Origin: Mesorhizobium sp. NFR06
GTDB lineage: Bacteria; Pseudomonadota; Alphaproteobacteria; Rhizobiales; Rhizobiaceae
Reading direction: 5' to 3'
Length of the DNA: 64,000 nucleotides
Assembly (NCBI RefSeq): GCF_900115245.1
Contig: NZ_FOVT01000001.1
Coordinates: 806,001 to 870,000, forward strand
The position numbers were made by a program, and so were the translations under genes. Shown here piece by piece: positions 1 to 64,000 of the stretch (the stretch's first letter is position 1; the number at the start of each line of letters is the position of its first letter). Under the pieces are notes generated by a model that did not search any database, was not told the origin of the DNA, and worked only from the letters and a program-made list of their open reading frames with translations.

Positions 1-2295
1 CTTGAGCTTCAGCTGGTCGAGCACGCCGTTCCAGGCGCCGGCGAATTCCTTGCCGTAGCGGTCGATGAGCTCGGGCCCGAGCCTGGCCAGGTCCTGGTCG
101 ATGCCGCCCTGTTCGCCGCCGCCGCCAAGCACCCACTGGTCGTCGACCAGCATCTGCGCGATGCGCGCGAGCTGCGGCAGGAAGAAACGATTGAAGCCGA
201 CGCGCGTGTAAAGCCCGGGGACGCGAAGATCGGCGAGCTCGCTGCCGTCCACGCGTTCGAACAACAGCTGTGCCTCAGGCCCGGCCTTTGCCGCGACGGA
301 GAAATCCTGCAGCCGTGCCGCATAGACCGCAGACTTGATCTGCGCCGAGGCGCGGTCGGCAAGGCTCATGCGTCCGAGCGAGCGTTGCGCGGCCTCGACC
401 AGCGGCTGGTTGAGCTCGAAGACCGGATCGTAGGCGTCGTCGAGCGCAAGCATGGCGCGCAGGTGCTTTTCGAGCTGCGCGCGGCCCTCGCGGTTGTTCT
501 CGCCGGGGTAACGGTTCTCTTCCCAATCCTGCTTCATCCAAGAGACGATCAGCTCGTCATCCACCTTCGGCGCCTTGCCGCCCAGCATCAGGTAGATCTT
601 AAGCGGCTCGTAGAGAGCGATCGGATCCGCCATCCTGGCCTGGATCGTCCGCTCGGCCTGAACCAGAAGCCGGGAGCGGAAGGTCCGCTCCAGCGCTTGC
701 CGGTAGGCAGTCCTGGAAGCGGACAGCAGCCTTTCGCGCTGGCTGAGGCCGAACGTCTCTTCGATCGGCTTTCCCTGCTCGGCGTTTTCGAATCCGGCCG
801 GCAGGTTGCGCAACTGGTCGAGCGGATCGATGACGTTTTCGAGATCGACGTCGGTCACCGTCGTGCTCTTCAACAGCGAGTCGGCGCTGTCGCGGTAATG
901 CGCCATGGCTTGCCTTGTGGAGGCGATCAGCGACTTGTTGGCGGAGAAGCTGAGCCCCAGCACGCCGAGCGCCGCCAATGCCGCCAGCGTGATCGCGGCC
1001 AAGCCGCCGAACCTGGCGAGCCTAGAGCGCCGTTCGGCGGCCCTGTCGAAGGAAACCCAACCCGATTCCGGGAAGATCACATTGGCCAGGAGATTGTGCA
1101 GGAAGAAGCTCTTGCCGGTGCCGGAAAGATGCGCTTGCGAGGCGTTGCCGAAACTGCGGCCGATCGCGCCCAGCACCTGGTCGAAGGGCGTCCCTTCCTG
1201 GGTGCCCGACGAAAAATAGAGCCCGCGCAGGCTGACATTGACCTGAGACCGCGAGACATCGAACAGGCTGCCGACAAACCGGGTTATCCGGTCCTTCAGC
1301 GCGCCGAACTGCGCGGGGAAGCCGAACAGCGCGATCCGCGCCACCGGATCGGCCTCTTCCTGCAGGCGGTCGGCAACCTCTTCGGCGAGCCGCCTTGCCA
1401 GCCCGTCGAATTCGGCCGGAGCCTCGCCGGCCATGTTTCTGGTGCGATCGGCGGTCTGGAACGTCGCGCCCCACACCTTGCGCCTGCGCGCCTCGTCGAA
1501 ATCGCCGAAATATTCCATGAAGCCGGAGACGAGATCGGCCTTGGTGAAGAGCAGATAGACCGGGAACTGGATCTTCAGCGTCTCGTGCAATTCGCGCAGG
1601 CGGCTCCTGATTTCGGTGACATTCGCTTCGAGCTGCTGGTCGTCGAAGCCGATCAGATCGGCAAGGCTGATGGCGAGGATCACGCCGTTGATCGGCTGCC
1701 TGGTGCGGTGTTTCTTGAGCAATCCCAGGAATGCGAGCCAACTCGCCTTGTCGCGTTCGCGATCCGACTCCTGCGTCGTGTAGCGGCCGGCGGTATCGAT
1801 CAGCACGGCTTCGTCGGTGAACCACCAGTCGCATGAGCGCGTGCCGCCGACGCCGGCCACCGGCTGCGCGCCGTCGGAGCCGGCAAGCGGAAATTTCAGC
1901 CCGGAATTGACCAGCGCCGTCGTCTTTCCGGCGCCTGGCGGGCCGATGATGATGTACCAGGGAATGTCATAGAGGAAATTGCGCTTGCCGCTCGTTCGCT
2001 TCAGCGTCGCGATGGCTTCGCTCATGCGCGATTCGAGCACCTGGGAATCGTCGTTCCGTTCGTCGCTGCGCGCGATGGCCGTTTCGAGCGCTTTTTGCGC
2101 CTTGCGCCGCTGCCAGAAGCGGACCCCGTAAAACAGCGCAAGCACCGCAACGGTGACCCCGACGATCGTTGATCTGAGCCACACAGGTTCAAGCGGGCGT
2201 GTGTCGGCGAAGCGGATCAGCGGCCCGGCATACCAAACCGCCGCCGCGAAGCCGGCAAGCGCAAGCAGGCTGAAGATCCGCAGCACCCAGCGCAT
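1..2295 (-). CDS. tssM: TssM-like (IcmF) T6SS inner-membrane protein, second copy, 3' end outside window
   Basis: The reading frame is open from the ATG at 2295 to the window edge, giving 765 codons with no stop, so the C-terminus lies to the left. An N-terminal membrane segment (about residues 5-25) and a second one (about 43-60) precede a Walker A motif GPPGAGKTT at about 118-126, followed by IcmF-family sequence (LIDTAGRYTTQ, LTKADLVSGF-like). TssM spans the inner membrane and, with TssL and TssJ, anchors the T6SS baseplate. GGAGA nine bases upstream supports ATG 2295; an in-frame GTG at 2316 sits behind a stronger GGAGGAG with longer spacing and is possible. It follows a TssL-OmpA gene by 25 bases. 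It is distinct in sequence from the complete TssM at 14524-18063. The family call is secure; whether it forms a separate membrane complex is inference. Confidence 0.88.
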   Translation of the reverse strand, partial: MRWVLRIFSLLALAGFAAAVWYAGPLIRFADTRPLEPVWLRSTIVGVTVAVLALFYGVRFWQRRKAQKALETAIARSDERNDDSQVLESRMSEAIATLKRTSGKRNFLYDIPWYIIIGPPGAGKTTALVNSGLKFPLAGSDGAQPVAGVGGTRSCDWWFTDEAVLIDTAGRYTTQESDRERDKASWLAFLGLLKKHRTRQPINGVILAISLADLIGFDDQQLEANVTEIRSRLRELHETLKIQFPVYLLFTKADLVSGFMEYFGDFDEARRRKVWGATFQTADRTRNMAGEAPAEFDGLARRLAEEVADRLQEEADPVARIALFGFPAQFGALKDRITRFVGSLFDVSRSQVNVSLRGLYFSSGTQEGTPFDQVLGAIGRSFGNASQAHLSGTGKSFFLHNLLANVIFPESGWVSFDRAAERRSRLARFGGLAAITLAALAALGVLGLSFSANKSLIASTRQAMAHYRDSADSLLKSTTVTDVDLENVIDPLDQLRNLPAGFENAEQGKPIEETFGLSQRERLLSASRTAYRQALERTFRSRLLVQAERTIQARMADPIALYEPLKIYLMLGGKAPKVDDELIVSWMKQDWEENRYPGENNREGRAQLEKHLRAMLALDDAYDPVFELNQPLVEAAQRSLGRMSLADRASAQIKSAVYAARLQDFSVAAKAGPEAQLLFERVDGSELADLRVPGLYTRVGFNRFFLPQLARIAQMLVDDQWVLGGGGEQGGIDQDLARLGPELIDRYGKEFAGAWNGVLDQLKLK

Positions 2296-2320
2296 CAGTG
2301 CCGTTCTCCGCGGCACCCGC

Positions 2321-3826
2321 TCACAGCGTCTCCTCCTTCGGGATCATGACGTCGACGCGCCTGTTCTTGGCGCGGCCGTCCGCCGTTCCATTGTCGGCGA
2401 TCGGTTCGTCCTCGCCCTTGCCGTCGACATTGAGCCGCGACGGGTCCTTCAAATGCTTGGCCATCATGGCCTGGACGGCTTTCGCCCGGGCGACGGAAAG
2501 ATCGAAATTGGATTTGAACGCGCTCGACTTCTTCGGTTTCACATTGTCGGTGTGGCCGACGATCTTGATCGGTCCGGGTTCGGCATCGAGCGCCGTAGCG
2601 ATGTCGGCCGCGACCGGCTGGAACTGCGGCTTCAGTTCCGCCTGTCCGGATGCGAACAAAAGCTGGTTGTTGATCTCGACGACGATGAACTCGCCCTTCG
2701 TGCCGACGCTCAGTCCGCCGCCCGCGATCTCCTTGGCAAGTGCCGCGCGGATGCGGTCGATCTGGCTGGTGTCCGCGATCGCCGGCGGCGGCGGGCTGGC
2801 TTGCGCCGGTTCGGCGGGGGTCGCCACGCTGGCGCGCTCGATGGTGACGGGCGCCGACGGGTTGAGCGCCAGCAACTCGCCGGCTGTCGCGTCGCCTTCA
2901 TCGGTGATCATGACCCGCAGTCCGAAGAAGGCCGCCGTCACCAACGTCGTTGCGGCGGCCGCGACCGCCCAGAGCGGCAGCCGCGCCCTTGGCTTTGACA
3001 ACGCCGCGGCCATGCCTTGCCAGCGGGGCGAGATCTCGTCGCCGGCGCGTGGCTTGAAGTAACGCAGCGTGTCGTAGACGTCGCGCCGGACACGTTCGAG
3101 GGTGTTTCGTTCGGCCGGCAGCGCCCGATACTGCCCTTCGAAGCCCAGCGACAGGCAGGCATGCATCAGTTCGAGCAGATCGTAATGCGCCTGCGGCGTG
3201 GCCAGCATCTTGTTCAGCGCCTCGTAGAATCCGGCGCCCGTCGGTTGGCTATGAAAGAACTGCGCCACCAGGCTGTGCTGAAGCCAGATGTCGTTGCCCG
3301 GCCAAGGCAAATTGCCGACAAGGTCGTCGGCGGTTTCGCAAAGAGCGAATTTGGCGATCCGCGCGTCTTCTTCCCCAATGCCGGCCTTGGCGATTGTTTG
3401 GTCGAAGGCCTCAATCGCATCGGGCAGATGCTCCGCCAATGGTGCCGCCTGCCGCTCGACCGGCATCAGCCGCAATTGGCCCAGGAGCATCAGCAGCGGT
3501 GCCGCGGCGGCAAGGATCGGATTTGCCGTGACGTATTTTACGGCGCTGGCGGCGTTGAGCAGCGCATCCTGCTGCAGCCCCGGCGCCGCACCCGCGGCCG
3601 CGCCCGCGCTGGGACCTTGAAAGAGCACGGTTCCGGACGACCAGCCGGGCGGCATCTGCGGGCCGCCGCCGGGGTCGAACACGGTCGCTTCGCGGCTGGG
3701 CGATGGAGCAGGCCGAACGCCTTGCGGACCGGGGCTCTCGGGAGCCGCAAGCGGTCTTTGCTTTGGCCGCGGCGCGCGGATGACGGTTTTATCCGCCGGC
3801 CTGGAGGAATCGTCCTTCGAACTCAT
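2321..3826 (-). CDS. tssL: TssL with C-terminal OmpA-like peptidoglycan-binding domain, second copy
   Basis: The 501-residue protein has a Pro-rich N-terminal tail, a DotU/TssL cytoplasmic domain (with LMHACLSLGFEGQYR, a family hallmark), one transmembrane helix around residues 285-305 (LPLWAVAAAATTLV) and an OmpA/MotB-type domain at the C-terminus (IKIVGHTDNVKPKK, NRRVDVMI). TssL binds TssM in the inner membrane, and the OmpA domain would grip peptidoglycan. I start at MSSKDD (3826) because the alternative at 3853 adds only nine atypical residues. It sits between the second TagH and the second TssM, all reading leftward. About 300 bases (3827-4124) separate it from tagH; I see no gene there, only a weak short hairpin. 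Confidence 0.9.
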   Translation of the reverse strand: MSSKDDSSRPADKTVIRAPRPKQRPLAAPESPGPQGVRPAPSPSREATVFDPGGGPQMPPGWSSGTVLFQGPSAGAAAGAAPGLQQDALLNAASAVKYVTANPILAAAAPLLMLLGQLRLMPVERQAAPLAEHLPDAIEAFDQTIAKAGIGEEDARIAKFALCETADDLVGNLPWPGNDIWLQHSLVAQFFHSQPTGAGFYEALNKMLATPQAHYDLLELMHACLSLGFEGQYRALPAERNTLERVRRDVYDTLRYFKPRAGDEISPRWQGMAAALSKPRARLPLWAVAAAATTLVTAAFFGLRVMITDEGDATAGELLALNPSAPVTIERASVATPAEPAQASPPPPAIADTSQIDRIRAALAKEIAGGGLSVGTKGEFIVVEINNQLLFASGQAELKPQFQPVAADIATALDAEPGPIKIVGHTDNVKPKKSSAFKSNFDLSVARAKAVQAMMAKHLKDPSRLNVDGKGEDEPIADNGTADGRAKNRRVDVMIPKEETL

Positions 3827-4124
3827 CGGCGGCGCCCGATCGTCCAGGCACAACGAGTATCGCTTCGCCCGGGCAAGCGCGTTTCAGGCTGAGCCTCGGC
3901 GGCGGGCCGCATGGAAAGGCTCATCTCGCCGAAACATGACATTGCTGCACACGCCCCAAGCCACGCCGCTTACCCGCCAGGCAAGCTTCCCTGCGCATCC
4001 TAATCGCCCAACCATCCAATTGAAACGGGCCTGCCGATTGAAATCGGATTGCAAGATGATCGAAGAGGCGGCTTCTTCTATGAGACCCGTCACATACAGC
4101 CGCCGCGGTCGGTGCGCGCCCCGG

Positions 4125-5204
4125 CTATTTCTGCTTGTCGGTCTTGGCGTAGGTGTCGGCGAAATAGGCGAGGAAGACATCCAGCATGCCGTTCTCGTGC
4201 TTGTCTTCCATCGTCCGCCAGGTCGCGACAAGCGCATCCCAGGCCTGGCTTTTCCTGGACGAGAAGGACGCGGGCGGAATTTTCTTGGCGATCGCCTCCG
4301 GCGACAGGTCGTCGAGCAACCGGGAGAGCGCGGCCTGCATGGCGGCGTAGGTTGCGATTTCGTGCGTCTTCAGATCGCGGAACGCATCCTCGATGCTATG
4401 CCTGGCATCGAGATAGCCGGCCCTGCGCTTGGCAAACATGATCTCCAATATGTCGTCGGTGCCCGGCACGAATTTCAACGGGTTGTTGTCCTCGGCGCCG
4501 ATCATCGTGCGGTGCGCGCTCTTGGCGAGCACCTTTGCCGCCGCGCGCGCCTTGAGCAGCAGCGACAGTTGCTCGACCGTAATCCTCAGCACCGCGCCGA
4601 TCTCGGCCGCGACGTCATGCGGGTCTCGCGACTGCAGCAATTCAGGCGCAATGCCGGCCGCCCTGGCGATCTCCCGCAATATCGCGTCCGCTTGCGCGGG
4701 CCGATTGGCTGGAACTGCGTGGCTGGGCTGCAGCGCCGAGGATGTCGACACGGGCGCCGCCCCGGTCGGGCGCTGCTCCGTCGGGTCGAAGGCCGGCTCG
4801 TGGCCACGATCCAGGGGGCGGCCTGTCGAGGGCGGCGGCTCGCGTTGCGTCGATCCGGTCGTGGCTTGCGGATGTCCGGTCGCGGCTCGTTCGTCTTCGA
4901 TCGAAACGCCGACGACATAACGGCCGATCAACAGCCGGTCGCCCTCAGTCAGCCGATGCGGCCCGGTCATGCGCTGGCTTGAACCGTTGACGAAAGTGCC
5001 GTTGCGCGAAACGTCGTAGAGCCAGAATGAACCCGCCTGGTAGCGGACCTCGCAATGCCGGCCCGAGATGAACTTGTCCGGGTCGGACAGCGTCCAGTCG
5101 CAATTCTCGCGGCCGATTTCGAAGCTGCGATCGCGGGCGGCGTAGCTGGCGCTGGTGCCGGCCGGCAGCCTGTCGACATTGCTGATATGGAGCGAGATGA
5201 ACAT
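4125..5204 (-). CDS. tagH: FHA-domain protein of TagH type, T6SS-associated, second copy
   Basis: The 359-residue protein begins with an FHA domain (about residues 1-105: SFEIGRENCDW, ISGRHCEV, NGTFVNG are the expected FHA signature pieces), passes through a Pro/Thr-rich linker, and ends with the TagH C-terminal domain (NPLKFVPGTDDILE to the C-terminus). FHA domains bind phosphothreonine peptides; in other T6SS systems an FHA protein is the switch read by the PpkA kinase and PppA phosphatase. No such kinase or phosphatase is visible in this window. A larger paralogue is at 21227-22681. The gene is divergent from vgrG across 308 bases and probably heads the leftward TagH-TssL-TssM group. Confidence 0.88.
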   Translation of the reverse strand: MFISLHISNVDRLPAGTSASYAARDRSFEIGRENCDWTLSDPDKFISGRHCEVRYQAGSFWLYDVSRNGTFVNGSSQRMTGPHRLTEGDRLLIGRYVVGVSIEDERAATGHPQATTGSTQREPPPSTGRPLDRGHEPAFDPTEQRPTGAAPVSTSSALQPSHAVPANRPAQADAILREIARAAGIAPELLQSRDPHDVAAEIGAVLRITVEQLSLLLKARAAAKVLAKSAHRTMIGAEDNNPLKFVPGTDDILEIMFAKRRAGYLDARHSIEDAFRDLKTHEIATYAAMQAALSRLLDDLSPEAIAKKIPPASFSSRKSQAWDALVATWRTMEDKHENGMLDVFLAYFADTYAKTDKQK

Positions 5205-5512
5205 CCGGAAGCGTCGCCGAACTTGGTCAATAAATGCTTATTTTTCGCGCAATTCCGTATGGAACACCGCTACGCGCTTTCCTGGAATTGCTCCAGCATT
5301 CTAGCAGCTTGCAAGCGCAGCGGGAGAGGAGCGTTTCACACCGGCGCGTGGGCGCCATTTAGCCATCGCTGTTATTTGGCCTCCACCAAACATGTGCTAG
5401 GCTGACGGTGGTACGGTGCGGTGAATTCGAGCATTCCCGAACGTGATCTAGTTAATAGAGCGGGGGCTTCAATCCATCACACTGGCGGCCGCGTCGAGGA
5501 GGGGCACGACCC
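5205..5512. promoter_or_regulatory. Divergent intergenic region between tagH copy and vgrG
   Basis: This 308-base stretch must hold the promoters for leftward tagH and rightward vgrG. It contains one degenerate copy of the intergenic repeat (5247-5296). I could not identify a convincing sigma-54 or sigma-70 promoter by eye. The vgrG ribosome-binding site GAGGAGGGG lies just before the ATG at 5513. Confidence 0.45.
5247..5296 (-). repeat. Degenerate half copy of the 100-bp intergenic repeat (B unit)
   Basis: Read on the minus strand, the run from AGCAATTCCAGGAAA to GGAATTGCGC aligns over its whole length with the first half of the units at 39244-39343 and 54966-55064, at roughly three quarters identity by eye. 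The second half of the unit is missing. Confidence 0.6.
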
Positions 5513-7837
5513 ATGCCGAACGAACGTGCCACGGTTGTGCAGACGCCGGCCGGCGCCGACCTGACCTTCACCCATCTCATCGGCCGCGATGAGATCAGCC
5601 GTTGTTTCGCCTATACCGTCGGCTTCGTCTCGAAGAACCGCGACGTCGATCCGCTGAAGATGCTGGGCGGTATCGTTTCGGTCGAGGGCGAATCCGATCC
5701 GAAGCGCTGGTTCAGCGGCCTTGCGTCGGATTTCAAGCTTACCCGCATCGAGGACCGGCTGGCCTTTTACGAGGCCACCGTTAGGCCATGGCTCTGGTTT
5801 CTCGGCAACACCACCGATTGCCGTATCTTCCAGAACATGACGGCGGTGGAGATCGTCGAAAAGATATTTTCGAAATATGGCATCGCCAAATTCGAGAAGC
5901 GGCTGCAGGGGTCCTATCCCTCGCGCGAATATTGCGTTCAGTACGACGAGAGCGATCTCGATTTCGTGCAGCGGCTGCTCGAGCACGAAGGCATCTTCTA
6001 TTTCTTCGAGCATGACGAGGGCAAGCACACGCTGGTGCTCTGCGATGCGATGAGCAAGCTGAAGCCGGCGCCCGGTTACGAGAAGGTGCTCTATAATTTC
6101 GAAGGCCAGGCTTCACGGCGCGATGTCGAATACATCACCGAATGGATACCTGGCAGCGCGGTGCGGCCGGCGGCCTACGCCCATACCGACTATGATTTCG
6201 AGAAGCCCGGCGCTGATCTGATGGCGAAGTCCGCCCAGCCGTTCAGCCACAAGGAGGCCTCGGGCGAGAACTATCGCCAGCCCGGCGCGCATCTCGATGT
6301 CGGGCGGGGCGACACGATTGCCGGAATCCGCCGCGAGGAACTTCAGGCCGTGCACCAGCACAGCACGGCGGTGGGTACGGTGCGCGGCCTTTTTTCCGGC
6401 TGCAAGTTCACGCTCGAAAGCTTTCCGCGCGATGACCAGAACCAGGACTATTTGGTGGTCAGCGCCGAGTACCGGCTGTTCGACCCGGGCTACCGGACCC
6501 AGAACGAGGCCCACAGCGAGAATTTCAAGGCGGTGCTTGGCGTGGCGCCCACCAAATTGCCCTACCGCCCGCCGCGCATCACGCCGCGACCGATCATGCG
6601 CGGACCGCAGACCGCGACCGTCGTCGGCCCTTCGGGCGAAGAAATCTTCACCGACAAATATGCGCGGGTGAAGGTGCAGTTCCATTGGGACCGCCTAGGC
6701 AAGAAGGACCAGAACTCCTCCTGCTTCGTGCGCGTGTCGCAGACCTGGGCCGGCAGCGGCTGGGGCTTCATTCAGATCCCGCGCATCGGCCAGGAGGTCA
6801 TCGTCGACTTCATCGAGGGCGATCCGGACCTGCCGATCATCACCGGCCGTGTCTACAACGCGGCTGAGATGCCGCCCTATGGGCTGCCGGCCAACGCCAC
6901 GCAATCAGGCTGGAAGTCGAATTCCTCGAAAGGCGGCGGCGGTTACAACGAGCTGATGTTCGAGGACAAGGCCGGCTCCGAGCTGGTCAACTTCCAGGCC
7001 CAGAAGGATCATCACCTTCTGATCAAGCATGACCGCAACAAGACGGTGCAGCACGACCAGTCCGACCGCATCGACCACGACGCCAAGCACTCCGTCGGCC
7101 ACAAGCTCGACGAGGACGTCGGCAACAACAAGACGGTCAAGATCGGCGTCGACCAGACGACGAATATCGGGTCGAACGATACCGAAACGGTGGGCGCGAA
7201 CCGCTCGCTGACGGTGATGGCAAATGAGACGATCCACGTCGTGGCGAATTCGACGGAGAATATCGATGCGAACCATTCGCAGACGGTGGGGCTCAACCAG
7301 ACGGTCACCGTGGGTGTCGCGCGCGTTGATACGGTGGGGGCAGCGGAAGCGCGAACGGTTGGCGCCTCGCAGACGAACACGATTGGTGCGACACGGTCGG
7401 TGAGCGTAGGGATCAACCAAAGCCACAGCATTGGCGCCGCGGACAGCTGGGACATCGGTGCGGCGCAGACGGTCAACGTCGGCGCGGACCAAAGTGTCAC
7501 CGTCGGAAGCGCTCAGACATTCAGTATCGGTGCGGCGCGCAGCGCCAGTATCGGAGCAGATGATTCGACGAATGTCGGCGGTGCTCATTCATTGGGCATC
7601 GCCAAAGGCAGCTCCATCAGCATCGGCGAGGACAGCACGATCAACGTCGGCAAGAAGCTGGTGATCAATGCCGGCGACGAGATACTGATCCAGACCGGAT
7701 CCGCCAAGATCATGATGAAGAAGGACGGCTCGATCGCGATCGAGGGCAAGGATATCTCGGTCAAGGGATCGGGCAACATCGTTATCAAGGCATCGGGCGA
7801 CATCACCATGAAGGGCTCGAAGATTGCGGAGAATTAG
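5513..7837 (+). CDS. vgrG: VgrG (TssI) spike protein of T6SS
   Basis: The 774-residue protein has the full VgrG plan: gp27-like part (to about residue 360), gp5 OB-fold part (about 365-460, with YARVKVQFHWDR, WAGSGWGFIQIPRIGQEV and DFIEGDPDLPIITGRVYN), then a long C-terminal needle of octapeptide repeats and a short beta-rich tail. VgrG trimers cap the Hcp tube and carry PAAR proteins and effectors. There is no extra enzymatic domain, so effectors are probably loaded as separate proteins. The ATG follows a strong GAGGAGGGG. The gene heads a plus-strand cassette with the DUF6484 gene (8 bases apart) and a TIGR02270 gene, and faces the effector module encoded on the other strand. Confidence 0.96.
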   Translation: MPNERATVVQTPAGADLTFTHLIGRDEISRCFAYTVGFVSKNRDVDPLKMLGGIVSVEGESDPKRWFSGLASDFKLTRIEDRLAFYEATVRPWLWFLGNTTDCRIFQNMTAVEIVEKIFSKYGIAKFEKRLQGSYPSREYCVQYDESDLDFVQRLLEHEGIFYFFEHDEGKHTLVLCDAMSKLKPAPGYEKVLYNFEGQASRRDVEYITEWIPGSAVRPAAYAHTDYDFEKPGADLMAKSAQPFSHKEASGENYRQPGAHLDVGRGDTIAGIRREELQAVHQHSTAVGTVRGLFSGCKFTLESFPRDDQNQDYLVVSAEYRLFDPGYRTQNEAHSENFKAVLGVAPTKLPYRPPRITPRPIMRGPQTATVVGPSGEEIFTDKYARVKVQFHWDRLGKKDQNSSCFVRVSQTWAGSGWGFIQIPRIGQEVIVDFIEGDPDLPIITGRVYNAAEMPPYGLPANATQSGWKSNSSKGGGGYNELMFEDKAGSELVNFQAQKDHHLLIKHDRNKTVQHDQSDRIDHDAKHSVGHKLDEDVGNNKTVKIGVDQTTNIGSNDTETVGANRSLTVMANETIHVVANSTENIDANHSQTVGLNQTVTVGVARVDTVGAAEARTVGASQTNTIGATRSVSVGINQSHSIGAADSWDIGAAQTVNVGADQSVTVGSAQTFSIGAARSASIGADDSTNVGGAHSLGIAKGSSISIGEDSTINVGKKLVINAGDEILIQTGSAKIMMKKDGSIAIEGKDISVKGSGNIVIKASGDITMKGSKIAEN
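7180..7660 (+). repeat. In-frame octapeptide repeats in the VgrG needle
   Basis: Within vgrG the protein repeats every eight residues, with the pattern x-x-[VI]-G-A/x-x-x-[ST] (for example QTVGLNQT, NTIGATRS, VNVGADQS, FSIGAARS), close to twenty consecutive units, corresponding to 24-bp steps in DNA. The same VxGxxxxx spacing builds the triple-stranded beta-helix of the T4 gp5 needle. Units near the start (IHVVANST, ENIDANHS) are degenerate. Confidence 0.85.
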
Positions 7838-7845
7838 GAGGGCGC

Positions 7846-8271
7846 ATGGCAAAGCTTCGTAATCGCATCGAAGGTGTCGTCATTGGTCAGTTTCTTGGCT
7901 TTGACGACGACAAGCCGCTGGTCGTTTTTCCCGGCAATCCCCGGGAAACCGCGTTGCCGGCACGCAGCTTGGCCGCATTGAGTTCCGACATGATCGGACA
8001 AGAAGTCGCGCTGCTGTTCGAAGACGGCAATCCGCAAAAGCCGCTGATCGTCGGCCGTATTGTGGAGCCTGCGAAAAAATCGACAGGAGCTCAGGTCTTT
8101 CGCGATGGCGAGCGCGTGAGGATACATGCCGAGGAGCGGCTTGAACTGCGCTGTGGCAAGGCCACGATCTTGATGGAGGCGGACGGCCGCATCATTATCC
8201 GCGGCACCTATGTAGCCAGCCATGCGAGCGCGACCAACCGCATGCGCGGCGGGTCGATCAGCCTGAATTGA
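7846..8271 (+). CDS. DUF6484-type protein of the VgrG cassette
   Basis: The 141-residue protein, eight bases after vgrG, begins RIEGVVIGQFLGFDDDKPLVVFP and has a second conserved stretch ending in a beta-rich tail (ILMEADGRIIIRGTYVASHASATNRMRGGSISLN). This matches the DUF6484 family found beside T6SS vgrG genes. The tail resembles the end of VgrG/DUF2345 proteins and could cap the spike or help load cargo. No catalytic motif, signal peptide or membrane segment is seen. Family assignment is from memory of the conserved blocks; function is unknown. Confidence 0.75.
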   Translation: MAKLRNRIEGVVIGQFLGFDDDKPLVVFPGNPRETALPARSLAALSSDMIGQEVALLFEDGNPQKPLIVGRIVEPAKKSTGAQVFRDGERVRIHAEERLELRCGKATILMEADGRIIIRGTYVASHASATNRMRGGSISLN

Positions 8272-8278
8272 CGGTCAG

Positions 8279-9361
8279 ATGGCGGACGCGGCGAAATTGA
8301 ACCGGCCGCCGATCGCGGCGCAAGATCAGATTGTCCCCGATATTGTACGCCAGCACGTCGAGCAGGCCGCATTTCTCTGGGCGCAACGCGACGTGCTGGC
8401 GGCGCGGAACCCGCCGGACGAGAAGACCATTGTGGGGATCGACCGCCGACTGGAGGCCAATCTGGACGGTGTGCGCGTTGCCGGACCGGCCGCTTGGCCA
8501 TTCATCATCGCCGCCTACGATGACTTTCCCGAGAGGGGCGAACTGTTCCTCTACGGCTGGACGGCAATAGAACAGACGGATGGGCGACGTATTCTCGAAG
8601 CCGTCGAGCTAGGGCGCACCCGGGAAGACGAAGTGCACGGGCTGGTCGGCGCGCTTGCATGGCATGACGCCAAGGCGATCGGACCGCTGGTGCGCAATTG
8701 GATCGCGTCCGAGGATGAGTTCAAGCGTTATCTCGCGGTTGCTGCGTGCCTGGAGCACGGCGTGGACCCCAAGGATCTACTGCTCCGCCTTGTCCACGAT
8801 CCTGATATACGCGTGCGCGCAACAAGCCTGCGCCTTGCCGGCAAGGCGAGGCGCGTCGACCTAGTGCGCGAGATTGCTGCGGCCCTGGAATCGCAGCATG
8901 AGGCGGTGCGCCTTTCCAGCGCCCTGGCGCTGAGCGAACTCGGTCATGCCGCTCTGGCAAAGCCCGAACTGTACAAGCAGGTCCTGGCGAACAGACCCGA
9001 CGCGCTGATTGCCTTGCGGACCATTGTGAAGATCGGGCCGGACAAGGATGTCCGCGCCTGGATGGGCAGGTTGCTGAAGTCGCCTGGCACAGCTTCGCTT
9101 GCCGTGCGCGGGGCCGGCATGCTGGGTGACCGCACGATCCTGAAATGGCTTATTCATCAGATGCGCGATCCGGCGCTCGCTGTCGCGGCGGGCGGCGCGT
9201 TGCTCGAACTTTTTCCGGAGGCGCGCAATGCGGATCTCTTCACGCTCGACCCCGCCGAGATCGGCCAGGCATTCGAGGATCATTTCGGAGATTTCGCTGC
9301 GAATTTGCCCGTGGCCGACAAGGTGGAGGCCTGGGGAAGGGCGGCTGCACTGCTTGGCTGA
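8279..9361 (+). CDS. TIGR02270-type HEAT-like repeat protein of the VgrG cassette
   Basis: The 360-residue protein is largely alpha-helical, with several HEAT/armadillo-like units in the middle (for example DPDIRVRATSLRLAGKARR, HEAVRLSSALALSELGH). It matches the TIGR02270 family, repeatedly found downstream of vgrG in T6SS loci. Such solenoids bind other proteins, so a chaperone or adaptor role for a VgrG-delivered effector is plausible, but no substrate is known. It starts seven bases after the DUF6484 stop and ends convergently with the DUF3396 gene, 25 bases away. There are no membrane or signal sequences. Confidence 0.75.
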   Translation: MADAAKLNRPPIAAQDQIVPDIVRQHVEQAAFLWAQRDVLAARNPPDEKTIVGIDRRLEANLDGVRVAGPAAWPFIIAAYDDFPERGELFLYGWTAIEQTDGRRILEAVELGRTREDEVHGLVGALAWHDAKAIGPLVRNWIASEDEFKRYLAVAACLEHGVDPKDLLLRLVHDPDIRVRATSLRLAGKARRVDLVREIAAALESQHEAVRLSSALALSELGHAALAKPELYKQVLANRPDALIALRTIVKIGPDKDVRAWMGRLLKSPGTASLAVRGAGMLGDRTILKWLIHQMRDPALAVAAGGALLELFPEARNADLFTLDPAEIGQAFEDHFGDFAANLPVADKVEAWGRAAALLG

Positions 9362-9386
9362 CTGAACCGGGTCACCGTTACGAGGT

Positions 9387-10334
9387 TTATGCGGACATCC
9401 ATGCGCCCGGCGCGGCAAATCGACGGATCCAGTCCACGGTGCAGGACCTCTCGGCGAACGGTCCTTCGAATTCGGTGACGTCCGACAGCAATACCGGATC
9501 GAGGAGAGACCCGGCCGCGAAATAGGAGGCCAGTTCGGGCTCCAGGCGGTGTCGGTCGCCGAGGATGGGTTTGTCCCCGAGTTGAAGCAATGCGCCGGAC
9601 CCGCAGGGCTTGAGCACCGCGCCGGGTATCGTCTTCAACGACTGTCGCTGGGACGTGAGTTTCGGATCGGCCAGGAACTTGGCGCCGATGAATGTGAGCC
9701 AGGAAATTGCCTTCATGCCATTGTGCATGAACGGCAAGGCCGCGTTCAAATCCTCGACATCGACCGCCCAGTAGCGTTTTGCCCATGGGAAAATCTGGGC
9801 GAAAGCGGCCGTCTTGAAGTAGGGATCGTATAGGTGACAAAATCCGGCATGGCCGGACAGGTATTGGATTTGTTTTCCCAATTCGTTGGCCAAGCTCGCC
9901 ACGAGAGCCGGTGCTGTGTCCCAGGGAAAGAGAAACCGGTAGAATGCGTGCTCCGGCTCGCCGGCCTGATGCGCGAGGCGGTATATGCAGGCGCTCCAGC
10001 TTTGTGAGAGCTTGCCGTCCCAGATGCGCAATTCCGTGCGCCATCCTCGGATGGTCCGATGACGGATACGGTGCAGGAATGGAAAGGTTGCAACATCCGA
10101 AAGCGGAGCGTTGATATAATTACCGGCCGGCAGCCTGTTGAAGCCGATATCGGGTGAAGCCTTAACCTTAGTCCAGACGTCTGCCGGCGCGTATTTTCGG
10201 TAGATGTCGAGAACCGCCTCCCATTCCGGCACCGATAGGCGTTCCGCATAGATAGTCAGGTCGAGCCCAATCTCCAGCAGGGGAGAGTCGAGATCTCCGG
10301 GGGAGGGCAGTGTCAGCAGCGCGGGAGACGTCAT
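9387..10334 (-). CDS. DUF3396 (TsiV-like) T6SS immunity family protein
   Basis: The 315-residue protein carries blocks typical of DUF3396 (NRLPAGNYINAPLSDVATFPFLHRIRHRTIRGWRTELR-type region, split here by position near residues 68-105; SGHAGFCHLYDP; FIGAKFLADP). This family includes TsiV immunity proteins that protect against VRR-NUC nuclease effectors. It is the last gene of the leftward effector module, 13 bases after the SMI1/KNR4 gene. No VRR-NUC effector is visible in the window, so it either protects against the HNH-like toxin encoded upstream, or is an orphan or spare immunity gene. No signal peptide is seen, as expected if it neutralises a DNase in the cytoplasm. Confidence 0.75.
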   Translation of the reverse strand: MTSPALLTLPSPGDLDSPLLEIGLDLTIYAERLSVPEWEAVLDIYRKYAPADVWTKVKASPDIGFNRLPAGNYINAPLSDVATFPFLHRIRHRTIRGWRTELRIWDGKLSQSWSACIYRLAHQAGEPEHAFYRFLFPWDTAPALVASLANELGKQIQYLSGHAGFCHLYDPYFKTAAFAQIFPWAKRYWAVDVEDLNAALPFMHNGMKAISWLTFIGAKFLADPKLTSQRQSLKTIPGAVLKPCGSGALLQLGDKPILGDRHRLEPELASYFAAGSLLDPVLLSDVTEFEGPFAERSCTVDWIRRFAAPGAWMSA

Positions 10335-10347
10335 CTAGAATCCCTGG

Positions 10348-10905
10348 TTACTCTTCGGGGTCCGGACCAGCGTCCGCCCCCTTCTCGTCCTTGATCCACT
10401 GGCGCACCTCGTCGTAATTGCTCTTGAGATATGCAACGATGTCCTTATGTCGGGCCAATTCTCCCTCTTCGTAGGTGTATTCCACGACATCCATTTCGCC
10501 GTCGGCCCGGAGGGTGTCGATGTCAAGGTAAACGACAAAGGTGCTATCCGCTCCGCCGACGACCAGCAGATTATCCTGATTGTAAGGGTCTTCTCCCTCG
10601 CGCATCATTTTCTTGAAGCTTTTGACGCGGTCACGAATTTCCTCCTCGTGGCGCTGCGCGAGGGACAAGAGGTCGGCTTCGTCCTCCAGGGCTACCCAGC
10701 CATCGTGCAGCAGCAGCATCTCGCGATAGCTTGGAGGCAGAGCATAACCAAGGCTGCGTTCGAAGGCCTGTAGCTGCTGCTCAGAGGCAGGCGGCCCGAG
10801 GACCTGGTCGGCGGACTGACCAAACGCCACCTGATAGAACTCTTCCCGGACCTGATATAGTTTCGAGACCAGAGCCTGTAGCCGTGCGCGGATATCCTTG
10901 GCCAT
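10348..10905 (-). CDS. SMI1/KNR4-family protein, probable immunity protein
   Basis: The 185-residue protein shows the SMI1/KNR4 (SUKH) pattern: LGPPASEQQLQAFERSLGYALPPSYREMLLLHDGW, then an acidic C-terminal half ending KDEKGADAGPDPEE; the first block lies around residues 35-70. SUKH proteins are common cytoplasmic immunity proteins paired with nuclease toxins. The ATG at 10905 lies 14 bases after the stop of the PAAR-toxin gene, the position expected for its cognate immunity gene. A longer upstream reading exists but would run into the toxin gene in another frame. Immunity function is inferred from family and position. Confidence 0.75.
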   Translation of the reverse strand: MAKDIRARLQALVSKLYQVREEFYQVAFGQSADQVLGPPASEQQLQAFERSLGYALPPSYREMLLLHDGWVALEDEADLLSLAQRHEEEIRDRVKSFKKMMREGEDPYNQDNLLVVGGADSTFVVYLDIDTLRADGEMDVVEYTYEEGELARHKDIVAYLKSNYDEVRQWIKDEKGADAGPDPEE

Positions 10906-10919
10906 CGTTTTCCATCCAT

Positions 10920-11870
10920 CTATTTGCAGCAATCGAGCGTGACGCCCGTGTGCGCCTTCACCTTTTTCCCGTTCGCGTAAGTAAAGTCCGTGGTCTTGAA
11001 CCCCTTCATCTTCGAACCGATCCATTCGTTCGGTTTGGACGGCATCATCCTCAGGTTCGCGAAGTCCTTGGTCGCACCACCCACCTGGATTTCCTTCATG
11101 TGATCTGGGCTCATCCCCGGCAGGTTGGGCTTGGCTCCCTGATCCTTCCATCTGTCGTGCGCGCATTTGTGGACGAAGTTGTCTTTGATATCGTCCGGCT
11201 TAGCGGTGCCTTTGGGGGGAAGCTGGTCGGTCAGCGCCTTTCGATAGGCGTTTGCCCCCGCGTTGCCGAGCTTGCGCAAGCTCTTTCGCCCGCCCGAGCG
11301 CGGCGCGTGCGAGGCCTGACGCCGAAAATCGCCTTGTTTGTTCATCGCCAGGCATTTGGCGCACATGCACTTTATGTCGCATTCACGCTTCTCTTTGTTC
11401 CGTTCCTCTTTGTAGTCGGAGCATTTGATAATCAGTGGATTGCTGCCGGCCTTGCACACGTCGGGGATAATGCCCGCCATACAGATCGTGTTGCCATGGT
11501 TCATTTTCAGCTTGTCGCTGAATCGGCATACGTTCGCCCCGTCCATCTTCACATCGAAGGAATACGTGATCCATGTCGCCTCCTTCATAAAGGTGCTCGA
11601 CACGACACCGCCCGCGGTTCCAGCCTCATCGCCGGAGCAGCGGCTGAGTTCAGAGCCCTTGATGGCGCAGGAGTTTCCGTCCGCCGTGACAGTCGTGGTG
11701 CCATTAGCCAAGTCGCTGGCGTTCGATATGATGATGGGATACGGGATAGGCACAGGTCCGCCAGGGCTGGGTGTCTTGCATACGTCGGGAGCCGTGCTCA
11801 TCGCGAAGTCGGAGCTGCCCTTGTGAACGATTCCGTTCATCGTGCCGTTGACCTTGACGGTTACCGACAT
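10920..11870 (-). CDS. PAAR-like (DUF4150) T6SS effector with C-terminal HNH-like nuclease domain
   Basis: The 316-residue protein has an N-terminal DUF4150 PAAR-like domain (about residues 1-130: APDVCKTPSPGGPVPIPYP, KGSELSRCSGDEAGTAGG, GNTICMAG), which should sit on the VgrG tip. A Cys/Lys-rich linker (KCMCAKCLAM) leads to a C-terminal domain with DHMKEIQVGG followed by DFANLRMM and an Asn/Gly segment. The pattern D-H-x3-E-[IL]-Q-x-G-G-x(n)-N-L is typical of HNH/His-Me-finger nuclease toxins. The ATG overlaps the preceding TGA by one base, implying translational coupling to the ketoacyl-synthase-like gene. DUF2169 upstream is the usual adaptor for DUF4150 effectors. Nuclease activity is inferred from the motif only. 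Confidence 0.8.
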   Translation of the reverse strand: MSVTVKVNGTMNGIVHKGSSDFAMSTAPDVCKTPSPGGPVPIPYPIIISNASDLANGTTTVTADGNSCAIKGSELSRCSGDEAGTAGGVVSSTFMKEATWITYSFDVKMDGANVCRFSDKLKMNHGNTICMAGIIPDVCKAGSNPLIIKCSDYKEERNKEKRECDIKCMCAKCLAMNKQGDFRRQASHAPRSGGRKSLRKLGNAGANAYRKALTDQLPPKGTAKPDDIKDNFVHKCAHDRWKDQGAKPNLPGMSPDHMKEIQVGGATKDFANLRMMPSKPNEWIGSKMKGFKTTDFTYANGKKVKAHTGVTLDCCK

Positions 11871-12952
11871 CAGCGCCTCTCCACCTCCATGCGGTCGTGG
11901 ACGAGGAACCCACAGCGTTCGCCCGACTCCGAACTCGTGAATGCCGCCAGGACAGGTCCTTCGGCATAACGTTTCCTGGTAGCCGCCTCGGCCAGCATGA
12001 GCAGTAGCGGACCGGAAGCCGCGCCCACATCGCCCCAGCAATCTGCGGGTGCCGTGAAGGCGTCGGGTGCGCGGAACAGCTCGGCCGCGCGGATGCTCGC
12101 AAAGCCAAACTCGTCCGCACGGTAGGGCTCGCCGTTCATGTCGCAATACAGATGGTCTACCTTGATTGCGGGCGGGTCGCCGGCCAGGTTTCGAAACATC
12201 GCCAGCAGGCCTTCGCCGGTGCACACAGTATCGGTCTTAATCAGCTTGGTTTCGCGGGCGAGGGCGACCGACATGAGCTCTAGCGCTGCTGAGAGTTGAT
12301 ATCTTTGCGCCGCGGCTGTGGTCGTCAACAAAACAAATCCAGCGGCCTCACCGGGGACGAAACCATAGGCATTGTTCTCCGCCCCGGCCGAGTGAACCTG
12401 ATCGTTTTCTTCCAGCCATTCCAACGTTTCCGGCTCCAGATAGGAATCGACGCCACCCGCCAGCGCGAACTCGCAGGCGCCCGACCGCACCGCCTGCCAC
12501 GCCCTTTCGATCGCCATCGTTCCGGCGGCGTGCCCAGATTCGATGACGATGGTTTTCTCGATGTGGCACAGAGGGGCCAGCCCCTCGCGCAGCCGGTCGA
12601 CGACGATCGTCGCCGCGCCGCGTTCGCGGCCCGGCCGCGGAGGCGGCAAGCCGACGAGCAGGGAAATCGGCAGTTCGCCAGCCCAAAGCGCTGATGAAGG
12701 TCCGACGGCTTCAACCGCGGCGGGCGCCGCCAGTTCCGCTAACCGGGCCGCTCCCCTCACACCTATGTCGACGTATGGCGCCAGGGCCACGATCATGCTC
12801 TTGCCGGTAGTGTCCACCACGAAAGGATGTTCGCCGAAACCGGCAATACCGGCACGCACGGCGGCAGCTGTCGCCGCGGCCGTCATGCCGACGGCCGTTC
12901 GGGCTCCTGATCCGATAAGCGCCACTCTCACCGTCTTAACCACCTTCTTCAT
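11870..12952 (-). CDS. Thiolase-fold / beta-ketoacyl-synthase-like protein lacking the nucleophile cysteine, T6SS effector module
   Basis: The 360-residue protein has the thiolase fold, with an N-terminal GSGARTAVGMTAAATAAAVRAG and the middle signature SGHAAGTMAIERAWQAVRSG then ALAGGVDSYL. In active synthases this motif reads T-A-C-A-A-G; here the cysteine position is His, read directly from the codon CAC, so Claisen chemistry is unlikely. Homologues of this type accompany DUF2169 and DUF4150 genes in T6SS loci, so a structural or adaptor role in effector loading is more likely than fatty-acid synthesis. It overlaps the DUF2169 gene by 17 bases and the effector ATG by one base. Confidence 0.75.
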   Translation of the reverse strand: MKKVVKTVRVALIGSGARTAVGMTAAATAAAVRAGIAGFGEHPFVVDTTGKSMIVALAPYVDIGVRGAARLAELAAPAAVEAVGPSSALWAGELPISLLVGLPPPRPGRERGAATIVVDRLREGLAPLCHIEKTIVIESGHAAGTMAIERAWQAVRSGACEFALAGGVDSYLEPETLEWLEENDQVHSAGAENNAYGFVPGEAAGFVLLTTTAAAQRYQLSAALELMSVALARETKLIKTDTVCTGEGLLAMFRNLAGDPPAIKVDHLYCDMNGEPYRADEFGFASIRAAELFRAPDAFTAPADCWGDVGAASGPLLLMLAEAATRKRYAEGPVLAAFTSSESGERCGFLVHDRMEVERR

Positions 12953-14000
12953 CAGGATCGCGCCAACCCTCGTCGATCCCGGATGGGACCGAGCGGGGGT
13001 GTGCGTTCGTCACCGACAATAGGCTCACGCGCGTCCGGTCCAGCCGCTGCACATCGGCATGCGCCGGCAACGACGTTCGCCAGACCAGCACCACCCGCGG
13101 CACGTCCGGCTCGATGATGACGGTGTGCAGGGTCCCCCGGTGCATAATGCGTGGTTTTCCCTTAATGTCCGTTTCAAACCGGAAGGCGAGGCGAGGCAAC
13201 AGAAACGCCATCCGCCCGGTCGGCGTCAGGTTCAGCAATTCCACAGGCTCTCCCCCGCGGAAGAAATGTTTTGGTCGCTGGTCCTCGGGAGAGCAAAGAA
13301 AGAAGCGATCATCCAGGTCGAGCGGATAGAGCGGGAAGCGATTTTTCTGCCAGGCTTCATCGTAGGTGCCGGCGTGTTGGGCACGCTGGCGCCAATGCGC
13401 GGGCACCGGTCCGAAACCGGTCGCCTTGCTGCCGCCGTTAGAGCCCATGGTTTCTATATTCGGAGCGATCTTGCCGGGCACGGGCACCAGCCCGGTCCCG
13501 ACCGGATTGTATTGGTCGAAGTGGGGCCGCGCCGGATCCTTCACCGGATCGGGCTCGGACCCGCCATAGGCGCGCTCGTAGACCAGCGGCATGCGCATGA
13601 AGGGCTGCGGCGATCCGACACTGACACCGGACACCGAGTGCTGGTAAGCGCGATCCCCGGTGACTCGGAGAGATTTTTGCAGGTCACCTATTCTCAAACT
13701 CACGCCCACGGATGTCGCCGGTTTGCCCCCAGGGGCGTAGGCATGGCCACGCAGCAGCACGTCGGTCGTCGGTTTCGTCAGGTAGAAATCGGAATCGTAC
13801 ACCAGGCTGCCGGCGCCCGGCCCGGTGCCGAATTTGGGGGCCACGACCGGGGGCTCTTGTTCATCGGCGACAGCCGTCGTCCCATCCGGATTGACGCGAA
13901 GGCTGCATCGTACGGCGACCATCCAGACCTCGCCTCCGTCCCGGCCTCGGGTCCAGATGCCGCTTGCCATGAATGGTGTATCGTTCTCGACCTGCCACAT
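12936..14000 (-). CDS. DUF2169 T6SS effector adaptor
   Basis: The 354-residue protein matches DUF2169: MWQVENDTPF at the start, RGHAYAPGG, PFMRMPLVYERAYGG, FDQYNPVGTG and the C-terminal GRMAFLLPRLAFRFET region. DUF2169 proteins are adaptors that load PAAR-like DUF4150 effectors onto VgrG (known for Tde2 in Agrobacterium). The gene begins at the ATG at 14000, overlapping the TagF stop by one base (TGATG), and overlaps the thiolase-like gene downstream by 17 bases. This packing ties effector loading to the core T6SS operon. Confidence 0.85.
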   Translation of the reverse strand: MWQVENDTPFMASGIWTRGRDGGEVWMVAVRCSLRVNPDGTTAVADEQEPPVVAPKFGTGPGAGSLVYDSDFYLTKPTTDVLLRGHAYAPGGKPATSVGVSLRIGDLQKSLRVTGDRAYQHSVSGVSVGSPQPFMRMPLVYERAYGGSEPDPVKDPARPHFDQYNPVGTGLVPVPGKIAPNIETMGSNGGSKATGFGPVPAHWRQRAQHAGTYDEAWQKNRFPLYPLDLDDRFFLCSPEDQRPKHFFRGGEPVELLNLTPTGRMAFLLPRLAFRFETDIKGKPRIMHRGTLHTVIIEPDVPRVVLVWRTSLPAHADVQRLDRTRVSLLSVTNAHPRSVPSGIDEGWRDPDEEGG

Positions 14001-14542
14001 CAGCTGGTCTCCCAACTCGCGGCGAAGATCTGCTCCAGCGTCGGTTGCGGCGCCTGCGGATCGACGTCGAAAATATCCGTATGCGCCGTCCACATGACGA
14101 GGTCGCTGATGACATCGCTTTCGCCATCGACCAACGGAGCCGGCAGGTTGACCAGCGCCGTGTCGAGCTCGTCGGGCGTCAACTCTCCGCGTTGCGCGGC
14201 GAAGGCTGCGCTCTCGATGCCATCGAACCACCCATCGCAATAGGCAAGCTTCAGCGGCGCCTCCGAAAGCCGGGCGACCACGCTCAACGGAAATCGCCGG
14301 CCGACCCGGTCGGCGCTTTGCAGCACGATGCCCGCCGAGGCGCCGAAGGAACCAGGACCGCTGAGGAAGCGCAGCGCCGTGTTCTGCGGCCAGGCTTCGA
14401 CCCCGAACAGCGGCACGATGTGCTGCGCCAGCCAGCGGTCCCAGCCGCGCACGAAATCGCCCGGCAGCCGCCGCGTGACGAAGTCGCCGGCGGCGGGCAT
14501 CTTGCCGTAGAAGCCGGGCAGGATCAGATCTGCGGCGGACAT
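14000..14542 (-). CDS. tagF: TagF, T6SS-associated regulator
   Basis: The 180-residue protein matches the TagF N-terminal domain: LPGFYGKMPAAGDFVTRRLP, WDRWLAQ, GPGSFGASAGIVLQSADRVGR, FPLSVVA. TagF proteins repress T6SS assembly after translation, often working with an FHA protein; in some bacteria TagF is fused to PppA, but here it is alone and no PppA domain follows. The ATG at 14542 lies inside the end of tssM (19-base overlap), and its stop overlaps the DUF2169 start by one base. Confidence 0.88.
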   Translation of the reverse strand: MSAADLILPGFYGKMPAAGDFVTRRLPGDFVRGWDRWLAQHIVPLFGVEAWPQNTALRFLSGPGSFGASAGIVLQSADRVGRRFPLSVVARLSEAPLKLAYCDGWFDGIESAAFAAQRGELTPDELDTALVNLPAPLVDGESDVISDLVMWTAHTDIFDVDPQAPQPTLEQIFAASWETS

Positions 14543-17500
14543 GTGAACTTCTTGAACATTTCGAGTGTGTAGGGGTTCTCGACGCTGGCCGCCTTGAGCT
14601 CGAAATCGGCCCACATCCCCTTGGTGCCGAGCCGCAGGCTGTAGACGTCGGTGAGCTTGGTCGCGGCGAAGCGGCCGCCGCGCAGCATTCTCAGCCACGC
14701 CCAGCTCCCGGTCTCGTTGAGCATCACTTCGGGCGAGCCGTCGACCGGCTGGAAGGCGAGCGAGATCACGCCGGTGCCGTCCTTGCCCGGCCATGTCATC
14801 GGCTGCGGCCTGGTCGCGTTGTTGTAGTAGACGAGGTTCTGGCCATCGAGGTTGAGCGTCACCCGCGCCACGTTGGGCGACAGGTCCTTGGGCTCCAGCG
14901 TGAAGTTCATCACCGGGCCGGTGCCGCCGGGAAACAGGTCGTCGCGGATATGCCTTGCCTGCTCGAACGCGGCGAGCGCCGCCGGGTCGAGGCCGAAATC
15001 GGCTCGCCATTTCCACGGCTCGCTGGCGGTGTCGACATAGTTGATCAGATGGTCGTTGGTGAAGGCGTCGATCAGCCCGGTCGGTCCGAATAGGCGCTGG
15101 AAGTCGCGCACGTTGACGTCGACCGCGCTTTCCGGGCTGAACGGATAGCGGTTGTTGAGCGCGGCCTGGCAGAACGGCAATATATCCGCCCGCCAGATGG
15201 CGTTCAGCTCGTTGGTGACCGCCTTCTGCGACAGGCCGCTGGTGTCGCCGGCAATGCCGCCCAGCCAGTCGTTGATCGGCGAAGGCAGGATCTGCGCCTG
15301 CCTGGCGACCGCCCCTGTCAGTTCGGCGAGGCCGCCCTGCTTCTTGATCGCGTCCTGCGGATCGGGGTTGGCGGTCACGGTCTGCAGCACGTTGGACAGC
15401 GCCGTCAGCGCCACGACCGCGGCGTCGAGCGCCGGCGGCTGGCCGTCGACCTGCGCGATCGTGCCCTTGAGCGGCTTGAAATGCTCGGCCACCAGGCTGC
15501 CAGTCATGTCGACCTGATCGGCCGAGCCAGCGCGGGGCAACAATTTCGCTCCCGTCTTCACCACCTTGCCCAATTTGCCGAGCTTGCTGAGCAGCTTCGA
15601 ACCGGTCTTGGCGGCGCCGCTCTTGTCGTCGGCCGGCGCCTCGTCGGAGCGTGTCAGGTCGGTCTCCTGCACCACGGCTGTCAGCAATCGCTTCAGCGCG
15701 GAGTCGGCGCTGGACAGATCCTTGAGGTTCTCGCTGGCGACGTTGAGGTCCGTCAGTGGCGCGAGCCGCATGTCACGCAGGAAACTATCCCACTGCGCGA
15801 TATAATCATCGTAATAGAGCTTCAGGATGTCCTCGGACAGCGCCGAGACCGACGTCTCGGAGTTCTCCGAGCAGCCGCCGGCAAACACCGCGCGATCTAG
15901 CGCCGCCTGGCCGGCGACATCCTCGACGCGGTCGAGGATCGCGTCGTGAAAGCCAGCATAGGTGTAGGGGCCGGGAACGCCGACGCGCAGCGTCTTGTCG
16001 GAGCGGCGTGCGAACACCTTGGCGCCGTTCGGTCCGGCGAAATTGGCCGGCACCCATTCCTTGACGGCCGTCACTTCGGGGTCGGCCAGAAGCTGCTTGT
16101 AGGCGCGCTCCGGCAGCGAGATCGTGCACACCGTCTTCAGCGCCTCCGCGACCAGCTCCTTGTCCGGGGCGATGTAGCTGTCGTCGACGGCCATGCGGCG
16201 GATCGCGGCCAGCTGGTGCCCTTCGGCATCCGCGGTCGGAAAGGGCGGAGCCGGCGCGAATTGCGGCAGGCTGTTCACCCACCAGTTCTGGACGAAATCG
16301 GTGTCCATCTGCGACAGGCCGGTCATCATCCGGTAGGTCTTCAGCGCGCCGAGCATGAAGTCCGGATCGCGGATCTGCCGCCACATCGTGGCCTCGAGCA
16401 GCGCGACCATATGTGGCTCGAGCACATTGCGCAGCGCATGATCATAAGTGTCGGCCTGCGCGCGCACCAACTCCGGCGAAGCGGTCGGGCCGAGCAGATT
16501 GTGGACGGCATCCGGCGGTGCGGTGCGCGCCGTCGCCACCGCGTCCATCGCCGCCAGCGCGCCGTCCATGGTCGGCTGCTCGACCGACGCCGGCATGGCG
16601 GCGACGTCGGTGAGTGGCGCCTGCAGCGCTTCGAACTGGCCGGCCTGTTCGGTGATCGCATTGCGGTTGTCGAGGTAGGACCAGGTGAACAGCCCGCTGG
16701 CGAGCAAGGCGGCGAGCGCGCAAGCGGCGGCGGCACCACGCCAGATCCAGGCGCGGCGGCGTTGCGCCAGCGGGTCGAATGTGCCGAGGCCGGCTTCCTT
16801 GAAGATCACTTCGGTCAGGAGGTTCCTGAGGAAGAAGCTGCGCTTTTCGACGCGTGATGCCGGCATGGCGCGGCGCGGCGGCAGCCCGAAGGAGGACGAC
16901 AGCGCCGCCGTCAGCCGGTCGATCGGCGCGCCTTCCTGCGTCGCCGAGGTCAAATAGAGGCCGCGCAGCCAGGCGGCTTCCTCGTAGCGGCTCTCGCCGA
17001 ACATCGCCTCGACCAGCACCTGGATCGGCTCGGACAGGCTGGCAAGCTGCGCCGGGAAACGGAAGATGTCGGCCCGCTGGCCGAGCTTGTCCTCGTCCTC
17101 GAGCCGCGGCACCAGCCGCCGCTCCAGTTCGGTGGCAAGCCTGGCGAGTTCCGCCTGGATGGTGGCGGCGTTGACACGGGCATCGAGCGCAAAAGTGGTT
17201 CCCCACACCTGCTCGCGCGCCGTCGTCGACAAGCCGCCGAAGAAGGCTTCGAACCCTTTGACCAGGTCGGCCTTGGTCAGCATCAGGTAGACTGGCAGGC
17301 GGATTTCGAGCCGATCGTTCAGCTCCGCCAGCCGGCGGCGAATCTTGCGCCCATGCGCCTTGATCGCTTCCTCACCCTCCGAGAGCGCGTCGATCGACAG
17401 CGCGACGATGACGCCGTTGAGCGCGCGCCGGCCCCGGTGCTTCTTCAACAGGTCGAGGAAACCCAGCCATTCCGCCGCGTCGACGTCCGGCTGGCTCTCC

Positions 17501-18063
17501 TGCTGGACGTAACGGCCCGCGGTATCGATCAGCACCGCGTTCTCGGAGAAGAACCAGTCGCAATTGCGCGTGCCGCCGACGCCCTGCAGATCATCGGTCA
17601 GGTCGATCGGAAAGTTGAGGCCCGACTGGCGCAGTGCCGTGGTCTTGCCTGTGGCCGGAGGACCGACGATCACGTACCACGGCATCTCGCGCAGGAATTT
17701 GCGGCCGCCGAGCTTGCGCCGCTTCAGCTCTGCCATTACCTCGCCGAACTTGGCGCCGACCGCGGCGACGCTCTCCTCGCCCGGCGTAAGCTGCTTTTCC
17801 TGAACCGGCGCCGCGATCTCGGCAACGAACATGCGGTTGGCGCGGATCGCGCGGCGTTGCGCGATGATGAGCCAGATCAGCCACAGGATGATCAGCCCCG
17901 CGATGATGGCGATGCGCACATTGTCGGATTCGAACGGCGCATAGGGGCCGACCTGCACGATCGGGCCGAATACCCAGATCAACAGCGAAAGCAGCGCAAT
18001 GCCGATCAGCGTCCATAGGAATCGCGAGGTGATGACGGCCCAGAGGAAGCGCAGGATGAACAT
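14524..18063 (-). CDS. tssM: TssM (IcmF), T6SS inner-membrane complex
   Basis: The complete 1179-residue TssM has transmembrane helices at about residues 10-32 and 50-68, a Walker A motif GPPATGKT at 134-141, the DTAGRYVQQ motif, IcmF domain sequence, a third helix near 435-460, and a long periplasmic part whose C-terminus includes the conserved FTLEPKDLSPNVARVTLNLDGQ block. TssM links TssL to the outer-membrane lipoprotein TssJ. The gene starts one base after the tssL stop and overlaps tagF by 19 bases. Length is normal for the family. A second, diverged TssM is at the left window edge. Confidence 0.97.
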   Translation of the reverse strand: MFILRFLWAVITSRFLWTLIGIALLSLLIWVFGPIVQVGPYAPFESDNVRIAIIAGLIILWLIWLIIAQRRAIRANRMFVAEIAAPVQEKQLTPGEESVAAVGAKFGEVMAELKRRKLGGRKFLREMPWYVIVGPPATGKTTALRQSGLNFPIDLTDDLQGVGGTRNCDWFFSENAVLIDTAGRYVQQESQPDVDAAEWLGFLDLLKKHRGRRALNGVIVALSIDALSEGEEAIKAHGRKIRRRLAELNDRLEIRLPVYLMLTKADLVKGFEAFFGGLSTTAREQVWGTTFALDARVNAATIQAELARLATELERRLVPRLEDEDKLGQRADIFRFPAQLASLSEPIQVLVEAMFGESRYEEAAWLRGLYLTSATQEGAPIDRLTAALSSSFGLPPRRAMPASRVEKRSFFLRNLLTEVIFKEAGLGTFDPLAQRRRAWIWRGAAAACALAALLASGLFTWSYLDNRNAITEQAGQFEALQAPLTDVAAMPASVEQPTMDGALAAMDAVATARTAPPDAVHNLLGPTASPELVRAQADTYDHALRNVLEPHMVALLEATMWRQIRDPDFMLGALKTYRMMTGLSQMDTDFVQNWWVNSLPQFAPAPPFPTADAEGHQLAAIRRMAVDDSYIAPDKELVAEALKTVCTISLPERAYKQLLADPEVTAVKEWVPANFAGPNGAKVFARRSDKTLRVGVPGPYTYAGFHDAILDRVEDVAGQAALDRAVFAGGCSENSETSVSALSEDILKLYYDDYIAQWDSFLRDMRLAPLTDLNVASENLKDLSSADSALKRLLTAVVQETDLTRSDEAPADDKSGAAKTGSKLLSKLGKLGKVVKTGAKLLPRAGSADQVDMTGSLVAEHFKPLKGTIAQVDGQPPALDAAVVALTALSNVLQTVTANPDPQDAIKKQGGLAELTGAVARQAQILPSPINDWLGGIAGDTSGLSQKAVTNELNAIWRADILPFCQAALNNRYPFSPESAVDVNVRDFQRLFGPTGLIDAFTNDHLINYVDTASEPWKWRADFGLDPAALAAFEQARHIRDDLFPGGTGPVMNFTLEPKDLSPNVARVTLNLDGQNLVYYNNATRPQPMTWPGKDGTGVISLAFQPVDGSPEVMLNETGSWAWLRMLRGGRFAATKLTDVYSLRLGTKGMWADFELKAASVENPYTLEMFKKFTCPPQI

Positions 18064-18064
18064 C

Positions 18065-19393
18065 TCAGAGCCTCTTCTCGACCAGGACCTCGACGCGCCG
18101 GTTGAGCGCGCGGCCCTCGCGCGTCGAGTTGTCGGCGACGGGATCCGTGTCGGCGCGGCCCTCCGAATGGATGCGCTCCTGCGGTACGCCGGCCTGCACC
18201 AGCATGTCCGCTATGGTTTGGGCACGTGCCTCCGAGAGCCGTTGATTGCTCGAAAGCGGATTGGACTTCTGCAGGCGCACATTGTCGGTGTGGCCGACGA
18301 TCGTGATGTTTCCGATCAGCTCCTGATTGGCGAGGATCACCTTGGCGATCGACTCTATCAGCGGCTCATAGCCTTGGCTCAGTGTCGGTCGCGAAGACTG
18401 GAACAGCTCAGGATTGGAGGACTGAACGATCAGCTTGGCCAGCGAGACGCTCTCGGTGCCGCTCAGCGCCCCCTTGAGGCTGTCCGGCGCTTCGGCCTTG
18501 AATTCGGGCAGCAGCGCAAAATCGACCGGCTGCGGCGGCTCGGGTTCGGGAGCATCCTGCTTCGGCGCGGCGCGGGTAACGTCGCCGCGCGAGGCCGGCG
18601 GCAGCGTGCGCACCAGTGCCGAGAGTTCCACCGCCTGGCTGCTCAGGCCCATCGACAGGCCAATGTAAGCGGTGGCGGCGACGACGACCGCGGCAAGCAC
18701 CATCACCCAGATCGGCACGATGAAGCGCTGCGGCTCGTCGGAGGCGATGACGCCTTTCCAGTTCGGCGACAGCGGCGCGTCCTCGGCATCGGCATTGCGC
18801 AGGAAGCGCGCCGCCGCCACGCGAACCGCATTGAGCGAACGGTCGCCGGCGCGGCCGGGCACTCGATACTTGCCGCGGAAGCCTAACGCCAGGCAGTAAT
18901 ACTGCAGTTCCAGCATCTCGCGGTCGCGGTTGGGGTGGCGCTCCAACTCGTCGAGGCGCGAGAAGAACTGCGTGCCGGCATCCACGTCGCCGCGCAGCAT
19001 GACGACCAGTGGCTGGCGCGGCCAGGCGCTGGCGCCGCCCCACGGCGTGTTGAGCGCGAGGTCGTCGAGCAGCGCCGCCACCGCCCAGGCGGCCTGGTCG
19101 GCGCGCTCCAGCGATGAACCCGCGGCAATAGCGGCATCGCGAGCCCGCACCAGCTCGTCGAGCAGGCGCGTGCGCATCACTTCCGGGTTCTCCGGCGCCA
19201 GCGCGCTCTCGAGCTCCGGCGCGAACTCGAGCAGCGGCGCGAAGATGTTGATCAAAATGTTGGGATGCGCGCGCGCCCGCTTCGCCGGGGCGCCCGGCGC
19301 CAGCGGCGCCATCGGCCGGGGCGCAGCGCCGGTCAGCCGAATGCGTGTGCGCTCGCGATCCTCCGACAGTCCGAAAGGATCATCCCGGCTCAT
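18065..19393 (-). CDS. tssL: TssL with OmpA-like C-terminal domain
   Basis: The 442-residue protein contains a DotU/TssL cytoplasmic domain (LELQYYCLALGFRGKYRV), one transmembrane helix at about residues 225-250 (PIWVMVLAAVVVAATAYIG), and a C-terminal OmpA/MotB domain (ITIVGHTDNVRLQKSNPLSSNQ-type region with SEARAQTIADML and NRRVEVLVE). It inserts in the inner membrane with TssM and can bind peptidoglycan through the OmpA part. It lies five bases after tssK and one base before tssM. The sequence differs clearly from the second TssL at 2321-3826, although the domain order is the same. Confidence 0.96.
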   Translation of the reverse strand: MSRDDPFGLSEDRERTRIRLTGAAPRPMAPLAPGAPAKRARAHPNILINIFAPLLEFAPELESALAPENPEVMRTRLLDELVRARDAAIAAGSSLERADQAAWAVAALLDDLALNTPWGGASAWPRQPLVVMLRGDVDAGTQFFSRLDELERHPNRDREMLELQYYCLALGFRGKYRVPGRAGDRSLNAVRVAAARFLRNADAEDAPLSPNWKGVIASDEPQRFIVPIWVMVLAAVVVAATAYIGLSMGLSSQAVELSALVRTLPPASRGDVTRAAPKQDAPEPEPPQPVDFALLPEFKAEAPDSLKGALSGTESVSLAKLIVQSSNPELFQSSRPTLSQGYEPLIESIAKVILANQELIGNITIVGHTDNVRLQKSNPLSSNQRLSEARAQTIADMLVQAGVPQERIHSEGRADTDPVADNSTREGRALNRRVEVLVEKRL

Positions 19394-19397
19394 GGCC

Positions 19398-20732
19398 TCA
19401 CCTGTTCACCGAATAGCAATCGACCTGCGGCTCGCTCGGCAGGACACCGGAAACGCCGATGACGAAGCCTGGGGCGTCGAGCAGCGAGGCCCAGTGCTCG
19501 CTCTTCTGGTCGAGCTCCAGGCATAGCCGGTCGCCATCATAGGGGATCTCGCGCGGCTGCGAATGGAGCGGTTTCAGCGGAATGCCGGGCAGGCGCGACT
19601 TCCACAGCCCTTCGAACTGGTCGGCGGCGCCCACAGTCGCCTGGTTGACGAAGATCTTGCGCAGCGCGTCTTCCGAAAGCTCGGAGCCGACGCGGATGAC
19701 AATACGGCTGGCGACCAGGAGCTTCGGGTTGTCGATGCGCACCTTCCAGACATTGGTGGCGTGCCGCATCACTGGCAGCGCGCGCGATTTCGGCTCGATG
19801 TAGCGCAGGCTGAGGATGAGCGAACGCAAGGCGTCGGCCAGCGCCATATAGGCGGGGCCGGGCGCCATGTGGTCGTAGGCCGGCAATTCGCCGAGCCGGC
19901 GCGAGCTCGACCCGTAGGTGGCCATCTCGCCGGCGAGGCCTGCAAGTTCGAGATAGAGCTCGGCCGGGTGGAAGACATCCTGTGCCAGCATATGCGCAAG
20001 GCGCGGCCGCGCGGCATTGGCGAGATGCAGCATCAAAAGATCCTCGACGCTGCGGCCGGCGCCGCCCATCACCATCTTGCCATGCGCCTCGGCGATCTGG
20101 TCGAGGCCGGTGACGACCTCCTGCAGCAATTGCCGGTACCAGTGGACGGCACCGGTGATCAGCGTCGGCGGCAGGAACGTCTCGTCGAGCGAAATGCCGC
20201 CATCGGCGCGTACGCCTTTGATATCGGCGATCGGCAGGGCGGTGTAACCGCCGACCGATTTGCCGGGCGCCAGCAGCACTGCTTGCGGCCGGGCGACCTC
20301 GATCTCCTCCGGATCGGCGCCGCCCTGGACGGCGTCCCGCACCGGGACGATCTTGCCGTGGTAGCGCGCGCCCGTCGATGCCGCATGCGCAGGATCGAAT
20401 CCGACGCCGCCGGGCGGCTCGAGCGGCAGCGCGACCAGCACCGGGCCGGCGCCGGTGTCGGCCGTTACCGGCAGCGGCTTCGGCGCGTCCATCAACTCCG
20501 GGATGGAGAAGGGTGTGCCGTCCGGGAAGATACCCCGGGCGGAGACGATCGAAATCTGCCCGGCATCGAGCAGCGACTGGTCGAGCGTCAGCTGCTGGAA
20601 GCCGAACGTATGGAGCTGGCCGGCCTGCAATGCGCCGCGCACCATGCCTTCGAAGAACCGATCCTGCTGCTGGAAGTGCTGGGTCCTCAAGAAGAGGCCC
20701 TCCGACCACAGCACCCTGTTTGCGTCGCTCAT
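19398..20732 (-). CDS. tssK: TssK, T6SS baseplate protein
   Basis: The 444-residue protein starts MSDANRVLWSEGLFLRTQHFQQQDRF, the standard TssK opening, and keeps conserved blocks such as FDPAHAAS, LPIADIKG and SLRYIEPKSRALPV. TssK trimers connect the baseplate wedges (TssEFG) to the TssJLM membrane complex. I chose the ATG at 20732 because it matches the family start and follows an AGAGAG; an upstream in-frame ATG adds 24 unrelated residues. It lies between tssJ and tssL. Confidence 0.95.
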   Translation of the reverse strand: MSDANRVLWSEGLFLRTQHFQQQDRFFEGMVRGALQAGQLHTFGFQQLTLDQSLLDAGQISIVSARGIFPDGTPFSIPELMDAPKPLPVTADTGAGPVLVALPLEPPGGVGFDPAHAASTGARYHGKIVPVRDAVQGGADPEEIEVARPQAVLLAPGKSVGGYTALPIADIKGVRADGGISLDETFLPPTLITGAVHWYRQLLQEVVTGLDQIAEAHGKMVMGGAGRSVEDLLMLHLANAARPRLAHMLAQDVFHPAELYLELAGLAGEMATYGSSSRRLGELPAYDHMAPGPAYMALADALRSLILSLRYIEPKSRALPVMRHATNVWKVRIDNPKLLVASRIVIRVGSELSEDALRKIFVNQATVGAADQFEGLWKSRLPGIPLKPLHSQPREIPYDGDRLCLELDQKSEHWASLLDAPGFVIGVSGVLPSEPQVDCYSVNR

Positions 20733-20769
20733 GCTGCCACTCTCTGCACTGCCATCCCTTGTCTCGCCG

Positions 20770-21222
20770 TCAGGCGGAGATACCGCCCTTGCCGAGGCTG
20801 ACATTGATGGTGAATTTCGAACCTGGCGATACCGATTTGGTCGTGCGCCAGTTGCGTCCGCCGGGCTCGCGGATCAGCGCCACGAAGCCGAGCGCCGTCG
20901 CGTTCGGCTCGACCGTGATGGTCTTGGCCGCCGTCTTGCCGGTCGCCACCGAAATCGCGTCGGACCCGATGAGATCGGCGCCGAGCGCCGAGCTCGCGTC
21001 GCCTTGCAACGCGAAATAATCGGCCGAGTTGAACTTGCCGGTGCTGGCAAGCCGCATCACCAGCACGGTCACCGGCCGGTCGCCGCCGCCCGGTCCCGGA
21101 TTCATGCCGGCGCCGCCGGTCACGTTGACCGAGATAACCGATGGTTTCGGGGGGCCGCTCTGGCAAGCAGCAAGCAGCCCCGTGGCGCCGATGGCAACGA
21201 TGAATTCGCGTCTGTCGATCAT
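20770..21222 (-). CDS. tssJ: TssJ, T6SS outer-membrane lipoprotein
   Basis: The 150-residue protein starts MIDRREFIVAIGATGLLAAC: a short positive N-region, hydrophobic core and lipobox LAAC, so the mature protein should begin at Cys20 and be lipidated. The rest fits TssJ (VNVTGGAGMNPG, VLVMRLASTGKFNSADYF). TssJ contacts the periplasmic end of TssM. AGGAG seven bases upstream supports the ATG at 21222; it overlaps the end of the FHA gene closely, with the stop at 21227. Confidence 0.92.
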   Translation of the reverse strand: MIDRREFIVAIGATGLLAACQSGPPKPSVISVNVTGGAGMNPGPGGGDRPVTVLVMRLASTGKFNSADYFALQGDASSALGADLIGSDAISVATGKTAAKTITVEPNATALGFVALIREPGGRNWRTTKSVSPGSKFTINVSLGKGGISA

Positions 21223-21226
21223 GTCC

Positions 21227-22681
21227 CTACTCCTCTTCATATGCGTCCCTGAAATCGGCGCCGATCTCGCCCAGGAAGCTCGATTCCGCGCTCTGGGCGA
21301 TGTCGCGATGGCGTTTCTGGTAAAGCTCCCACAGCTTGGCGTTGCGTCCGCCGGAGAGCAGATTGCCGATCGCGGAATTGGATTTGAGCTCCTCCTCGAT
21401 CGCGGCCGGATCGAAACGGTCGATCATGCGCCGAAGCGCTGCCTGAACGCCGCGCCAGGCGCGCACGTGATGCTGCGCGAGGTCCTTCACCGCGTCGCTG
21501 ATCGCGGCCTCGCCGGAGAGAAATCCCGGACTGCGTTCGGCGATGATGGTGACGATGACATCCTCGACCGTCGGTAGGAACTTGAGCGGGTTGACCTCGG
21601 AGGCGCCGACCATCGTCTGGGCGACGCGCGCGCTCCCCTTCTCCTCGGCGCGCTTGCGCAGGAGCTGCACCAGGCCATCGAGCATCAGCCTGTATTCGCG
21701 TCCGAACTTTTCCATTTCGGCGATAGCATCGCGCCCGGGAAAATCGGCTTCCTCGACACCCATGCCGCGTAGGAACGCGGCGCGCAGCGCTGCGTCGCCG
21801 GGCGCCGGCTGCGTCGCACGGGATGGCTTGGGCACGGGAACAGGGCGCGGCGCCGGCGCAGGGGGTTCGGCCACCCGCACCGGCATCTCCCATGGACGAG
21901 CGGCCTGCGGCTTTTCGGCGGGGCGCTCGACGCGGCCAACTGGATCGGCGCCGTTGCCGGAATTGGGGATCGCGGCCGGCCCGAAACTGAAATCGTCATC
22001 GAAGCCAGGCGGCGCGGGCTCGGGCGCAGTGTTGCGCGATGGCATGTCGCCGAACCCGAACGGATCCGACCGGCCAACAGCGGCCCCTTCGTTCGAGGCC
22101 GGCGTCGCTACCGGATCGAGGCTGAACGGGTCGTCGAAGGCCGGTGAACTGCGCTGGCTCGATGCGCGATCGTAAGCTCCAGGCACAGGCTGCTCGAACG
22201 GATCCGGCAGTCCGGCGGGGCGCGGCCGTTGCGGCTCCTCCTCGGCTCTGGCCGAGAAGAAGTCGTCGCCGCCGACGCTGGGTGGCGTCCGCGATTGCGG
22301 CGATGACCATGCCGGCGCCGACTGGCCGGTGATTGGGGCCTGACCGATCGACGTATGGCCAGCGCTGGGTTGAACCTCGACATGGAACACATAGTCGCCC
22401 ATGCGCAACCGCATCCCGCTCTGCAGACGCGTCGACCTGCCGACGCCGAGCGGGGTCTCGGAATCGTCGATGAACAATCCGCTGCTCGACGTGTCGGTGA
22501 TGTAATAGCCGTCGCGGCCGCCGCTGACCTTGCAATGGGCGCGCGAGACGAACATGTCGGGGTCTTCGATCTGCCAGCCGGCATCGGCGCTGCGGCCGAT
22601 CACCAGTTCGCCCTCGTCCAGCCGGGTCTGCCTGACCGCCTGCGAGCGCGGGCCTTGCTCAAGCGTCAGCAGCAGGCTCAT
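21227..22681 (-). CDS. tagH: FHA-domain protein of TagH type, T6SS core operon copy
   Basis: The 484-residue protein has an N-terminal FHA domain (about residues 1-105; LVIGRSADAGWQIEDPD, VSRAHCKVSG, SSGLFIDD), a long Pro-rich disordered linker (about 110-285) and a C-terminal TagH domain (about 290-484; NPLKFLPTVEDVIVTI). It probably reads threonine phosphorylation to control T6SS assembly, but no kinase is encoded in this window. The start at 22681 overlaps the tssG stop as ATGA. It is longer than the copy at 4125-5204, mainly through the linker. Confidence 0.9.
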   Translation of the reverse strand: MSLLLTLEQGPRSQAVRQTRLDEGELVIGRSADAGWQIEDPDMFVSRAHCKVSGGRDGYYITDTSSSGLFIDDSETPLGVGRSTRLQSGMRLRMGDYVFHVEVQPSAGHTSIGQAPITGQSAPAWSSPQSRTPPSVGGDDFFSARAEEEPQRPRPAGLPDPFEQPVPGAYDRASSQRSSPAFDDPFSLDPVATPASNEGAAVGRSDPFGFGDMPSRNTAPEPAPPGFDDDFSFGPAAIPNSGNGADPVGRVERPAEKPQAARPWEMPVRVAEPPAPAPRPVPVPKPSRATQPAPGDAALRAAFLRGMGVEEADFPGRDAIAEMEKFGREYRLMLDGLVQLLRKRAEEKGSARVAQTMVGASEVNPLKFLPTVEDVIVTIIAERSPGFLSGEAAISDAVKDLAQHHVRAWRGVQAALRRMIDRFDPAAIEEELKSNSAIGNLLSGGRNAKLWELYQKRHRDIAQSAESSFLGEIGADFRDAYEEE

Positions 22682-23745
22682 GCGGCCGCCTCCGCCATTT
22701 CCGGCCTCCAGCCGACGATGGTGCGCAGCCTCAGATCGTCGGCGTCCCCCTTTTCGATCGGACGTGAAAGCCACGAGGTTCGTCCAAGTTGAACGGTTCC
22801 CATGCGCGGCGCAGGCACCGCGTCTCGCGCCAGCACGATGCGCAAATCGACGTCGAGCGCTTCGCCGATCATGTCGCGCACCGCCTTCTTGAACAGGGCA
22901 AGGCGCCGTTCCCCGGGCAGGAACGATTTGAAGTCGTCAAGGCCGAGTGGACCGACGCGCAATTCGATCCGGCTCTGGCGGCTGAAGACGCGCGGCCCGA
23001 TCGTCGCTCCGCCGCCGAGCGCCGCATAGGCCTTGCCAACGCGGGTCTGCAGTGCCGTCGGTATGGTGATCCAGGCGGCGACGAATTCCTTGATCCGCAC
23101 CGGCACCTTGAAGGCCGTGGCGAGGAACAGCGTCAGCCGCTCCGCGCCGTCGACCTGGTTGGCCAGCGATCCGGCCTGGCGCAATCGCACCGCATCGAGT
23201 TCGGGATCCTGCGTGCCCGGCAGCCCGATCCCGGCCATCGCTTCAAGCATTGCGCGGACGCGCCCACCGACCGATCGTTCGATCTGTACCGCCGGATGCG
23301 CGTCCGCCCAGGCACGATAGTAAAGCGCGATCATGCGGTGTTGCAGGATGTTGACGAAGTCGACGAAGGTGGTGTCGCTGGTCTGCTCGGCGTCGGCGCC
23401 GGTGAACCAGCGCTGCGATAGCCGGTCGAGCACCCAGCGCGTCAGATGCAGCGGCATCGGCCCTTCCGGCCCGAGCAGGCCGAGATTGGCGACGGTCACC
23501 CGCGCCGGAACCTTGTCCCTGGCATCCTGGAATTTGACCACGTCCCTCGCCGAGAAGCTCAGGCGCACATGCTGGCCGAGCCTTGCCGGCTCGCGGTCCG
23601 CGGTTCCCGAATGCCCGAACAGTCCGCGCCGCTGTTCCAGGCGGCGTAGCAGCTGGAAGAAGTCGAAGCTCTCCGACAACGCCTCGCCTTCGCTCGGCGC
23701 GGACCGCGTCAGATCAGGTAGCGATTGCCGGGCGTCATCGGCCAT
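22678..23745 (-). CDS. tssG: TssG, T6SS baseplate wedge protein
   Basis: The 355-residue protein shows TssG (ImpH) blocks: FDFFQLLRRLEQRRGLFG, ARLGQHVRLSFSARDVVKF, GLLGPEGPMPLHLT and the conserved FVDILNHR-type motif (FVNILQHRMIALYYRAW). TssG joins TssF and TssE in the baseplate wedge. The ATG at 23745 lies inside the end of tssF (37-base overlap), and its stop overlaps the FHA start. Upstream in-frame codons belong to tssF in another frame. Confidence 0.95.
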   Translation of the reverse strand: MADDARQSLPDLTRSAPSEGEALSESFDFFQLLRRLEQRRGLFGHSGTADREPARLGQHVRLSFSARDVVKFQDARDKVPARVTVANLGLLGPEGPMPLHLTRWVLDRLSQRWFTGADAEQTSDTTFVDFVNILQHRMIALYYRAWADAHPAVQIERSVGGRVRAMLEAMAGIGLPGTQDPELDAVRLRQAGSLANQVDGAERLTLFLATAFKVPVRIKEFVAAWITIPTALQTRVGKAYAALGGGATIGPRVFSRQSRIELRVGPLGLDDFKSFLPGERRLALFKKAVRDMIGEALDVDLRIVLARDAVPAPRMGTVQLGRTSWLSRPIEKGDADDLRLRTIVGWRPEMAEAAA

Positions 23746-25583
23746 GGCACATCCTCCTGCTTCTGCAGCAGCCGCGTACGCGTCCGCACGAAACCATTTA
23801 TCCCGGCATGGCGAGCAAACAGTCGCGCAAGCAGCGCCGAAAGCAGCAGCGTGCTTTGGCCCGCCAGCACCGACTGGTCGACATGCAGCGTCACCTCGGT
23901 GCCGCGCCCGAAGCACATCGGCCCGTCGATCTGCAGCCGCTCGATCACCGGGCGCGAATCGATGCGGGTGATCGAATGCACGTTGCGGGCAAGGCCCGGA
24001 TCGCCGCGATCGGCGTAAAGGTCGAGCAGTGCATGCAGCGGGTCGACGCCGCGGCCTTCTTTGGCAAGGCTGAGGAAATTGAGCGACAGCTGCGCCACCA
24101 GCCGCCAGGCGAGGTTGTCAGCGCGGGATTCGCCCTCGGCGCCGGCCGGCAGCGCTGCCGGGATCGCCGGCTGCGGCGGCCGCAGCGCGCCGAGCAACCG
24201 TACCGCTTCGACCGGGTCGGCCGTCTCCAGCGTCAGCGTCGGCGTGTCGTCCAGGATCGGCAGGTCGCGGTTGGTGCAGAGCGCCATCACGTCGAGCCGC
24301 TTCAGCGGCCGGTTGGGCTGGCTGCCGGCCGGACGCGAAACGGCCAGGAACACATCGTCGCCTGTATAGGAGGTGCGGGTCAGGCCGTCGCGCCGTTCGT
24401 CTTCCGTGGCGCGGCGCGGGCGCCGTTCGGTCGAATAGACCCAGCCGCTGCCGCGGTTCTGCCCCAGGCTGAACAATTCCGGAATGATCGCCTCCGAGCC
24501 TTCTGCGTCGGCATCCTCGACCCGGGTGACCCGGAAAATCTCGAAATCTCGTGCACGGGTGCGGTCGGCATGCAGCACCTGGCGCGTCTTGCGCGCATCG
24601 ATCTCGACGACGTTGCATTCGCGTTCGAAGAGATTGATGACCGGTGCGACGAACAGCTCGAAATCGGCGGCCGTCACATCGGCGAGTTCCGGCACCGGAC
24701 GCCGGAACAGGAAAATGATCTCGATGCCTGCGTCGCATTTGCGCACCACCGGCTGCAGGCCGGCGACGCGCACATAGTGGAAGCGCTCAGGGATCATGAA
24801 ATATTCGCGCAGCAGCCGGTATCCCTCGAAAGTCGGGCGGGTGCGCGGCATCAGCGCCTCGTCGTCGCGGATGCCGATCATCTCGGGCTCCGGCAGCGCC
24901 GTGAGCGCATTCGTCTTGCCTTCCGCCCGCGCGCCGACGGCCGAGCAGGCGCCGAAGATCGCGTCGAACAGCAGCGGCGCCTTGGTGCGCCCGGCGAAAT
25001 AGAGGTCGAGACGGTCGAGCGACAATTCGCTGAGCTTGCCTTTTCCGCTCCGGGTCAGCGCGATGCGGAACGCCGCTTCGCCACGCACGCCGCCGGCCGG
25101 CGCGATGCCGGCCGCAGCCAGCGCGCTGCGATCCTGGAAATAGCTGACCGAGGTGATCGCGATCGGCCACAGCGTGACTTCCTGCGCGGTGGTGAAAGTT
25201 GAGCGTGTCGAAAGCCCTGGACGCAGGCTGGAGACCAGTCGCGTGCCGCGTGCGACAGCGTGGCCGGCGATCATCGACTGCACTTGCTGGCCGGGTTTCA
25301 GCACCGCCATTGCCGTCGCCGGCGCCGGCGTCACCAGGTCCGGATAAAGCACGTCGAGCACGGCGCGCGAAAAGCGCGAGCGCTCCGCGTCGACCTTCAG
25401 CCGCGTGCGCGCGGCAAGAAAGGCCACGCCGTCGAGCAGCCGTTCGACATAGGGATCGGGGCAGGGAACGGTGTCGAGCGAAAGGTTGCGGGCGACCGCC
25501 GGATGCATGTCGGCGAATTCCGCGGCCAGCGCGCGGATGTGGGTCAGTTCCTCTTCGTAATACTCCACGAAGACCCGATCCAT
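23709..25583 (-). CDS. tssF: TssF, T6SS baseplate wedge protein
   Basis: The 624-residue protein opens with MDRVFVEYYEEELTHIRALA and EFADMHPAVARNL, the standard TssF (ImpG) N-terminus, followed by DPYVERLLDGVAFLAARTRLK. The length is normal for the family. TssF is the largest wedge subunit and contacts TssG and TssK. It starts one base after the tssE stop and overlaps tssG by 37 bases. Confidence 0.97.
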   Translation of the reverse strand: MDRVFVEYYEEELTHIRALAAEFADMHPAVARNLSLDTVPCPDPYVERLLDGVAFLAARTRLKVDAERSRFSRAVLDVLYPDLVTPAPATAMAVLKPGQQVQSMIAGHAVARGTRLVSSLRPGLSTRSTFTTAQEVTLWPIAITSVSYFQDRSALAAAGIAPAGGVRGEAAFRIALTRSGKGKLSELSLDRLDLYFAGRTKAPLLFDAIFGACSAVGARAEGKTNALTALPEPEMIGIRDDEALMPRTRPTFEGYRLLREYFMIPERFHYVRVAGLQPVVRKCDAGIEIIFLFRRPVPELADVTAADFELFVAPVINLFERECNVVEIDARKTRQVLHADRTRARDFEIFRVTRVEDADAEGSEAIIPELFSLGQNRGSGWVYSTERRPRRATEDERRDGLTRTSYTGDDVFLAVSRPAGSQPNRPLKRLDVMALCTNRDLPILDDTPTLTLETADPVEAVRLLGALRPPQPAIPAALPAGAEGESRADNLAWRLVAQLSLNFLSLAKEGRGVDPLHALLDLYADRGDPGLARNVHSITRIDSRPVIERLQIDGPMCFGRGTEVTLHVDQSVLAGQSTLLLSALLARLFARHAGINGFVRTRTRLLQKQEDVPWPMTPGNRYLI

Positions 25584-25584
25584 C

Positions 25585-26337
25585 TCAGGTCTCCCGGAAT
25601 TCGGTTCGCGCCAGGCCGTTGTCGAGATTGATCGTGGTGCGCAGCCGCATGCGTTCCGGCGTCGGCGTCATGATCAGCACGGCGTCGATCTCGATCTTGA
25701 GGCCGACGCTTTTGTCGCCGAGCGTGACGTTGACGGTCGTGGCGCTTTCCTTGAGACGCGGCTCGAAGGTAGCGAGCACCGCGCGGATCTCGCGCGCCAG
25801 GGTATCGCGGTCGAAATCGCGCGACGAGCGGCCCGAAAAGGACGGCACGCCATAATTGACGACGCTGCGGCGCACTTCCGGAAAGTCGGCGAGCGGCGGC
25901 AGTTCGTCCAGCGGCTGTTCGTGCTCGGCATCGGAAAGCATCGGCATGGACTCGAAACGCTCGGTGTTGAACAGGGCCTCGATGTCGCGCCGGACGGCTT
26001 CCCGCAGCACGCGCGCCGACACGACAACGCCGCGGCTTTCGATTTCGGCGCGATGCTCGGTCTGGAACACCAGTCGGTGCAACCGCCGTTTCTGCTCGGA
26101 GGTAAGTTCGGCATCGGCGTCGATGGCGCGCGCGCTGCCGGCGAGGAGAGCCTCCACGCGCTCGGCGCCGAGTTCTTCTTCCAGCAGACGGCGCAGCCCG
26201 TCGATCTCGGACGTCAGCCCGGGCAAGTCGTTGACGAGGCGATCCCAGAGGGAGGGCTGGACCGCCTCGCGCTTCGCCCGCGAGCTGCCGGCAAGCTGCG
26301 ATTTCGCGCCAGCCCGCTTGGCCTCACTTGCCGACAT
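25585..26337 (-). CDS. tssE: TssE, gp25-like T6SS baseplate protein
   Basis: The 250-residue protein contains the gp25/TssE core in its C-terminal half (VNYGVPSFSGRSSRDFDRDTLAREIRAVLATFEPRL, conserved as VxNYGLP and I-x-x-FEPRL at about residues 160-200). It is longer than many TssE proteins because of about 80 extra N-terminal residues rich in Lys, Arg, Leu and Glu, predicted to be helical. The start overlaps the end of hcp by 14 bases, so the extension could be partly a start-choice artefact, but PSLWDRLVNDLP near residue 28 looks genuine TssE sequence. Confidence 0.92.
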   Translation of the reverse strand: MSASEAKRAGAKSQLAGSSRAKREAVQPSLWDRLVNDLPGLTSEIDGLRRLLEEELGAERVEALLAGSARAIDADAELTSEQKRRLHRLVFQTEHRAEIESRGVVVSARVLREAVRRDIEALFNTERFESMPMLSDAEHEQPLDELPPLADFPEVRRSVVNYGVPSFSGRSSRDFDRDTLAREIRAVLATFEPRLKESATTVNVTLGDKSVGLKIEIDAVLIMTPTPERMRLRTTINLDNGLARTEFRET

Positions 26338-26800
26338 AGACGTCCATTTCGATCTCGTCGTCCTTGTCGTAGACGAACTTGATCTTCTTGTAGGCGAAGC
26401 TGACTTCTTCCTCGATCAGGTCGGCCTCGTCGTTGGCCTGCCGCATGTCGTATTCCATGATCGAGGCGTCGGTGAGCGTCACCACCAGGTAGTCGCTGGT
26501 CTCGCCGTCGATTGTACGACGCGCCGAAAACACCACCTCGTCGAGCGCCTTGTTCTCGAACAGCGCCTTCTTCAGGTAGGGAGACGACTTGTCGTAGTGC
26601 TTGGTGAATTTGATCATCCCCATCGACACGCGGCCGCGCCGCGACAGCGAATTGGGATCGTAGGGCGCGATCATCTTGTAGTCGACGCCATGGATCTCGA
26701 TCTCGTCTTCATGGCCATCGCGCTTGCTCGGACCCTTGATGTCCGGGACTTTCAGGAAACCATCGATCTTCATCGAAGGTGCATCGGTTCTGTCTGGCAT
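26324..26800 (-). CDS. hcp: Hcp (TssD), T6SS tube protein
   Basis: The 158-residue protein is an Hcp: MKIDGFLKVPDIKGPSKRDGHEDEIEIHGVDY, GRVSMGMIKFTKHYDKSSPYLKKAL and a C-terminal FAYKKIKFVYD. It forms hexameric rings stacked inside the TssBC sheath and is expelled with VgrG. About 50 bases separate it from tssC, while its end overlaps tssE by 14 bases. A protein made in great excess might have its own promoter or RNA-stability element here, but none is evident. Confidence 0.97.
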   Translation of the reverse strand: MPDRTDAPSMKIDGFLKVPDIKGPSKRDGHEDEIEIHGVDYKMIAPYDPNSLSRRGRVSMGMIKFTKHYDKSSPYLKKALFENKALDEVVFSARRTIDGETSDYLVVTLTDASIMEYDMRQANDEADLIEEEVSFAYKKIKFVYDKDDEIEMDVYVGK

Positions 26801-26850
26801 TGTCTTTCTCCACCGCTTTCAAACGAAACAAGACGACTATGCTTGCGATT

Positions 26851-28356
26851 TCAGCCCTTCACTGACGGCAGTTCCGACACCAGCCGGAGCGAGGCGTTGA
26901 TGCCTTCCAGCTGGTAGTGCGGACGCAGATAGAAACGGGCATTGTAGTAACCGGGCCGGCCTTCGACGCTGTCGACCTGGACCTCGGCCGCGGCGAGCGG
27001 GCGCTTGGCGCGCGCCTTGTCGTCGGCAAAGGCCGGATTGGCCAGCACGTACCGGTTGATCCATTCGGTCAACCAGATCTGCATGTCGGTGCGTTCCTTG
27101 AACGAGCCGATCTTGTCGCGCGCAATCGCCTTGAGGTAGTGCGCGAAGCGCGAGACCGGGAAAAGGTAGGGCAGGTTGGCGCTCAGCCGCTCGTTGGACT
27201 GGGCGTCGGGGTCGACCAGACGCCCGGCGCGCGTCTCGTCGTCCTGAAGCGAATGCGCGCCGATGAAGGCCGCAAGGTCGGTGTTCTTGCGATGCAGGAT
27301 CGGCATCAGGCCGAGCTTTGCCAGTTCCGCCTCGCGCCGGTCGTCGATGGCGACCTCGGTCGGACACTTCATCGCGATCGATCCGTCATCCGTCGGGAAG
27401 GCGTGCACCGGCAGGTTAAGCACCGTGCCGCCGTTTTCGACGCCGCGGATCTGCGTGCCCCAGCCATAGAGCTTGTGGCTGCGGTTGATGTTGACGCCCA
27501 TCGGGAAAGCGGCGTTCATCCAAACGTATTTGTTGTGGTCGCCGCCCACCTCCTCCTCGAAGGTGAAGCCCTTCACCGGAACGGTTTCCGAGCCGTAGGG
27601 CAGGCGCGCCAGCACGCGCGGCATGGTGAGCCCGATATAGCGGGCGTCCTCGCTCTCGCGCAGCGACTGCCACGATGCATAGGCCGGGTTGTTCACGATC
27701 ATCTGCAGGTCCTGCGGGTTAGGCAGTTCCTGCCAGCTGTCCATCCGGAACAGCCGCGGCGAGGCGGCGGCGATGAACGGCGTGTGCGCCGAGGCGCAGA
27801 CGCCCGAGATGTTGCGCAGCAGGCCGACGTCGCGCGGATGGTTCGAGAATTCATAGGCGCCGATGATGCAGCCGATCGGCTCGCCGCCCAGCATCGAATA
27901 TTCGTCCGTGTAGACTTTTTTGAAGATCGGGCTCTGGTCCCACATCTGGCCTTCATAGTCTTCGAGCGTGTCGGCCAGCTGCTCCTTGGAGATGTTCATC
28001 ACCCGGATCTTCAGCTTGGTATCCGTCTCGGTGTTGTTGATCAGGTACCAGAGGCCACGCCACGTGCCTTCCATCTCGCGCACTTCCGGCGCATGCAGGA
28101 TCTCGTTGACCTGCGTCGTCAGCATCTTGTCGATGCCGGCGATCAGCGACTTGATCGACTTGATCGCATTGGACGAGATGGTCGTGGTCTCGGAGCGCGA
28201 CTGAGCGGCAAGCGCCAGATTGCGCACCAGCTGCTGCAGCTTTTCGCTGTCGTCCTTCTTGACCTTGAAATCCTTTTCCAGGAGTCCGCTGAATTCGCCA
28301 AGATCGATGGCTTCCGCCTCGGCGGTGGCGGCTGCTGTCTTTTGCTGTTCGGCCAT
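26851..28356 (-). CDS. tssC: TssC (VipB), T6SS sheath large subunit
   Basis: The 501-residue protein carries TssC hallmarks: LHAPEVREMEGTWRGLWYLI, GLLRNISGVCASAHTPFI, RVLARLPYG, and a conserved C-terminus YYNARFYLRPHYQLEGI. With TssB it forms the contractile sheath. It begins a few bases after tssB (stop at 28360, start at 28356). Length and order are standard. Confidence 0.98.
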   Translation of the reverse strand: MAEQQKTAAATAEAEAIDLGEFSGLLEKDFKVKKDDSEKLQQLVRNLALAAQSRSETTTISSNAIKSIKSLIAGIDKMLTTQVNEILHAPEVREMEGTWRGLWYLINNTETDTKLKIRVMNISKEQLADTLEDYEGQMWDQSPIFKKVYTDEYSMLGGEPIGCIIGAYEFSNHPRDVGLLRNISGVCASAHTPFIAAASPRLFRMDSWQELPNPQDLQMIVNNPAYASWQSLRESEDARYIGLTMPRVLARLPYGSETVPVKGFTFEEEVGGDHNKYVWMNAAFPMGVNINRSHKLYGWGTQIRGVENGGTVLNLPVHAFPTDDGSIAMKCPTEVAIDDRREAELAKLGLMPILHRKNTDLAAFIGAHSLQDDETRAGRLVDPDAQSNERLSANLPYLFPVSRFAHYLKAIARDKIGSFKERTDMQIWLTEWINRYVLANPAFADDKARAKRPLAAAEVQVDSVEGRPGYYNARFYLRPHYQLEGINASLRLVSELPSVKG

Positions 28357-28359
28357 GAC

Positions 28360-28896
28360 TTACTCCTCGCCCTTGCCGTCATCCATCGCCTGGCTGGCGA
28401 TCTTGCTCAGCAGCGGCTCGTTGTTCAGAAGCTGCGCGATGCGCTTTTCCGCGTCGACGCGGCCATCCATGAAGCCAAGCAGTTCCTCGAGCTGACGGCG
28501 CATCTTGAGGATTTCGGCCAGTTGCGGCACCTGCTCGGCGATCTTGTCCGGCGCGAAATCGCCCATTTTGGAGAAGGTGAGATCGATCGCCAGCTCTTCG
28601 TCCCGCTCTTGGCCCTCGGCCTGGGGCAGGGTGTTCTTCACGCGTGCCTTCACGCGCGGTCCCATCGCTTCCATGAATTTCGGGAAGCGGTTGGCGTCGG
28701 TTTCGACGAAGTTGCGGTCGAGCACCGACTTCGACGCTTCCTTGGTCTGTGAAGCGCCGGAAAGGTCGGCCATCACGGCCATGACGAACGGCAGTTCGAT
28801 CGTCGTCGGGCTGCCGTAGGTTTCCACGTCGTAGGCGATCTGCACGCGCGGGGCGCGGTTTCTTTCGATGACCTTCGCTTTGCTCTCTGCTGGCAT
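28360..28896 (-). CDS. tssB: TssB (VipA), T6SS sheath small subunit
   Basis: The 178-residue protein matches TssB: RNRAPRVQIAYDVETYG, ELPFVMAVMADLSG, LDRNFVETDANRFPKFMEAM, FSKMGDFAPDKIAEQVPQL. It pairs with TssC in the sheath recognised by ClpV. It is five bases from tssA upstream and three bases from tssC downstream. Confidence 0.98.
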   Translation of the reverse strand: MPAESKAKVIERNRAPRVQIAYDVETYGSPTTIELPFVMAVMADLSGASQTKEASKSVLDRNFVETDANRFPKFMEAMGPRVKARVKNTLPQAEGQERDEELAIDLTFSKMGDFAPDKIAEQVPQLAEILKMRRQLEELLGFMDGRVDAEKRIAQLLNNEPLLSKIASQAMDDGKGEE

Positions 28897-28901
28897 GCTC
28901 G

Positions 28902-30077
28902 TTACCTTTCATCCTTCTGGGCCGGCTTCTTGGGATCGGGTACACCGGCAAGCAGCCGGAATTCCTTCAGCCCCGACGGGGCGAGATCTTCCATCAGTTC
29001 CACGAAATCCATGTGCACCATCCGGCGCACCCGCCGCGCGAGATGCGGGATGGGGCTGGACGGTTCCGTCCGGTCGTAGAAGGCGACCACCAGGTCGAGG
29101 CACTTGACCACGTCGTCGCGCGAGGTGATCCGGTCCGGCAGACCGGCGTTCGCCTCCACAGAGCTTGCCACACTTGCCATCGTCTCGGCTCCATGACCGT
29201 TTCGGGCAGGCGTCGATGCCGGCTGCTCCGGCTGCAGGGAGGTCTTTGCCGCACCATTCGCCATGGCGCCGGCACTGGAATTGCGCTCCAGCGTCGTCAG
29301 CAAACGCTGCAGGAATCTCTTCAATTCCGGCACCGTGGCGCCATTGCCTTCGATGCGGGCGTTGAGCGCGGCGTCCACCGCGTCGAGGGCGGTGATCGCG
29401 GCGCGCGCGTCGGCCAGCAGCGACGTCATCGCTTCACCCGCCTGATCGATCTGGGCCGCGCATCCGGCCCTCACCCGGTTCAGCAACTGGTTATGCGCGC
29501 TTGCCAATGCCGCCCTTTCGGCGGCATTCAGTCCCGAGGCCGCTTCCTGCAGCATGACGCGCTCGTCGAGCGCGCCCTGTTCCAGATCGCGCCCGCTGAT
29601 CGGGCCGACCTGGCGCGGCGAAAAGAAGATCGTCTCGCGCAGGTTCGCCAGCAGGCCTTCCTGGGCGTTCTGAAGATCGAGCAGCGCATTGATGCGGCGC
29701 AAGGCCGCGTCGCGCGGCGGCGCGTTCGCCCGCAATGCCGGATGCATCGTTTCCCAATGCTGGTCGAAGGTGCCGGCGATGAGCGTCAGGCCTTGGGCGA
29801 GGCCGGCCAGCCCTTCCTCGTTGGCCAAGGCGCGCGCGACGATGACCAGCAGGCGCAGATCCCGGCCACGGGCGCGCAACTCCTCAGCTTTTTCGAGCAC
29901 CGCCGCCCAGTCGACCGGACTGGATTGCGAAATGGGCTTGCTGTTGCCGTCATGGACAACCTTGAGCTGAGGCTCGGTCAGGCGCTCCAGCTCATGGAAC
30001 GCCGGGTCGTTGCGCAAGTCCTCTCCCGACGGATTCTCACCGTTCAGAGGATTCAGCCAGAGTGCGAGATCAATCAC
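28902..30077 (-). CDS. tssA: TssA (ImpA family), T6SS cap/priming protein
   Basis: The 391-residue protein has the ImpA N-terminal domain (LNGENPSGEDLRNDPAFHELERL, SQSSPVDWAAVLEKAEEL, RDLRLLVIVARALANEEGL) and a C-terminal region with HLARRVRRMVHMDFVELMEDLAP typical of TssA. TssA starts and caps tube-sheath growth. It is the first gene of the long leftward operon and is divergent from clpV. The N-terminus fits the family without trimming. Confidence 0.95.
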   Translation of the reverse strand: MIDLALWLNPLNGENPSGEDLRNDPAFHELERLTEPQLKVVHDGNSKPISQSSPVDWAAVLEKAEELRARGRDLRLLVIVARALANEEGLAGLAQGLTLIAGTFDQHWETMHPALRANAPPRDAALRRINALLDLQNAQEGLLANLRETIFFSPRQVGPISGRDLEQGALDERVMLQEAASGLNAAERAALASAHNQLLNRVRAGCAAQIDQAGEAMTSLLADARAAITALDAVDAALNARIEGNGATVPELKRFLQRLLTTLERNSSAGAMANGAAKTSLQPEQPASTPARNGHGAETMASVASSVEANAGLPDRITSRDDVVKCLDLVVAFYDRTEPSSPIPHLARRVRRMVHMDFVELMEDLAPSGLKEFRLLAGVPDPKKPAQKDER

Positions 30078-30413
30078 ACCAACCCCCAGCCAGCGGCCCT
30101 GAGACCTCCATGTGACGTTACGTTATCACCGGCCTCACGCAACAACAATTGAGCACCTGCGCAAAAACTAACGAAAGCTGAACGCGCCCCGTTTTTCACT
30201 CGGCGCAACCCATCGCGCGATTGGTGGACCCGGTATGTGAAATGGCTCGCATAGTCCGGGCCGCAATCCGGTGTTTGTTACAGCGAGTTTGCAAGGCTTG
30301 TGTAACCGGGAGGTGCCGCCCGGATAAATTCAAACGCCCTATCCGCCACACCGCTTTGTCAAGCGGCCGCTTATATGGCAGGGTACAGTCGACAGGTTGC
30401 GGGAGCACGTTCG
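30078..30413. promoter_or_regulatory. Divergent promoter region between tssA and clpV
   Basis: These 336 bases must drive the main T6SS operon leftward and clpV rightward. The sequence is more AT-rich than its flanks in the middle. A short hairpin-capable stretch CCGGGAGGTGCCGCCCGG lies near 30307-30324. No clear sigma-54 -24/-12 element was found by eye. GGGAG before the ATG at 30414 is the clpV ribosome-binding site. Confidence 0.5.
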
Positions 30414-33254
30414 ATGGAGCAGCGCCGGTCATCGCAAAGTTTCAAGCGTAAGGAACTGGTAGCCAAGCTCAATGCCACGGGGGTGCGCGCCTTCAAGGCT
30501 GCCGCCGACACAGCGAAGCTGCGTGGCAACCCCTATGTCGAGCTCGTCCATTTCATCCAGCAACTGGTGCTGTCGGAGCGCTCGGACGTGCAGATGATCG
30601 CTGCCGACGCCGGACTGGATGCGAGCCGGCTGGCGGCCGACATGACGCGGGCCATCGACAAGCTGCCCTACGGCGCCACCTCGGTCGAGGAATTCTCGGA
30701 CCACATCTTCCACGCCATCCAGGAAGGCTGGAACTTAGCGACGCTGGAATTCGGCGTCGAGGAGGTGCGCAGCGCGCATATCCTGCTGGCCTGCCTCAAG
30801 ACGCCCGTGCTGGAAGGCCTGGTGTCCAAGATCAGCGGCGAATTCGACAAGATCGACGCCGATGGCGTCATTTCCCGTTTCGCCGATGTCACCGAAGGCT
30901 CCCTCGAAGCCGGCTCACCTCCAGTGGCCCCCGCCGCCGAAACGTCGGTCAAACGCGGTCCGGGCGGAGACTCGGCACTGGCGAAATACGCCACTGACCT
31001 CACCCAGCGCGCGCGCGACGGCAAGATCGATCCGGTGGTCGGTCGCGATCCGGAGATCAGGCAGATCGTCGACATCCTGATGCGACGCCGGCAAAACAAC
31101 CCGATCCTGACCGGCGAGGCCGGCGTCGGCAAGACGGCGGTAGTCGAGGGTTTTGCGCTCCGCATCGCCCAGGGCGACGTGCCGCCGACATTGCAGAACG
31201 TCAGCGTGCGCATGCTCGACGTCGGGCTGATGCAGGCGGGCGCCAGCGTCAAGGGCGAGTTCGAGAAGCGGCTGAAGGCGGTCATCGACGAAGTCCAGGC
31301 CTCCGAGGTGCCGATCATCCTGTTCATCGACGAGGCGCACACGCTGATCGGCGCCGGCGGCGCGGCCGGGACGGGCGACGCCGCAAATCTGCTGAAACCG
31401 GCGCTGGCGCGCGGCGAACTGCGCACCATCGCCGCCACGACCTGGGCCGAATACAAGCAGCATATCGAGAAGGATCCGGCGCTGACCCGCCGCTTCCAGG
31501 TGGTCAAGATCGAGGAGCCGTCGGAGGCGGTGGCCGTGCTGATGCTGCGCGGCGTCGCCGGCGTGCTGGAGCAGCATCACAAGGTGCAGATCCTCGACGA
31601 GGCGATCGAGGCGGCCGTCTCGCTTTCGCACCGCTACATCCCGGCCAGGCAATTGCCGGACAAGGCGGTCAGCCTGCTCGACACGGCTTGCGCCCGCGTA
31701 GCGATCTCGCAGCATGCGACGCCGGCCGAAGTCGAGGATATCCTGCGCCGCCGCCAGGCGCTTGAAGTGGAGAACGGCATCATCGGCCGCGAGGCGGCAA
31801 TCGGCATCGATGTTGCGGACAGGCAGGCCCGTGTCGAGGCCGGGCTGGCGGAGACCGAGACCGCTTTGGCCGCTGCCCAGGCGCGCTGGGACCGGGAAAA
31901 GGCGCTGGTGGCCGAGATACTCGACCTGCGCGCAAAATTGCGTGGCGAGGGCGTGCCGCTCGATGAGGCGGCGGCTGAGGAAGCCGCTGCGCAGTCGGAG
32001 AGCGCCGAGGCAGCAGCGGCGGCGTCCGGGCAAAAGCCGGTCGAGATTACGGCTGTTGAGATCAAGCCTCACATGGCCAAGGCGTCGAAAGGCAAGGAGG
32101 CCACGAAAGCGAAAGGGGCCAAGGCGGCAAAGGCCGAAGCAGCTTCCGCTGAGCCCGCGGATGAAGCCGCCGCCGATCTCGCGCGGCTGCGCGAACTGAT
32201 GGCCGAACTCACCACGGCACAGGGCGAGACGCCGCTGATCCTGCCTTCGGTCGACCGCAACGCGGTGGCCGCGGTCGTCCAGGACTGGACCGGCATTCCG
32301 ACCGGACGGATGCTGTCCAGCCAGACCGAAAAGGCGCTGAAGCTCGCCGCCACCTTGTCTGAGCGGGTGGTCGGCCAGGATCACGCCATGGAGATGATCG
32401 CCAGGCGCGTGCAGACCAGCCGCGCCGGCCTCGGCGCGCCGGAAAAGCCGGTCGGCGTGTTCCTGCTTTGCGGTCCCTCCGGCGTCGGCAAGACCGAAAC
32501 CGCGCTGGCGCTTGCCGAGACGCTTTACGGCGGCGAGCAGAACCTGATCTCGATCAACATGTCGGAGTTCCAGGAAGCGCATACGGTCTCGACGCTCAAG
32601 GGCGCGCCGCCCGGCTATGTCGGCTACGGCAAGGGCGGCATCCTGACCGAAGCCGTCCGCCGAAAGCCCTATTCGGTGATCCTGCTCGACGAGGTCGAGA
32701 AGGCGCATCCGGACGTGCACGAAATCTTCTTCCAGGTCTTCGACAAGGGCATGATGGATGACAGTGAGGGCCGTCGTATCGATTTCAAGAACACGCTGAT
32801 CCTGCTGACCTCGAATGTCGGCTCCGACGTCATCATGGACCGCACCAAGAACGGCGCGGTCCGGACCGGCATCGACGATCTCGACACAGCGCTACGCGCC
32901 CCGTTGCTGAAGGTCTTCCCGGCCGCCTTCCTTGGCCGCGTCGTCACCATTCCCTATTATCCGCTGTCGGATACTATGATCGAGGCGATCACCAGGCATC
33001 AATTCGGCAAGATCGCGCGCCGCCTTAAGGCGACCAGCGATGCCGATCTGATCATCGGCGACGGCGTGATGGATCTGGTCAAGGCGCGCTGCACCGAGAT
33101 CGAATCCGGCGGCCGCATGATCGACGCTATCCTCACCAACACGCTGTTGCCGGAACTCAGCCGCGGTGTTCTCAATCGCTCGCTTGAGGGCAAGAAGATG
33201 ACAAAAGTCATCGTCGGTGCCTCGGCGGAAGGATTTACCTACTCCTTCGAATAG
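30414..33254 (+). CDS. clpV: ClpV (TssH), T6SS sheath-recycling AAA+ ATPase
   Basis: The 946-residue protein (from the ATG at 30414, preceded by GGGAG) has an N-terminal Clp domain, D1 with Walker A GEAGVGKTAVVEG and FIDEAHTL, a middle coiled coil, and D2 with GPSGVGKTETALA and LLDEVEKAHPDVHE. It is a hexameric unfoldase that disassembles the contracted TssBC sheath. Between the coiled coil and D2 there is an unusual Ala/Lys/Glu-rich low-complexity insertion (about 31950-32190). An in-frame ATG at 30375 would add 13 residues but has no good ribosome-binding site. It is transcribed divergently from tssA. Confidence 0.97.
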   Translation: MEQRRSSQSFKRKELVAKLNATGVRAFKAAADTAKLRGNPYVELVHFIQQLVLSERSDVQMIAADAGLDASRLAADMTRAIDKLPYGATSVEEFSDHIFHAIQEGWNLATLEFGVEEVRSAHILLACLKTPVLEGLVSKISGEFDKIDADGVISRFADVTEGSLEAGSPPVAPAAETSVKRGPGGDSALAKYATDLTQRARDGKIDPVVGRDPEIRQIVDILMRRRQNNPILTGEAGVGKTAVVEGFALRIAQGDVPPTLQNVSVRMLDVGLMQAGASVKGEFEKRLKAVIDEVQASEVPIILFIDEAHTLIGAGGAAGTGDAANLLKPALARGELRTIAATTWAEYKQHIEKDPALTRRFQVVKIEEPSEAVAVLMLRGVAGVLEQHHKVQILDEAIEAAVSLSHRYIPARQLPDKAVSLLDTACARVAISQHATPAEVEDILRRRQALEVENGIIGREAAIGIDVADRQARVEAGLAETETALAAAQARWDREKALVAEILDLRAKLRGEGVPLDEAAAEEAAAQSESAEAAAAASGQKPVEITAVEIKPHMAKASKGKEATKAKGAKAAKAEAASAEPADEAAADLARLRELMAELTTAQGETPLILPSVDRNAVAAVVQDWTGIPTGRMLSSQTEKALKLAATLSERVVGQDHAMEMIARRVQTSRAGLGAPEKPVGVFLLCGPSGVGKTETALALAETLYGGEQNLISINMSEFQEAHTVSTLKGAPPGYVGYGKGGILTEAVRRKPYSVILLDEVEKAHPDVHEIFFQVFDKGMMDDSEGRRIDFKNTLILLTSNVGSDVIMDRTKNGAVRTGIDDLDTALRAPLLKVFPAAFLGRVVTIPYYPLSDTMIEAITRHQFGKIARRLKATSDADLIIGDGVMDLVKARCTEIESGGRMIDAILTNTLLPELSRGVLNRSLEGKKMTKVIVGASAEGFTYSFE

Positions 33255-33741
33255 AGCTTTATCGAGCTTCACCGTGCGTGCGTTCGCGCCGGACCCGCAT
33301 CGGAGATTTTCGATCTGCGCACGGTGACGGCCAGTGTGGTCTGGCAGGTGAGGGTGGAGCGCAATGGCTTCCCGCCGTTGGAACTGCGCATATTCCAGTT
33401 GCGCCGCAACGGGAGCGGCCCGGCACTCGGGCGGCTCGAGCCGCCACGCGCCGGGCCTGACCGGTGGGGGCTCGGAACAAAAAACATGGCACCGGCTGAA
33501 GCGAGTAATATCAGTTCTTGCTCATTTTTCCGCCATGCGAACGAAGGATGCGAAAGGCTTCGGCAAGAAACGTCCGAACGGCCCACGCCTCGGCGCTTTT
33601 GCAGACGAGGCATCCGCCGCATGGGCGGGCACTCTCATGGCGTTCGAGCCGGACCATTTGCACGCCGGTTGGCGCTCATAAGACGCTGAACCGAGTACCG
33701 TTGGGCAGGCCCGAAGGCGCGCATTGCATCCAAGGACTGCC
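33255..33741. other. Intergenic region after clpV, no supported gene
   Basis: This 487-base gap lies between clpV and the convergent HlyD gene. Several overlapping short frames exist (the longest about 120 codons), none with a recognisable motif or a good ribosome-binding site. A 48-codon frame at 33535-33681 has GC-rich third positions but cannot be called a gene on this evidence. It separates the T6SS locus from the type I secretion genes. Confidence 0.5.
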
Positions 33742-35115
33742 CTATCGGAAAGCGCGTAACATCTGGTCGGTAAGCGGCTTCAGCAAGTAAGACCATACGC
33801 TGCGCCGATCGGTGGTTATGTGGACTTCGGCCGGCATTCCCGGCTTGAGCACCTTGGCGTCCGTCAGGCAGGCGGCTTTGTCTTCGACGCTGATCCGGCC
33901 CGTGAAATACGAAAGCTGGCGCTGTTGGTCCTTGATCAGGTCTGCGGAAAGCCACTTCACCATACCCCGGCAGGCCGGCGTTGTGCCGGCATCGAATGCC
34001 GGGAATCGGATTGAGACCGGTTGGCCGGCACGCACGTCATCCACTCGAGACGGAGGAATCAGCGCGTCCACGACAAGCGTGTCCGAGTCGGGGACGATTG
34101 TCATGAGCAACTCCCCTGGGGCGATTACGCCGCCAACCGTATGGATCGTGGATTGTTGTATCGTGCCGGACTGCGGAGCGCGAACTTCCGTTTTGGTCAG
34201 CTCGTCCTGCGCTACGATCTTGCGCTCGTCGAGCTCGGACCGCTTGGCTTCCGTCTCGCGCAACTCGTTCGTCACTTCGCTGCGCCTTTGTTCGTCCAGC
34301 TGCAGGACCTGCAACTCGGTTTCGGTGATCTTGACCTGGGCTTCCGCGACGGCCGCCGCCAGCCGCCCGGACTCGCCTTTGGCGCGCGTCGCGTCCAGCC
34401 TGACGTTGCTAAGCCTTTCTTTCGAAACCAGTTTCTTGGAGTAGAGAGTGTCCACATCAGTGAGATCGCGGCCGAGCAAGGCCGCTGATTCGTCCATGGC
34501 GGCCTGCTGGGCCTTCAAGCCTTCGAGCTGCCGCTGGATCTGCTCGGTCTGGCTCCGAAGCAGTGATTTTTGGCCGGCCAATTCCGATGCCCGCGTTTCG
34601 AGCAAAGCGCGCTCGCCATTGACCAGAGCCACCACGCTTGGATTGTTCATTGCCGCCTGCAGGCTGGTTGGAAGCTGCATGGTCGCCAGCCCCTGACGTT
34701 CCGCCTCCAGCCGGGCAAGTCGTGCCGTGGCGCGGTCGAGGTCCTCGCTGATGATCTCAAGGTTTGCCCGCGCCAGTGTATCATCGAGCCTGACCAATAC
34801 GTCGCCGGCCCGAATATGATCGCCATCTTGCGCAAAGATGCCGCTGATCGTGCCGCCAGTCTGGTGCTGGACCTTCTTGGTGCTGCTTTCAACCACCACG
34901 GTCGCGGGTGCGATCACGGCGCCGGCAATCTGGGTCAAGCCAAGCCACAGCCCTCCGCCCACGACCAGCAGGCAAGTCACCGTCAATCCCAGCGCCAGGC
35001 TGGGCCCGAGGCTGCCTGGCGCCTTCAGCGGGTTCGCATCCGCGGGAGGCTGAACGGGACCGAACCAGGTATGAGACCGCAGGAACGCAAAAACGCGAGG
35101 CAGGAGATCACGCAT
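33742..35115 (-). CDS. HlyD-family membrane fusion protein of type I secretion (PrsE-like)
   Basis: The 457-residue protein has one transmembrane helix at about residues 40-62, a biotinyl-lipoyl-like half (QTGGTISGIFAQDGDHIRAGDVLVRLDD), a long coiled-coil hairpin (about 115-285), and a beta-barrel region with VRAPQSGTIQQSTIHTVGGVIAPGELLMTIVP. This is the HlyD/PrtE/PrsE plan: a periplasmic adaptor joining the ABC exporter to a TolC-type outer-membrane channel. It overlaps the end of the ABC gene by eight bases. No TolC gene is in the window. The RTX hydrolase at 37269 is the likely substrate. Confidence 0.92.
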   Translation of the reverse strand: MRDLLPRVFAFLRSHTWFGPVQPPADANPLKAPGSLGPSLALGLTVTCLLVVGGGLWLGLTQIAGAVIAPATVVVESSTKKVQHQTGGTISGIFAQDGDHIRAGDVLVRLDDTLARANLEIISEDLDRATARLARLEAERQGLATMQLPTSLQAAMNNPSVVALVNGERALLETRASELAGQKSLLRSQTEQIQRQLEGLKAQQAAMDESAALLGRDLTDVDTLYSKKLVSKERLSNVRLDATRAKGESGRLAAAVAEAQVKITETELQVLQLDEQRRSEVTNELRETEAKRSELDERKIVAQDELTKTEVRAPQSGTIQQSTIHTVGGVIAPGELLMTIVPDSDTLVVDALIPPSRVDDVRAGQPVSIRFPAFDAGTTPACRGMVKWLSADLIKDQQRQLSYFTGRISVEDKAACLTDAKVLKPGMPAEVHITTDRRSVWSYLLKPLTDQMLRAFR

Positions 35116-36856
35116 GTCCGCTCACGCCCCTTTGGGTCGGAATAACCGGGCGTGGGGTGGCGGGAGAGGGCGGCCGCCCCATGCTCGCCAAGACCTCCTC
35201 GCGGGAGCCAAACGAGCGGATCATGCCGTTGGACAGCACCATAACCTGGTCAATGTTGGTAAGAGCGGACGGACGGTGCGCAACGACGATGACGATGCTG
35301 CCGCGCTCACGCACAGCCAGAATTGCGCCCGCAAGGGCTGCGTCACCTTCGACATCGAGGTTTGAGTTCGGCTCGTCGAGGACAACGAGAAATGGCTCGC
35401 CATAGAGCGCCCTGGCGAGGCCGATCAATTGTCTCTGGCCTGCCGACAAGGCCCTGCCTCCCTCGCCGATGCGTGTTTGGAAACCCTCCGGCAGGTGCAT
35501 GATCATCGAGTAGACGCCCGCGGCCCTGGCGGCTGCAAGCACGCCTTTGGGGTCGCTCTTGCCGCCGAACCTGGAGATGTTGTCGGCTACCGTGCCATCG
35601 AACAGCTCAACGTCCTGCGGCAGATAGCCGATATGCGTGCCGAGCGAATGCGGGTTCCACTGATCGAGGGAGGCCCCGTCCAGCCGTACTTTGCCGTGCA
35701 GCGGCTTCCACGCTCCGACCAACGCCCGCACGAGCGTCGTCTTGCCGGAGCCGCTCGGCCCGACAATGGCCATGCCCGCGCCGCTGGACAGTTGGAAACT
35801 TACATCGAGCACAGTCGGCCTTGGCATGCCAGGCGGCGCCACCGTCAAATTCTCGACCGTCAGCCGTGTTTGCGGCCGGGGCAACTCCATGGGCTCGATC
35901 GGGTTTTCGAACGAATCCAACATCGCCTTGAGCTGGAAATAGCTATGTCGGGTCGCCAGGAAACTTTTCCAGTTCGCGATCGCCGCATCAACCGGAGCAA
36001 GCGCGCGGCCCAGCAATATCGATGACGCGATGATCACTCCAGGGGACGCCTCGCCGCCGATCACCAGATAGGCACCAAGGCCCAGCACGGAAGACTGCAA
36101 CGCCATCCTCAGTGCCTTCGACAGCGAACTGGTCCCTCCTATGATATCGGAGAGCCGCTCCTGATAGGCGAGGTAGCTATGGACGATGTCGCTCCAGCGC
36201 TCGGCCAGCTTGAAGGAGAGGCCCATGGCGTGGACGACCTCTGCATTGCGACGGCCGGACTCGGCAAGGGCGCGGTGCGAGATCATCGCTTCGGATGTCA
36301 GCCGCGCGGGCCTGCGACCGAGAATTTCCGCGACCGCGGTTAGCGCCACAACTGCCAGAGCACCAATCGTCGCCAGCACGCCGAGCGACGGGTGCAGCAT
36401 ATAGATGACCAGCAGATAAATCGGAATCCAGGGCGCATCGAAGACGACGGTCGGCCCGGATCCTGAAAGAAAGCCGCGCAGATTGTCGAGGTCCCGCAAC
36501 GGATCCAGCCGGTCTGCGTCCCGGCCAGCCTTGAGCGGCAAAAGCACCGATATGCCGAAAGCCCTCTGGTGCAGGTTTCTGTAGAATCGGCTGGCGATGC
36601 GGACCAGAAGGCGAAGCCGCACGAAGTCGAGCAGCCCGTAAGCCGCGTAGAGGCCCAACATTCCAATCGTCAGTCCGACCAGGGTCGGGACGCTTTGGGA
36701 CGGCAGCACCCGATCATAGATCTGGAGCATATAGAGGGACCCGGTCAAACCCAGGACGTTTGTCACCGCGGAAAAAAGCCCGACGCCCAACAAGCCCTGC
36801 GCGCAGTCCGACAGTGCGATCCGTAAGAGGGAGGATAACTCTTGCTTGCTTTTCAT
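35108..36856 (-). CDS. Type I secretion ABC exporter (PrtD/PrsD-like)
   Basis: The 582-residue protein has an N-terminal six-helix membrane domain and a nucleotide-binding domain with Walker A GPSGSGKTT, Q-loop GYLPQDVELFDGTV, signature ALSAGQRQLIGLARAL, Walker B LVVLDEP and switch His in VVAHR. The signature reads LSAGQ rather than the usual LSGGQ. There is no N-terminal peptidase domain, so it belongs to the PrtD/PrsD group that exports RTX proteins with C-terminal signals. I start at ATG 36856; a GTG at 36871 would add five residues. It is divergent from the RTX hydrolase gene and coupled to the HlyD gene. Confidence 0.92.
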   Translation of the reverse strand: MKSKQELSSLLRIALSDCAQGLLGVGLFSAVTNVLGLTGSLYMLQIYDRVLPSQSVPTLVGLTIGMLGLYAAYGLLDFVRLRLLVRIASRFYRNLHQRAFGISVLLPLKAGRDADRLDPLRDLDNLRGFLSGSGPTVVFDAPWIPIYLLVIYMLHPSLGVLATIGALAVVALTAVAEILGRRPARLTSEAMISHRALAESGRRNAEVVHAMGLSFKLAERWSDIVHSYLAYQERLSDIIGGTSSLSKALRMALQSSVLGLGAYLVIGGEASPGVIIASSILLGRALAPVDAAIANWKSFLATRHSYFQLKAMLDSFENPIEPMELPRPQTRLTVENLTVAPPGMPRPTVLDVSFQLSSGAGMAIVGPSGSGKTTLVRALVGAWKPLHGKVRLDGASLDQWNPHSLGTHIGYLPQDVELFDGTVADNISRFGGKSDPKGVLAAARAAGVYSMIMHLPEGFQTRIGEGGRALSAGQRQLIGLARALYGEPFLVVLDEPNSNLDVEGDAALAGAILAVRERGSIVIVVAHRPSALTNIDQVMVLSNGMIRSFGSREEVLASMGRPPSPATPRPVIPTQRGVSGHA

Positions 36857-37268
36857 TGACTTCTTTTTCACACGCGGATAACCGCGCGGCTTTGTTGACC
36901 CTGCCAGATACGGGGAAGCCTTTTACTGCACGGATATTGTCAGATCCGGGCGATGCTGCCGGAGGTAAGGCGTCGCTAACTCAGCCTATTTTAATCAAAA
37001 TGAAGCGAAATCGTGGCCCGCTTGCGAGCGGCAGCGGGCGAATCGGTGGAATTCGGGGACAAAAGCAGGGATTACGCTCCGTGGGTTCTCCCCCGCAAAA
37101 GCGAGACTGGGCTGAAAATGTTGAGGTTTTTCCCGCGGGCCTCAACGAGCCGTTGCGCCGCAATCAATTATTTTGACCGTCGAAGTCTTTATGTGATTTC
37201 TGTCTAATGTAGCTTTCGATTAGGCAAGCGGTGCAGGGGGCGTTGCCGAATCACAAGAAGGAACAAGC
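36857..37268. promoter_or_regulatory. Divergent region between the type I exporter and its putative RTX substrate
   Basis: This 412-base stretch is AT-richer than its flanks, especially 36980-37010 and 37160-37230, as expected for promoters reading both ways. No repeat or structured element is evident. GAAGGAA immediately before the ATG at 37269 is the ribosome-binding site for the hydrolase. Confidence 0.45.
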
Positions 37269-38711
37269 ATGGCAACTCTGCACTATGCGTCGGGCGGTTC
37301 AGCCACCGAAGTTGCGACGGCCGGATTCAATCTGGTCGACGTCCAATATCTTTCCCAGGTGAATGCGCTTCCTGATGGAATGAAGGCGTTGGTTTACCTC
37401 GGCGCCCATGACGGCGTTACCCAATCGTTCATCGACCAGGTCACCCCTTTCCTCAACAATTCGAAAGTTTTCGGATTCTACCTGATGGACGAGCCGGATC
37501 CGACCGGGAAGTGGGGGACCTATGCCAGCGCAGAAAATCTGAAGGCAGAATCGGACTGGATTCACTCGCATTTCCCCGGCGCAAAGACCTTCGTCACCAT
37601 GATGAACATGGGGTCTTCGACCAATCCGGATTTCACCAACACCTATAATCCCGCAAACACGGGCATCGACTATTACGGTCTGGACCCCTATCCGGTGCGC
37701 ACCGGCATAACCAGCGTCGACTACGACATGATCGACAGGGCCGTGGCTGCCGCGGTCAAGTCGGGTATCCCGATCGACAAGATCATACCGGTTTACCAAA
37801 CCTTCGGGGGCGGCGGCTGGGAGACCGATACCGGCGGAAAGCACGTCATGCCCACCACGTCGCAAATGCAGACGATGATGGATCACTGGGCCAAGCTCGT
37901 GCCGTCGCCGGCGTTCGACTATGCCTATGCCTGGGGCTCGCAAAACGGCGACACCGCGCTCGAGAACTCACCGGAACTGCAGGCATTTTTCCGGCAGCAC
38001 AATGCCATCTCGACTGCGTCGACGCCGCCGGCGACCACTGAGCCGACACCGCCAACCGCCGAGCCGACACCGCCAACGTCTGAGACGCCGCCGCCAACCA
38101 CGGACCCTTCGCACGTCGATCATGTCATCCATGGAGGCAAGGGCAACAACACCTATCACATCAGCAATGCGCACGACAAAGTGATGGAAGCTGCCACTGG
38201 CGGCTTCGACAAGGTGATGGCTTCGGTCAGCTATGCCCTGTCTGCCGGCTCGCATATCGAGCAGCTCTCCACCTCCAGGACAGGCGGCAAAACCGCCATC
38301 GATCTGACAGGCAACGAGTTCGGCCAGACGATCATCGGCAACAACGGCAACAACAAGATAAACGGCGGCGGCGGGTCGGACCTGTTGAAGGGCTATGGTG
38401 GCCACGATGCCTTCGTGTTCAACACGGCCCTTGGCGGGAACAACATCGACAGGGTCGCCGACTTCAGGGTTTCTCAAGACAAGATCTATCTAGACCACGG
38501 CCTATTCACCGGGCTTCAGAAGGGCGCCCTTGCATCCGGCAATTTCCACGTCGGTCAGGGCGCGCATGACGCCAACGACCACATTATTTACAACAGCACC
38601 ACAGGGGCGCTGTCTTTCGACAGCGACGGAATTGGCGGCCACGCGCAGATCCAATTTGCAAGCCTAACCCCGCATCTGCACCTGGGCGAACACTCCTTTC
38701 TTGTAGTCTGA
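37269..38711 (+). CDS. Secreted glycoside-hydrolase-like protein with RTX calcium-binding C-terminus
   Basis: The 480-residue protein starts without a Sec signal. Residues 1-250 look like a TIM-barrel glycoside hydrolase (FGFYLMDEPDPTG with Glu75 as candidate acid/base, GIDYYGLDPYP, YAYAWGSQNG). A Pro/Thr-rich linker (about 255-280, with repeated PPT) leads to RTX-type segments (VIHGGKGNNTYHI, IIGNNGNNKINGGGGSD, LLKGYGGHDAFVF) that should bind calcium outside the cell. The C-terminus SFLVV is a typical type I export signal. The divergent ABC/HlyD genes are the obvious exporter. By analogy with PrsDE-exported EPS glycanases it may trim the polysaccharide encoded downstream. I cannot name the glycoside hydrolase family. 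Confidence 0.8.
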   Translation: MATLHYASGGSATEVATAGFNLVDVQYLSQVNALPDGMKALVYLGAHDGVTQSFIDQVTPFLNNSKVFGFYLMDEPDPTGKWGTYASAENLKAESDWIHSHFPGAKTFVTMMNMGSSTNPDFTNTYNPANTGIDYYGLDPYPVRTGITSVDYDMIDRAVAAAVKSGIPIDKIIPVYQTFGGGGWETDTGGKHVMPTTSQMQTMMDHWAKLVPSPAFDYAYAWGSQNGDTALENSPELQAFFRQHNAISTASTPPATTEPTPPTAEPTPPTSETPPPTTDPSHVDHVIHGGKGNNTYHISNAHDKVMEAATGGFDKVMASVSYALSAGSHIEQLSTSRTGGKTAIDLTGNEFGQTIIGNNGNNKINGGGGSDLLKGYGGHDAFVFNTALGGNNIDRVADFRVSQDKIYLDHGLFTGLQKGALASGNFHVGQGAHDANDHIIYNSTTGALSFDSDGIGGHAQIQFASLTPHLHLGEHSFLVV

Positions 38712-38724
38712 GTAAGGCGCCTTG

Positions 38725-38755
38725 CCGGTAGGAGCGACCCCCATGCTCCTACCGG
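38725..38755 (+). terminator. Strong hairpin after the RTX hydrolase gene
   Basis: A perfect 11-base inverted repeat (CCGGTAGGAGC at 38725-38735 and GCTCCTACCGG at 38745-38755) with a nine-base loop lies 14 bases after the stop. There is no T-run after it, so it may be a rho-independent-like terminator or a 3'-end stabilising hairpin. Confidence 0.65.
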
Positions 38756-38981
38756 TCCGGCCGTGGAGACCGCCTCGTGCCGTCCCGCGAAACAAGCCGT
38801 CCACGCCGGTACGTTCCAGCAACCGCCGCTTTCCCTGGACATCAAGTCCACCCTTCAAAATCTGATCGCCTCTTGCACGCCTGCAGCAGCAGTCCTTGCC
38901 GCTTCTCCGGGTTTGTGGAACATTTCGTCTCGATCGAGGTTGAAGGGGACTTGTCGCGGGATAAGGGTGCGGGAGGGTGGC

Positions 38982-39212
38982 ATGCCGAACTACGAGGTCG
39001 AGGAGATCTTCGCCGGAAAGGTGATCGTCTCTCATAAGGTTGTTGCGCCAACGCCGTTCAGGGCTGCGAAGCTCGCAACAAATCGGGATATTACGCTGCG
39101 AAATTCCGAGGTCCGGTGGATACGGGTCTTTGAAGAAGACAGGCGACACCGGGCCTACGAATATACGGTCATTGAGCGGCCTCAGTTTGGTTTGCGCGGC
39201 GAGCCGTCATAG
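38982..39212 (+). CDS. Small conserved-looking hypothetical protein
   Basis: The 76-residue protein starts at an ATG with GGGAGGG just upstream. It is compact and charged, predicted alpha/beta (YEVEEIFAGKVIVSHKVVAP, PFRAAKLATNRDITLRN, VRWIRVFEE, YEYTVIE), without membrane or signal sequences. The pattern resembles small rhizobial proteins of unknown function that I half recall, but I cannot name a family. The frame is open further upstream, but that sequence looks noncoding. It is preceded by 226 bases after the hairpin with nothing else seen. Confidence 0.6.
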   Translation: MPNYEVEEIFAGKVIVSHKVVAPTPFRAAKLATNRDITLRNSEVRWIRVFEEDRRHRAYEYTVIERPQFGLRGEPS

Positions 39213-39243
39213 CCTGCAACGCCTGCCGATATCGTGTGGGCCT

Positions 39244-39343
39244 AGAGCAAGTCCAGGAAAAGTGTGACACGGTTTTCCATCAGGAATTGCGTCAAAACAA
39301 AGAGATAGAGCGTTTCGCCGTTCCCGTGAAAGGGTGAAATGCC
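39244..39343 (+). repeat. Intergenic repeat, B unit (100 bp)
   Basis: It runs from AGAGCAAGTCCAGGAAAAG through GGTTTTCC and AAAACAAAGAGATAGAGCG to GTGAAATGCC, and aligns end to end with 54966-55064 in the same orientation and in part with 50001-50084 inverted. A short internal palindrome is present at CCGTTCCCGTGAAAGGG. Confidence 0.8.
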
Positions 39344-39442
39344 TTTGCATCCGAAGCGACAGATGATGCTCATCTGAAGAGCCATCCTGCGGCTCCAATC
39401 GCCCGCTCCATAGCGAGGAAACCTCCGCCGTACAGCGTCACT

Positions 39443-39541
39443 GCATGTCGCCCGAAAGCGTGTCGCGGTCTTGGGAGGACGACAAGCACCGAACAAAGCC
39501 TCTAAGGCGCGGCGCCTGAATCCGTCTCGGCGCGACGTGCA
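39443..39541 (+). repeat. Intergenic repeat, A unit
   Basis: It starts TGCATGTCGCCCGAAAGCG and ends in the GCGCGGCGCCTGAATCCGT / CGGCGCGACGTGC arms. It aligns with 54866-54965, where the A unit lies directly before a B unit. Here the order is B then A, separated by about 100 bases. Confidence 0.7.
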
Positions 39542-39781
39542 TAACGATCTCGGAGTCGCCGCCAAAACCTGCATCGGTTTCCGGTATCGCAAGTGCGCTG
39601 ATCGCTGCGCCGAACCGAGCGGATTTGTGTCATTCGAACAGACGAGGACAACCTAAGGGCCCGCCCGTAGCTTTGAAGGCCGATTGAACGCATCCTCGCA
39701 AAGACAGCGGGCCATGAGAGACTATCCAAGTTCGGGCCCTTTTGGGCAGCTGGTGGACCGCAGGATTCTGGGAGTGGCAAA

Positions 39782-40990
39782 ATGAAGCCGCACCTGGTCT
39801 GCGTCGGCGGCGAGGATCACGCGCTAAGAATGCCATTTCTCATGGAGGTGCGCGACAGGGGCTTTCAGGTCACTGCCGTTTCGACTTGCGACGGCGCCTC
39901 ATTCCTGAGACATGGGATCGCACACAGGCGCTATGGGTTCGACCGCTTCAGCAGCGGCAGCGGACAAGCAGGCGCGGTCAGGACGCTTCGCAAATTGATA
40001 GCGGAGTTGCGTCCGGACATTGTGCAGAGTTTCGATACCAAGCCGAACCTGTTGACCCCACTCGCGGCACGAGGACATGTGCCCGTTGTCCGCACGATCA
40101 ACGGATTGGGCTGGACCTTTTCGTCGCTTGCGCCGCGCGCTCTGGCGCTTCGGCCGATCTTCTGCGGCTTGCAGTTGCTGGCGTCCTTTTGGACCGCCGC
40201 GACGGTCTTCCAAAACCGTGACGATCAGACCTTCTTCGAGAGATATCGGCTGCTCGGATATAGCGACAATCGCCTCATCGCCGGTTCCGGCATCGACGTC
40301 GCCACATTCGCGGCCGCAACGCACCTTGGGCCGACACCCACGAGGATGCGCCAGGAATTCGGGCTTCAATCGGCTGAAGTCGTGATGTTTGTCGGCCGGC
40401 TGACTCGTCAAAAAGGCGTTCCGACGCTCCTCAAGGCCGTGCCAAAAGTCCTCGCCAGAAGGCCGAATGCGCGCTTTGTGCTCATCGGGCCTTGGGATTC
40501 CGAGGGACCGTTCGCCGTCGACGAATCGGAACTTCGACGATTTGCCGCCAATGTAGTCGTTTTGGGCAAACGCCAGGACGTTCCCGCGCTTCTGGGCATG
40601 GCTGACGTATTCGCCTTTCCGACCGAATATCGCGAGGGAATTCCGCGCGTATTGCTGGAGGCCGGACTCGCGGGTCTGCCCATCGTAACCTCACGGATGC
40701 CAGGCTGCACCGACGTCGTCCAGGATGGGTGGAACGGCTACCTGGTTGCGCCGCGAGACCCCGACGCACTGGCGGATCGCATCATCGAGCTGCTTTCGGA
40801 TCGCCGGCTCGCCAGGACCATGGGTGGCCGTACCGCCGCGCTTGTAAGAGAGCGTTTTGCCCTCCCGGCGGTCGTTGACCAGTATTGCGACCTTTACCGG
40901 AGCGTCCTGGTGGCTCAGGCCAGAGGCGGCCTTGCACACGCAACCGCGGGCCTTGTCGCCAAGCGTCGTTTCGACGAGGTGCGCCGATGA
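39782..40990 (+). CDS. GT4-family glycosyltransferase, polysaccharide synthesis
   Basis: The 402-residue GT-B fold protein has the C-terminal GT4 pattern: VVMFVGRLTRQKGVPTLLKA, ADVFAFPTEYREGIPRVLLEAGLAGLPIVTSRMPGC (E-x7-E motif at about 292-300), and NGYLVAPRDPDALA. The N-terminal half (ADIVQSFDTKPNLLTP-type; TINGLGWTF) resembles WfgS/PglA-type transferases. It likely adds one sugar to a lipid-linked repeat unit at the cytoplasmic face. It is the first gene of the operon and overlaps the next as ATGA. Confidence 0.88.
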   Translation: MKPHLVCVGGEDHALRMPFLMEVRDRGFQVTAVSTCDGASFLRHGIAHRRYGFDRFSSGSGQAGAVRTLRKLIAELRPDIVQSFDTKPNLLTPLAARGHVPVVRTINGLGWTFSSLAPRALALRPIFCGLQLLASFWTAATVFQNRDDQTFFERYRLLGYSDNRLIAGSGIDVATFAAATHLGPTPTRMRQEFGLQSAEVVMFVGRLTRQKGVPTLLKAVPKVLARRPNARFVLIGPWDSEGPFAVDESELRRFAANVVVLGKRQDVPALLGMADVFAFPTEYREGIPRVLLEAGLAGLPIVTSRMPGCTDVVQDGWNGYLVAPRDPDALADRIIELLSDRRLARTMGGRTAALVRERFALPAVVDQYCDLYRSVLVAQARGGLAHATAGLVAKRRFDEVRR

Positions 40991-42249
40991 TCAGGGAGGC
41001 GTTGCTTGCCGCAGGCGTAGCCTTGTCCTTCGCCTCGCAGATATCCGTGCCGGGCCTGTCGTTCGGGTACGGCGAGATTTTCCTCGTGCTTTGGATCATG
41101 CTGTCGGTCAGCCGGATATTGGCGGGCGGCCGGATCGAGGTGACACCGGCCTTTTTTCAACTGGCGAGTTTCTGGCTGCTTTTGTCGCTGACTTTGGCGG
41201 TGGGCACCGTTGTCGGGTATTTTACGACCGTGCTCTATGTCACCGGGCTGTCGCACGACACGATGGCCTACGGGCTTCTCGCGGGCGTCACCTGCCTTGC
41301 AACGTTGGAGCCCAATGCCGAGCTTAGTCTGCGGCGCAGCGCCTGGTGGGTGATCGCGATCGCCTTCGGCGCCCTTGCGATACAGATCGGCCTTGCCTGG
41401 GGTTGGATCCATCAGCCGGGAATCGATCCATGGTACTGGGACCGGTTGCGCGGCTGGTCCGAAAACCCGAACCAACTCGCACTTTATTGTGCGGTCTTTG
41501 GTCCATTGGCGGTGCACCTTGCAGTCACCACCAACAGCCGGTGGGCTCAGTTCCTCGCGTTCTCCACCCTTATCCCGATCGTTTATGTCGGACGGCTGAC
41601 CAAAAGCGATACATACCTCTACACGACCATTCTGAGCGGTCTCGTTTTTCTGGGGCTACGATTGAGGGCGTGGTTCCTTTCCGGCGACAACAGGGCGGGC
41701 CTTGCCCGGCAAATCGCGCTTTTGCTGATGATCGGCGCAGTCCCGCTCGCGGCCGCGGCGGCGCCGTACGCGATTACCGAGGAGAGCAGCGTGGCGAAAT
41801 TTGCCAAGAGCCTGACAAAGGACGGAGGCGGCGAGGCGACGGCCGAGACTTTCGAACTCAGGGTCTTTTTGTGGAACGAGGCGATTGAGAAGGGATTGCA
41901 ATCCGGCTCGCTCGGCCTTGGTCCCGGTCCGCACCTTGAACGCCCGCCGATCGCAGACAGGCAGTTTCTCGAGCGCCCGTTCGAAGCTCACAACACCATG
42001 CTTGATCTCTACCTTCAGGGCGGGCTGGTAGCGGCCCTTGCCTTGGTTTGGCTCGTCGGATCGGCCGCCATGTCGGTTTGGCGCAGCCGATTCGATGCCC
42101 TGCTGGTGCTTCTCGCTTCGGTGGTCGTCTTCAGCATGCCGCATCTGATCATCCGCCATCCAATCGTCTGGTTCGCGCTGACATTCTGCCTTGTTGCGGG
42201 AACGCCCCACAGGCTGCATCAGCGGCTGCCGTCCATGAGGGTTGCGTGA
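40987..42249 (+). CDS. O-antigen polymerase/ligase-like membrane protein (Wzy-type)
   Basis: The 420-residue protein is made mostly of hydrophobic helices (about ten) with a large polar loop around residues 270-340 containing FELRVFLWNEAIEKGLQSGSLGLGPGPHL and an H-N-T-M-L-D motif, as in the Wzy_C/O-antigen ligase superfamily. It should polymerise or transfer repeat units at the periplasmic face. It overlaps the upstream GT stop by four bases and the downstream asnB start by one base. Polymerase versus ligase cannot be decided from sequence; position in a Wzx/Wzy cluster favours Wzy. Confidence 0.82.
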   Translation: MIREALLAAGVALSFASQISVPGLSFGYGEIFLVLWIMLSVSRILAGGRIEVTPAFFQLASFWLLLSLTLAVGTVVGYFTTVLYVTGLSHDTMAYGLLAGVTCLATLEPNAELSLRRSAWWVIAIAFGALAIQIGLAWGWIHQPGIDPWYWDRLRGWSENPNQLALYCAVFGPLAVHLAVTTNSRWAQFLAFSTLIPIVYVGRLTKSDTYLYTTILSGLVFLGLRLRAWFLSGDNRAGLARQIALLLMIGAVPLAAAAAPYAITEESSVAKFAKSLTKDGGGEATAETFELRVFLWNEAIEKGLQSGSLGLGPGPHLERPPIADRQFLERPFEAHNTMLDLYLQGGLVAALALVWLVGSAAMSVWRSRFDALLVLLASVVVFSMPHLIIRHPIVWFALTFCLVAGTPHRLHQRLPSMRVA

Positions 42250-44237
42250 TGTGTGGGATTGCCGGAATTCTTCTCGCGCCCAACGCGACGGATCCGAAGT
42301 CGCTCGAGGCCATAGGGCGCATGACGGCGTCGCTTCGACACCGCGGGCCTGACGGCGAAGGCCTCTGGGTCGATCGTGACGCCGGGATTGCCCTGGGCCA
42401 CCGGCGGCTGGCCATCGTCGACCTGTCTAGCGCAGGGCGTCAGCCCATGCGTTCCGCGAGCGGCCGGTACGTGATCACCTTCAACGGCGAGATCTATAAT
42501 TTTCGCGACCTGCGGCGCGAACTCGAAGGGGCGGGGCGACAGTTTCACGGCACCGGCGACACGGAAGTGATGCTGGCTGCCATCGAGAGTTGGGGTCTTG
42601 AGGCCGCCGTCAAGCGTTTTGCGGGCATGTTCGCGTTTGCGTTGTGGGATCTGGAGACCAGGACCCTTCATCTTGCCCGGGATCGAATGGGCAAAAAGCC
42701 GCTTTACGTGGCATTTGCCGGACACGCCCTGTTTTTTGCTTCGGAACTGAAGGCAATCCGGTGCTTTCCGTTCTTCTCTCCCGAGCTCGATCTCGATGCC
42801 GCCGGGGCGATGCTCTCGAAGGGCTGGGTGCCGGATGACAGATGTATCTGGCAGGACGTGTTCAAGCTGCCCCCCGGTTCCCTGCTCTCGATTGCGGCCA
42901 CGGATCTCGCGCAGGCAGGCAGTGCGGCCGCGCTTTCCCAGCGTGTCGTCCACTGGTGGTCGCTGGCCGAAGTTGCCGCGAGAGGCCGCGAGGGACCGGT
43001 CGTTGGCAGCGACGACGATCTCATCAATAGGCTCGACGATCTGCTTCGCCTGGCGGTTCGCGAACGTATGATCGCCGATGTGCCTTTGGGCAGTTTTCTG
43101 TCCGGTGGGGTCGACAGTTCCACCGTCGTGGCGCTGATGCAGGCTCAATCCAGAAGTCCGGTACGCACTTTCACAATCGCGTTCGCGGAGGGCGGCTTTG
43201 ACGAGAGCCGCTATGCGGCCGAAGTGGCGCGACATCTCGGCACCGATCACACCGAGCTTCGCCTTTCGCCCCACGCCGCGCGCGACGTCATCCCCGAGTT
43301 GCCGGGCATATGGGACGAGCCGTTCGCCGACGAATCCCAGATACCTACTCTGCTGGTGGCGCGGCTTGCGCGCCAGCATGTCACGGTCGCTCTGACGGGC
43401 GACGGCGGCGATGAGTGCTTCGCCGGCTATGGCCGCCACTTCATGGCGAACCGGCTGAAGCGTCAACAAAGCCTTCCCCTGGCGCTGCGGCGAACGGCAG
43501 CCGCGGGTATAGGCCTGCTGGCTCGCATAGCGCGCGAGGATCTCCTGCACAGGCTCCCTCTCGGGGCAAATGTGCATCACATGCTGCGCAGCGACCGGCT
43601 CAATCGCTTCTCCGGCTTGCTCGGCGCGAGGCATGAAGACGAATTATTCCAGCGGCTGGTGACGTCCCCCACCGCGAGCCTCACGCGTCAAAGCCTGCCC
43701 GCGTCAATCGGCAGCGCACCGAAACTCGACGGACTGCTGTCACGAGTTCTCTATGACGACATGGCCGGCTATTTGCCCGGCGACATACTGGTGAAGCTGG
43801 ACCGCTCGACCATGGCCAACGGGCTTGAAGGACGATGTCCCCTGCTTGACCATCGGGTCGTCGAATTCGCCTGGCGCCTTCCGTCCGACGCAAAGGTGCG
43901 CGACGGCAGAGGCAAGTGGATACTTCGAAGCCTGTTGCGTCGGTATCTTCCGGAAAAATTGATCGACCGGCCGAAGCAGGGCTTCGACGTTCCAATCGCC
44001 GCATGGCTGAGGGGTCCGTTGCGCAGTTGGGCGGCCGATCTTCTCACCGACATCCGGCGCGACGACGCCGACGTGCTGGATAGCGCCAAGGTGGACGGCT
44101 GCTGGCGCGATCACATGCGAGGGCAGGACCGCTCGCGCGAATTGTGGTCAGCGTTGATGTTTCAGGCCTGGCGCAACGAGGCAAGGCAAGCGCCGCGCGC
44201 GACCCCGTCGCGTGAGTTCGACATGGCAGGAGTGTGA
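42249..44237 (+). CDS. asnB: AsnB-type glutamine amidotransferase (asparagine synthase family)
   Basis: The 662-residue protein starts MCGIAGILLAP, so Cys2 is the glutaminase nucleophile. It has the class-II glutaminase domain (HRGPDGEG, GHRRLAIVDLS, FNGEIYNFRDL, DTEVMLAA) and a synthetase domain with the ATP pyrophosphatase loop SGGVDSS and LTGDGGDECFAGY. In polysaccharide clusters, homologues amidate uronic-acid sugars or other acidic groups rather than making asparagine. Start and stop overlap both neighbours (TGATG upstream), so it is coupled to the polymerase. The substrate is unknown. Confidence 0.9.
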   Translation: MCGIAGILLAPNATDPKSLEAIGRMTASLRHRGPDGEGLWVDRDAGIALGHRRLAIVDLSSAGRQPMRSASGRYVITFNGEIYNFRDLRRELEGAGRQFHGTGDTEVMLAAIESWGLEAAVKRFAGMFAFALWDLETRTLHLARDRMGKKPLYVAFAGHALFFASELKAIRCFPFFSPELDLDAAGAMLSKGWVPDDRCIWQDVFKLPPGSLLSIAATDLAQAGSAAALSQRVVHWWSLAEVAARGREGPVVGSDDDLINRLDDLLRLAVRERMIADVPLGSFLSGGVDSSTVVALMQAQSRSPVRTFTIAFAEGGFDESRYAAEVARHLGTDHTELRLSPHAARDVIPELPGIWDEPFADESQIPTLLVARLARQHVTVALTGDGGDECFAGYGRHFMANRLKRQQSLPLALRRTAAAGIGLLARIAREDLLHRLPLGANVHHMLRSDRLNRFSGLLGARHEDELFQRLVTSPTASLTRQSLPASIGSAPKLDGLLSRVLYDDMAGYLPGDILVKLDRSTMANGLEGRCPLLDHRVVEFAWRLPSDAKVRDGRGKWILRSLLRRYLPEKLIDRPKQGFDVPIAAWLRGPLRSWAADLLTDIRRDDADVLDSAKVDGCWRDHMRGQDRSRELWSALMFQAWRNEARQAPRATPSREFDMAGV

Positions 44238-44239
44238 AA

Positions 44240-46441
44240 ATGGCAGGTTCCGCCGTCAGCCGCATCAAACTTCCGCGAGCCGGCTCTCAGGCCGTCCCGA
44301 CGGTTATCGAACCCAGGGAACGCATTCGGCCGCGGCGCGAATACGCCGAACCGCCGACCGCCACGCACGATCTGATGGCAATCCTTGCAAGAAGAAGGTG
44401 GTTGATCCTTGCCTTTGCTGTTCTGGGTGGGATCCTCGCGGCAGTTGTGGGTGTTGCCCGTCCCGTGATGTACGAGGCCACCAGCCAGCTGATAATCGAC
44501 CCTCCGGCACGCAGTTCGCTTGCTCCAGGCGGGTCTTCCGCCCAGGACCTTATCGATTCCAGCATTGATGACCACATCACCATGCTTTCGTCACAGGGCC
44601 ATCTGCGCCGTGTCGCGACGGCGCTGCACGACATGGAGCGTGCCACGCCAGCGCAAGGCGCGTCTAAAGCCGAAACATCCACGCCTGGCTCGGCTCCTGC
44701 ATCGACGAGGTCTGCCGCCGGGATCATCGAGCGACTTTGGCCGCAAAGCGCCGAGACGGCCGATCCCGACCTCAGGTTGCTGAGGAATAGAATAAGAATT
44801 GGGCAGGAACTGCGATCGAGGGTTATTTCGGTCGCTTTTGCGGATGAAGATCCGGTGCGCGCCGCCATGGTGGCTAACACCTTCTCGCAAGTCTATATCG
44901 ATGAGCTGGCAAAAAGGAGGCGGGCCGAAGACAGGCTGGAACTCACCGCCGTGACCACCAGTCTGCCGGCCGTGCAAAGCGATCTCGTTGCCGCGACCAA
45001 TCGACTGGAGACGTACCGGCTAAGCCATGGGGCCGTCGATCAAGGCTCGGCGGATAGCGCGGCCAGGGAACAGTCCGACCTTAGCCAGCAAATATCGATG
45101 TCCAAGGCTGATCTCGCAGCGATGGAAGCGCGCCTTCAACATATTCAGGACCTTCGCAAACAGGGTGCCGCGGTCGCCTCGCTGGCCGAAGCCATGGGCG
45201 CACCGGAGCTGGCTGACCTTGCGGCTCGCCAGGCAAAGGCGCCTGCGGACAAGGACCTCGGCCTCGCGATCGAGAGCGCGATCCAGCAGGGTCTCGCTCG
45301 CGTCGAGGCGGAGGTCAACACTTATCGGGCCCAGCTCGGCGCGCTGGAAGATCGCAAGAATGTTCTCGATGCGGTTGTCGCCGACACCGCCAGTCGGCTT
45401 TCCGGGTTGCGCGCGCTCGAGCCCCAGGTCAGCCTGCTCACCCAAAGATACAACGAGCTGCTGGGCCGACAGCAGGATCTGATGCGGCGCATTGATTCCC
45501 CCTCGGCAGGGGTCTCGATCCTTTCCCCGGCATGGCCGCCGGCCAAACCGCAGACCTTGCCGCCGATTTTCCTGGTTCCGCCGGGAATGATTGCCTTCTC
45601 AGTCCTTGGCGCGATCTTCGTGTTGATCCGCAATCGATTCAATCGCACGCTGCGTGCTGAGGCTGAGGCCGGGGCAGCGCTTAGGGTTCCCTGCATGGGC
45701 CTCATTCCCGATCCCGGCAAGCTGCACATCAAGCATCTGCGGGACCTGGTTCTGGGCCAGCCCAAATCCGCTTACAGTCGTGCCCTGACGTCGCTTTTGG
45801 TCGCGGCGTCGCCAAATCAGGCCAGGACGCGTTCCCCGCACACCATCCTTATCACATCCAGCCTGCGTGATGATGGCGCGGATGAACTTGCATGGGGCTT
45901 GGCATTCGCTGCCACCCGGCTCGGCGGCCCAATTCTTCTGATCGATCTCGATCGCACGCATCACCAACTCACGCAGGATTACCTGCATCAATGCAGCGGG
46001 CCAAGGGCGCGCCGTTCGTTTGGCGAGTTTATCAGCAACCGCTGTACCTTGGACGATGCGGTCGCCGGTGTGCCTGGCATCGGCATCGACCTGATGACCG
46101 TTGCACCGACCGACGACTTGCTCGGACTTCTTGCGCGCGCGGACAGTCTCGAATGCAAGCATGAGCTGCAGGCCGAATACAGCCTGATCATCATAAACGG
46201 GCCGTCCGGACTTGCCGGGCCGGAAGCAAGGTTCCTGACGAGCTGGGCGGATGCGATCCTTCTCGCCATTCGCTGGGATAGCACGCCGCGCGATATCGCT
46301 CGCGGGGTCTTGGACCTGCTCCAAAGGGACGGCGCGATTTCGGTTCCGACAGCGAGCGTGCTTACGCGAGTCAACCTCAAACGATATGCCAAATACAGGT
46401 TCGGCGACGGCGCGGATCTGCTCCTTGCGCGGATCCCATGA
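44240..46441 (+). CDS. Polysaccharide co-polymerase (Wzz/ExoP-like) with degenerate tyrosine-kinase domain
   Basis: The 733-residue protein has the Wzz layout: a transmembrane helix near residues 55-75, a periplasmic coiled coil to about 430, a Pro-rich second helix (AWPPAKPQTLPPIFLVPPGMIAF), and a cytoplasmic BY-kinase-like domain. In that domain the Walker A position reads SSLRDDGADELA (about 540-550) instead of the usual S-x-PGEGKST, so the ATP-binding Lys is lost; Walker A' LLIDLDRTH is retained in outline, and there is no Tyr-rich tail. It likely regulates chain length or export without kinase activity. AGGAG seven bases before the ATG at 44240 supports the start; a GTG two codons earlier is less likely. 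Confidence 0.85.
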   Translation: MAGSAVSRIKLPRAGSQAVPTVIEPRERIRPRREYAEPPTATHDLMAILARRRWLILAFAVLGGILAAVVGVARPVMYEATSQLIIDPPARSSLAPGGSSAQDLIDSSIDDHITMLSSQGHLRRVATALHDMERATPAQGASKAETSTPGSAPASTRSAAGIIERLWPQSAETADPDLRLLRNRIRIGQELRSRVISVAFADEDPVRAAMVANTFSQVYIDELAKRRRAEDRLELTAVTTSLPAVQSDLVAATNRLETYRLSHGAVDQGSADSAAREQSDLSQQISMSKADLAAMEARLQHIQDLRKQGAAVASLAEAMGAPELADLAARQAKAPADKDLGLAIESAIQQGLARVEAEVNTYRAQLGALEDRKNVLDAVVADTASRLSGLRALEPQVSLLTQRYNELLGRQQDLMRRIDSPSAGVSILSPAWPPAKPQTLPPIFLVPPGMIAFSVLGAIFVLIRNRFNRTLRAEAEAGAALRVPCMGLIPDPGKLHIKHLRDLVLGQPKSAYSRALTSLLVAASPNQARTRSPHTILITSSLRDDGADELAWGLAFAATRLGGPILLIDLDRTHHQLTQDYLHQCSGPRARRSFGEFISNRCTLDDAVAGVPGIGIDLMTVAPTDDLLGLLARADSLECKHELQAEYSLIIINGPSGLAGPEARFLTSWADAILLAIRWDSTPRDIARGVLDLLQRDGAISVPTASVLTRVNLKRYAKYRFGDGADLLLARIP

Positions 46442-46476
46442 AGCCTGCCGCGAGCCGCCATGTTGAGTATTGAACC

Positions 46477-47208
46477 TTGATCGTCGAGCTCTTCGGACCG
46501 CCCGGTTCAGGCAAAACAACCCTCGCCCACGCGCTGGTCAGCCGTTTGCGCGAGGACGGATACCGTGCCGATGTTATCCGCAGTTACCGGCCAGCGGTAA
46601 GGTCCGGAGCACTCGATCTGGGCGTCTTCCTGTTCATGACGAGGATCGTCTCGGCAACGGTTTCTACGGCTAAAGTGATTTTCTTCCCGCCAAACGGCAG
46701 GTCAAATCTATCGAAGTCTCTGTTGATGCTCAGGGCAATGCCCCCGAAAAAACCAATCTGGCGTGCCCGAATTTGGCAGCACATACTGAAGCTTTCGCAC
46801 GCTTGGGATCGAGCTAGGCTGGACCAGGATATTCTGATTTTCGACGAGGGTTATGTTCAGGCGGTTGGGTCTCTGGCGTTGCTCAATGGGAATGCGGACA
46901 AAGCCGTTCTCGGAACGATGCTGAGCAATGTACCGGCCGCGGATCTGACGATTAGAGTTACGGCGCCGCGGGCCGCGGTTGCAGCCCGTCTTCGCCGGCG
47001 CATGGAAAGCGAGCCTCCGGCGGAGCGGCTCTTCGAGGCCGATTTCGACGTCAATATGCGTTCCCTCAGTGTCTTCAAAACCATAAGCGACATACTCGCC
47101 ATCTCGGGGCGGGACGTTATTTGTGCCAGGACTTCAAGCCAGCGCTCGACGATGATGAGCACTCAAGACGTTGAGCGGGCGATCATCGCCAAATACATTC
47201 ATTCTTGA
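46477..47208 (+). CDS. P-loop kinase-like protein in the polysaccharide operon
   Basis: The 243-residue protein opens with a perfect P-loop MIVELFGPPGSGKTTLAHAL. A DEGYVQ motif (about residues 128-133) may be Walker B, and a C-terminal RLRRRMESEPPAER segment resembles the LID of thymidylate- or adenylylsulfate-type kinases. The start is TTG, with no ATG nearby. Such kinases occur in capsule and O-antigen clusters, where they may phosphorylate a sugar or precursor. The acceptor cannot be told. GC content is somewhat lower than in the neighbouring genes. Confidence 0.65.
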   Translation: MIVELFGPPGSGKTTLAHALVSRLREDGYRADVIRSYRPAVRSGALDLGVFLFMTRIVSATVSTAKVIFFPPNGRSNLSKSLLMLRAMPPKKPIWRARIWQHILKLSHAWDRARLDQDILIFDEGYVQAVGSLALLNGNADKAVLGTMLSNVPAADLTIRVTAPRAAVAARLRRRMESEPPAERLFEADFDVNMRSLSVFKTISDILAISGRDVICARTSSQRSTMMSTQDVERAIIAKYIHS

Positions 47209-47435
47209 TAAGGCGGGCGGTGAGCGCCGGCGGTCGCGTAGCCGTCCCAAACCCTGAGCGGGGCCATAGTCCAGCCGCCGTGCGGCCATTCGACCTGTTC
47301 GTCCGTCTCGGGCAAACGTGGGGCTGATGCGCCGATAGGCTTGCTGGTCGCCAAACAGAGCCCTGAGACGTCTGCCGACCCTCGCTCCATTTTCGCATCA
47401 TGGAACCGAACCGGCATTTGCAAGCGCAATATCAT
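47199..47435 (-). CDS. Short hypothetical ORF, weak
   Basis: A 78-codon minus-strand frame fills most of the gap between the kinase and flippase genes and overlaps the kinase stop by ten bases. Codons in its second half have GC-rich third positions (SAPRLPETDEQVEWPHGGW), suggesting that it is or was coding, perhaps the 3' remnant of a lost gene. No family is recognised. The rest of 47209-47515 holds nothing else I can name. Confidence 0.22.
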   Translation of the reverse strand: MILRLQMPVRFHDAKMERGSADVSGLCLATSKPIGASAPRLPETDEQVEWPHGGWTMAPLRVWDGYATAGAHRPPYQE

Positions 47436-47515
47436 TCAGGTGAATGATGGCGAGGTGCTGCAGCCGCCATACGTTCCCATTCCAATCGTCAGCCGCTTCT
47501 CGGAATCGCGAGCCA

Positions 47516-48874
47516 ATGTCCTACAGCGACTTTCTGAGATCCAGGGAGGGGCGGATTACAGCAAGCCCAATCGGCAAAATCGTCCGCGCGGCGGGCGGCG
47601 TTTCAGCAATGGCGATTGCGGGGCAACTCACTCTGGTCGCCACCATCCCGATATTGGCCCGCCTCTATTCTCCTGCGGATTTCGGCGTCTTCACGATCTA
47701 TCTCTCAACGGTAAACATACTCGGTGCGGTCGCGGCGCTGCGTTTCGAGCCCTCGCTCTACGGCGTCAAGGATACCGAACAGACCTATGTCACCGTCAAG
47801 CTCATTCTATTGGCCGTATTGACGACCGGCGCCCTGACCTTTGCTGCCGGGCAGGTGCTGTTGAGCTTTGCGCCCGTACACCTCAGAGCTCTGGTCTGGC
47901 TCGTTCCGATTGGGATGAGCGGCGCGGCTCTCGTTGAAGCCATGAATTGTTGGGCCTTGCGTGCGGGCCTGCTGCGCGATTTCGCCCTTGGCCGTCTGAT
48001 CCTGCCGGCCACCATGGCGTTGCTGCAGTTGGTTTTTGGCCTCGCCCGCCTCGGTGGCGAAGCCATGGTGCATGCGCACGTCATCAGCCAGTTCATCTTT
48101 CTCGCTTTTCTGGGCTTTCGGATTCTGACGTGGGATGACGTGCGCGGCATTTACCGAGCGCCATGGAGAAGCGCCTTTGACAAGGCCGTCAGGGAATACA
48201 AGTTCCCATTGTTCGATATCCCCGCGACGCTCGGCAGCTATGCCATCAACAATCTTCCGGCGATCCTCGTCGGTTCGTTGTTCGGCGCGGCTTTCGCCGG
48301 CTACCTCGGCGTCGCGACGCGGCTGGTCACAGGGCCCATCGTGCTCATTGCCACTCCGCTAAGCAACGTGTTCGTCGCCGAGGCGAACAAGAACAGCAAT
48401 CGTGCCCATTTGCTCGGCATCGCGCGCGGCCTCGTGATCCTTGCCGCCGGCCTTACCGCGCTGCCAATATTGGCGCTTGGGCTGGCAGCTCCGTATCTGG
48501 TCGTCCCGCTTCTGGGAGAGGCCTGGATCCCGACGGCCCAAATCATGACGGCCTTGGCGTTCATGGGCGCCGTGCAAGCATTGTCGACACCGCTCGGCGA
48601 GGTTCCCGCCCTGCTGCGGCGGCAGGAGGTGCGGCTGGTCGTCGACGCCGCGCGGATGGTGCTTGTCTTCGGTCCGCTGCTCGCCGGCGCCAAAGCGGGT
48701 TGGGAGCCTATCGACGTCATTTATCTCATGGCGGCTGGCGGGACGGTCGGATTCGCCATCAAAACGGCAGCCTCACTGTATCTTTTGAAGCGGGACACCA
48801 ATGCGGTGCAGATACCGCTGCCAAGCCCTTATGCCATCGCGAGGAAAGAGCACCATGAAGCTCCAATTGAGTAG
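47516..48874 (+). CDS. Wzx-type polysaccharide flippase
   Basis: The 452-residue protein has around twelve hydrophobic helices and the MOP/Wzx opening VRAAGGVSAMAIAGQLTLVATIPILARLYSPADFGVF, a common Wzx N-terminus. It should flip undecaprenyl-linked repeat units across the inner membrane for Wzy. I start at MSYSDF; an upstream in-frame ATG at 47444 adds 24 residues that look noncoding. Its end overlaps the GT2 gene by 20 bases. Confidence 0.88.
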   Translation: MSYSDFLRSREGRITASPIGKIVRAAGGVSAMAIAGQLTLVATIPILARLYSPADFGVFTIYLSTVNILGAVAALRFEPSLYGVKDTEQTYVTVKLILLAVLTTGALTFAAGQVLLSFAPVHLRALVWLVPIGMSGAALVEAMNCWALRAGLLRDFALGRLILPATMALLQLVFGLARLGGEAMVHAHVISQFIFLAFLGFRILTWDDVRGIYRAPWRSAFDKAVREYKFPLFDIPATLGSYAINNLPAILVGSLFGAAFAGYLGVATRLVTGPIVLIATPLSNVFVAEANKNSNRAHLLGIARGLVILAAGLTALPILALGLAAPYLVVPLLGEAWIPTAQIMTALAFMGAVQALSTPLGEVPALLRRQEVRLVVDAARMVLVFGPLLAGAKAGWEPIDVIYLMAAGGTVGFAIKTAASLYLLKRDTNAVQIPLPSPYAIARKEHHEAPIE

Positions 48875-49910
48875 CGACGCGCGCCCTGGAAGAGGGTTCG
48901 TGGCACCCGAGGAAGGTGACACTCATTCTGCCGAGGGTTCGACGATGCGACCTTTCATCTCCGTTGCCGTCCCGACATATCGCCGACCGGATACCATCCG
49001 GCGCACCATCGACAGCATCGTCGGCCAGGACTTTTCCAACTGGGAACTTGTTGTCAGCGACGACGAGGGCCGAGCGGGTGCGAGCTGGCCCATCCTGGAG
49101 GAATACGCGCGAAGCGACCCACGCATCCGAATTGTCGAAAACCACCGGGGCAGAGGGCAGGTGGAAAATACCAACAACGCCATGCTTGCCTGCAAGGGCA
49201 AGTGGATCAAGTTGCTGCACGACGACGATTGGCTGACCTCCGGTGCCCTGAAGAGGTTCGCCGAAATCTCGATGAAATATCCGTCGGCGGCGTTCATGAC
49301 CTGCGCAGCGCATGTCGTGGAGGAAGACCGGGTGGTAACACGCTCGGATCCGCCCGAGCATAACCGGGTTTCGCTCTATTCGAGCCAACAGTGCCTGACG
49401 GACCTGTATCTCGTGCGAGTGACCAGGAGCCTTGGCATCATACCTTCGACGCTGTTGATCAACGCCGCCGTCATTCATGCCGGGTGCCAGATGCGCGCCC
49501 ATAAATCCATTCCGGCCGGCGTCGATCAATTGTTCTTTGTTGATCTAGCCCGCCACGGCGAGATGGTTGCCATCAACGAAGGTCTGATCTTTTACGATGC
49601 CACGCATCATCCCAGCATAACGACGACGAAGAGCTACGAGGACGTGGACGAGGTCACCCTCGCCGTCAAACAGCTTAACTGGGATCTTATCGAGGATAGA
49701 AAAGGTCTTCCGAGTCCGGAGAGCCTTTTGCGTGCGCTGCAGGTCGCTCGTATCCCTTCCAGGTTCCGACATCAGTCGTGGCGAACGACAATGCGAGACG
49801 CGGTTCAGATCTTCCGGCCGTCAGTCATGAAGATCGCGAACCAGTACCTCCTGGAATACCTGTTGAGGATTCGCCCGAAACTTGGCGCAGTGCGGACCCG
49901 CAAACGCTGA
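48855..49910 (+). CDS. GT2-family glycosyltransferase
   Basis: The 351-residue protein shows the GT-A fold: ISVAVPTYRRPDTIRRTIDSIVGQDF, ELVVSDDEG, and KLLHDDDWL with the DxD-type acidic cluster (about residues 117-121). It adds a sugar from an NDP donor to the lipid-linked intermediate. It starts inside the flippase gene, with GAGGAAAG upstream; a later ATG at 48945, just before the core domain, is an alternative. It is the last gene of the first polysaccharide block. Confidence 0.85.
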   Translation: MKLQLSSDARPGRGFVAPEEGDTHSAEGSTMRPFISVAVPTYRRPDTIRRTIDSIVGQDFSNWELVVSDDEGRAGASWPILEEYARSDPRIRIVENHRGRGQVENTNNAMLACKGKWIKLLHDDDWLTSGALKRFAEISMKYPSAAFMTCAAHVVEEDRVVTRSDPPEHNRVSLYSSQQCLTDLYLVRVTRSLGIIPSTLLINAAVIHAGCQMRAHKSIPAGVDQLFFVDLARHGEMVAINEGLIFYDATHHPSITTTKSYEDVDEVTLAVKQLNWDLIEDRKGLPSPESLLRALQVARIPSRFRHQSWRTTMRDAVQIFRPSVMKIANQYLLEYLLRIRPKLGAVRTRKR

Positions 49911-50254
49911 CCGTTGCTCTTCTAAGGCCGGTGGCACTGCGATTTGTGTGGCGTTCGCACGACGGCACAATGCCCGGCAGCCAGCGCGAGCCGTTGGTGG
50001 TTCACTGTTTCACGGAAACGGCGAACCACTCGATCTCATTGTGTTGATGCAATTCGTGACGGAAAACCGTTTCGCTCTTTCCTGCAAGCCTCGTCGGCCT
50101 CAACGAGTCCAATTAGTCTAGGGCCGACTGACTTCAACGAGCGCGAGATGACCCACTTCGGTTGGCTTCGCCACGCAGTGGTGATGGTGTTCTTGAGTAG
50201 CTTGCTCAGGCGCATGCCACTATGCTCGGACTTTATGGTCAGGCGGGAACTCGT
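49911..50254. other. Intergenic region with one inverted repeat unit
   Basis: This stretch of about 340 bases between the GT2 and cyclase genes carries an inverted B unit (50001-50084). The rest has no supported gene. Base composition turns more AT-rich toward the cyclase gene. Confidence 0.5.
50001..50084 (-). repeat. Intergenic repeat, B unit, inverted copy
   Basis: On the minus strand it reads CAGGAAAGAGCGAAACGG, GGTTTTCCGTCACGAATTG and ends CCGTTTCCGTGAAACAGTG, matching the units at 39244-39343 and 54966-55064 in order. Confidence 0.75.
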
Positions 50255-51583
50255 ATGGCACGCCCGAACGTCATACTTATTGCGACGCTTCAACTATCGA
50301 AACTGCTCCGAACGAGTTTCGTCAGACTTGCCGGTCTATTACAAAATATGATCGCGTTCGGAACTACCGGCAAAGATCCAGTATCCAGTCGCCACCTTAG
50401 GGCCCTAAATGTATTCGTCACGCTTGTGGTATTAAGTACAATATTCGTGATATGTCAGTCTTTGTTACGCCTTGGATTCGCTAAACATCACGCCTTGATT
50501 TTATGGGCATCATTTATCCTGTTCATGTGGGCGCTTACTCCGCTTTCAAATCGGTTTGGTGAAGTTGTGGCGACAACATATTTTGTTGGCGTATCTTGGA
50601 TTGGTTTTGTTGTTCAAGGATACATCGCCGGCTCTTCACTTGGCAGTCATTATTTCTTATTAGCGGCCCCCGCGGTATCGATTTCTCTCGGATCCAGGCG
50701 AATGTTGATCGCAATATCACTTCTGTTGTGGGCGATTTTCGGATTCTATATAGTGGAATTCAGGTTTCCAAGCTCATCGTTCGAGCCTGTTCCAGGAGAT
50801 TTTGCCAAATTAAATCTACAGTATTGTTTATTTGGCTCATCTATATTGGTTTTTTGGTCGATATACTATGCTCTATATGTAGGTGACCGCGCTGAAGCGG
50901 CGCTTGAGCGTGAATACGAGCGGTCAGAACACCTATTGCTTAATCTCATGCCTGCATCGATTGCTGCAAGATTGAAAGAAAAACCAAAAGAAACTATCGC
51001 TGATCACTTCGACGAGGTGGCTATTCTTTTTGCAGACGTAGTTAATTTTACGCCTCGCGCCAGCAATTTACCCGCGGTAGAGGTTGTGCGGTTCCTCAAT
51101 CGAGTCTTTACCAGATTTGACCGCTTGGCAGCGATCCATTGCTTGGAGAAGATCAAAACGGTTGGAGACGCCTACATGGTGGCGGGTGGCATGCCTGACC
51201 GCCATCAAGGGTACGCTCGACGGGTAGCCGAGTTGGCACTCGACATGCTGGACGCGACCCGCGACCTGTCGGAAGAGATAGGAGAGGAAATAGCCATACG
51301 GATAGGAATCCACGTAGGACCAGCAGTCGCAGGAGTGATCGGGACACAGAAGCTATTTTACGATGTGTGGGGAGATACCGTGAATACCGCATCTCGGATG
51401 GAGTCACTTGGTAGCGCCGGCCGGATTCAGGTGACCGAGACAGTTATGCAGATTCTGGCTGACGAGTACGTATTTGAGAGACGCGCCCGAGTTCATGTCA
51501 AGGGGAAGGGTGAGATGGAACTGTACTATCTGCTCGCCCGCAAAGCCGTGGGCGAGCGCGATCAGCCTATCCCCGATCCTTGA
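50255..51583 (+). CDS. Membrane-bound class III adenylate cyclase
   Basis: The 442-residue protein has an N-terminal membrane domain with about five to six helices (residues 45-205), a short HAMP-like or coiled linker, and a C-terminal class III cyclase domain: ILFADVVNFT with the metal-binding Asp, EKIKTVGDAYMVAGG with substrate Lys, and VWGDTVNTASRMES with the transition-state Asn and Arg. The Lys/Asp pair indicates ATP rather than GTP, making cAMP. The membrane domain resembles MASE-type sensors of rhizobial cyclases. I start at 50255, behind AGGCGGGA; 50222 is the alternative. Base composition is clearly AT-richer than in the flanking genes, suggesting recent acquisition. Confidence 0.9.
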   Translation: MARPNVILIATLQLSKLLRTSFVRLAGLLQNMIAFGTTGKDPVSSRHLRALNVFVTLVVLSTIFVICQSLLRLGFAKHHALILWASFILFMWALTPLSNRFGEVVATTYFVGVSWIGFVVQGYIAGSSLGSHYFLLAAPAVSISLGSRRMLIAISLLLWAIFGFYIVEFRFPSSSFEPVPGDFAKLNLQYCLFGSSILVFWSIYYALYVGDRAEAALEREYERSEHLLLNLMPASIAARLKEKPKETIADHFDEVAILFADVVNFTPRASNLPAVEVVRFLNRVFTRFDRLAAIHCLEKIKTVGDAYMVAGGMPDRHQGYARRVAELALDMLDATRDLSEEIGEEIAIRIGIHVGPAVAGVIGTQKLFYDVWGDTVNTASRMESLGSAGRIQVTETVMQILADEYVFERRARVHVKGKGEMELYYLLARKAVGERDQPIPDP

Positions 51584-52276
51584 CAGCCAAAAAGACCCCG
51601 CGCGCCAGTGGTTGCCACGACCGACCGACGTCGAGCAGGTTTTTGGCCAACGCAACGAGACCGAACAATTCCGGCTAAATCGCGCGCGCATCAAACTACC
51701 CCACAACGCAGGACCGCCGTTACCGGGACTGAGGGCGCGCCTAGAGCGCAGCCGAAATCCAAAACGCGATGCGTCGCGCGGCTGAGGTCAAGGCTGCCTG
51801 GAGCTCCGAGACTGCAGACGGTAAGCGATCGCCGCTGCAAAAAGCTCGTCCGCCTCATCACGATTGGTCAGAAAGTGCTGACCGTCGACTTCGATTGCAG
51901 GGCACTTGCAGAACAGGGCGGCGGCCAATCCGGCGCCTGGCGGGCTGGAGAGACTTGTCGTGGCGGGGAGAGCCGCCGTGTCGTTATCCGCAGCAATGCT
52001 TGCGTGCGCAACGAAGTCCAGCGGAATAGTAAATGGCCCCGACAACCGCGAAATTTTATCGTTGGACCCAGACATGTGTGTCGTTCGATCGCTTTAGCGC
52101 TGGAAGCCGCCTTCCTCAGCTACGGCCATTCCGGCCTGTCGCTCGCCTGCAATCTCGGTTGCTAGATTAGGCGCCACTGTCGGGCGAACAAGACCGTGCG
52201 GCGCGCCGCGATGGCGTGGAGCGGGCGGCGCGCTCCGAAAAGTCGAAGCTCGCCAGTTGATCGGAAGGTCCCGGTT
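51584..52276. other. Intergenic region between cyclase and LuxR genes
   Basis: This stretch of almost 700 bases contains one possible minus-strand ORF (51788-52075, listed separately). Other short frames overlap one another and have no motifs. The GC content returns to the genome norm here, so it may mark the edge of the AT-rich cyclase insertion. Confidence 0.4.
51788..52075 (-). CDS. Hypothetical small protein, uncertain
   Basis: The 95-residue frame has GC-rich third positions and a plausible folded C-terminal half (CKCPAIEVDGQHFLTNRDE, DELFAAAIAYRL). There is no strong ribosome-binding site, signal peptide or known family. It reads in the same direction as the luxR-type gene and lies about 200 bases downstream of it, so it could be co-transcribed. 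Confidence 0.35.
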   Translation of the reverse strand: MSGSNDKISRLSGPFTIPLDFVAHASIAADNDTAALPATTSLSSPPGAGLAAALFCKCPAIEVDGQHFLTNRDEADELFAAAIAYRLQSRSSRQP

Positions 52277-52972
52277 CTACGGCAGCACCGAGATGCGCCC
52301 CAAAAGAGCGACCAGTTCCGCCTGGCGCCTCGTCTCTGTCTTGGCAAACAACGAGGCAAGCTGGGTACGGATCGTGGTGCGGCTGAGCCGGCTGCGCTCG
52401 GCGATTTCCAGGGGGGCATCGCCACTCGCCAAACGCAACGCCAGGTGCGTCTCGGCTCCGGTCAATCCAAACATCTTCTGCAGGGTCTCCGGGTTCGGCC
52501 CGGTTCTCGATTGGCGATCAAGAAGTGCGAGGATGATCGACCGGTCGGGAGTGACAACGCCCTCTTCATTCATGATGATCGGCCGGTCGCCGGCGTTTCG
52601 GATTACGATCCAGGACAACGATCCGGGCAAAAAATGATTGGGCACGCCCGCTATCAAGCTCCTCAGCGCCGCCGATAGATCGTGAGGCGGATACGGAGAG
52701 TCGTCGCAGGCGGCGAGAATGGTTTCGGCGGCTGCATTCCATTCGAGCAACCTCTTCGACTCGTTCAGCACGAGCCAACCGCAACCTATGCGCTCGAGCA
52801 TGCCGGTTATCGAATCAAGGCACGGCCGCGCGCATTTTGCCGCTATGGTTTGCCCGACGGCTTTGCGATCAGCGCCCCTCGTGAAGGCTGTCGTCGTTCT
52901 GCCCGAGCGCGTGTTTATCGCGCCAGGTGGCGCGATCATTCTCGTGTCGTTTCGCCCATTGATGAGATCCAT
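52277..52972 (-). CDS. LuxR-type HTH transcriptional regulator
   Basis: The 231-residue protein ends with a LuxR/GerE helix-turn-helix (about residues 165-225: FGLTGAETHLALRLASGDAPLEIAERSRLSRTTIRTQLASLF). The N-terminal part (RIGCGWLVLNESKRLLEWNAAAETIL) looks like a PAS-type sensor rather than a receiver domain, because no phospho-acceptor Asp pattern is present. GAGGAC about nine bases upstream supports the ATG at 52972. It is divergent from the HWE kinase gene. The target genes are unknown; the adjacent polysaccharide genes are candidates. Confidence 0.85.
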   Translation of the reverse strand: MDLINGRNDTRMIAPPGAINTRSGRTTTAFTRGADRKAVGQTIAAKCARPCLDSITGMLERIGCGWLVLNESKRLLEWNAAAETILAACDDSPYPPHDLSAALRSLIAGVPNHFLPGSLSWIVIRNAGDRPIIMNEEGVVTPDRSIILALLDRQSRTGPNPETLQKMFGLTGAETHLALRLASGDAPLEIAERSRLSRTTIRTQLASLFAKTETRRQAELVALLGRISVLP

Positions 52973-53149
52973 CGGTCATCCGTCCTCATGTTCTCGATAT
53001 CTGGTATCTGCGATCGATCGTGGATAGCCAGAAGATTGGGTGCCGCCTCTATAAGGCCTTGCTTTTTCGGGGGCTGAAAGTGGGCAGGCGTATTAGCTGC
53101 ACGTTCGACGATCTAATCTCGACGGCCTAGACCAAAAGTTGTAATTAGG

Positions 53150-54865
53150 TTGGATGAGGTTGCCGAGGAGGTATGGATCCTGTCGCGAACTCAGCTAGCC
53201 TCGGCGGCCATTCTGATCGCTACGCTGGTCTTTGAGGCAAGGGTTGCCCTAACGGGCGGCGCTGATCCGGCATTCCTTGAATTTGTTCCAGCGATAGTTG
53301 TCATCGCCTTCCTGGAGAACCGCTGGCTTGCGCTCGCGGCAACGCTTGTGATGGCGCTCGCTGGCCTGGCTGCCCGGATATTCATGGGCGGCCAGGCTCC
53401 CGTCGAAGAGTTTGTACGCGCCACCCTGCTTTTGCTTTCCGGCGGGATGATCGCCTTTCTTTTCGATCGGTCGAGGAAAGATTTGCGTGCCGCGTTAGAC
53501 GTCAAGCTGGCTGCGGTCGAAGCTGCCGAGACGCGTTACCGCCGGGCATTTGAACGCGCCGCAATGGGCTTTGCCGCCGCCGACGACAATGGCGAATTGC
53601 TGCGACTGAACAAGCGACTCTGCACCTTGCTCGGTTACCTCGAGGATGATCTTGTCGGGCGGCGGATGGAGGAGCTCGTCCATCAGGATGATCGTGCCCA
53701 ACTCATAAAATCGCTGGCAGGATTGAACGCCGAGACGCCGTCGTTCGGCTCGGAAATACGTCTGATCAGAAGGGACGGCAGCACGCTTTGGGTTTGGCTG
53801 ACGCTGTCTCTCTCCGCGCCGGAGGCGGCGCCGTTGGACAGCCTGTTCGTGGTGGTCGATGACATAACCGAGCGAAGAGCCGCGCGTGAAGCGCTCATAG
53901 CTCAGAACGAGTGGCTCGACCTCGCATTGTCGGCCGGCCGATTGGGTACCTGGCGGATAGAATACGGCCAAGATGTCGTCTCGGGCTCAAAGCAGTTCTG
54001 GGACATTCTCGGGTTGTCGCCAGCTGCATCCCGCCCCCTTTCCGATCTGTCGTCGATCGTCCACCCCGCAGACTGGGCCACGCTCGCATCGCCTCCCGGA
54101 AATGATCATCCAGGGGCCAATTACGACGTGGAGGTTCGTCTCAAGCGACCAGACGGCCAGATCCGTTGGGTTGCCTTGCGAGGACGCGAGGAAAAGCACG
54201 ATGGCCGTTATCGGCGAATTGGCATTGCCGCGGATTTGACCGAGCGACGCCAAACCACACTGTTGCGGGCGGCGGTACGCAGACAAGAAAAAATGATGCT
54301 TGAACAGCGCCACAGGTTCAGCAATCTGTTCCCCGTCCTCACCGCGATAGTGAAGATGATCGATGCGCCGGACGGCGATCTCGTCAAATTCAAGGAAACG
54401 CTTGTCGAGCGAATTCGCGCGCTCGAGGCGACACATATGCTGCTCACGAACAGCGTGGATGGATCATCGACCATTCGGGATCTCGTCGCTCAAGAACTCA
54501 AGCCCTTCTCGGAAGCCGGCAAGACAATGATCGCAGGTCCTGACATCAGGATTTCGGGCGGGGCGGCGGAGAGTTTTGCGATGATAGTCCATGAACTCAC
54601 CACCAATTCGATCAAGCATGGCGTGCTCGGCGACACGCAGGGCAAGATTGAGGCGCGTTGGGCTTTCGCCCCAGGCGATGAGATTGTCTTTGACTGGACC
54701 GAGACAGGGCGCCAGCGCGCAGTTCCGATCAAGCGCCAGGGTTTTGGATCGATGGTCCTTGGGATCGACGGAACGCCTCTTGTGGGTCATTCCTCGCAAT
54801 TGGAAATGCGGGAGGATGGATTGCGATATTCCCTCCGCCTGTCGTCCAAGGAAGTCCAAGCCTAA
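53150..54865 (+). CDS. HWE-family sensor histidine kinase with two PAS domains
   Basis: The 571-residue protein has an N-terminal membrane region (about 15-105, three to four helices), two PAS/PAC modules (about 125-245 and 250-375; RIEYGQDVV, VRLKRPDGQIRWVALRGRE), and an HWE/HisKA_2 kinase core: H-box EQRHRFSNLFPVL, N-box HELTTNSIKHG, DWTETG (the W-x-E hallmark) and GFGSMVLG. HWE kinases are most common in Rhizobiales. It probably pairs with the convergent NarL-type regulator downstream. The start is a TTG at 53150, which is uncertain; a GAGGAGGT lies inside the coding region. Confidence 0.88.
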   Translation: MDEVAEEVWILSRTQLASAAILIATLVFEARVALTGGADPAFLEFVPAIVVIAFLENRWLALAATLVMALAGLAARIFMGGQAPVEEFVRATLLLLSGGMIAFLFDRSRKDLRAALDVKLAAVEAAETRYRRAFERAAMGFAAADDNGELLRLNKRLCTLLGYLEDDLVGRRMEELVHQDDRAQLIKSLAGLNAETPSFGSEIRLIRRDGSTLWVWLTLSLSAPEAAPLDSLFVVVDDITERRAAREALIAQNEWLDLALSAGRLGTWRIEYGQDVVSGSKQFWDILGLSPAASRPLSDLSSIVHPADWATLASPPGNDHPGANYDVEVRLKRPDGQIRWVALRGREEKHDGRYRRIGIAADLTERRQTTLLRAAVRRQEKMMLEQRHRFSNLFPVLTAIVKMIDAPDGDLVKFKETLVERIRALEATHMLLTNSVDGSSTIRDLVAQELKPFSEAGKTMIAGPDIRISGGAAESFAMIVHELTTNSIKHGVLGDTQGKIEARWAFAPGDEIVFDWTETGRQRAVPIKRQGFGSMVLGIDGTPLVGHSSQLEMREDGLRYSLRLSSKEVQA

Positions 54866-55064
54866 ATGCATGTCGCCCAGAAGGGTGCGCGGTTCCGGGA
54901 CGACGGCATGCAGCAAACAAAGACTTAAGAGCGCGTCGCCCGAACCCGTTTCAGCGCAACGCGTTAGAGCAATTCCAGGAAAACTGTGACACCGTTTTCC
55001 GTCGGGAATTGCGCCAAAACAAAGGATAGAGCGTGTCGCCGTTTCCGTGAAACGGTGAAATGCC
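54866..55064 (+). repeat. Composite intergenic repeat, A unit followed by B unit
   Basis: The A unit (54866-54965) and B unit (54966-55064) are joined head to tail and fill the gap between two convergent genes. Inside B, CCGTTTCCGTGAAACGG forms a small perfect hairpin. The A unit carries GCGCGTCGCC and GCAACGCG arms. This is the most complete copy in the window and may also act as a bidirectional transcript end. Confidence 0.8.
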
Positions 55065-55069
55065 CTGGC

Positions 55070-55726
55070 TCACACCGTCCCGAACCAGGTCTTTATCAGA
55101 ACTGCCGCCTCCGTGCGGTTTCGGACCCCCAATTCCCGCATGATTGCCGCCGCATGAATCTTTGTCGTAGCCTCGGCAATATCGAGGTCTCGGGCTATTT
55201 CCTTGTTCGAGTATCCCTCCGCCATCAGCCTCAAAACATCCTTTTGCCGGGATGTGAGCCTTTCGAGAGCGCCGGCGCCGGCGCTGCCCCCGTGACGGAT
55301 CTCCAGCGCCGGCGCGTGGGTTCCCAACTGCCGGGACAGAAGCGCCGGGACGTATATGCGGCCCGACAGGATTTCCTTGACCGCCAGCACGACCTCGTCA
55401 TCGCTTTGCGATTTCACGATATAGCCGTGCAGCCCCACATTGAGTGCGGTCAGTATTTCGGAGCGTGAATCGTTTCCGGAAATAATCGCGAACCGCGTGG
55501 CCGGATAGGCAGCCAGGACATCGCCAAGCACTTCTTGCGTGAACAGCCCCGGCATGTTCAGGTCAAGCATCGCGAGGCTGACGCATTCGTGTTCTGCAAG
55601 GAGGCCAACCACGGCATCGAAGCAAGTGGCCTCGAATATCTCGACGCCTTCGATGCCGGCAGTCAGCGCCAACCGCAAGCCACGCCGGTAGAGCCCGTGA
55701 TCATCGGCGATGACAATCTTGAACAT
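55070..55726 (-). CDS. NarL/FixJ-type response regulator
   Basis: The 218-residue protein has a receiver domain (FKIVIADDHGLYRRGL; phospho-Asp in LAMLDLNMP; conserved Lys in GYIVKSQ) and a C-terminal LuxR-type HTH (LTSRQKDVLRLMAEGYSNKEIARDLDIAEATTKIHAAAIMRELGV). The ATG at 55726 begins directly at the receiver domain. It is convergent with the HWE kinase gene and is the probable partner. Its DNA targets cannot be told from sequence. Confidence 0.9.
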   Translation of the reverse strand: MFKIVIADDHGLYRRGLRLALTAGIEGVEIFEATCFDAVVGLLAEHECVSLAMLDLNMPGLFTQEVLGDVLAAYPATRFAIISGNDSRSEILTALNVGLHGYIVKSQSDDEVVLAVKEILSGRIYVPALLSRQLGTHAPALEIRHGGSAGAGALERLTSRQKDVLRLMAEGYSNKEIARDLDIAEATTKIHAAAIMRELGVRNRTEAAVLIKTWFGTV

Positions 55727-56170
55727 TTTACCCCAACGCACGCACTTCCGGCTCGGGGACAACAGTAAGCGTCCAGAACTTTTTTTGCCTAAGGACTAAT
55801 TCTGTGACGAATGCGGAGCCCGCCGCCAACCGGAACCCAACAGAGTATCGAGCCTCAATGTTACCTATTCGAACAAAAAAAGCTACTCCGCGTTTACCAC
55901 GACGCAAAGTCGGACCTTGGTCCCTGGCCATTGGCGCCATCCGCCCTCTGGTGCAGCGCACCAACGTCGCCTGCCATTTTCGCCATGACCCGGCAGAGCG
56001 CCATTCGAACGCACGACGACACGCCCACCGCCCGAGCGTAATTTCTCGCCCTATTCGGAGCACGTCCGGTAGGTCAGGTGGCTGGATCCCCACCGCGGCC
56101 GCACGAGTGAGGTTCCGGTCGCCGAGTTCGATTGTTGGCTTGTGTCGGCCATGTGCGCAGGGAGTGTCAT
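55727..56170. promoter_or_regulatory. Divergent region between response regulator and nucleotidyltransferase
   Basis: This stretch of about 440 bases must hold promoters for the leftward regulator and for the rightward polysaccharide genes. A frame of about 150 codons crosses it, but its codon use and lack of motifs argue against a gene. AT-rich spots lie near 55778-55800 and 55860-55885. GGAG six bases before the ATG at 56171 is the ribosome-binding site. Confidence 0.45.
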
Positions 56171-56893
56171 ATGAAAGCGGTTATCCAATGTGGTGGAATG
56201 GGCATGCGGCTTCGCCCGTTCACCTCGGTTCTGCCAAAGCCTCTGATGCCTATCGGTGCGCGCCCGGTGCTTGAGCTGTTGCTGAAATGGCTGCGGCGCA
56301 ACGGCATTGAAAACGTCTATGTGACAACCGGCTACCTGGGTCACCTGATCCGCAGCGTGTGCGGGGATGGTTCGCAGTGGAACCTCAAGATCCGCTACAC
56401 GCAAGAGATGGAACCGCTCGGGACCATCGGCCCGCTCTCCCTGATCAGGGATGAACTCGACGAACCCTTTCTTGTCCTCAACGGCGACGTGCTTACCGAC
56501 CTCAGCCTCAGCCGCTTCGTGGCGGCGCATCGGGCTCACAAGGATCTGGTTACAATCGCCACGTCGGCGCGTGTCACCAAGATGGACTTCGGCGTCATCG
56601 ACGAGGTCAATGACACTGTCCAGGTGTTTCGCGAAAAGCCTTCGCTGACGCATTTGGTCAGCATGGGGATTTATTGCATGGATCCAGCCGTGCTGCGGTT
56701 CATTCCATCGGGCATTCCCTTCGGATTCGACGATCTCATGCTGCAAATGCTCCAGGATGGGCAGGTCGTGCACGTCTACAAGCACCAAGGCCTTTGGCTC
56801 GACATTGGCCGGGTCGAAGACTTTCAGAAGGCGCAGGCGATTTCCTGGGAGGAGCAATCGGCTTCCATCGAGGTTGCCGCGGCTGCAGCTTAA
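56171..56893 (+). CDS. NDP-sugar nucleotidyltransferase
   Basis: The 240-residue protein has the sugar nucleotidyltransferase signature QCGGMGMRLRPFTSVLPKPLMPIG near the N-terminus (the first 20 residues carry the G-G-x-G-x-R-L motif), a second Lys-containing block (VFREKPSLTHLVSMGIYCM) and LNGDVLTD for metal binding. It activates a sugar-1-phosphate with an NTP; the exact nucleotide and sugar cannot be set. It is the first gene of the second polysaccharide block, 41 bases before the aminotransferase. Confidence 0.88.
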   Translation: MKAVIQCGGMGMRLRPFTSVLPKPLMPIGARPVLELLLKWLRRNGIENVYVTTGYLGHLIRSVCGDGSQWNLKIRYTQEMEPLGTIGPLSLIRDELDEPFLVLNGDVLTDLSLSRFVAAHRAHKDLVTIATSARVTKMDFGVIDEVNDTVQVFREKPSLTHLVSMGIYCMDPAVLRFIPSGIPFGFDDLMLQMLQDGQVVHVYKHQGLWLDIGRVEDFQKAQAISWEEQSASIEVAAAAA

Positions 56894-56934
56894 GGCGCCT
56901 TTCGGCGCGTGCGAAAGTTCACCGGGAGGTTGGG

Positions 56935-58071
56935 ATGCTCTTGGTTAGTGCCCCCATGTTGGGTGTGCCGGAGAAGGCCGCCTTGTCGAAAGTGATCGAC
57001 AGCGGCTGGTTGACGATGGGCGAGCGGGTCAGGGCATTCGAAGAGGCATTTGCCGCCATGCACGGTGCTGACGATTGCGTCGCCGTCAACTCCTGCACCG
57101 CAGCCCTTCACCTGATTCTGTATGGACTCGGGATCGGGCCCGGCGACGAGGTTCTGGTGCCTTCCTTGACGTTTGTGGCGACCGTCAACGCGGTCTTGTA
57201 CGTTGGTGCCAAGCCGGTCTTCGTCGATATAGAATCCGATGACGTGCCGCTGATGTCGGTCGAAGACGCCGAAGCGAAGTGCACCCCCCGCACCAGAGCT
57301 GTGATCCTGGTCCATTTTGCGGGCTATCTTGCAAACAAGGAGCAGTGGCAGACATTCGCAAGCGTGCGAGGGCTCTACATCATCGAGGACGCGGCACATG
57401 CTCCCGGCCTGAAGGAGGTTGGGACCTTTGGCGCCGGAGCGGCCTTCAGCTTCTACGGCAACAAGAACATGACCACCGCCGAAGGCGGCGTGGTCATTAC
57501 GCGCGACCCCGACTTGCGCGAGAAGATCCGCCAGGCGCGTGGCCACGGCATGACCACCGGCACGCGTCAGAGACTGAACAGCCGCACCCCGCAATATGAC
57601 GTGACCATGCTGGGCTTCAACTATCGCATGGATGAAATGCGGGCTGCCATCGGCCTGGTTCAGCTTCGCAATCTGCAGGAATGGAATGAGGTCAGACGCA
57701 TACTTGTCGCGCTCTATCGACGCCTCATCGCCATGCGCTGTCCGGCCATCTCCCTGCCATTTGCCGAAACGCGCCCCTCCGCATATCACATCATGCCGAT
57801 CCTCTTGCCGCGCTACGTCAGCAGGCAAGACGTCATCGATGAGTTGCGGGCGCAGGGCATACAGACGACAATTCACTATCCGCCCGTGCATCATATGACG
57901 CTCTACCGGGAACTCTTCCCCGGGGTTCACCTGCCGCGCACGGAGGATTTCGCCGACCGTGAGCTGACCATTCCACTCCATCCCCAGATAACGTCGCCCG
58001 TGGCTGAGGCCGTGGTTGATGCTCTGGCGTCCGCCCTCAGCATCGGCGCTCGGGCAGGGACAGCGGCATGA
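56935..58071 (+). CDS. DegT/DnrJ/EryC1/StrS-family sugar aminotransferase
   Basis: The 378-residue PLP enzyme has NSCTAALHLILYGLGIGPGDEV, IEDAAHAPG and the PLP-lysine motif FYGNKNMTTAEGG. It transfers an amino group to a 4-keto (or 3-keto) NDP-sugar. The LegB-like dehydratase two genes downstream would supply a 4-keto-6-deoxy sugar, giving a 4-amino-4,6-dideoxy product. GGGAGG before the ATG at 56935 is a good ribosome-binding site. The stop overlaps the sugar-transferase start as ATGA. Confidence 0.92.
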   Translation: MLLVSAPMLGVPEKAALSKVIDSGWLTMGERVRAFEEAFAAMHGADDCVAVNSCTAALHLILYGLGIGPGDEVLVPSLTFVATVNAVLYVGAKPVFVDIESDDVPLMSVEDAEAKCTPRTRAVILVHFAGYLANKEQWQTFASVRGLYIIEDAAHAPGLKEVGTFGAGAAFSFYGNKNMTTAEGGVVITRDPDLREKIRQARGHGMTTGTRQRLNSRTPQYDVTMLGFNYRMDEMRAAIGLVQLRNLQEWNEVRRILVALYRRLIAMRCPAISLPFAETRPSAYHIMPILLPRYVSRQDVIDELRAQGIQTTIHYPPVHHMTLYRELFPGVHLPRTEDFADRELTIPLHPQITSPVAEAVVDALASALSIGARAGTAA

Positions 58072-58742
58072 ACGCTTTCGACATGCCCATTCGCAAGCTT
58101 GCAATGAGCTGTGTAAGCCACGGACGCGGCCGACGCGCCATGGACATCATTGCCGCATCCGCGGCGCTGATCGTCCTGTCGCCGCTCATGCTGTTTGTTG
58201 CCGTGGCGCTGCTGATCGAAGGTGGTCGCCCAATACTTTTTGTCCAGCCGCGCATAGGCGCCGGCGGCCAGCTTTTCCGTATGTACAAGTTCCGGAAGTT
58301 CGATCCGCGATGCGATGCGGGCGGCCTTGCGCTGACCCTTGCCAATGACACCCGGATGACGGCCGTGGGCAGGCTTCTCGCTTCCAGCAAATTGGATGAA
58401 CTGCCGCAACTGTGGAACGTCCTCAAAGGCGAAATGGCCATCGTCGGTCCGCGCCCCGAGAGCCTATCTTTCGCCGAATGTTTCAGAGACGGTTATGAGG
58501 CTGTTTTGCAGTACAAGCCGGGCTTGTTCGGCCCTGCTCAGATCATGTTCCGCCATGAAGCGCTTTTCTATCCCAGGGACGTCGAGCCGACCGTTTTCTA
58601 CAAGGAAGTTCTGTTTCCGGCAAAGGCGAGGATGGATCTTTCTTACTATGGTCGCCGCACCATCGTCTCGGACGCGATACTCATCATTCGAGGTGTTCTA
58701 ATCGTTCTTGGCATGACCGCGGATCGTCCAGTCGGCACATGA
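58068..58742 (+). CDS. Initiating sugar-phosphate transferase (PglC/WcaJ/ExoY family)
   Basis: The 224-residue protein has one N-terminal membrane segment (about 28-52), then the bacterial sugar transferase core: FRMYKFRKFD, KLDELPQLWNVLKGEMAIVGPRPE and KPGLFGPAQI. These enzymes attach the first sugar-phosphate to undecaprenyl phosphate. Its short length and single membrane segment resemble the PglC type rather than WcaJ, which has extra helices. Next to aminotransferase and LegB-like genes it may use an amino-dideoxy sugar. Confidence 0.9.
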   Translation: MNAFDMPIRKLAMSCVSHGRGRRAMDIIAASAALIVLSPLMLFVAVALLIEGGRPILFVQPRIGAGGQLFRMYKFRKFDPRCDAGGLALTLANDTRMTAVGRLLASSKLDELPQLWNVLKGEMAIVGPRPESLSFAECFRDGYEAVLQYKPGLFGPAQIMFRHEALFYPRDVEPTVFYKEVLFPAKARMDLSYYGRRTIVSDAILIIRGVLIVLGMTADRPVGT

Positions 58743-58798
58743 ACGTTTCGTGCGGTCGCTCGCGGCACTTGCAAAGTTAGGGTCAAAGAGGTCGAGTC

Positions 58799-59803
58799 AT
58801 GACCTACAAGGGAAAGAGAGTTCTGGTCACCGGCGCGGATGGCTTTATAGGGTCGCATCTGACTGAAGCTCTGGTTCGCGGCGGGGCCGATGTGACGGCG
58901 TTGGCTCTCTATAACTCGTTCGACAGCCATGGGTGGCTGGACGATCTGCCGGACGACGTCAGATCCCAGCTCAAACTCGTCCGCGGCGACGTTCGCGACA
59001 GCGCGTTCCTGAACCGGATCGTACGCGGCCAAGCCGTCGTATTTCATCTCGCGGCATTGATCGCCATTCCGTATTCTTACGCAGCCGCCCAGTCATACGT
59101 GGAGACCAACGTCCTGGGCACCGTAAACGTCCTTGAAGCGGCGCGGCAGTGGGACACCGAGCGCGTGGTGCACACCTCGACCAGTGAGGTTTACGGCACC
59201 GCCCTGACCATGCCGATCAACGAAACTCACCCGCTGCAGGGTCAATCGCCATACTCGGCCTCCAAGATCGGGGCCGACATGATGGCGGAATCTTACGCTC
59301 GCTCCTTCGACGTTCCAGTCGTGGTGCTTCGTCCGTTCAACACATTCGGACCGCGGCAGAGCGAACGGGCAATCGTTCCGACCCTCATCAGGCAGGCCCT
59401 CGACCAAAAATGCCGTGCCATCATGGTGGGAGATACCAGTCCGGTTCGCGACCTTACCTTCGTTGAAGACACCGCCGCGGCGTTTCTCAGCGCAGGCTCT
59501 GCCGAGCTCGAATTCGGGCGTGCCTATAATGCCGGAAGCCAGCGTGCCGTGACGATATCGGACGTGCTGGACCTGGTGCTTGAGTTGAGCGGCTCCAACA
59601 AGCCCGTCCACCGCGACGAGAGCAGGTTGCGCCCGCAAAATTCCGAGGTCCGGGCGCTGCTGGCGGATTCATCCCGGCTTGCGAACGCAACAGGATGGAG
59701 CGCGCAAACGGAGCTGCGCGAAGGTTTGAGACGCACCATCGCGTGGTGGCGGGCGCGCCTCAACAGGGGCCTGGTACGTCATGAGATGGGCTACATGACA
59801 TGA
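58799..59803 (+). CDS. legB: LegB-like NAD-dependent NDP-sugar 4,6-dehydratase
   Basis: The 334-residue extended SDR protein has VLVTGADGFIGSHLTEAL, the TSTSEVYG block, SPYSASKIGAD with catalytic Tyr and Lys, and RPFNTFGPRQS. The segments ALYNSFDSHGWLDDLP and HLAALIAIPYSY are characteristic of LegB-type UDP-GlcNAc 4,6-dehydratases as I know them. It should form a 4-keto-6-deoxy-HexNAc nucleotide for the aminotransferase. It lies 56 bases after the sugar transferase and overlaps the next gene as ATGA. Confidence 0.85.
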   Translation: MTYKGKRVLVTGADGFIGSHLTEALVRGGADVTALALYNSFDSHGWLDDLPDDVRSQLKLVRGDVRDSAFLNRIVRGQAVVFHLAALIAIPYSYAAAQSYVETNVLGTVNVLEAARQWDTERVVHTSTSEVYGTALTMPINETHPLQGQSPYSASKIGADMMAESYARSFDVPVVVLRPFNTFGPRQSERAIVPTLIRQALDQKCRAIMVGDTSPVRDLTFVEDTAAAFLSAGSAELEFGRAYNAGSQRAVTISDVLDLVLELSGSNKPVHRDESRLRPQNSEVRALLADSSRLANATGWSAQTELREGLRRTIAWWRARLNRGLVRHEMGYMT

Positions 59804-61065
59804 AGCTCTCCGCGCTTGCCGCATTGTTGCTGGTCTGTATTGCCGCATTTCTCAGTCTGCGGCCGGCCGGCGGTCAGGGGAGCAACGCGTCCACCGGCTT
59901 CGTCGCGCCGATTGCGATGGAGCTGCCGGCGTATCTTCACCCCGCGACGGACCCCGCGTTCGGCACAAGCATCGTTCGCGTCACCAAGCCCGGGGCGCTT
60001 GGAAATGGTGTGGTTTGCGGACCCAAATATTGCAGCCATCGCTATTCGAGCGCGCAAGCCTGGAACGCGGACCAGACGTTGCTGCTCCTCGACAATGGCT
60101 GCAATGGAATGTGCTTTCTCGATGGGCACACCTATGTGGCGCTGTTTTGGCGCCGCAGAGGGGGGGAGTGCGAATGGCATCCTCGAAACGCCGAATTGAT
60201 GATCTGTGTTCAAGATCGGGCGGTCTCGACCTGGGCGCCGCGGACGAACCACGAAGACGTTCTTTTCACATCGCCGGATTATCACGATCTGCAATTCGGA
60301 CCTTCGAAGGGCAATCCAAGCCGGGACGGAAGTCGCATCGCGGTCCGCGCAATCCGCAAGGACGGCGCGGACGTCGTTTTTGCCTATGATCTGAACCGGC
60401 GGTCGAAATTCCCGGACATCGACCTTTCTCAGGTCCCCGGGACGGCGAGTTCCTGCACGATCTCCCCGCTCGGAACGTATATCCTGTGTTTCCAAAACCG
60501 CGCCGACGGTACGGAGCAGCGGGCCATCTTCACGGTTGACGGCACCTTGCGCCAGAGATGGACGGATCATCACCGGCCGGGCCATGGCGATCTGACGGTC
60601 GACGCTGACGGCAGCGAAGTCTATGTCGGCATCAGTAAATCCGCTCCCGACAAGTTCCAGATAATCAAGCGCAGGCTGTCGGACGGTAAGGCGACGTCCC
60701 TTACAGCATATGGCCAGGCGGAGCATGCATCGACACGCGCCGTGGCCAGGGGCGATTGGGTCTTCCTGAGCTACGGCGGCAATCCGGACGAGGTATCGGC
60801 CAATCCGGGCTGGGCTCCTTATGCGCGCGAGGTCATCGCTCTTCGCATCGACGGCAGCGGCGCCGTCCGTCGCATCGTGCAGACGCGAAATCCTCCCTCG
60901 GACTACTGGAGCGAGACGCATGCGTCGCCTTCTCCGGATGGCTCCCAGGTGATCTGGTCGAGCAATTGGGGCGTGCCGGGTGGTCCGGTTTACGAGTTCG
61001 TCTCCCGCCTCGACTGGAACGAACAGCAAAATCCGAAGGAGGTTGTCGCCAATGACCAGCATTAG
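59800..61065 (+). CDS. Exported beta-propeller-like protein of unknown function
   Basis: The 421-residue protein has an N-terminal signal peptide (MKLSALAALLLVCIAAFLSL, cleavage near Gly24-Gln26). The remainder has repeating beta-rich blades with SPDG-type turns (GNPSRDGSRIAVRAI, HASPSPDGSQVIWSSNWG), similar to TolB- or oligogalacturonate-lyase-like propellers, and several Cys residues (about 73-130). It is locked between legB (ATGA overlap) and the export gene (14-base overlap), so a role in periplasmic polysaccharide handling or trimming is plausible. No catalytic residues are assigned. Confidence 0.7.
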   Translation: MKLSALAALLLVCIAAFLSLRPAGGQGSNASTGFVAPIAMELPAYLHPATDPAFGTSIVRVTKPGALGNGVVCGPKYCSHRYSSAQAWNADQTLLLLDNGCNGMCFLDGHTYVALFWRRRGGECEWHPRNAELMICVQDRAVSTWAPRTNHEDVLFTSPDYHDLQFGPSKGNPSRDGSRIAVRAIRKDGADVVFAYDLNRRSKFPDIDLSQVPGTASSCTISPLGTYILCFQNRADGTEQRAIFTVDGTLRQRWTDHHRPGHGDLTVDADGSEVYVGISKSAPDKFQIIKRRLSDGKATSLTAYGQAEHASTRAVARGDWVFLSYGGNPDEVSANPGWAPYAREVIALRIDGSGAVRRIVQTRNPPSDYWSETHASPSPDGSQVIWSSNWGVPGGPVYEFVSRLDWNEQQNPKEVVANDQH

Positions 61066-62311
61066 CCGGTTCTTCCTCGCGGTCCTGGCGGTCTTGGGCA
61101 GCGTTCCGATAGCCGCCGCGGCCGATACGTCGGCTTACCGGATTTCGCCGGGCGACACGGTCGAAATCGGAATAACCTCGATTCCCGGCCGGACCGAGCG
61201 AGCCGTTGTCCAGATGGACGGCACGATAGTGCTGCCCGATGCCGGCACGGTCTCGGTCGGCGGTTTGACGGCGCCTGAATTGCAGACGCGCATGCAGACG
61301 ATTTTGCCGACCAAGATCTTTCACATCCGCATGCCTGACGGCCGCGAACAGATGACGGTCGTGAGACCGAGCGACGTGACGGCGGTCATTGCCGAATATC
61401 GTCCTGTCTATGTGACCGGCGATGTGCTTACCCCGGGACAGCAGGCCTATCGTCCGCTCATGACCGTGCGACAGGCGATCGCGGTGGCCGGCGGCTTCAG
61501 CCTTTTGCGGGCGCGGGCCAACCAGGCAGGCCCGGATCCGACGGACCTGCGGCGCGATTATGAGATGATCTGGGGAGAGTATACCGGTGCTTACTTCCAC
61601 AGCGCCCGCCTGCGCGCGGAACTCGACAAACAGGCGAGTTTTGACGCCCAGCCTCCGCAAGGCTCTCCCCTTTCTCCCGCGTTGGCAGCGGGAGTAGCGA
61701 AGGCTGAAGCAGATGCGCTGAAACTCTCCCTCGAGAATTTTCAGCAAGAGCAGAGCTTCGTGGAAAAAGGCGTCAAGGATGCCGCGGCGCAAGTCGAGGC
61801 GCTGTTGAAGCGCGAGCAGGACGAGGCGGCCGGCGTGAAGGCGGACGAGGACGACCTGGAGCAGGTCACCAGGCTGTTCAAAGCCGGCAACCTGACCAAC
61901 AACCGGCTAGCCGATGTCCGGCGCTCTGTCCTGCTTTCGTCCAGCCGGGCGCTGGAAACATCGGTCGAACTCATGAGAACGCGGCGCCAGCAGGAGGATT
62001 TTGCCAGGCAGCTCGAGCGCAACGAGAATCAAAGGCGCATCGGTTTGCTGAACGAGTTGCGGGACACGGAGGTCCGGTTGGCCGACATCAGCGCAAGGCT
62101 TCGCGCCGTCAGCCAGAAGTTGCAGCCCCTGGGTGCAACCGCCGCGCCTTTGTCGATCGCCGGCGAAACCATTAAGGCTCAGATAACAATCGTTCGCAAT
62201 GTCGACGGACAGTGGCGCAAGCAGGCTTCCGACGAGGATGCCGAGGTCGCGCCAGGAGACACGATCGAAGTCAGGTTCAGCAACGAACTAGAGAGCGCGG
62301 CGGCACAATAA
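61052..62311 (+). CDS. Polysaccharide export protein, ExoF/Wza-like
   Basis: The 419-residue protein has a signal peptide (MTSISRFFLAVLAVLGSVPIAAAA), a Poly_export domain (YRISPGDTVEIGITSIPG, TIVLPDAGTVSVGGLT) and an SLBB-like part (PVYVTGDVLTPGQQAYRPLMTVRQAIAVAGGF), then a long coiled coil (about 200-360) and a short second beta domain near the C-terminus. This is close in plan to ExoF of Sinorhizobium. It would form the periplasmic or outer-membrane conduit with the co-polymerase at 44240. No lipobox is seen. It starts inside the propeller gene. Confidence 0.9.
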   Translation: MTSISRFFLAVLAVLGSVPIAAAADTSAYRISPGDTVEIGITSIPGRTERAVVQMDGTIVLPDAGTVSVGGLTAPELQTRMQTILPTKIFHIRMPDGREQMTVVRPSDVTAVIAEYRPVYVTGDVLTPGQQAYRPLMTVRQAIAVAGGFSLLRARANQAGPDPTDLRRDYEMIWGEYTGAYFHSARLRAELDKQASFDAQPPQGSPLSPALAAGVAKAEADALKLSLENFQQEQSFVEKGVKDAAAQVEALLKREQDEAAGVKADEDDLEQVTRLFKAGNLTNNRLADVRRSVLLSSSRALETSVELMRTRRQQEDFARQLERNENQRRIGLLNELRDTEVRLADISARLRAVSQKLQPLGATAAPLSIAGETIKAQITIVRNVDGQWRKQASDEDAEVAPGDTIEVRFSNELESAAAQ

Positions 62312-62366
62312 TGCCGATGCTTCGGCACCGCTCGGCGAGCGCTCGATCTCGTGGTGGAGACAAGCT

Positions 62367-63059
62367 TTGAGCGCAGATATCGACGTCGCGGACGCCTATG
62401 GCAGAGGCAGCACAGTCTTCATGGGAATGAAGATGCATGTTGCGTCCGGTGCGCTTGTTCCGAGGCCCGAGACGGAGCTGTTGGGCTCGACCGCCGTCGA
62501 CGTCTTGCATGAAATGGATCTTCCGGCGCCGCGCGTTGTCGACATGTGCTGCGGTGCCGGCAACCTCGCCTGCGCGATTGCCCATCATGTTCCGACGGCG
62601 CGGATCTGGGCCAGCGACCTCACCGACGGCTGTGTGAACACGACGCGCCGCAACATCGCCCATCATGGTCTGGCCGGCCGGGTATCGGTCCTCCAGGGCG
62701 ATCTGTTCGAACCTCTCTCAACCTCGGTGCCGCCGGGCACGATTGACGTCATCGTATGCAACCCGCCCTACATCTCGGAAAAGCGGCTTGACGGCGATCG
62801 CTCCCATCTGGTCGCTCTCGAGCCACGCGAGGCCTTCGCGGCCGGACCCTACGGCATCGCCATTCACATGCGTGTGGTGAAAGACGCCCTGCGATATCTG
62901 CGGCCCGCCGGTGCCCTGTTGTTCGAAGTCGGCCTGGGCCAGGAGCGCCAGGTAGCAAGCCTGTTGGAGCGCAGCCGGCGCTATGACGATATCCGCGCCG
63001 TCACCAACTCCGCCGGTGAGGTGCGAGTCGTCCTCGGATACGCCAAGCCGCAGGGCTGA
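62367..63059 (+). CDS. PrmC/HemK-like S-adenosylmethionine methyltransferase, short form
   Basis: The 230-residue protein has the PrmC-type signature VPRPETELL, SAM-binding VVDMCCGAGNLACAIA, and the catalytic NPPYIS. True PrmC is longer because of an N-terminal helical domain that binds release factors; that domain is absent here. The product may therefore methylate an amide or other planar N in a small molecule or carrier-bound group. The start is TTG at 62367, behind GGAGA. It is convergent with the acyl carrier protein gene, 17 bases away. Confidence 0.8.
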   Translation: MSADIDVADAYGRGSTVFMGMKMHVASGALVPRPETELLGSTAVDVLHEMDLPAPRVVDMCCGAGNLACAIAHHVPTARIWASDLTDGCVNTTRRNIAHHGLAGRVSVLQGDLFEPLSTSVPPGTIDVIVCNPPYISEKRLDGDRSHLVALEPREAFAAGPYGIAIHMRVVKDALRYLRPAGALLFEVGLGQERQVASLLERSRRYDDIRAVTNSAGEVRVVLGYAKPQG

Positions 63060-63076
63060 GCGGAGCCGGGTCGAGC

Positions 63077-63352
63077 CTATCCGCGCTTGCTGGCAATGAA
63101 TTGCGCTATTCCCTGGATGGAATCCAGGTTCTCCGGCAGCAGCTCACTGTCCTCGACGGTGATGCCAAAGGTTTCTTCGATGAAGCCGATGACCTCGAGC
63201 ACCCCGGTGGAGTCGACGATGCCCTGATCGAGCAGCGATTCGGTGGTGCTCAGGGATTTCGCATCGGCGATGTAGAAGTTCGAAGCCAGGAAATCCCGAA
63301 TTGGCTTGATGTAAATGTCGCCCGCCGGCTTGGTTGCCAAAATCGAATCCAT
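63077..63352 (-). CDS. Acyl carrier protein
   Basis: The 91-residue protein has an ACP fold with the attachment motif GIVDSTGVLEV, where Ser48 should carry phosphopantetheine, followed by IGFIEETFGITVEDSEL. GGAGGG eight bases before the ATG is a strong ribosome-binding site. It is a dedicated ACP rather than the housekeeping AcpP, whose motif is DSLD. It lies 48 bases downstream of the AMP-ligase gene, which probably loads it. Confidence 0.9.
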   Translation of the reverse strand: MDSILATKPAGDIYIKPIRDFLASNFYIADAKSLSTTESLLDQGIVDSTGVLEVIGFIEETFGITVEDSELLPENLDSIQGIAQFIASKRG

Positions 63353-63400
63353 CTAATCCACCCTCCAAACAAAGAAAAATGCGCGTGCCGTCCGACAGCG

Positions 63401-64000
63401 CTACGAAAGAGCCACCTTCTTGAGTTTTCCCGTGTCCGTCTTCGGCAGGCTGGGCACGATGACGATTGACTTCGGGACCATGAAGCTTTCGAGCCGCTTC
63501 TGGCATTCCATTTGAAGCTGCTTCTCGCCGACAATCCGGCCTTGCTCGATCACGACGAACGCCTTCACCGCCTGGCCCAGAAGCTCGTCGGGGACACCGA
63601 CCACCGCGGCCTCCTTGACGCCTGGGATATTCACCAGCACGTTCTCGACTTCCTTCGGCGCAACTTTCTCGCCTCGGGATTTTATGATCTCGTCGCCGCG
63701 GCCGATGAAGTAGAGATACCCGTCCGCGTCCATTCGGCAGTAGTCTCCGGTGTAGAGGACCTGCTCGCCCGGCAAGGGACCGGGCTTCAGCTTCCTGGCC
63801 GTCGCTTCCGGTTTGCCCCAGTAGCCCTTCATCACCGTCGCGCCACGGATAACAAGCTGGCCGACGGTGCCGGGCTCGACGCGTCTGTCGTTCTCGTCGA
63901 CGATCCACATTTCCGTGTTGGGGATCGCGATACCCACGCTCAGCGGCTTCCGCTCGAGATCTTGCGGCGGCAGATAGGTGCAGCGCTTGCACTCGGTAAG
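63401..64000 (-). CDS. AMP-forming acyl-CoA/ACP ligase, 5' end outside window
   Basis: About 199 C-terminal residues are visible, and the frame is open to the right window edge. The segment starts LTECKRCTYLPP (the conserved T-E motif region), then GTVGQLVIRG, YTGDYCRMDADGYLYFIGRGDEIIKSRG and the C-terminal catalytic Lys in PKTDTGKLKK. It belongs to the class I adenylate-forming superfamily. LTECKR followed by YLPP resembles ligases near exosortase- or EPS-associated ACPs that I know, but the substrate is unknown. It most likely charges the downstream ACP. Confidence 0.88.
   Translation of the reverse strand, partial: LTECKRCTYLPPQDLERKPLSVGIAIPNTEMWIVDENDRRVEPGTVGQLVIRGATVMKGYWGKPEATARKLKPGPLPGEQVLYTGDYCRMDADGYLYFIGRGDEIIKSRGEKVAPKEVENVLVNIPGVKEAAVVGVPDELLGQAVKAFVVIEQGRIVGEKQLQMECQKRLESFMVPKSIVIVPSLPKTDTGKLKKVALS

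What the first reader, a model, noticed from the sequence alone, without database searches (positions are those of the whole stretch)
1..5204. A second TagH-TssL-TssM set beside a complete T6SS operon
The sequence shows two full families in duplicate: FHA/TagH (4125 and 21227), TssL-OmpA (2321 and 18065) and TssM (1 and 14524). All other core parts (TssA-K, Hcp, ClpV) occur once. The copies are clearly diverged, so this is not a recent duplication. Possible readings are an alternative membrane complex sharing one baseplate, a second T6SS extending to the left, or an accessory IcmF/DotU pair with another role.
Basis: partly seen in the sequence, partly recalled or inferred. Interest (0 to 1): 0.6.

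Follow-up and report, generated by a model that had tools for sequence, protein, structure and literature searches.

The report
Second membrane-complex module in Mesorhizobium T6SS
A toxin-injecting nanomachine (type VI secretion system) of the soil bacterium Mesorhizobium has one injection tail but two different sets of membrane-anchor genes; the second set was captured from another kind of type VI system, together with its control switch and cell-wall-cutting enzyme, and relatives of this machine always carry it or a different stand-in.

Summary
In detail: TagH, TssL and TssM each occur twice (25-32% identity); the genome has one TssC, TssK and TssJ. Beyond the window edge the second set continues: TagH2-TssL2-TssM2-PP2C phosphatase-Ser/Thr kinase-DUF1036-membrane-anchored M23 peptidase with a lytic-transglycosylase domain. 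By tree and gene order it is the envelope and phosphorylation half of another, TssJ-less T6SS type (complete in Bradyrhizobium and other Rhizobiaceae) that has lost TssK, TagF and the ClpV-TssA tail block. It was probably captured twice. It is under purifying selection and tracks TssM1 across 20 genomes of 10 genera. Relatives of the main T6SS without it (Rhizobium, Sinorhizobium, Paracoccus, Sulfitobacter) carry a different second IcmF instead: a short DotU-IcmF fusion with an M15 peptidase, PP2C and OmpA protein. All 43 plasmid-borne relatives have exactly one of the two. Best reading: this T6SS lineage uses an accessory IcmF envelope module, phosphorylation-gated and coupled to its own peptidoglycan hydrolase; function is inferred. 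Not excluded: two exchangeable membrane complexes on one tail, or mixed TssM1/TssM2 complexes.

The parts
1..2316 (-). TssM2 (IcmF family), C-terminal end cut by the window edge; whole gene L004:8765-12316, 1183 aa. Farther left, outside the window (window position = L004 position minus 10000): PP2C phosphatase L004:7868-8710, Ser/Thr kinase L004:5349-7871, DUF1036 L004:4837-5337, M23 peptidase plus lytic transglycosylase L004:2417-about 4840, caspase plus PG-binding L004:598-2193, OmpA protein ending at L004:521 (+)
   Evidence: TIGR03348 1270 bits, Pfam IcmF domains, Walker A GPPGAGKT; tree places it in the TssJ-less M2-type T6SS clade
2321..3853 (-). TssL2: DotU cytoplasmic domain, transmembrane stretch, periplasmic OmpA peptidoglycan-binding domain; N-terminal KTVIR threonine motif (candidate phosphorylation site)
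   Evidence: Pfam PF09850 and PF00691, TIGR03350 over cut-off; motif seen in most TssL2 homologues
4125..5204 (-). TagH2 (Fha): FHA phosphothreonine-binding domain plus T6SS_FHA_C
   Evidence: Pfam PF00498 and PF20232, TIGR03354
3854..4124 (.). Gap between TagH2 and TssL2 where the parental T6SS type (Bradyrhizobium L066-L068) has tssK; no tssK remnant found
5513..7837 (+). VgrG (tssI), divergent from the second set
   Evidence: Pfam
14524..18063 (-). TssM1, TssM of the complete T6SS
   Evidence: TIGR03348 1279 bits, Walker A GPPATGKT; M1 clade
18065..19393 (-). TssL1 (DotU plus OmpA), N-terminal RTRIR threonine motif
19398..20804 (-). TssK, the only one in the genome
20770..21240 (-). TssJ lipoprotein, the only one in the genome
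21227..22774 (-). TagH1 (Fha)
22678..30077 (-). TssG, TssF, TssE, Hcp, TssC (only one in the genome), TssB, TssA of the complete T6SS
   Evidence: Pfam
30375..33254 (+). ClpV (TssH)
   Evidence: Pfam AAA/ClpB domains; orthologue annotated tssH in M. ciceri

Best explanation
The second set is a retained envelope-and-control module of a different, TssJ-less T6SS type (here called M2), joined to a TssJ-containing T6SS (M1) and stripped of its own tail, baseplate and ClpV genes. It is now a constant part of a hybrid T6SS. Proposed mechanism: TssL2 and TssM2 form an inner-membrane assembly held to the cell wall by OmpA domains. The kinase and phosphatase set the phosphorylation of a threonine in the TssL2 N-terminus, which TagH2 reads, as PpkA and Fha do on TssL in Agrobacterium. 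The module's own membrane-anchored hydrolase (M23 endopeptidase plus lytic transglycosylase) opens the peptidoglycan where the single M1 tail and TssJLM1 complex assemble. It fills the slot that in Rhizobium and Rhodobacterales members of the same T6SS lineage is filled by a DotU-IcmF fusion with M15 peptidase, PP2C and OmpA protein. Shown by sequence: gene content, origin, co-inheritance, selection, mutual exclusion of the two module types. Inferred: association with the M1 tail, phosphorylation, peptidoglycan opening.
For: One tail, two TssM: 15 family genomes have exactly 2 IcmF and 1 TssC; none of 385 class genomes shows a linked pair apart from the window's own. Origin: paired TssM2 nests inside TssM of complete single-TssM systems, and in L231-L234 the order M23-OmpA-TagH2 equals that of the complete G080 cluster (L236) with the ClpV-TssA block and VgrG removed. 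Retained set: TagH2, TssL2, TssM2, PP2C and M23 in 20/20 genomes, kinase in 16/20. Two captures favoured (p-AU 0.028). Distances TssM1 vs TssM2 r=0.93; dN/dS 0.15; Walker A kept in 24/24. Replacement: 38 of 38 M1-type plasmid records without the M2 module carry the DotU-IcmF fusion and the 5 M. ciceri records carry M2; L228/L229 show it beside M15, PP2C and OmpA genes. Wall enzyme: M23 Pfam hit and phiKZ gp144 transglycosylase match, E 7e-7. Precedents: PpkA phosphorylates TssL Thr14 and Fha binds it (PMC3953482); TagX is a T6SS-dedicated peptidoglycan hydrolase (PMC5061870).
Against: No expression, interaction or secretion data exist here. TssM2 evolves about 2.5 times faster than TssM1 and 3-6 times faster than its sister in complete systems, which also fits partly relaxed constraint. 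The kinase hit is missing in 4 of 20 genomes, so phosphorylation gating cannot be essential everywhere unless another kinase serves. The M23 hydrolase came with the parental T6SS, so its linkage to TssM2 is inherited and not independent support. The KTVIR threonine motif is only a candidate site and is missing from several homologues. The DotU-IcmF fusion lacks the NTPase domain, so the two module types may not work alike.
Confidence: 0.57

Rival explanations
1. Two exchangeable membrane complexes on one tail: TssL2-TssM2 forms a complete, TssJ-independent membrane complex that can dock the same TssK baseplate, giving an alternative launch site used under other conditions.
For: TssM2 and TssL2 are full-length with intact Walker A; their ancestors served as the only membrane complex in TssJ-less systems; the module has its own Fha, kinase and phosphatase, which would allow separate control.
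Against: The TssK that these proteins evolved with was lost and the remaining TssK is very different (about 145-170 bits against 760-990 for M1-type TssK in relatives). In the alternative module type of the same lineage the second IcmF has no NTPase domain and only a fragment of DotU, so it is unlikely to be a stand-alone complex.
Confidence: 0.15
2. Mixed membrane complex: TssM1 and TssM2 (and TssL1 and TssL2) assemble together as unequal subunits of one complex.
For: Tight co-inheritance and correlated divergence; exclusive replacement by a second IcmF-like protein, so the slot is always filled.
Against: Only 31-32% identity; no direct evidence of contact; correlated distances are expected for any linked, vertically inherited genes.
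Confidence: 0.1
3. Leftover of a second T6SS that is decaying and has no present function.
For: It is clearly a partial T6SS; it evolves faster than TssM1 and than its complete-system sisters; kinase missing in 4 of 20 genomes.
Against: dN/dS 0.15 for TssM2, Walker A intact in all homologues examined, retained in 20 genomes of 10 genera and apparently after two separate captures.
Confidence: 0.08
4. A T6SS-independent envelope function (cell-wall remodelling or another secretion system) that merely lies next to the T6SS.
For: The module has wall-binding and wall-cutting proteins and no tail genes; IcmF/DotU pairs also serve type IVB secretion systems (general knowledge).
Against: In the family sample the module was only found in genomes with an M1-type T6SS or as part of a complete M2-type T6SS, fragmented assemblies aside; TssM2 is far below the type IVB IcmF cut-off, 188 against 1000 bits.
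Confidence: 0.1

Closest known systems
Complete TssJ-less M2-type T6SS of Bradyrhizobium and other Rhizobiaceae (L066-L068; G156, G218, G080)
   Same: TagH2, TssL2, TssM2, PP2C and kinase in recognisably the same order; in the Rhizobiaceae members also DUF1036, M23 hydrolase and OmpA gene
   Different: The window module lacks TssK, TagF, ClpV and all tail and baseplate genes and sits beside another T6SS
T6SS of Rhizobium etli / R. phaseoli plasmids (probably the R. etli Mim1 type, PMC10215855)
   Same: Same M1-type core (67-70% TssM1 identity) with DUF2169, ketoacyl-synthase-like and DUF6484 genes, and also a second IcmF-like gene with PP2C, OmpA and a cell-wall peptidase
   Different: The second IcmF is a short DotU-IcmF fusion without NTPase, with M15 instead of M23 peptidase; no TssL2-TssM2
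Agrobacterium tumefaciens T6SS phosphorylation pathway (PpkA, TssL Thr14, Fha; PMC3953482)
   Same: Kinase, phosphatase, Fha and a TssL with an N-terminal threonine motif
   Different: There they act on the only TssL; here they sit with the second TssL, and phosphorylation is untested
Acinetobacter T6SS: TagX peptidoglycan hydrolase (PMC5061870) and TssJ-less five-protein membrane complex (PMC10564176)
   Same: TssJ-less complex type with extra envelope proteins and a T6SS-dedicated peptidoglycan hydrolase
   Different: Acinetobacter compensates for a missing TssJ; here a TssJ complex is present and a TssJ-less one is added; enzyme family differs (M23 plus transglycosylase)

Membership tests
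Complete type VI secretion system (second set as its own T6SS) | Tail and baseplate core (TssA, B, C, E, F, G, K, Hcp) and ClpV | tested here: not met
   Only one TssC and one TssK in the whole genome, both in the main operon; none encoded beside the second set
T6SS membrane subunit TssM (TIGR03348) | Full-length IcmF with NTPase, IcmF-related, helical and C2-like domains | tested here: met
   1270 bits against cut-off 388; all four Pfam domains; Walker A GPPGAGKT
T6SS TssL, long form (TIGR03350) | DotU domain plus C-terminal OmpA domain | tested here: met
   TIGR03350 163 bits against 140, DotU and OmpA
TssJLM membrane complex | Cognate TssJ lipoprotein for the second TssM | tested here: not met
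   Single TssJ, encoded in the TssM1 operon; the 17 genomes with only M2-type TssM searched have no TssJ match
TssJLM membrane complex | TssL2 and TssM2 assemble and dock a baseplate | not testable with these tools
   Needs biochemistry or microscopy
T6SS threonine phosphorylation pathway | Ser/Thr kinase, PP2C phosphatase and Fha encoded together | tested here: met
   Pkinase, PP2C, FHA plus T6SS_FHA_C; kinase hit missing in 4 of 20 paired genomes
T6SS threonine phosphorylation pathway | Phosphorylated threonine on TssL or Fha | tested here: inconclusive
   KTVIR-like motif near the TssL2 N-terminus in most but not all homologues; no phosphorylation data
Type IVB secretion IcmF/DotU | Scores over the IVB-specific IcmF model | tested here: not met
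   NF038226 188 bits against cut-off 1000; TssL2 does exceed the loose IcmH/DotU model NF038228 (110 against 50) but also passes the T6SS long-form model
Peptidoglycan hydrolase | M23 zinc motifs and transglycosylase glutamate, membrane anchor | tested here: met
   M23 Pfam 114 bits; HxxxD and HxH present; match to phiKZ gp144 at residues 620-748 with invariant Glu628; N-terminal hydrophobic stretch. Activity not tested

The most novel reading that the evidence does not exclude
A whole T6SS lineage works with two unlike IcmF assemblies per machine: a TssJ-dependent TssLM1 complex and an obligatory second IcmF module of separate origin (TssLM2, or a DotU-IcmF fusion) that carries the wall-opening enzyme and the phosphorylation switch. 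The membrane complex of these T6SSs would then be a two-module structure unlike the standard single TssJLM ring.
Probability: 0.35. Interest if true: 0.78.

Novelty: new variant of a known kind. Interest (0 to 1): 0.6.

Why it matters
The standard T6SS model has one TssJLM complex per machine. Here a T6SS clade found in Rhizobium, Sinorhizobium, Mesorhizobium and Rhodobacterales relatives always carries, in the samples examined, a second IcmF module of separate origin with a peptidoglycan hydrolase and phosphorylation genes. That makes an open question, how the T6SS crosses and is anchored in its own cell wall and how assembly is licensed, directly testable by deleting one small operon in genetically tractable rhizobia. 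It also explains why automatic counts can report extra or incomplete T6SSs in these genomes.

Tried and rejected
Complete second T6SS to the left: rejected by whole-genome searches for TssC and TssK. Recent tandem duplication: rejected by 25-32% identity and separate clades. Decayed tssK or tagF in the intergenic gaps: nothing above noise. AlphaFold model of the M23 protein from 19 homologues: mean pLDDT 44, unusable, so no fold search was made. Literature: no paper found that discusses the second set. One table lists 'tagH, tssLM' a second time for M. japonicum Opo-242 without comment (PMC10223793). Wu et al. note that R. etli/leguminosarum/phaseoli loci are collinear either with the agrobacterial locus or with one common to Mesorhizobium (PMC8546570). 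The R. etli Mim1 effector paper does not contain the words ImcF or IcmF in its main text (PMC10215855).
Full report
What is there. The window lies in a Mesorhizobium genome of 6.16 Mb, 40 contigs (G000:C1:806001-870000; nearest named TssM2 matches are Mesorhizobium at up to 92%). A complete T6SS operon runs from TssA (30077) down to TssM1 (14524), with ClpV divergent at 30375. Left of VgrG a second set is found: TagH2 (4125-5204), TssL2 (2321-3853), TssM2 (1-2316, running about 1.2 kb beyond the window edge). Reading on to the left (L004) gives PP2C phosphatase, Ser/Thr kinase, DUF1036, an M23 peptidase and a caspase-like protein with a PG-binding domain, all on the same strand, then an OmpA protein on the other strand.

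Is it a second T6SS? No. The genome has two IcmF, two DotU and two T6SS_FHA_C matches, but one TssC, one TssK and one TssJ. The two copies share 31% (TssM), 32% (TssL) and 25% (TagH) identity.

How widespread. In a sample of 297 genomes of the same family, 15 genomes have exactly two IcmF matches of this kind and one TssC, with the two IcmF genes 14-20 kb apart on one strand where both lie on one contig. Fetched loci confirm the arrangement by sequence in 19 sampled genomes including the window's own, in G252 (genes on separate contigs) and in the M. ciceri plasmid; the 20 loci tabulated belong to 10 genera if M. ciceri is counted with the window's genus. In a sample of 385 genomes of the class, no linked pair was seen except in the window's own genome.

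Where it came from. In a tree of 119 TssM proteins all TssM1 form one clade with full support (24 rows), which includes Rhizobium, Sulfitobacter and Paracoccus plasmid systems. TssM2 belongs to another clade whose other members are the TssM of complete T6SSs (Bradyrhizobium L066-L068, and genomes G156, G218, G080, G160, G132, G020 and others), and paired TssM2 nests inside it. A second tree puts the G104/G176 pair apart from the other paired TssM2; holding all together is rejected at p-AU 0.028, so two captures are favoured, though replacement by recombination is not excluded. Gene order agrees. In complete systems the order is TssK-TssL2-TssM2-TagF-PP2C-kinase-DUF1036-M23, then the ClpV-TssG-F-E-C-B-A block on the other strand, OmpA, VgrG, TagH2 (L162, L164, L235, L236, L243). 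In G064, G104, G165 and G176 the order is TssL2-TssM2-PP2C-kinase-DUF1036-M23-OmpA-TagH2: the same cluster with TssK, TagF, the tail block and VgrG removed. No tssK remnant is left in the window gap. The complete M2-type systems have no TssJ: 0 of 17 such genomes, while every genome with an M1-type system has one in the M1 operon.

Is it kept by selection? In 20 paired loci TagH2, TssL2, TssM2, PP2C and M23 are present in all, the kinase in 16. Within Mesorhizobium the median dN/dS is 0.15 for TssM2, 0.21 for TssL2, 0.14 for M23, against 0.07 for TssM1 and 0.04 for TssC. The P-loop is intact in 24 of 24. Protein distances of TssM1 and TssM2 correlate at r = 0.93, with TssM2 about 2.5 times faster. 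Since its split from the G156/G218 lineage, paired TssM2 has changed 3-6 times more than the sister in complete systems. So it is under constraint, but the constraint changed after capture.

The same slot is filled differently elsewhere. M1-type T6SSs on plasmids: 5 Mesorhizobium ciceri records carry the M2 module; the other 38 records (Rhizobium, Sinorhizobium, Sulfitobacter, Pseudosulfitobacter, Paracoccus, Rhodobacter) do not, and exactly those 38 carry a short 'ImcF-related' protein matched over at least 80% of its length. Where annotated or read, it sits beside an M15 peptidase, a PP2C phosphatase and an OmpA protein, with a kinase gene elsewhere in the cluster in several. It matches the start of DotU at its N-terminus, then IcmF-related and IcmF C-terminal domains, and has no NTPase domain. 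Genomes G194 and G202 in the family sample show the same arrangement. Two module types of different make-up thus share a second IcmF, an OmpA domain, a cell-wall peptidase and a PP2C/kinase pair, and exclude each other. On the TssM1 tree the fusion type is at the base (Rhodobacterales, then Rhizobium), so the M2 module most likely displaced it. The nearest outside relative (L187, G427) has one TssM only.

How it may work. The 'M23' protein has an N-terminal hydrophobic stretch and is predicted to be anchored in the inner membrane; after the M23 domain a stretch (620-748) matches the phiKZ gp144 lytic transglycosylase (E 7e-7) with an invariant glutamate at 628. TssL2 has an OmpA domain. Fha, kinase and phosphatase form a full phosphorylation set, and TssL2 has a KTVIR-type threonine motif near its start in most homologues. 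In A. tumefaciens PpkA phosphorylates Thr14 of TssL, which Fha then binds (PMC3953482). In Acinetobacter a dedicated hydrolase, TagX, is needed for T6SS biogenesis (PMC5061870) and the TssJ-less membrane complex needs extra envelope proteins (PMC10564176). Inference: the module is an accessory, phosphorylation-gated envelope assembly that anchors and opens the cell wall for the single T6SS tail. That TssM2 contacts the M1 machine is not shown.

Limits. No experiment is available. Genus names of most sampled genomes are hidden codes. TssA, B, E, F, G, Hcp and ClpV were not counted genome-wide. The structure prediction failed. The paper library lacks most subscription journals, so an earlier description of the second set could have been missed; gene lists that include it without comment do exist (PMC10223793).

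Noticed in passing
L141, L147, L149 (G143, G207, G261), L126 (G015), L050, L051, L065 (Aminobacter): The Ser/Thr kinase next to the second set is not found while the PP2C phosphatase is kept, apparently lost in two lineages.
   Followed up: partly
L228:26426-28864 (-), L229:26566-29019 (-), L154, L155: Short 'ImcF-related' proteins are fusions of a DotU N-terminal fragment to the periplasmic part of IcmF, without the NTPase domain; a T6SS protein architecture I have not seen described.
   Followed up: partly
window 9387-14240: Between VgrG and TssM1 lies an effector/immunity-like block: TsiV-type immunity, SUKH protein, ketoacyl-synthase-like protein, DUF2169 adaptor; content differs between strains.
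   Followed up: no
G017, G050, G190 and many other family genomes: Two TssC-like genes lie in tandem in many other T6SS clusters of the family, a duplicated sheath subunit distinct from the TssM case.
   Followed up: no
L004:598-2193 and L003:13699-19206: Several caspase-like (C14) genes lie next to the second set in this genome; caspase-like genes also lie near T6SS loci in Bradyrhizobium and Paracoccus.
   Followed up: no
G840 (L218), same genus: A genome of the same genus whose only TssM found by the search is of another T6SS type, so the M1 system is not universal in the genus.
   Followed up: no

Follow-up and report, generated by a model that had tools for sequence, protein, structure and literature searches.

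According to the accepted model, PCP-2 co-polymerases need tyrosine phosphorylation cycles. For Wzc, PMC8285477 describes the phosphorylation cycle as required, with the ring being held by the Tyr tail placed in the active site of the neighbouring subunit. Co-polymerases fused to a pseudokinase are already in print, as represented by PssP2, SMc01795 and Mlr8439. PssP2 was reported in PMC4182512 to be devoid of Walker motifs and of the Y-cluster, and a mutant missing its 153 C-terminal residues was described there to produce more EPS with longer chains. A list of fused PCP-2 pseudokinases, given after Cuthbertson et al. in PMC12004946, includes SMc01795, BCETI_6000729, Mlr8439 and VV1_2305, and the same paper indicates that EcpK and HfsB have been proposed as phosphorylation-independent scaffolds.

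The Mesorhizobium protein described here lacks the catalytic motifs and the Tyr cluster, as do the proteins of the PssP2/SMc01795/Mlr8439 kind, and Walker A' remains in it.

The co-polymerase and its gene cluster

The window, i.e., the whole stretch of DNA analysed, comprises 64,000 nucleotides of the genome of Mesorhizobium sp. NFR06 (C1:806001-870000), and the window genes mentioned below that have a stated strand are all on the plus strand. The ORF at 44234..46441 starts with GTG, overlaps by 4 bases the stop of the upstream asparagine-synthase-like gene and, based on its translation, encodes a polysaccharide co-polymerase of 735 aa that resembles Wzc/ExoP and carries a fused BY-pseudokinase domain. 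The original prediction concerned the interval 45780-46441, which corresponds to the C-terminal third of this ORF. A Wzz chain-length determinant region was found at residues 46-129 (44369..44620; Pfam Wzz, E=7.5e-7, 29.8 bits for a cut-off of 25.5), showing that the Wzz-type co-polymerase part is present. In the NCBIfam search the protein matched TIGR01005 (exopolysaccharide transport family) with E=7.5e-24, which is far below the cut-off of that family.

The kinase-like domain, taken here as residues 505-735 (45746..46438), was recognised by a profile against the PDB and by Foldseek. The profile of 14 orthologous C-terminal domains matched VpsO (1.5e-16), CapAB (2.1e-12), BceF (5.5e-8) and Wzc (1.6e-6), and the sequence comparison of the co-polymerase with solved structures also led to Wzc, VpsO and CapAB chains. 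When the AlphaFold model of the whole protein was submitted to Foldseek, full-length Wzc ranked first (E=1.5e-17), and the model of the kinase-like domain returned BY-kinases or Wzc in all 50 matches listed. These AF2 models had low confidence (mean pLDDT of 63.4 for the full length and of 55.9 for the domain alone), so that they inform on the fold class only, with any interface or pocket being unreadable. Pfam matched no family on the C-terminal kinase-like domain of the window protein, and among the kinase-like domains of 14 family members CbiA was found, weakly, in 3/14. The profile and Foldseek matches indicate that the tyrosine-kinase shape announced by the original prediction is real and that a co-polymerase and a BY-kinase-homologous C-terminal domain share one chain.

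The gene sits in a Wzx/Wzy-type cluster, in which the flippase, transferases, PGT and OPX were matched and Wzy was assigned by inference. It belongs to a conserved block that starts with a GT4 glycosyltransferase gene (39782..40990; Pfam and synteny), followed by a putative Wzy-like polymerase (40987..42249; so named for its position and hydrophobic look, with no Pfam or NCBIfam match), an asparagine-synthase/amidotransferase-like protein of the EPS cluster (42246..44237; family matches and synteny) and the co-polymerase. This four-gene block was present in 20/20 loci of at least 10 kb, the co-polymerase of one of them (L047) being cut by the locus end. Further genes of the region encode a P-loop NTPase/kinase-like neighbour with the motif GPPGSGKTT, which is not constant among relatives (46477..47208; family search and synteny), a Wzx-type flippase (Polysacc_synt_3, 47513..48874), a GT2 glycosyltransferase (48945..49910) and an initiating sugar-phosphate transferase (Bac_transf, 58068..58742), the latter three by Pfam, and a polysaccharide export (OPX/Wza-like) protein (60980..62311; family matches below cut-off). 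Elsewhere in the window, the starts of the translations inspected by eye suggested a putative type VI secretion cluster (~14500-33300), and a membrane protein at 50222-51583 looked, also by eye, like a putative class III adenylate/guanylate cyclase.

State of the kinase motifs

The Walker A of the window protein reads SSLRDDGADELA, with GADELA at residues 548-553 (nt 45875-45892). In the alignment, the Walker A relic TSSLRDDGADELA covers residues 541-553 (45854..45892), with the Lys replaced by Ala and Asp as the next residue; the GK[ST] that active BY-kinases require is not there, DGADE being found instead. Close orthologs carry DGKTELA and outgroup proteins GEGKT in the same columns, so that the Walker A alignment is unambiguous. 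Chance or misalignment was ruled out, since DGKTE of the orthologs fills these very columns, and the predicted replacement of Walker A by GADELA was hence verified.

The Walker B relic YSLIIINGPSG (residues 649-659, 46178..46210) has Asn in place of the Asp that active BY-kinases need (IIIN). The Walker A' relic ILLIDLDRTHH (residues 567-577, 45932..45964) keeps both Asp (IDLD), a feature of active kinases that the window protein still has and that could provide residual nucleotide or Mg binding. The C-terminus is short (residues 713-735, 46370..46438) and without a Tyr cluster: from residue 713 onward there are 2 Tyr, vs 4 in the matching tail of L005, the canonical ExoP-like protein of the same genome, which bears GEGKST, IVVDLPP and a Tyr tail. 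Across 60 family rows (the truncated L122 being omitted) the tail had 0-2 Tyr; the predicted lack of a tyrosine tail agreed with these counts. With the Walker A Lys, the Walker B Asp and the Tyr cluster all absent, it is well supported, at the level of sequence, that the domain is unable to autophosphorylate.

Distribution of the family and graded loss of motifs

In the genomes sampled, the co-polymerase family is nearly confined to Mesorhizobium. The genus search (E<=1e-60) gave a match in 62/146 genomes; the match of G311 was to an outgroup protein (31%), and 61 genomes remained once it was set aside. The 20 loci obtained in the related-locus search were all labelled Mesorhizobium. Among 247 family-level genomes from 109 genera, in which four candidates were scored per genome, matches at E<=1e-41 were restricted to the genus plus G127 (31%) and G269 (29%).

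The alignment comprised 70 distinct proteins. L002 and L052 (distant paralog) and L028 (a Lys-less fragment) were dropped before tree building, after which 61 rows remained for the family and 6 for the outgroup. All six outgroup rows had Walker A GEGKT and the Walker B Asp, with 2-3 tail Tyr. The Walker B Asp was absent in 61/61 distinct family rows (60 Asn, 1 Ile). The Walker A Lys was retained in 39 of these 61 rows and lost in 22, that of the window included. Lys549 and Thr550 were each invariant in the Lys-keepers (39/39), and the Lys-less rows had A15 G7 at position 549 and T12 N8 D1 S1 at position 550. Regarding Walker A', Asp571 was retained in 22/22 Lys-less rows; the second Asp was Asp in 38/39 Lys-keepers, and the Lys-less rows showed Glu at this place in 20/22 and Asp or Glu in 21/22. 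As to whether related rhizobial copies share the loss, the Walker B loss is common to all 61 distinct rows of the family and the Lys loss to part of them, and the latter is not general among rhizobia. One Lys-keeping ortholog, L122 (G335:C1), gave a match ending ~67 residues short of the usual C-terminus.

The trees agree with the tail having been lost first, Walker B next and Walker A last; their rooting uses long outgroup branches that were flagged by the program. We tentatively propose that, in one orthologous gene and one genus, successive pseudokinase stages can be seen. The outgroup, with Walker A and B intact and a poor Tyr tail, would have been followed by a deep-branching group in which the Walker B Asp is missing and Lys549-Thr550 is kept in 39/39, possibly a nucleotide-gated, ATP-binding scaffold that does not phosphorylate. 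From the latter would derive a nucleotide-free scaffold, of single origin, which was moved by recombination onto another co-polymerase background. As a graded motif-loss series in a co-polymerase family, this is unusually clean, and no earlier description of it was found among the titles and opening lines listed in literature text searches, a scope mostly made up of papers outside subscription.

The genome encodes further co-polymerases. L002 (G000:C13:9795-11792) is a second fused one with a degenerate kinase-like domain, having SREKAQ at Walker A and IIVNAPP at Walker B. A third, L003 (G000:C12:150284-152425, minus strand), is without Walker A. In its family, PPEDKAQRSRVA or nearly so occupies the Walker A place in 24/25 rows examined and the Walker B Asp is retained, the row of L154 being a wrong frame; six of the L003 matches listed carry one in-frame TAG. 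In L004 (G000:C22:76261-77637) a long Pro-rich C-terminal part replaces, by eye, the kinase domain. The presence of the window protein's family in 61/146 genomes, with the Walker B Asp missing from every distinct row, and of the second, Walker A-less family of L003 in 73/144 genus genomes (E<=1e-80) suggests from sequence that Mesorhizobium genomes often encode co-polymerases whose kinase domain is crippled.

Origin of the Lys-less domain

The trees were quick ones, without bootstrap and with long outgroup branches, and the p-values given here are optimistic, since the groups were named after the tree was seen. The tree of the co-polymerase part required a minimum of two Lys changes and rejected a single clade of the 22 Lys-less rows (AU p=0.0081). 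In the tree of the kinase-like part (65 rows, Walker A columns removed, L122 and L129 left out) all 22 Lys-less rows fell in one clade (SH-aLRT 99.9), one change being needed. The kinase-like part rejected the grouping of six Lys-less rows with L101 that is seen in the co-polymerase tree (AU p=0.0001), and holding the other 16 Lys-less rows as one clade was not rejected (p=0.31).

Two genes of the family, L093 and L089, appeared mosaic in identity plots, the breakpoints seeming to lie around residues 280, 400 and 520. They were nearest to L101 at residues 40-279 and 400-519 and nearest to the clade of the window at 280-399. The proximity to L101 ended at ~520, at the start of the kinase-like domain; beyond this point L037 or L011 was mostly the closest among the six rows compared, the Lys-keeper L020 being about equal in 520-579. 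The co-polymerase genes of L044, L095, L097 and L014 are mosaic by tree position.

One clade in the kinase-like region, a split in the co-polymerase region and the mosaics indicate a probable single origin of the Lys-less domain, followed by its spread through recombination. Independent, repeated losses of the Lys were disfavoured, as the kinase-like region needs one change and rejects the co-polymerase-tree grouping, and as mosaics are seen.

Role of the pseudokinase domain

A domain that has lost its catalytic residues and its Tyr tail and is yet conserved is probably a structural scaffold. The gene product would be a co-polymerase of a Wzx/Wzy-type exopolysaccharide pathway, and its cytoplasmic BY-kinase-like domain a pseudokinase in which the ability to phosphorylate tyrosine appears to be gone. 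In the clade of the window, P-loop-type ATP binding is most likely gone as well. The folded domain may have been kept for its packing against neighbouring domains below the membrane, or as a docking site for the polymerase or for glycosyltransferases. In this way it would stabilise the co-polymerase ring in the periplasm, with chain length being set by an assembly and disassembly independent of its own phosphorylation. As the window protein has no Tyr tail, such a ring would need a contact other than the tail of Wzc; Wzc K540M, in which the same Lys is missing, was described to form octamers (PMC8285477). That a fused BY-pseudokinase scaffold supports ring assembly and chain-length control without autophosphorylating is the reading that we favour, with some confidence. 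The motif losses back the part of the original prediction stating that the protein does not autophosphorylate; length control is the best inference, for which PssP2, EcpK and HfsB offer precedents.

The original prediction also offered activation by another protein. In this case the pseudokinase co-polymerase would enter mixed complexes with the canonical ExoP-like BY-kinase, which would phosphorylate it or set its state, the dead subunits tuning an active ring. No BY-kinase was found in the 64-kb window with the TIGR01007 profile, whose six matches in the whole genome all lay outside it, and thus the nearby functional kinase partner named as a result that would go against the prediction did not turn up. 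One match, on the same contig (C1:384090), was over the cut-off and the other five were below it. It corresponds to the one canonical BY-kinase of the genome (GEGKST, IVVDLPP and Tyr tail), the ExoP-like protein encoded at C1:382365-384743, ~0.47 Mb from the co-polymerase gene. An ExoP match (E<=1e-120) was present in 136/144 genus genomes, namely in 61/61 of those with the pseudokinase gene vs 75/83 of those without it (Fisher p=0.02, kinship ignored). Moreover, PssP2 of R. leguminosarum was reported to interact with PssP (PMC4182512). However, nearly all genomes of the genus have ExoP, the 8 exceptions being the small ones (3.3-4.6 Mb), so that this association is weak evidence. The tail Tyr721 is Y in 21/22 Lys-less rows and S or H in 6/38 Lys-keepers, meaning that no acceptor has been kept throughout, and the co-polymerase gene has its own flippase, transferase and export genes nearby. 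A Wzb-type phosphatase was not found in the window either, the three low-molecular-weight phosphatase matches of the genome being all on other contigs. Activation in trans seems to us unlikely, though worth keeping in mind.

If instead the periplasmic part worked alone, as in co-polymerases without a kinase domain, the domain would be a functionless, decaying remnant. The same genome has such a co-polymerase (L004, by eye), the Lys-keeper L122 lacks its last ~67 residues, and the residues at positions 549-550 have drifted among the Lys-less rows. Pairwise dN/dS values (NG86, pairs with dS of 0.15-1.2; for the domain, 109/231 Lys-less pairs and 409/741 Lys-keeper pairs) had medians in the domain of 0.182 for the Lys-less group and of 0.172 for the Lys-keepers, which were not above those of the other regions (0.182-0.205 and 0.203-0.285, respectively), the pairs being non-independent and the pair sets differing between regions. 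In the Lys-less group the domain had the top median dN of the four regions (0.170 vs 0.103-0.144), and its invariant columns amounted to 61/231 vs 153/460 in the co-polymerase part; the corresponding figures for the Lys-keepers were 34/231 and 72/460. None of the 65 genus matches listed had an internal stop, one (G335) being short and another (G014) having its gene split over two contigs. The dead domain is clearly under purifying selection, perhaps slightly relaxed in the Lys-less group. A decaying pseudogene is disfavoured by the dN/dS of ~0.18 and the open frames, though a mild relaxation is hinted at by the dN values and the share of invariant columns, and we consider a functionless remnant improbable.

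The P-loop neighbour (46477-47208) could in principle supply the lost kinase function, as its GPPGSGKTT is intact and lies directly 3' of the co-polymerase gene. Its matches were weak and to nucleotide-kinase/AAA-type families, with none to BY-kinase families in Pfam and NCBIfam. The gene had no match in 5/13 relatives' genomes (4 Lys-less, 1 Lys-keeping) and, in G401, no more than distant ones; in other relatives of both Walker states it is present, in several of them near the locus. Its presence does not track the Lys loss, and we rejected it as a substitute kinase, a role that we find very hard to credit. A slow kinase or ATPase binding ATP non-canonically via Walker A' is similarly implausible, since, despite the conservation of Asp571 and of an acidic second A' position in the Lys-less rows, the window protein misses the P-loop Lys, the following Ser/Thr, the Walker B Asp and the Tyr cluster.

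Comparison with known systems

Judged by its sequence, the window protein would be a conserved co-polymerase incapable of a phosphorylation cycle, and some of its close relatives retain the ATP-binding Lys without the other motifs. What the fold, ATP binding and phosphorylation each contribute would thus be separated within one orthologous set.

Wzc, ExoP, VpsO and CapAB have the same architecture or fold as the window protein, but their Walker motifs are functional and their tail is rich in Tyr, neither of which applies to it. EcpK/EpsV of Myxococcus and HfsB/HfsA of Caulobacter resemble it in that a co-polymerase works with a BY-pseudokinase proposed as a scaffold, yet their pseudokinase is a separate protein, and EcpK is described as missing several structural elements in addition to the three Walker motifs (PMC12004946). 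SMc01795, BCETI_6000729, Mlr8439 and VV1_2305 are described as carrying the co-polymerase and the BY-pseudokinase on one chain. Among them, Mlr8439 comes from Mesorhizobium japonicum and may be a member either of the window protein's family or of a different PCP-2 family present in the genus, e.g., that of L003.

PssP2 of Rhizobium leguminosarum is the nearest tested case. In its published description (PMC4182512), it differs in being 586 aa long, with a shorter periplasmic part and with Walker A' also lost, and in being encoded away from the main EPS cluster. What it has in common with the window protein is a co-polymerase fused to a BY-kinase-like domain, in a protein connected with the chain length of a rhizobial EPS.
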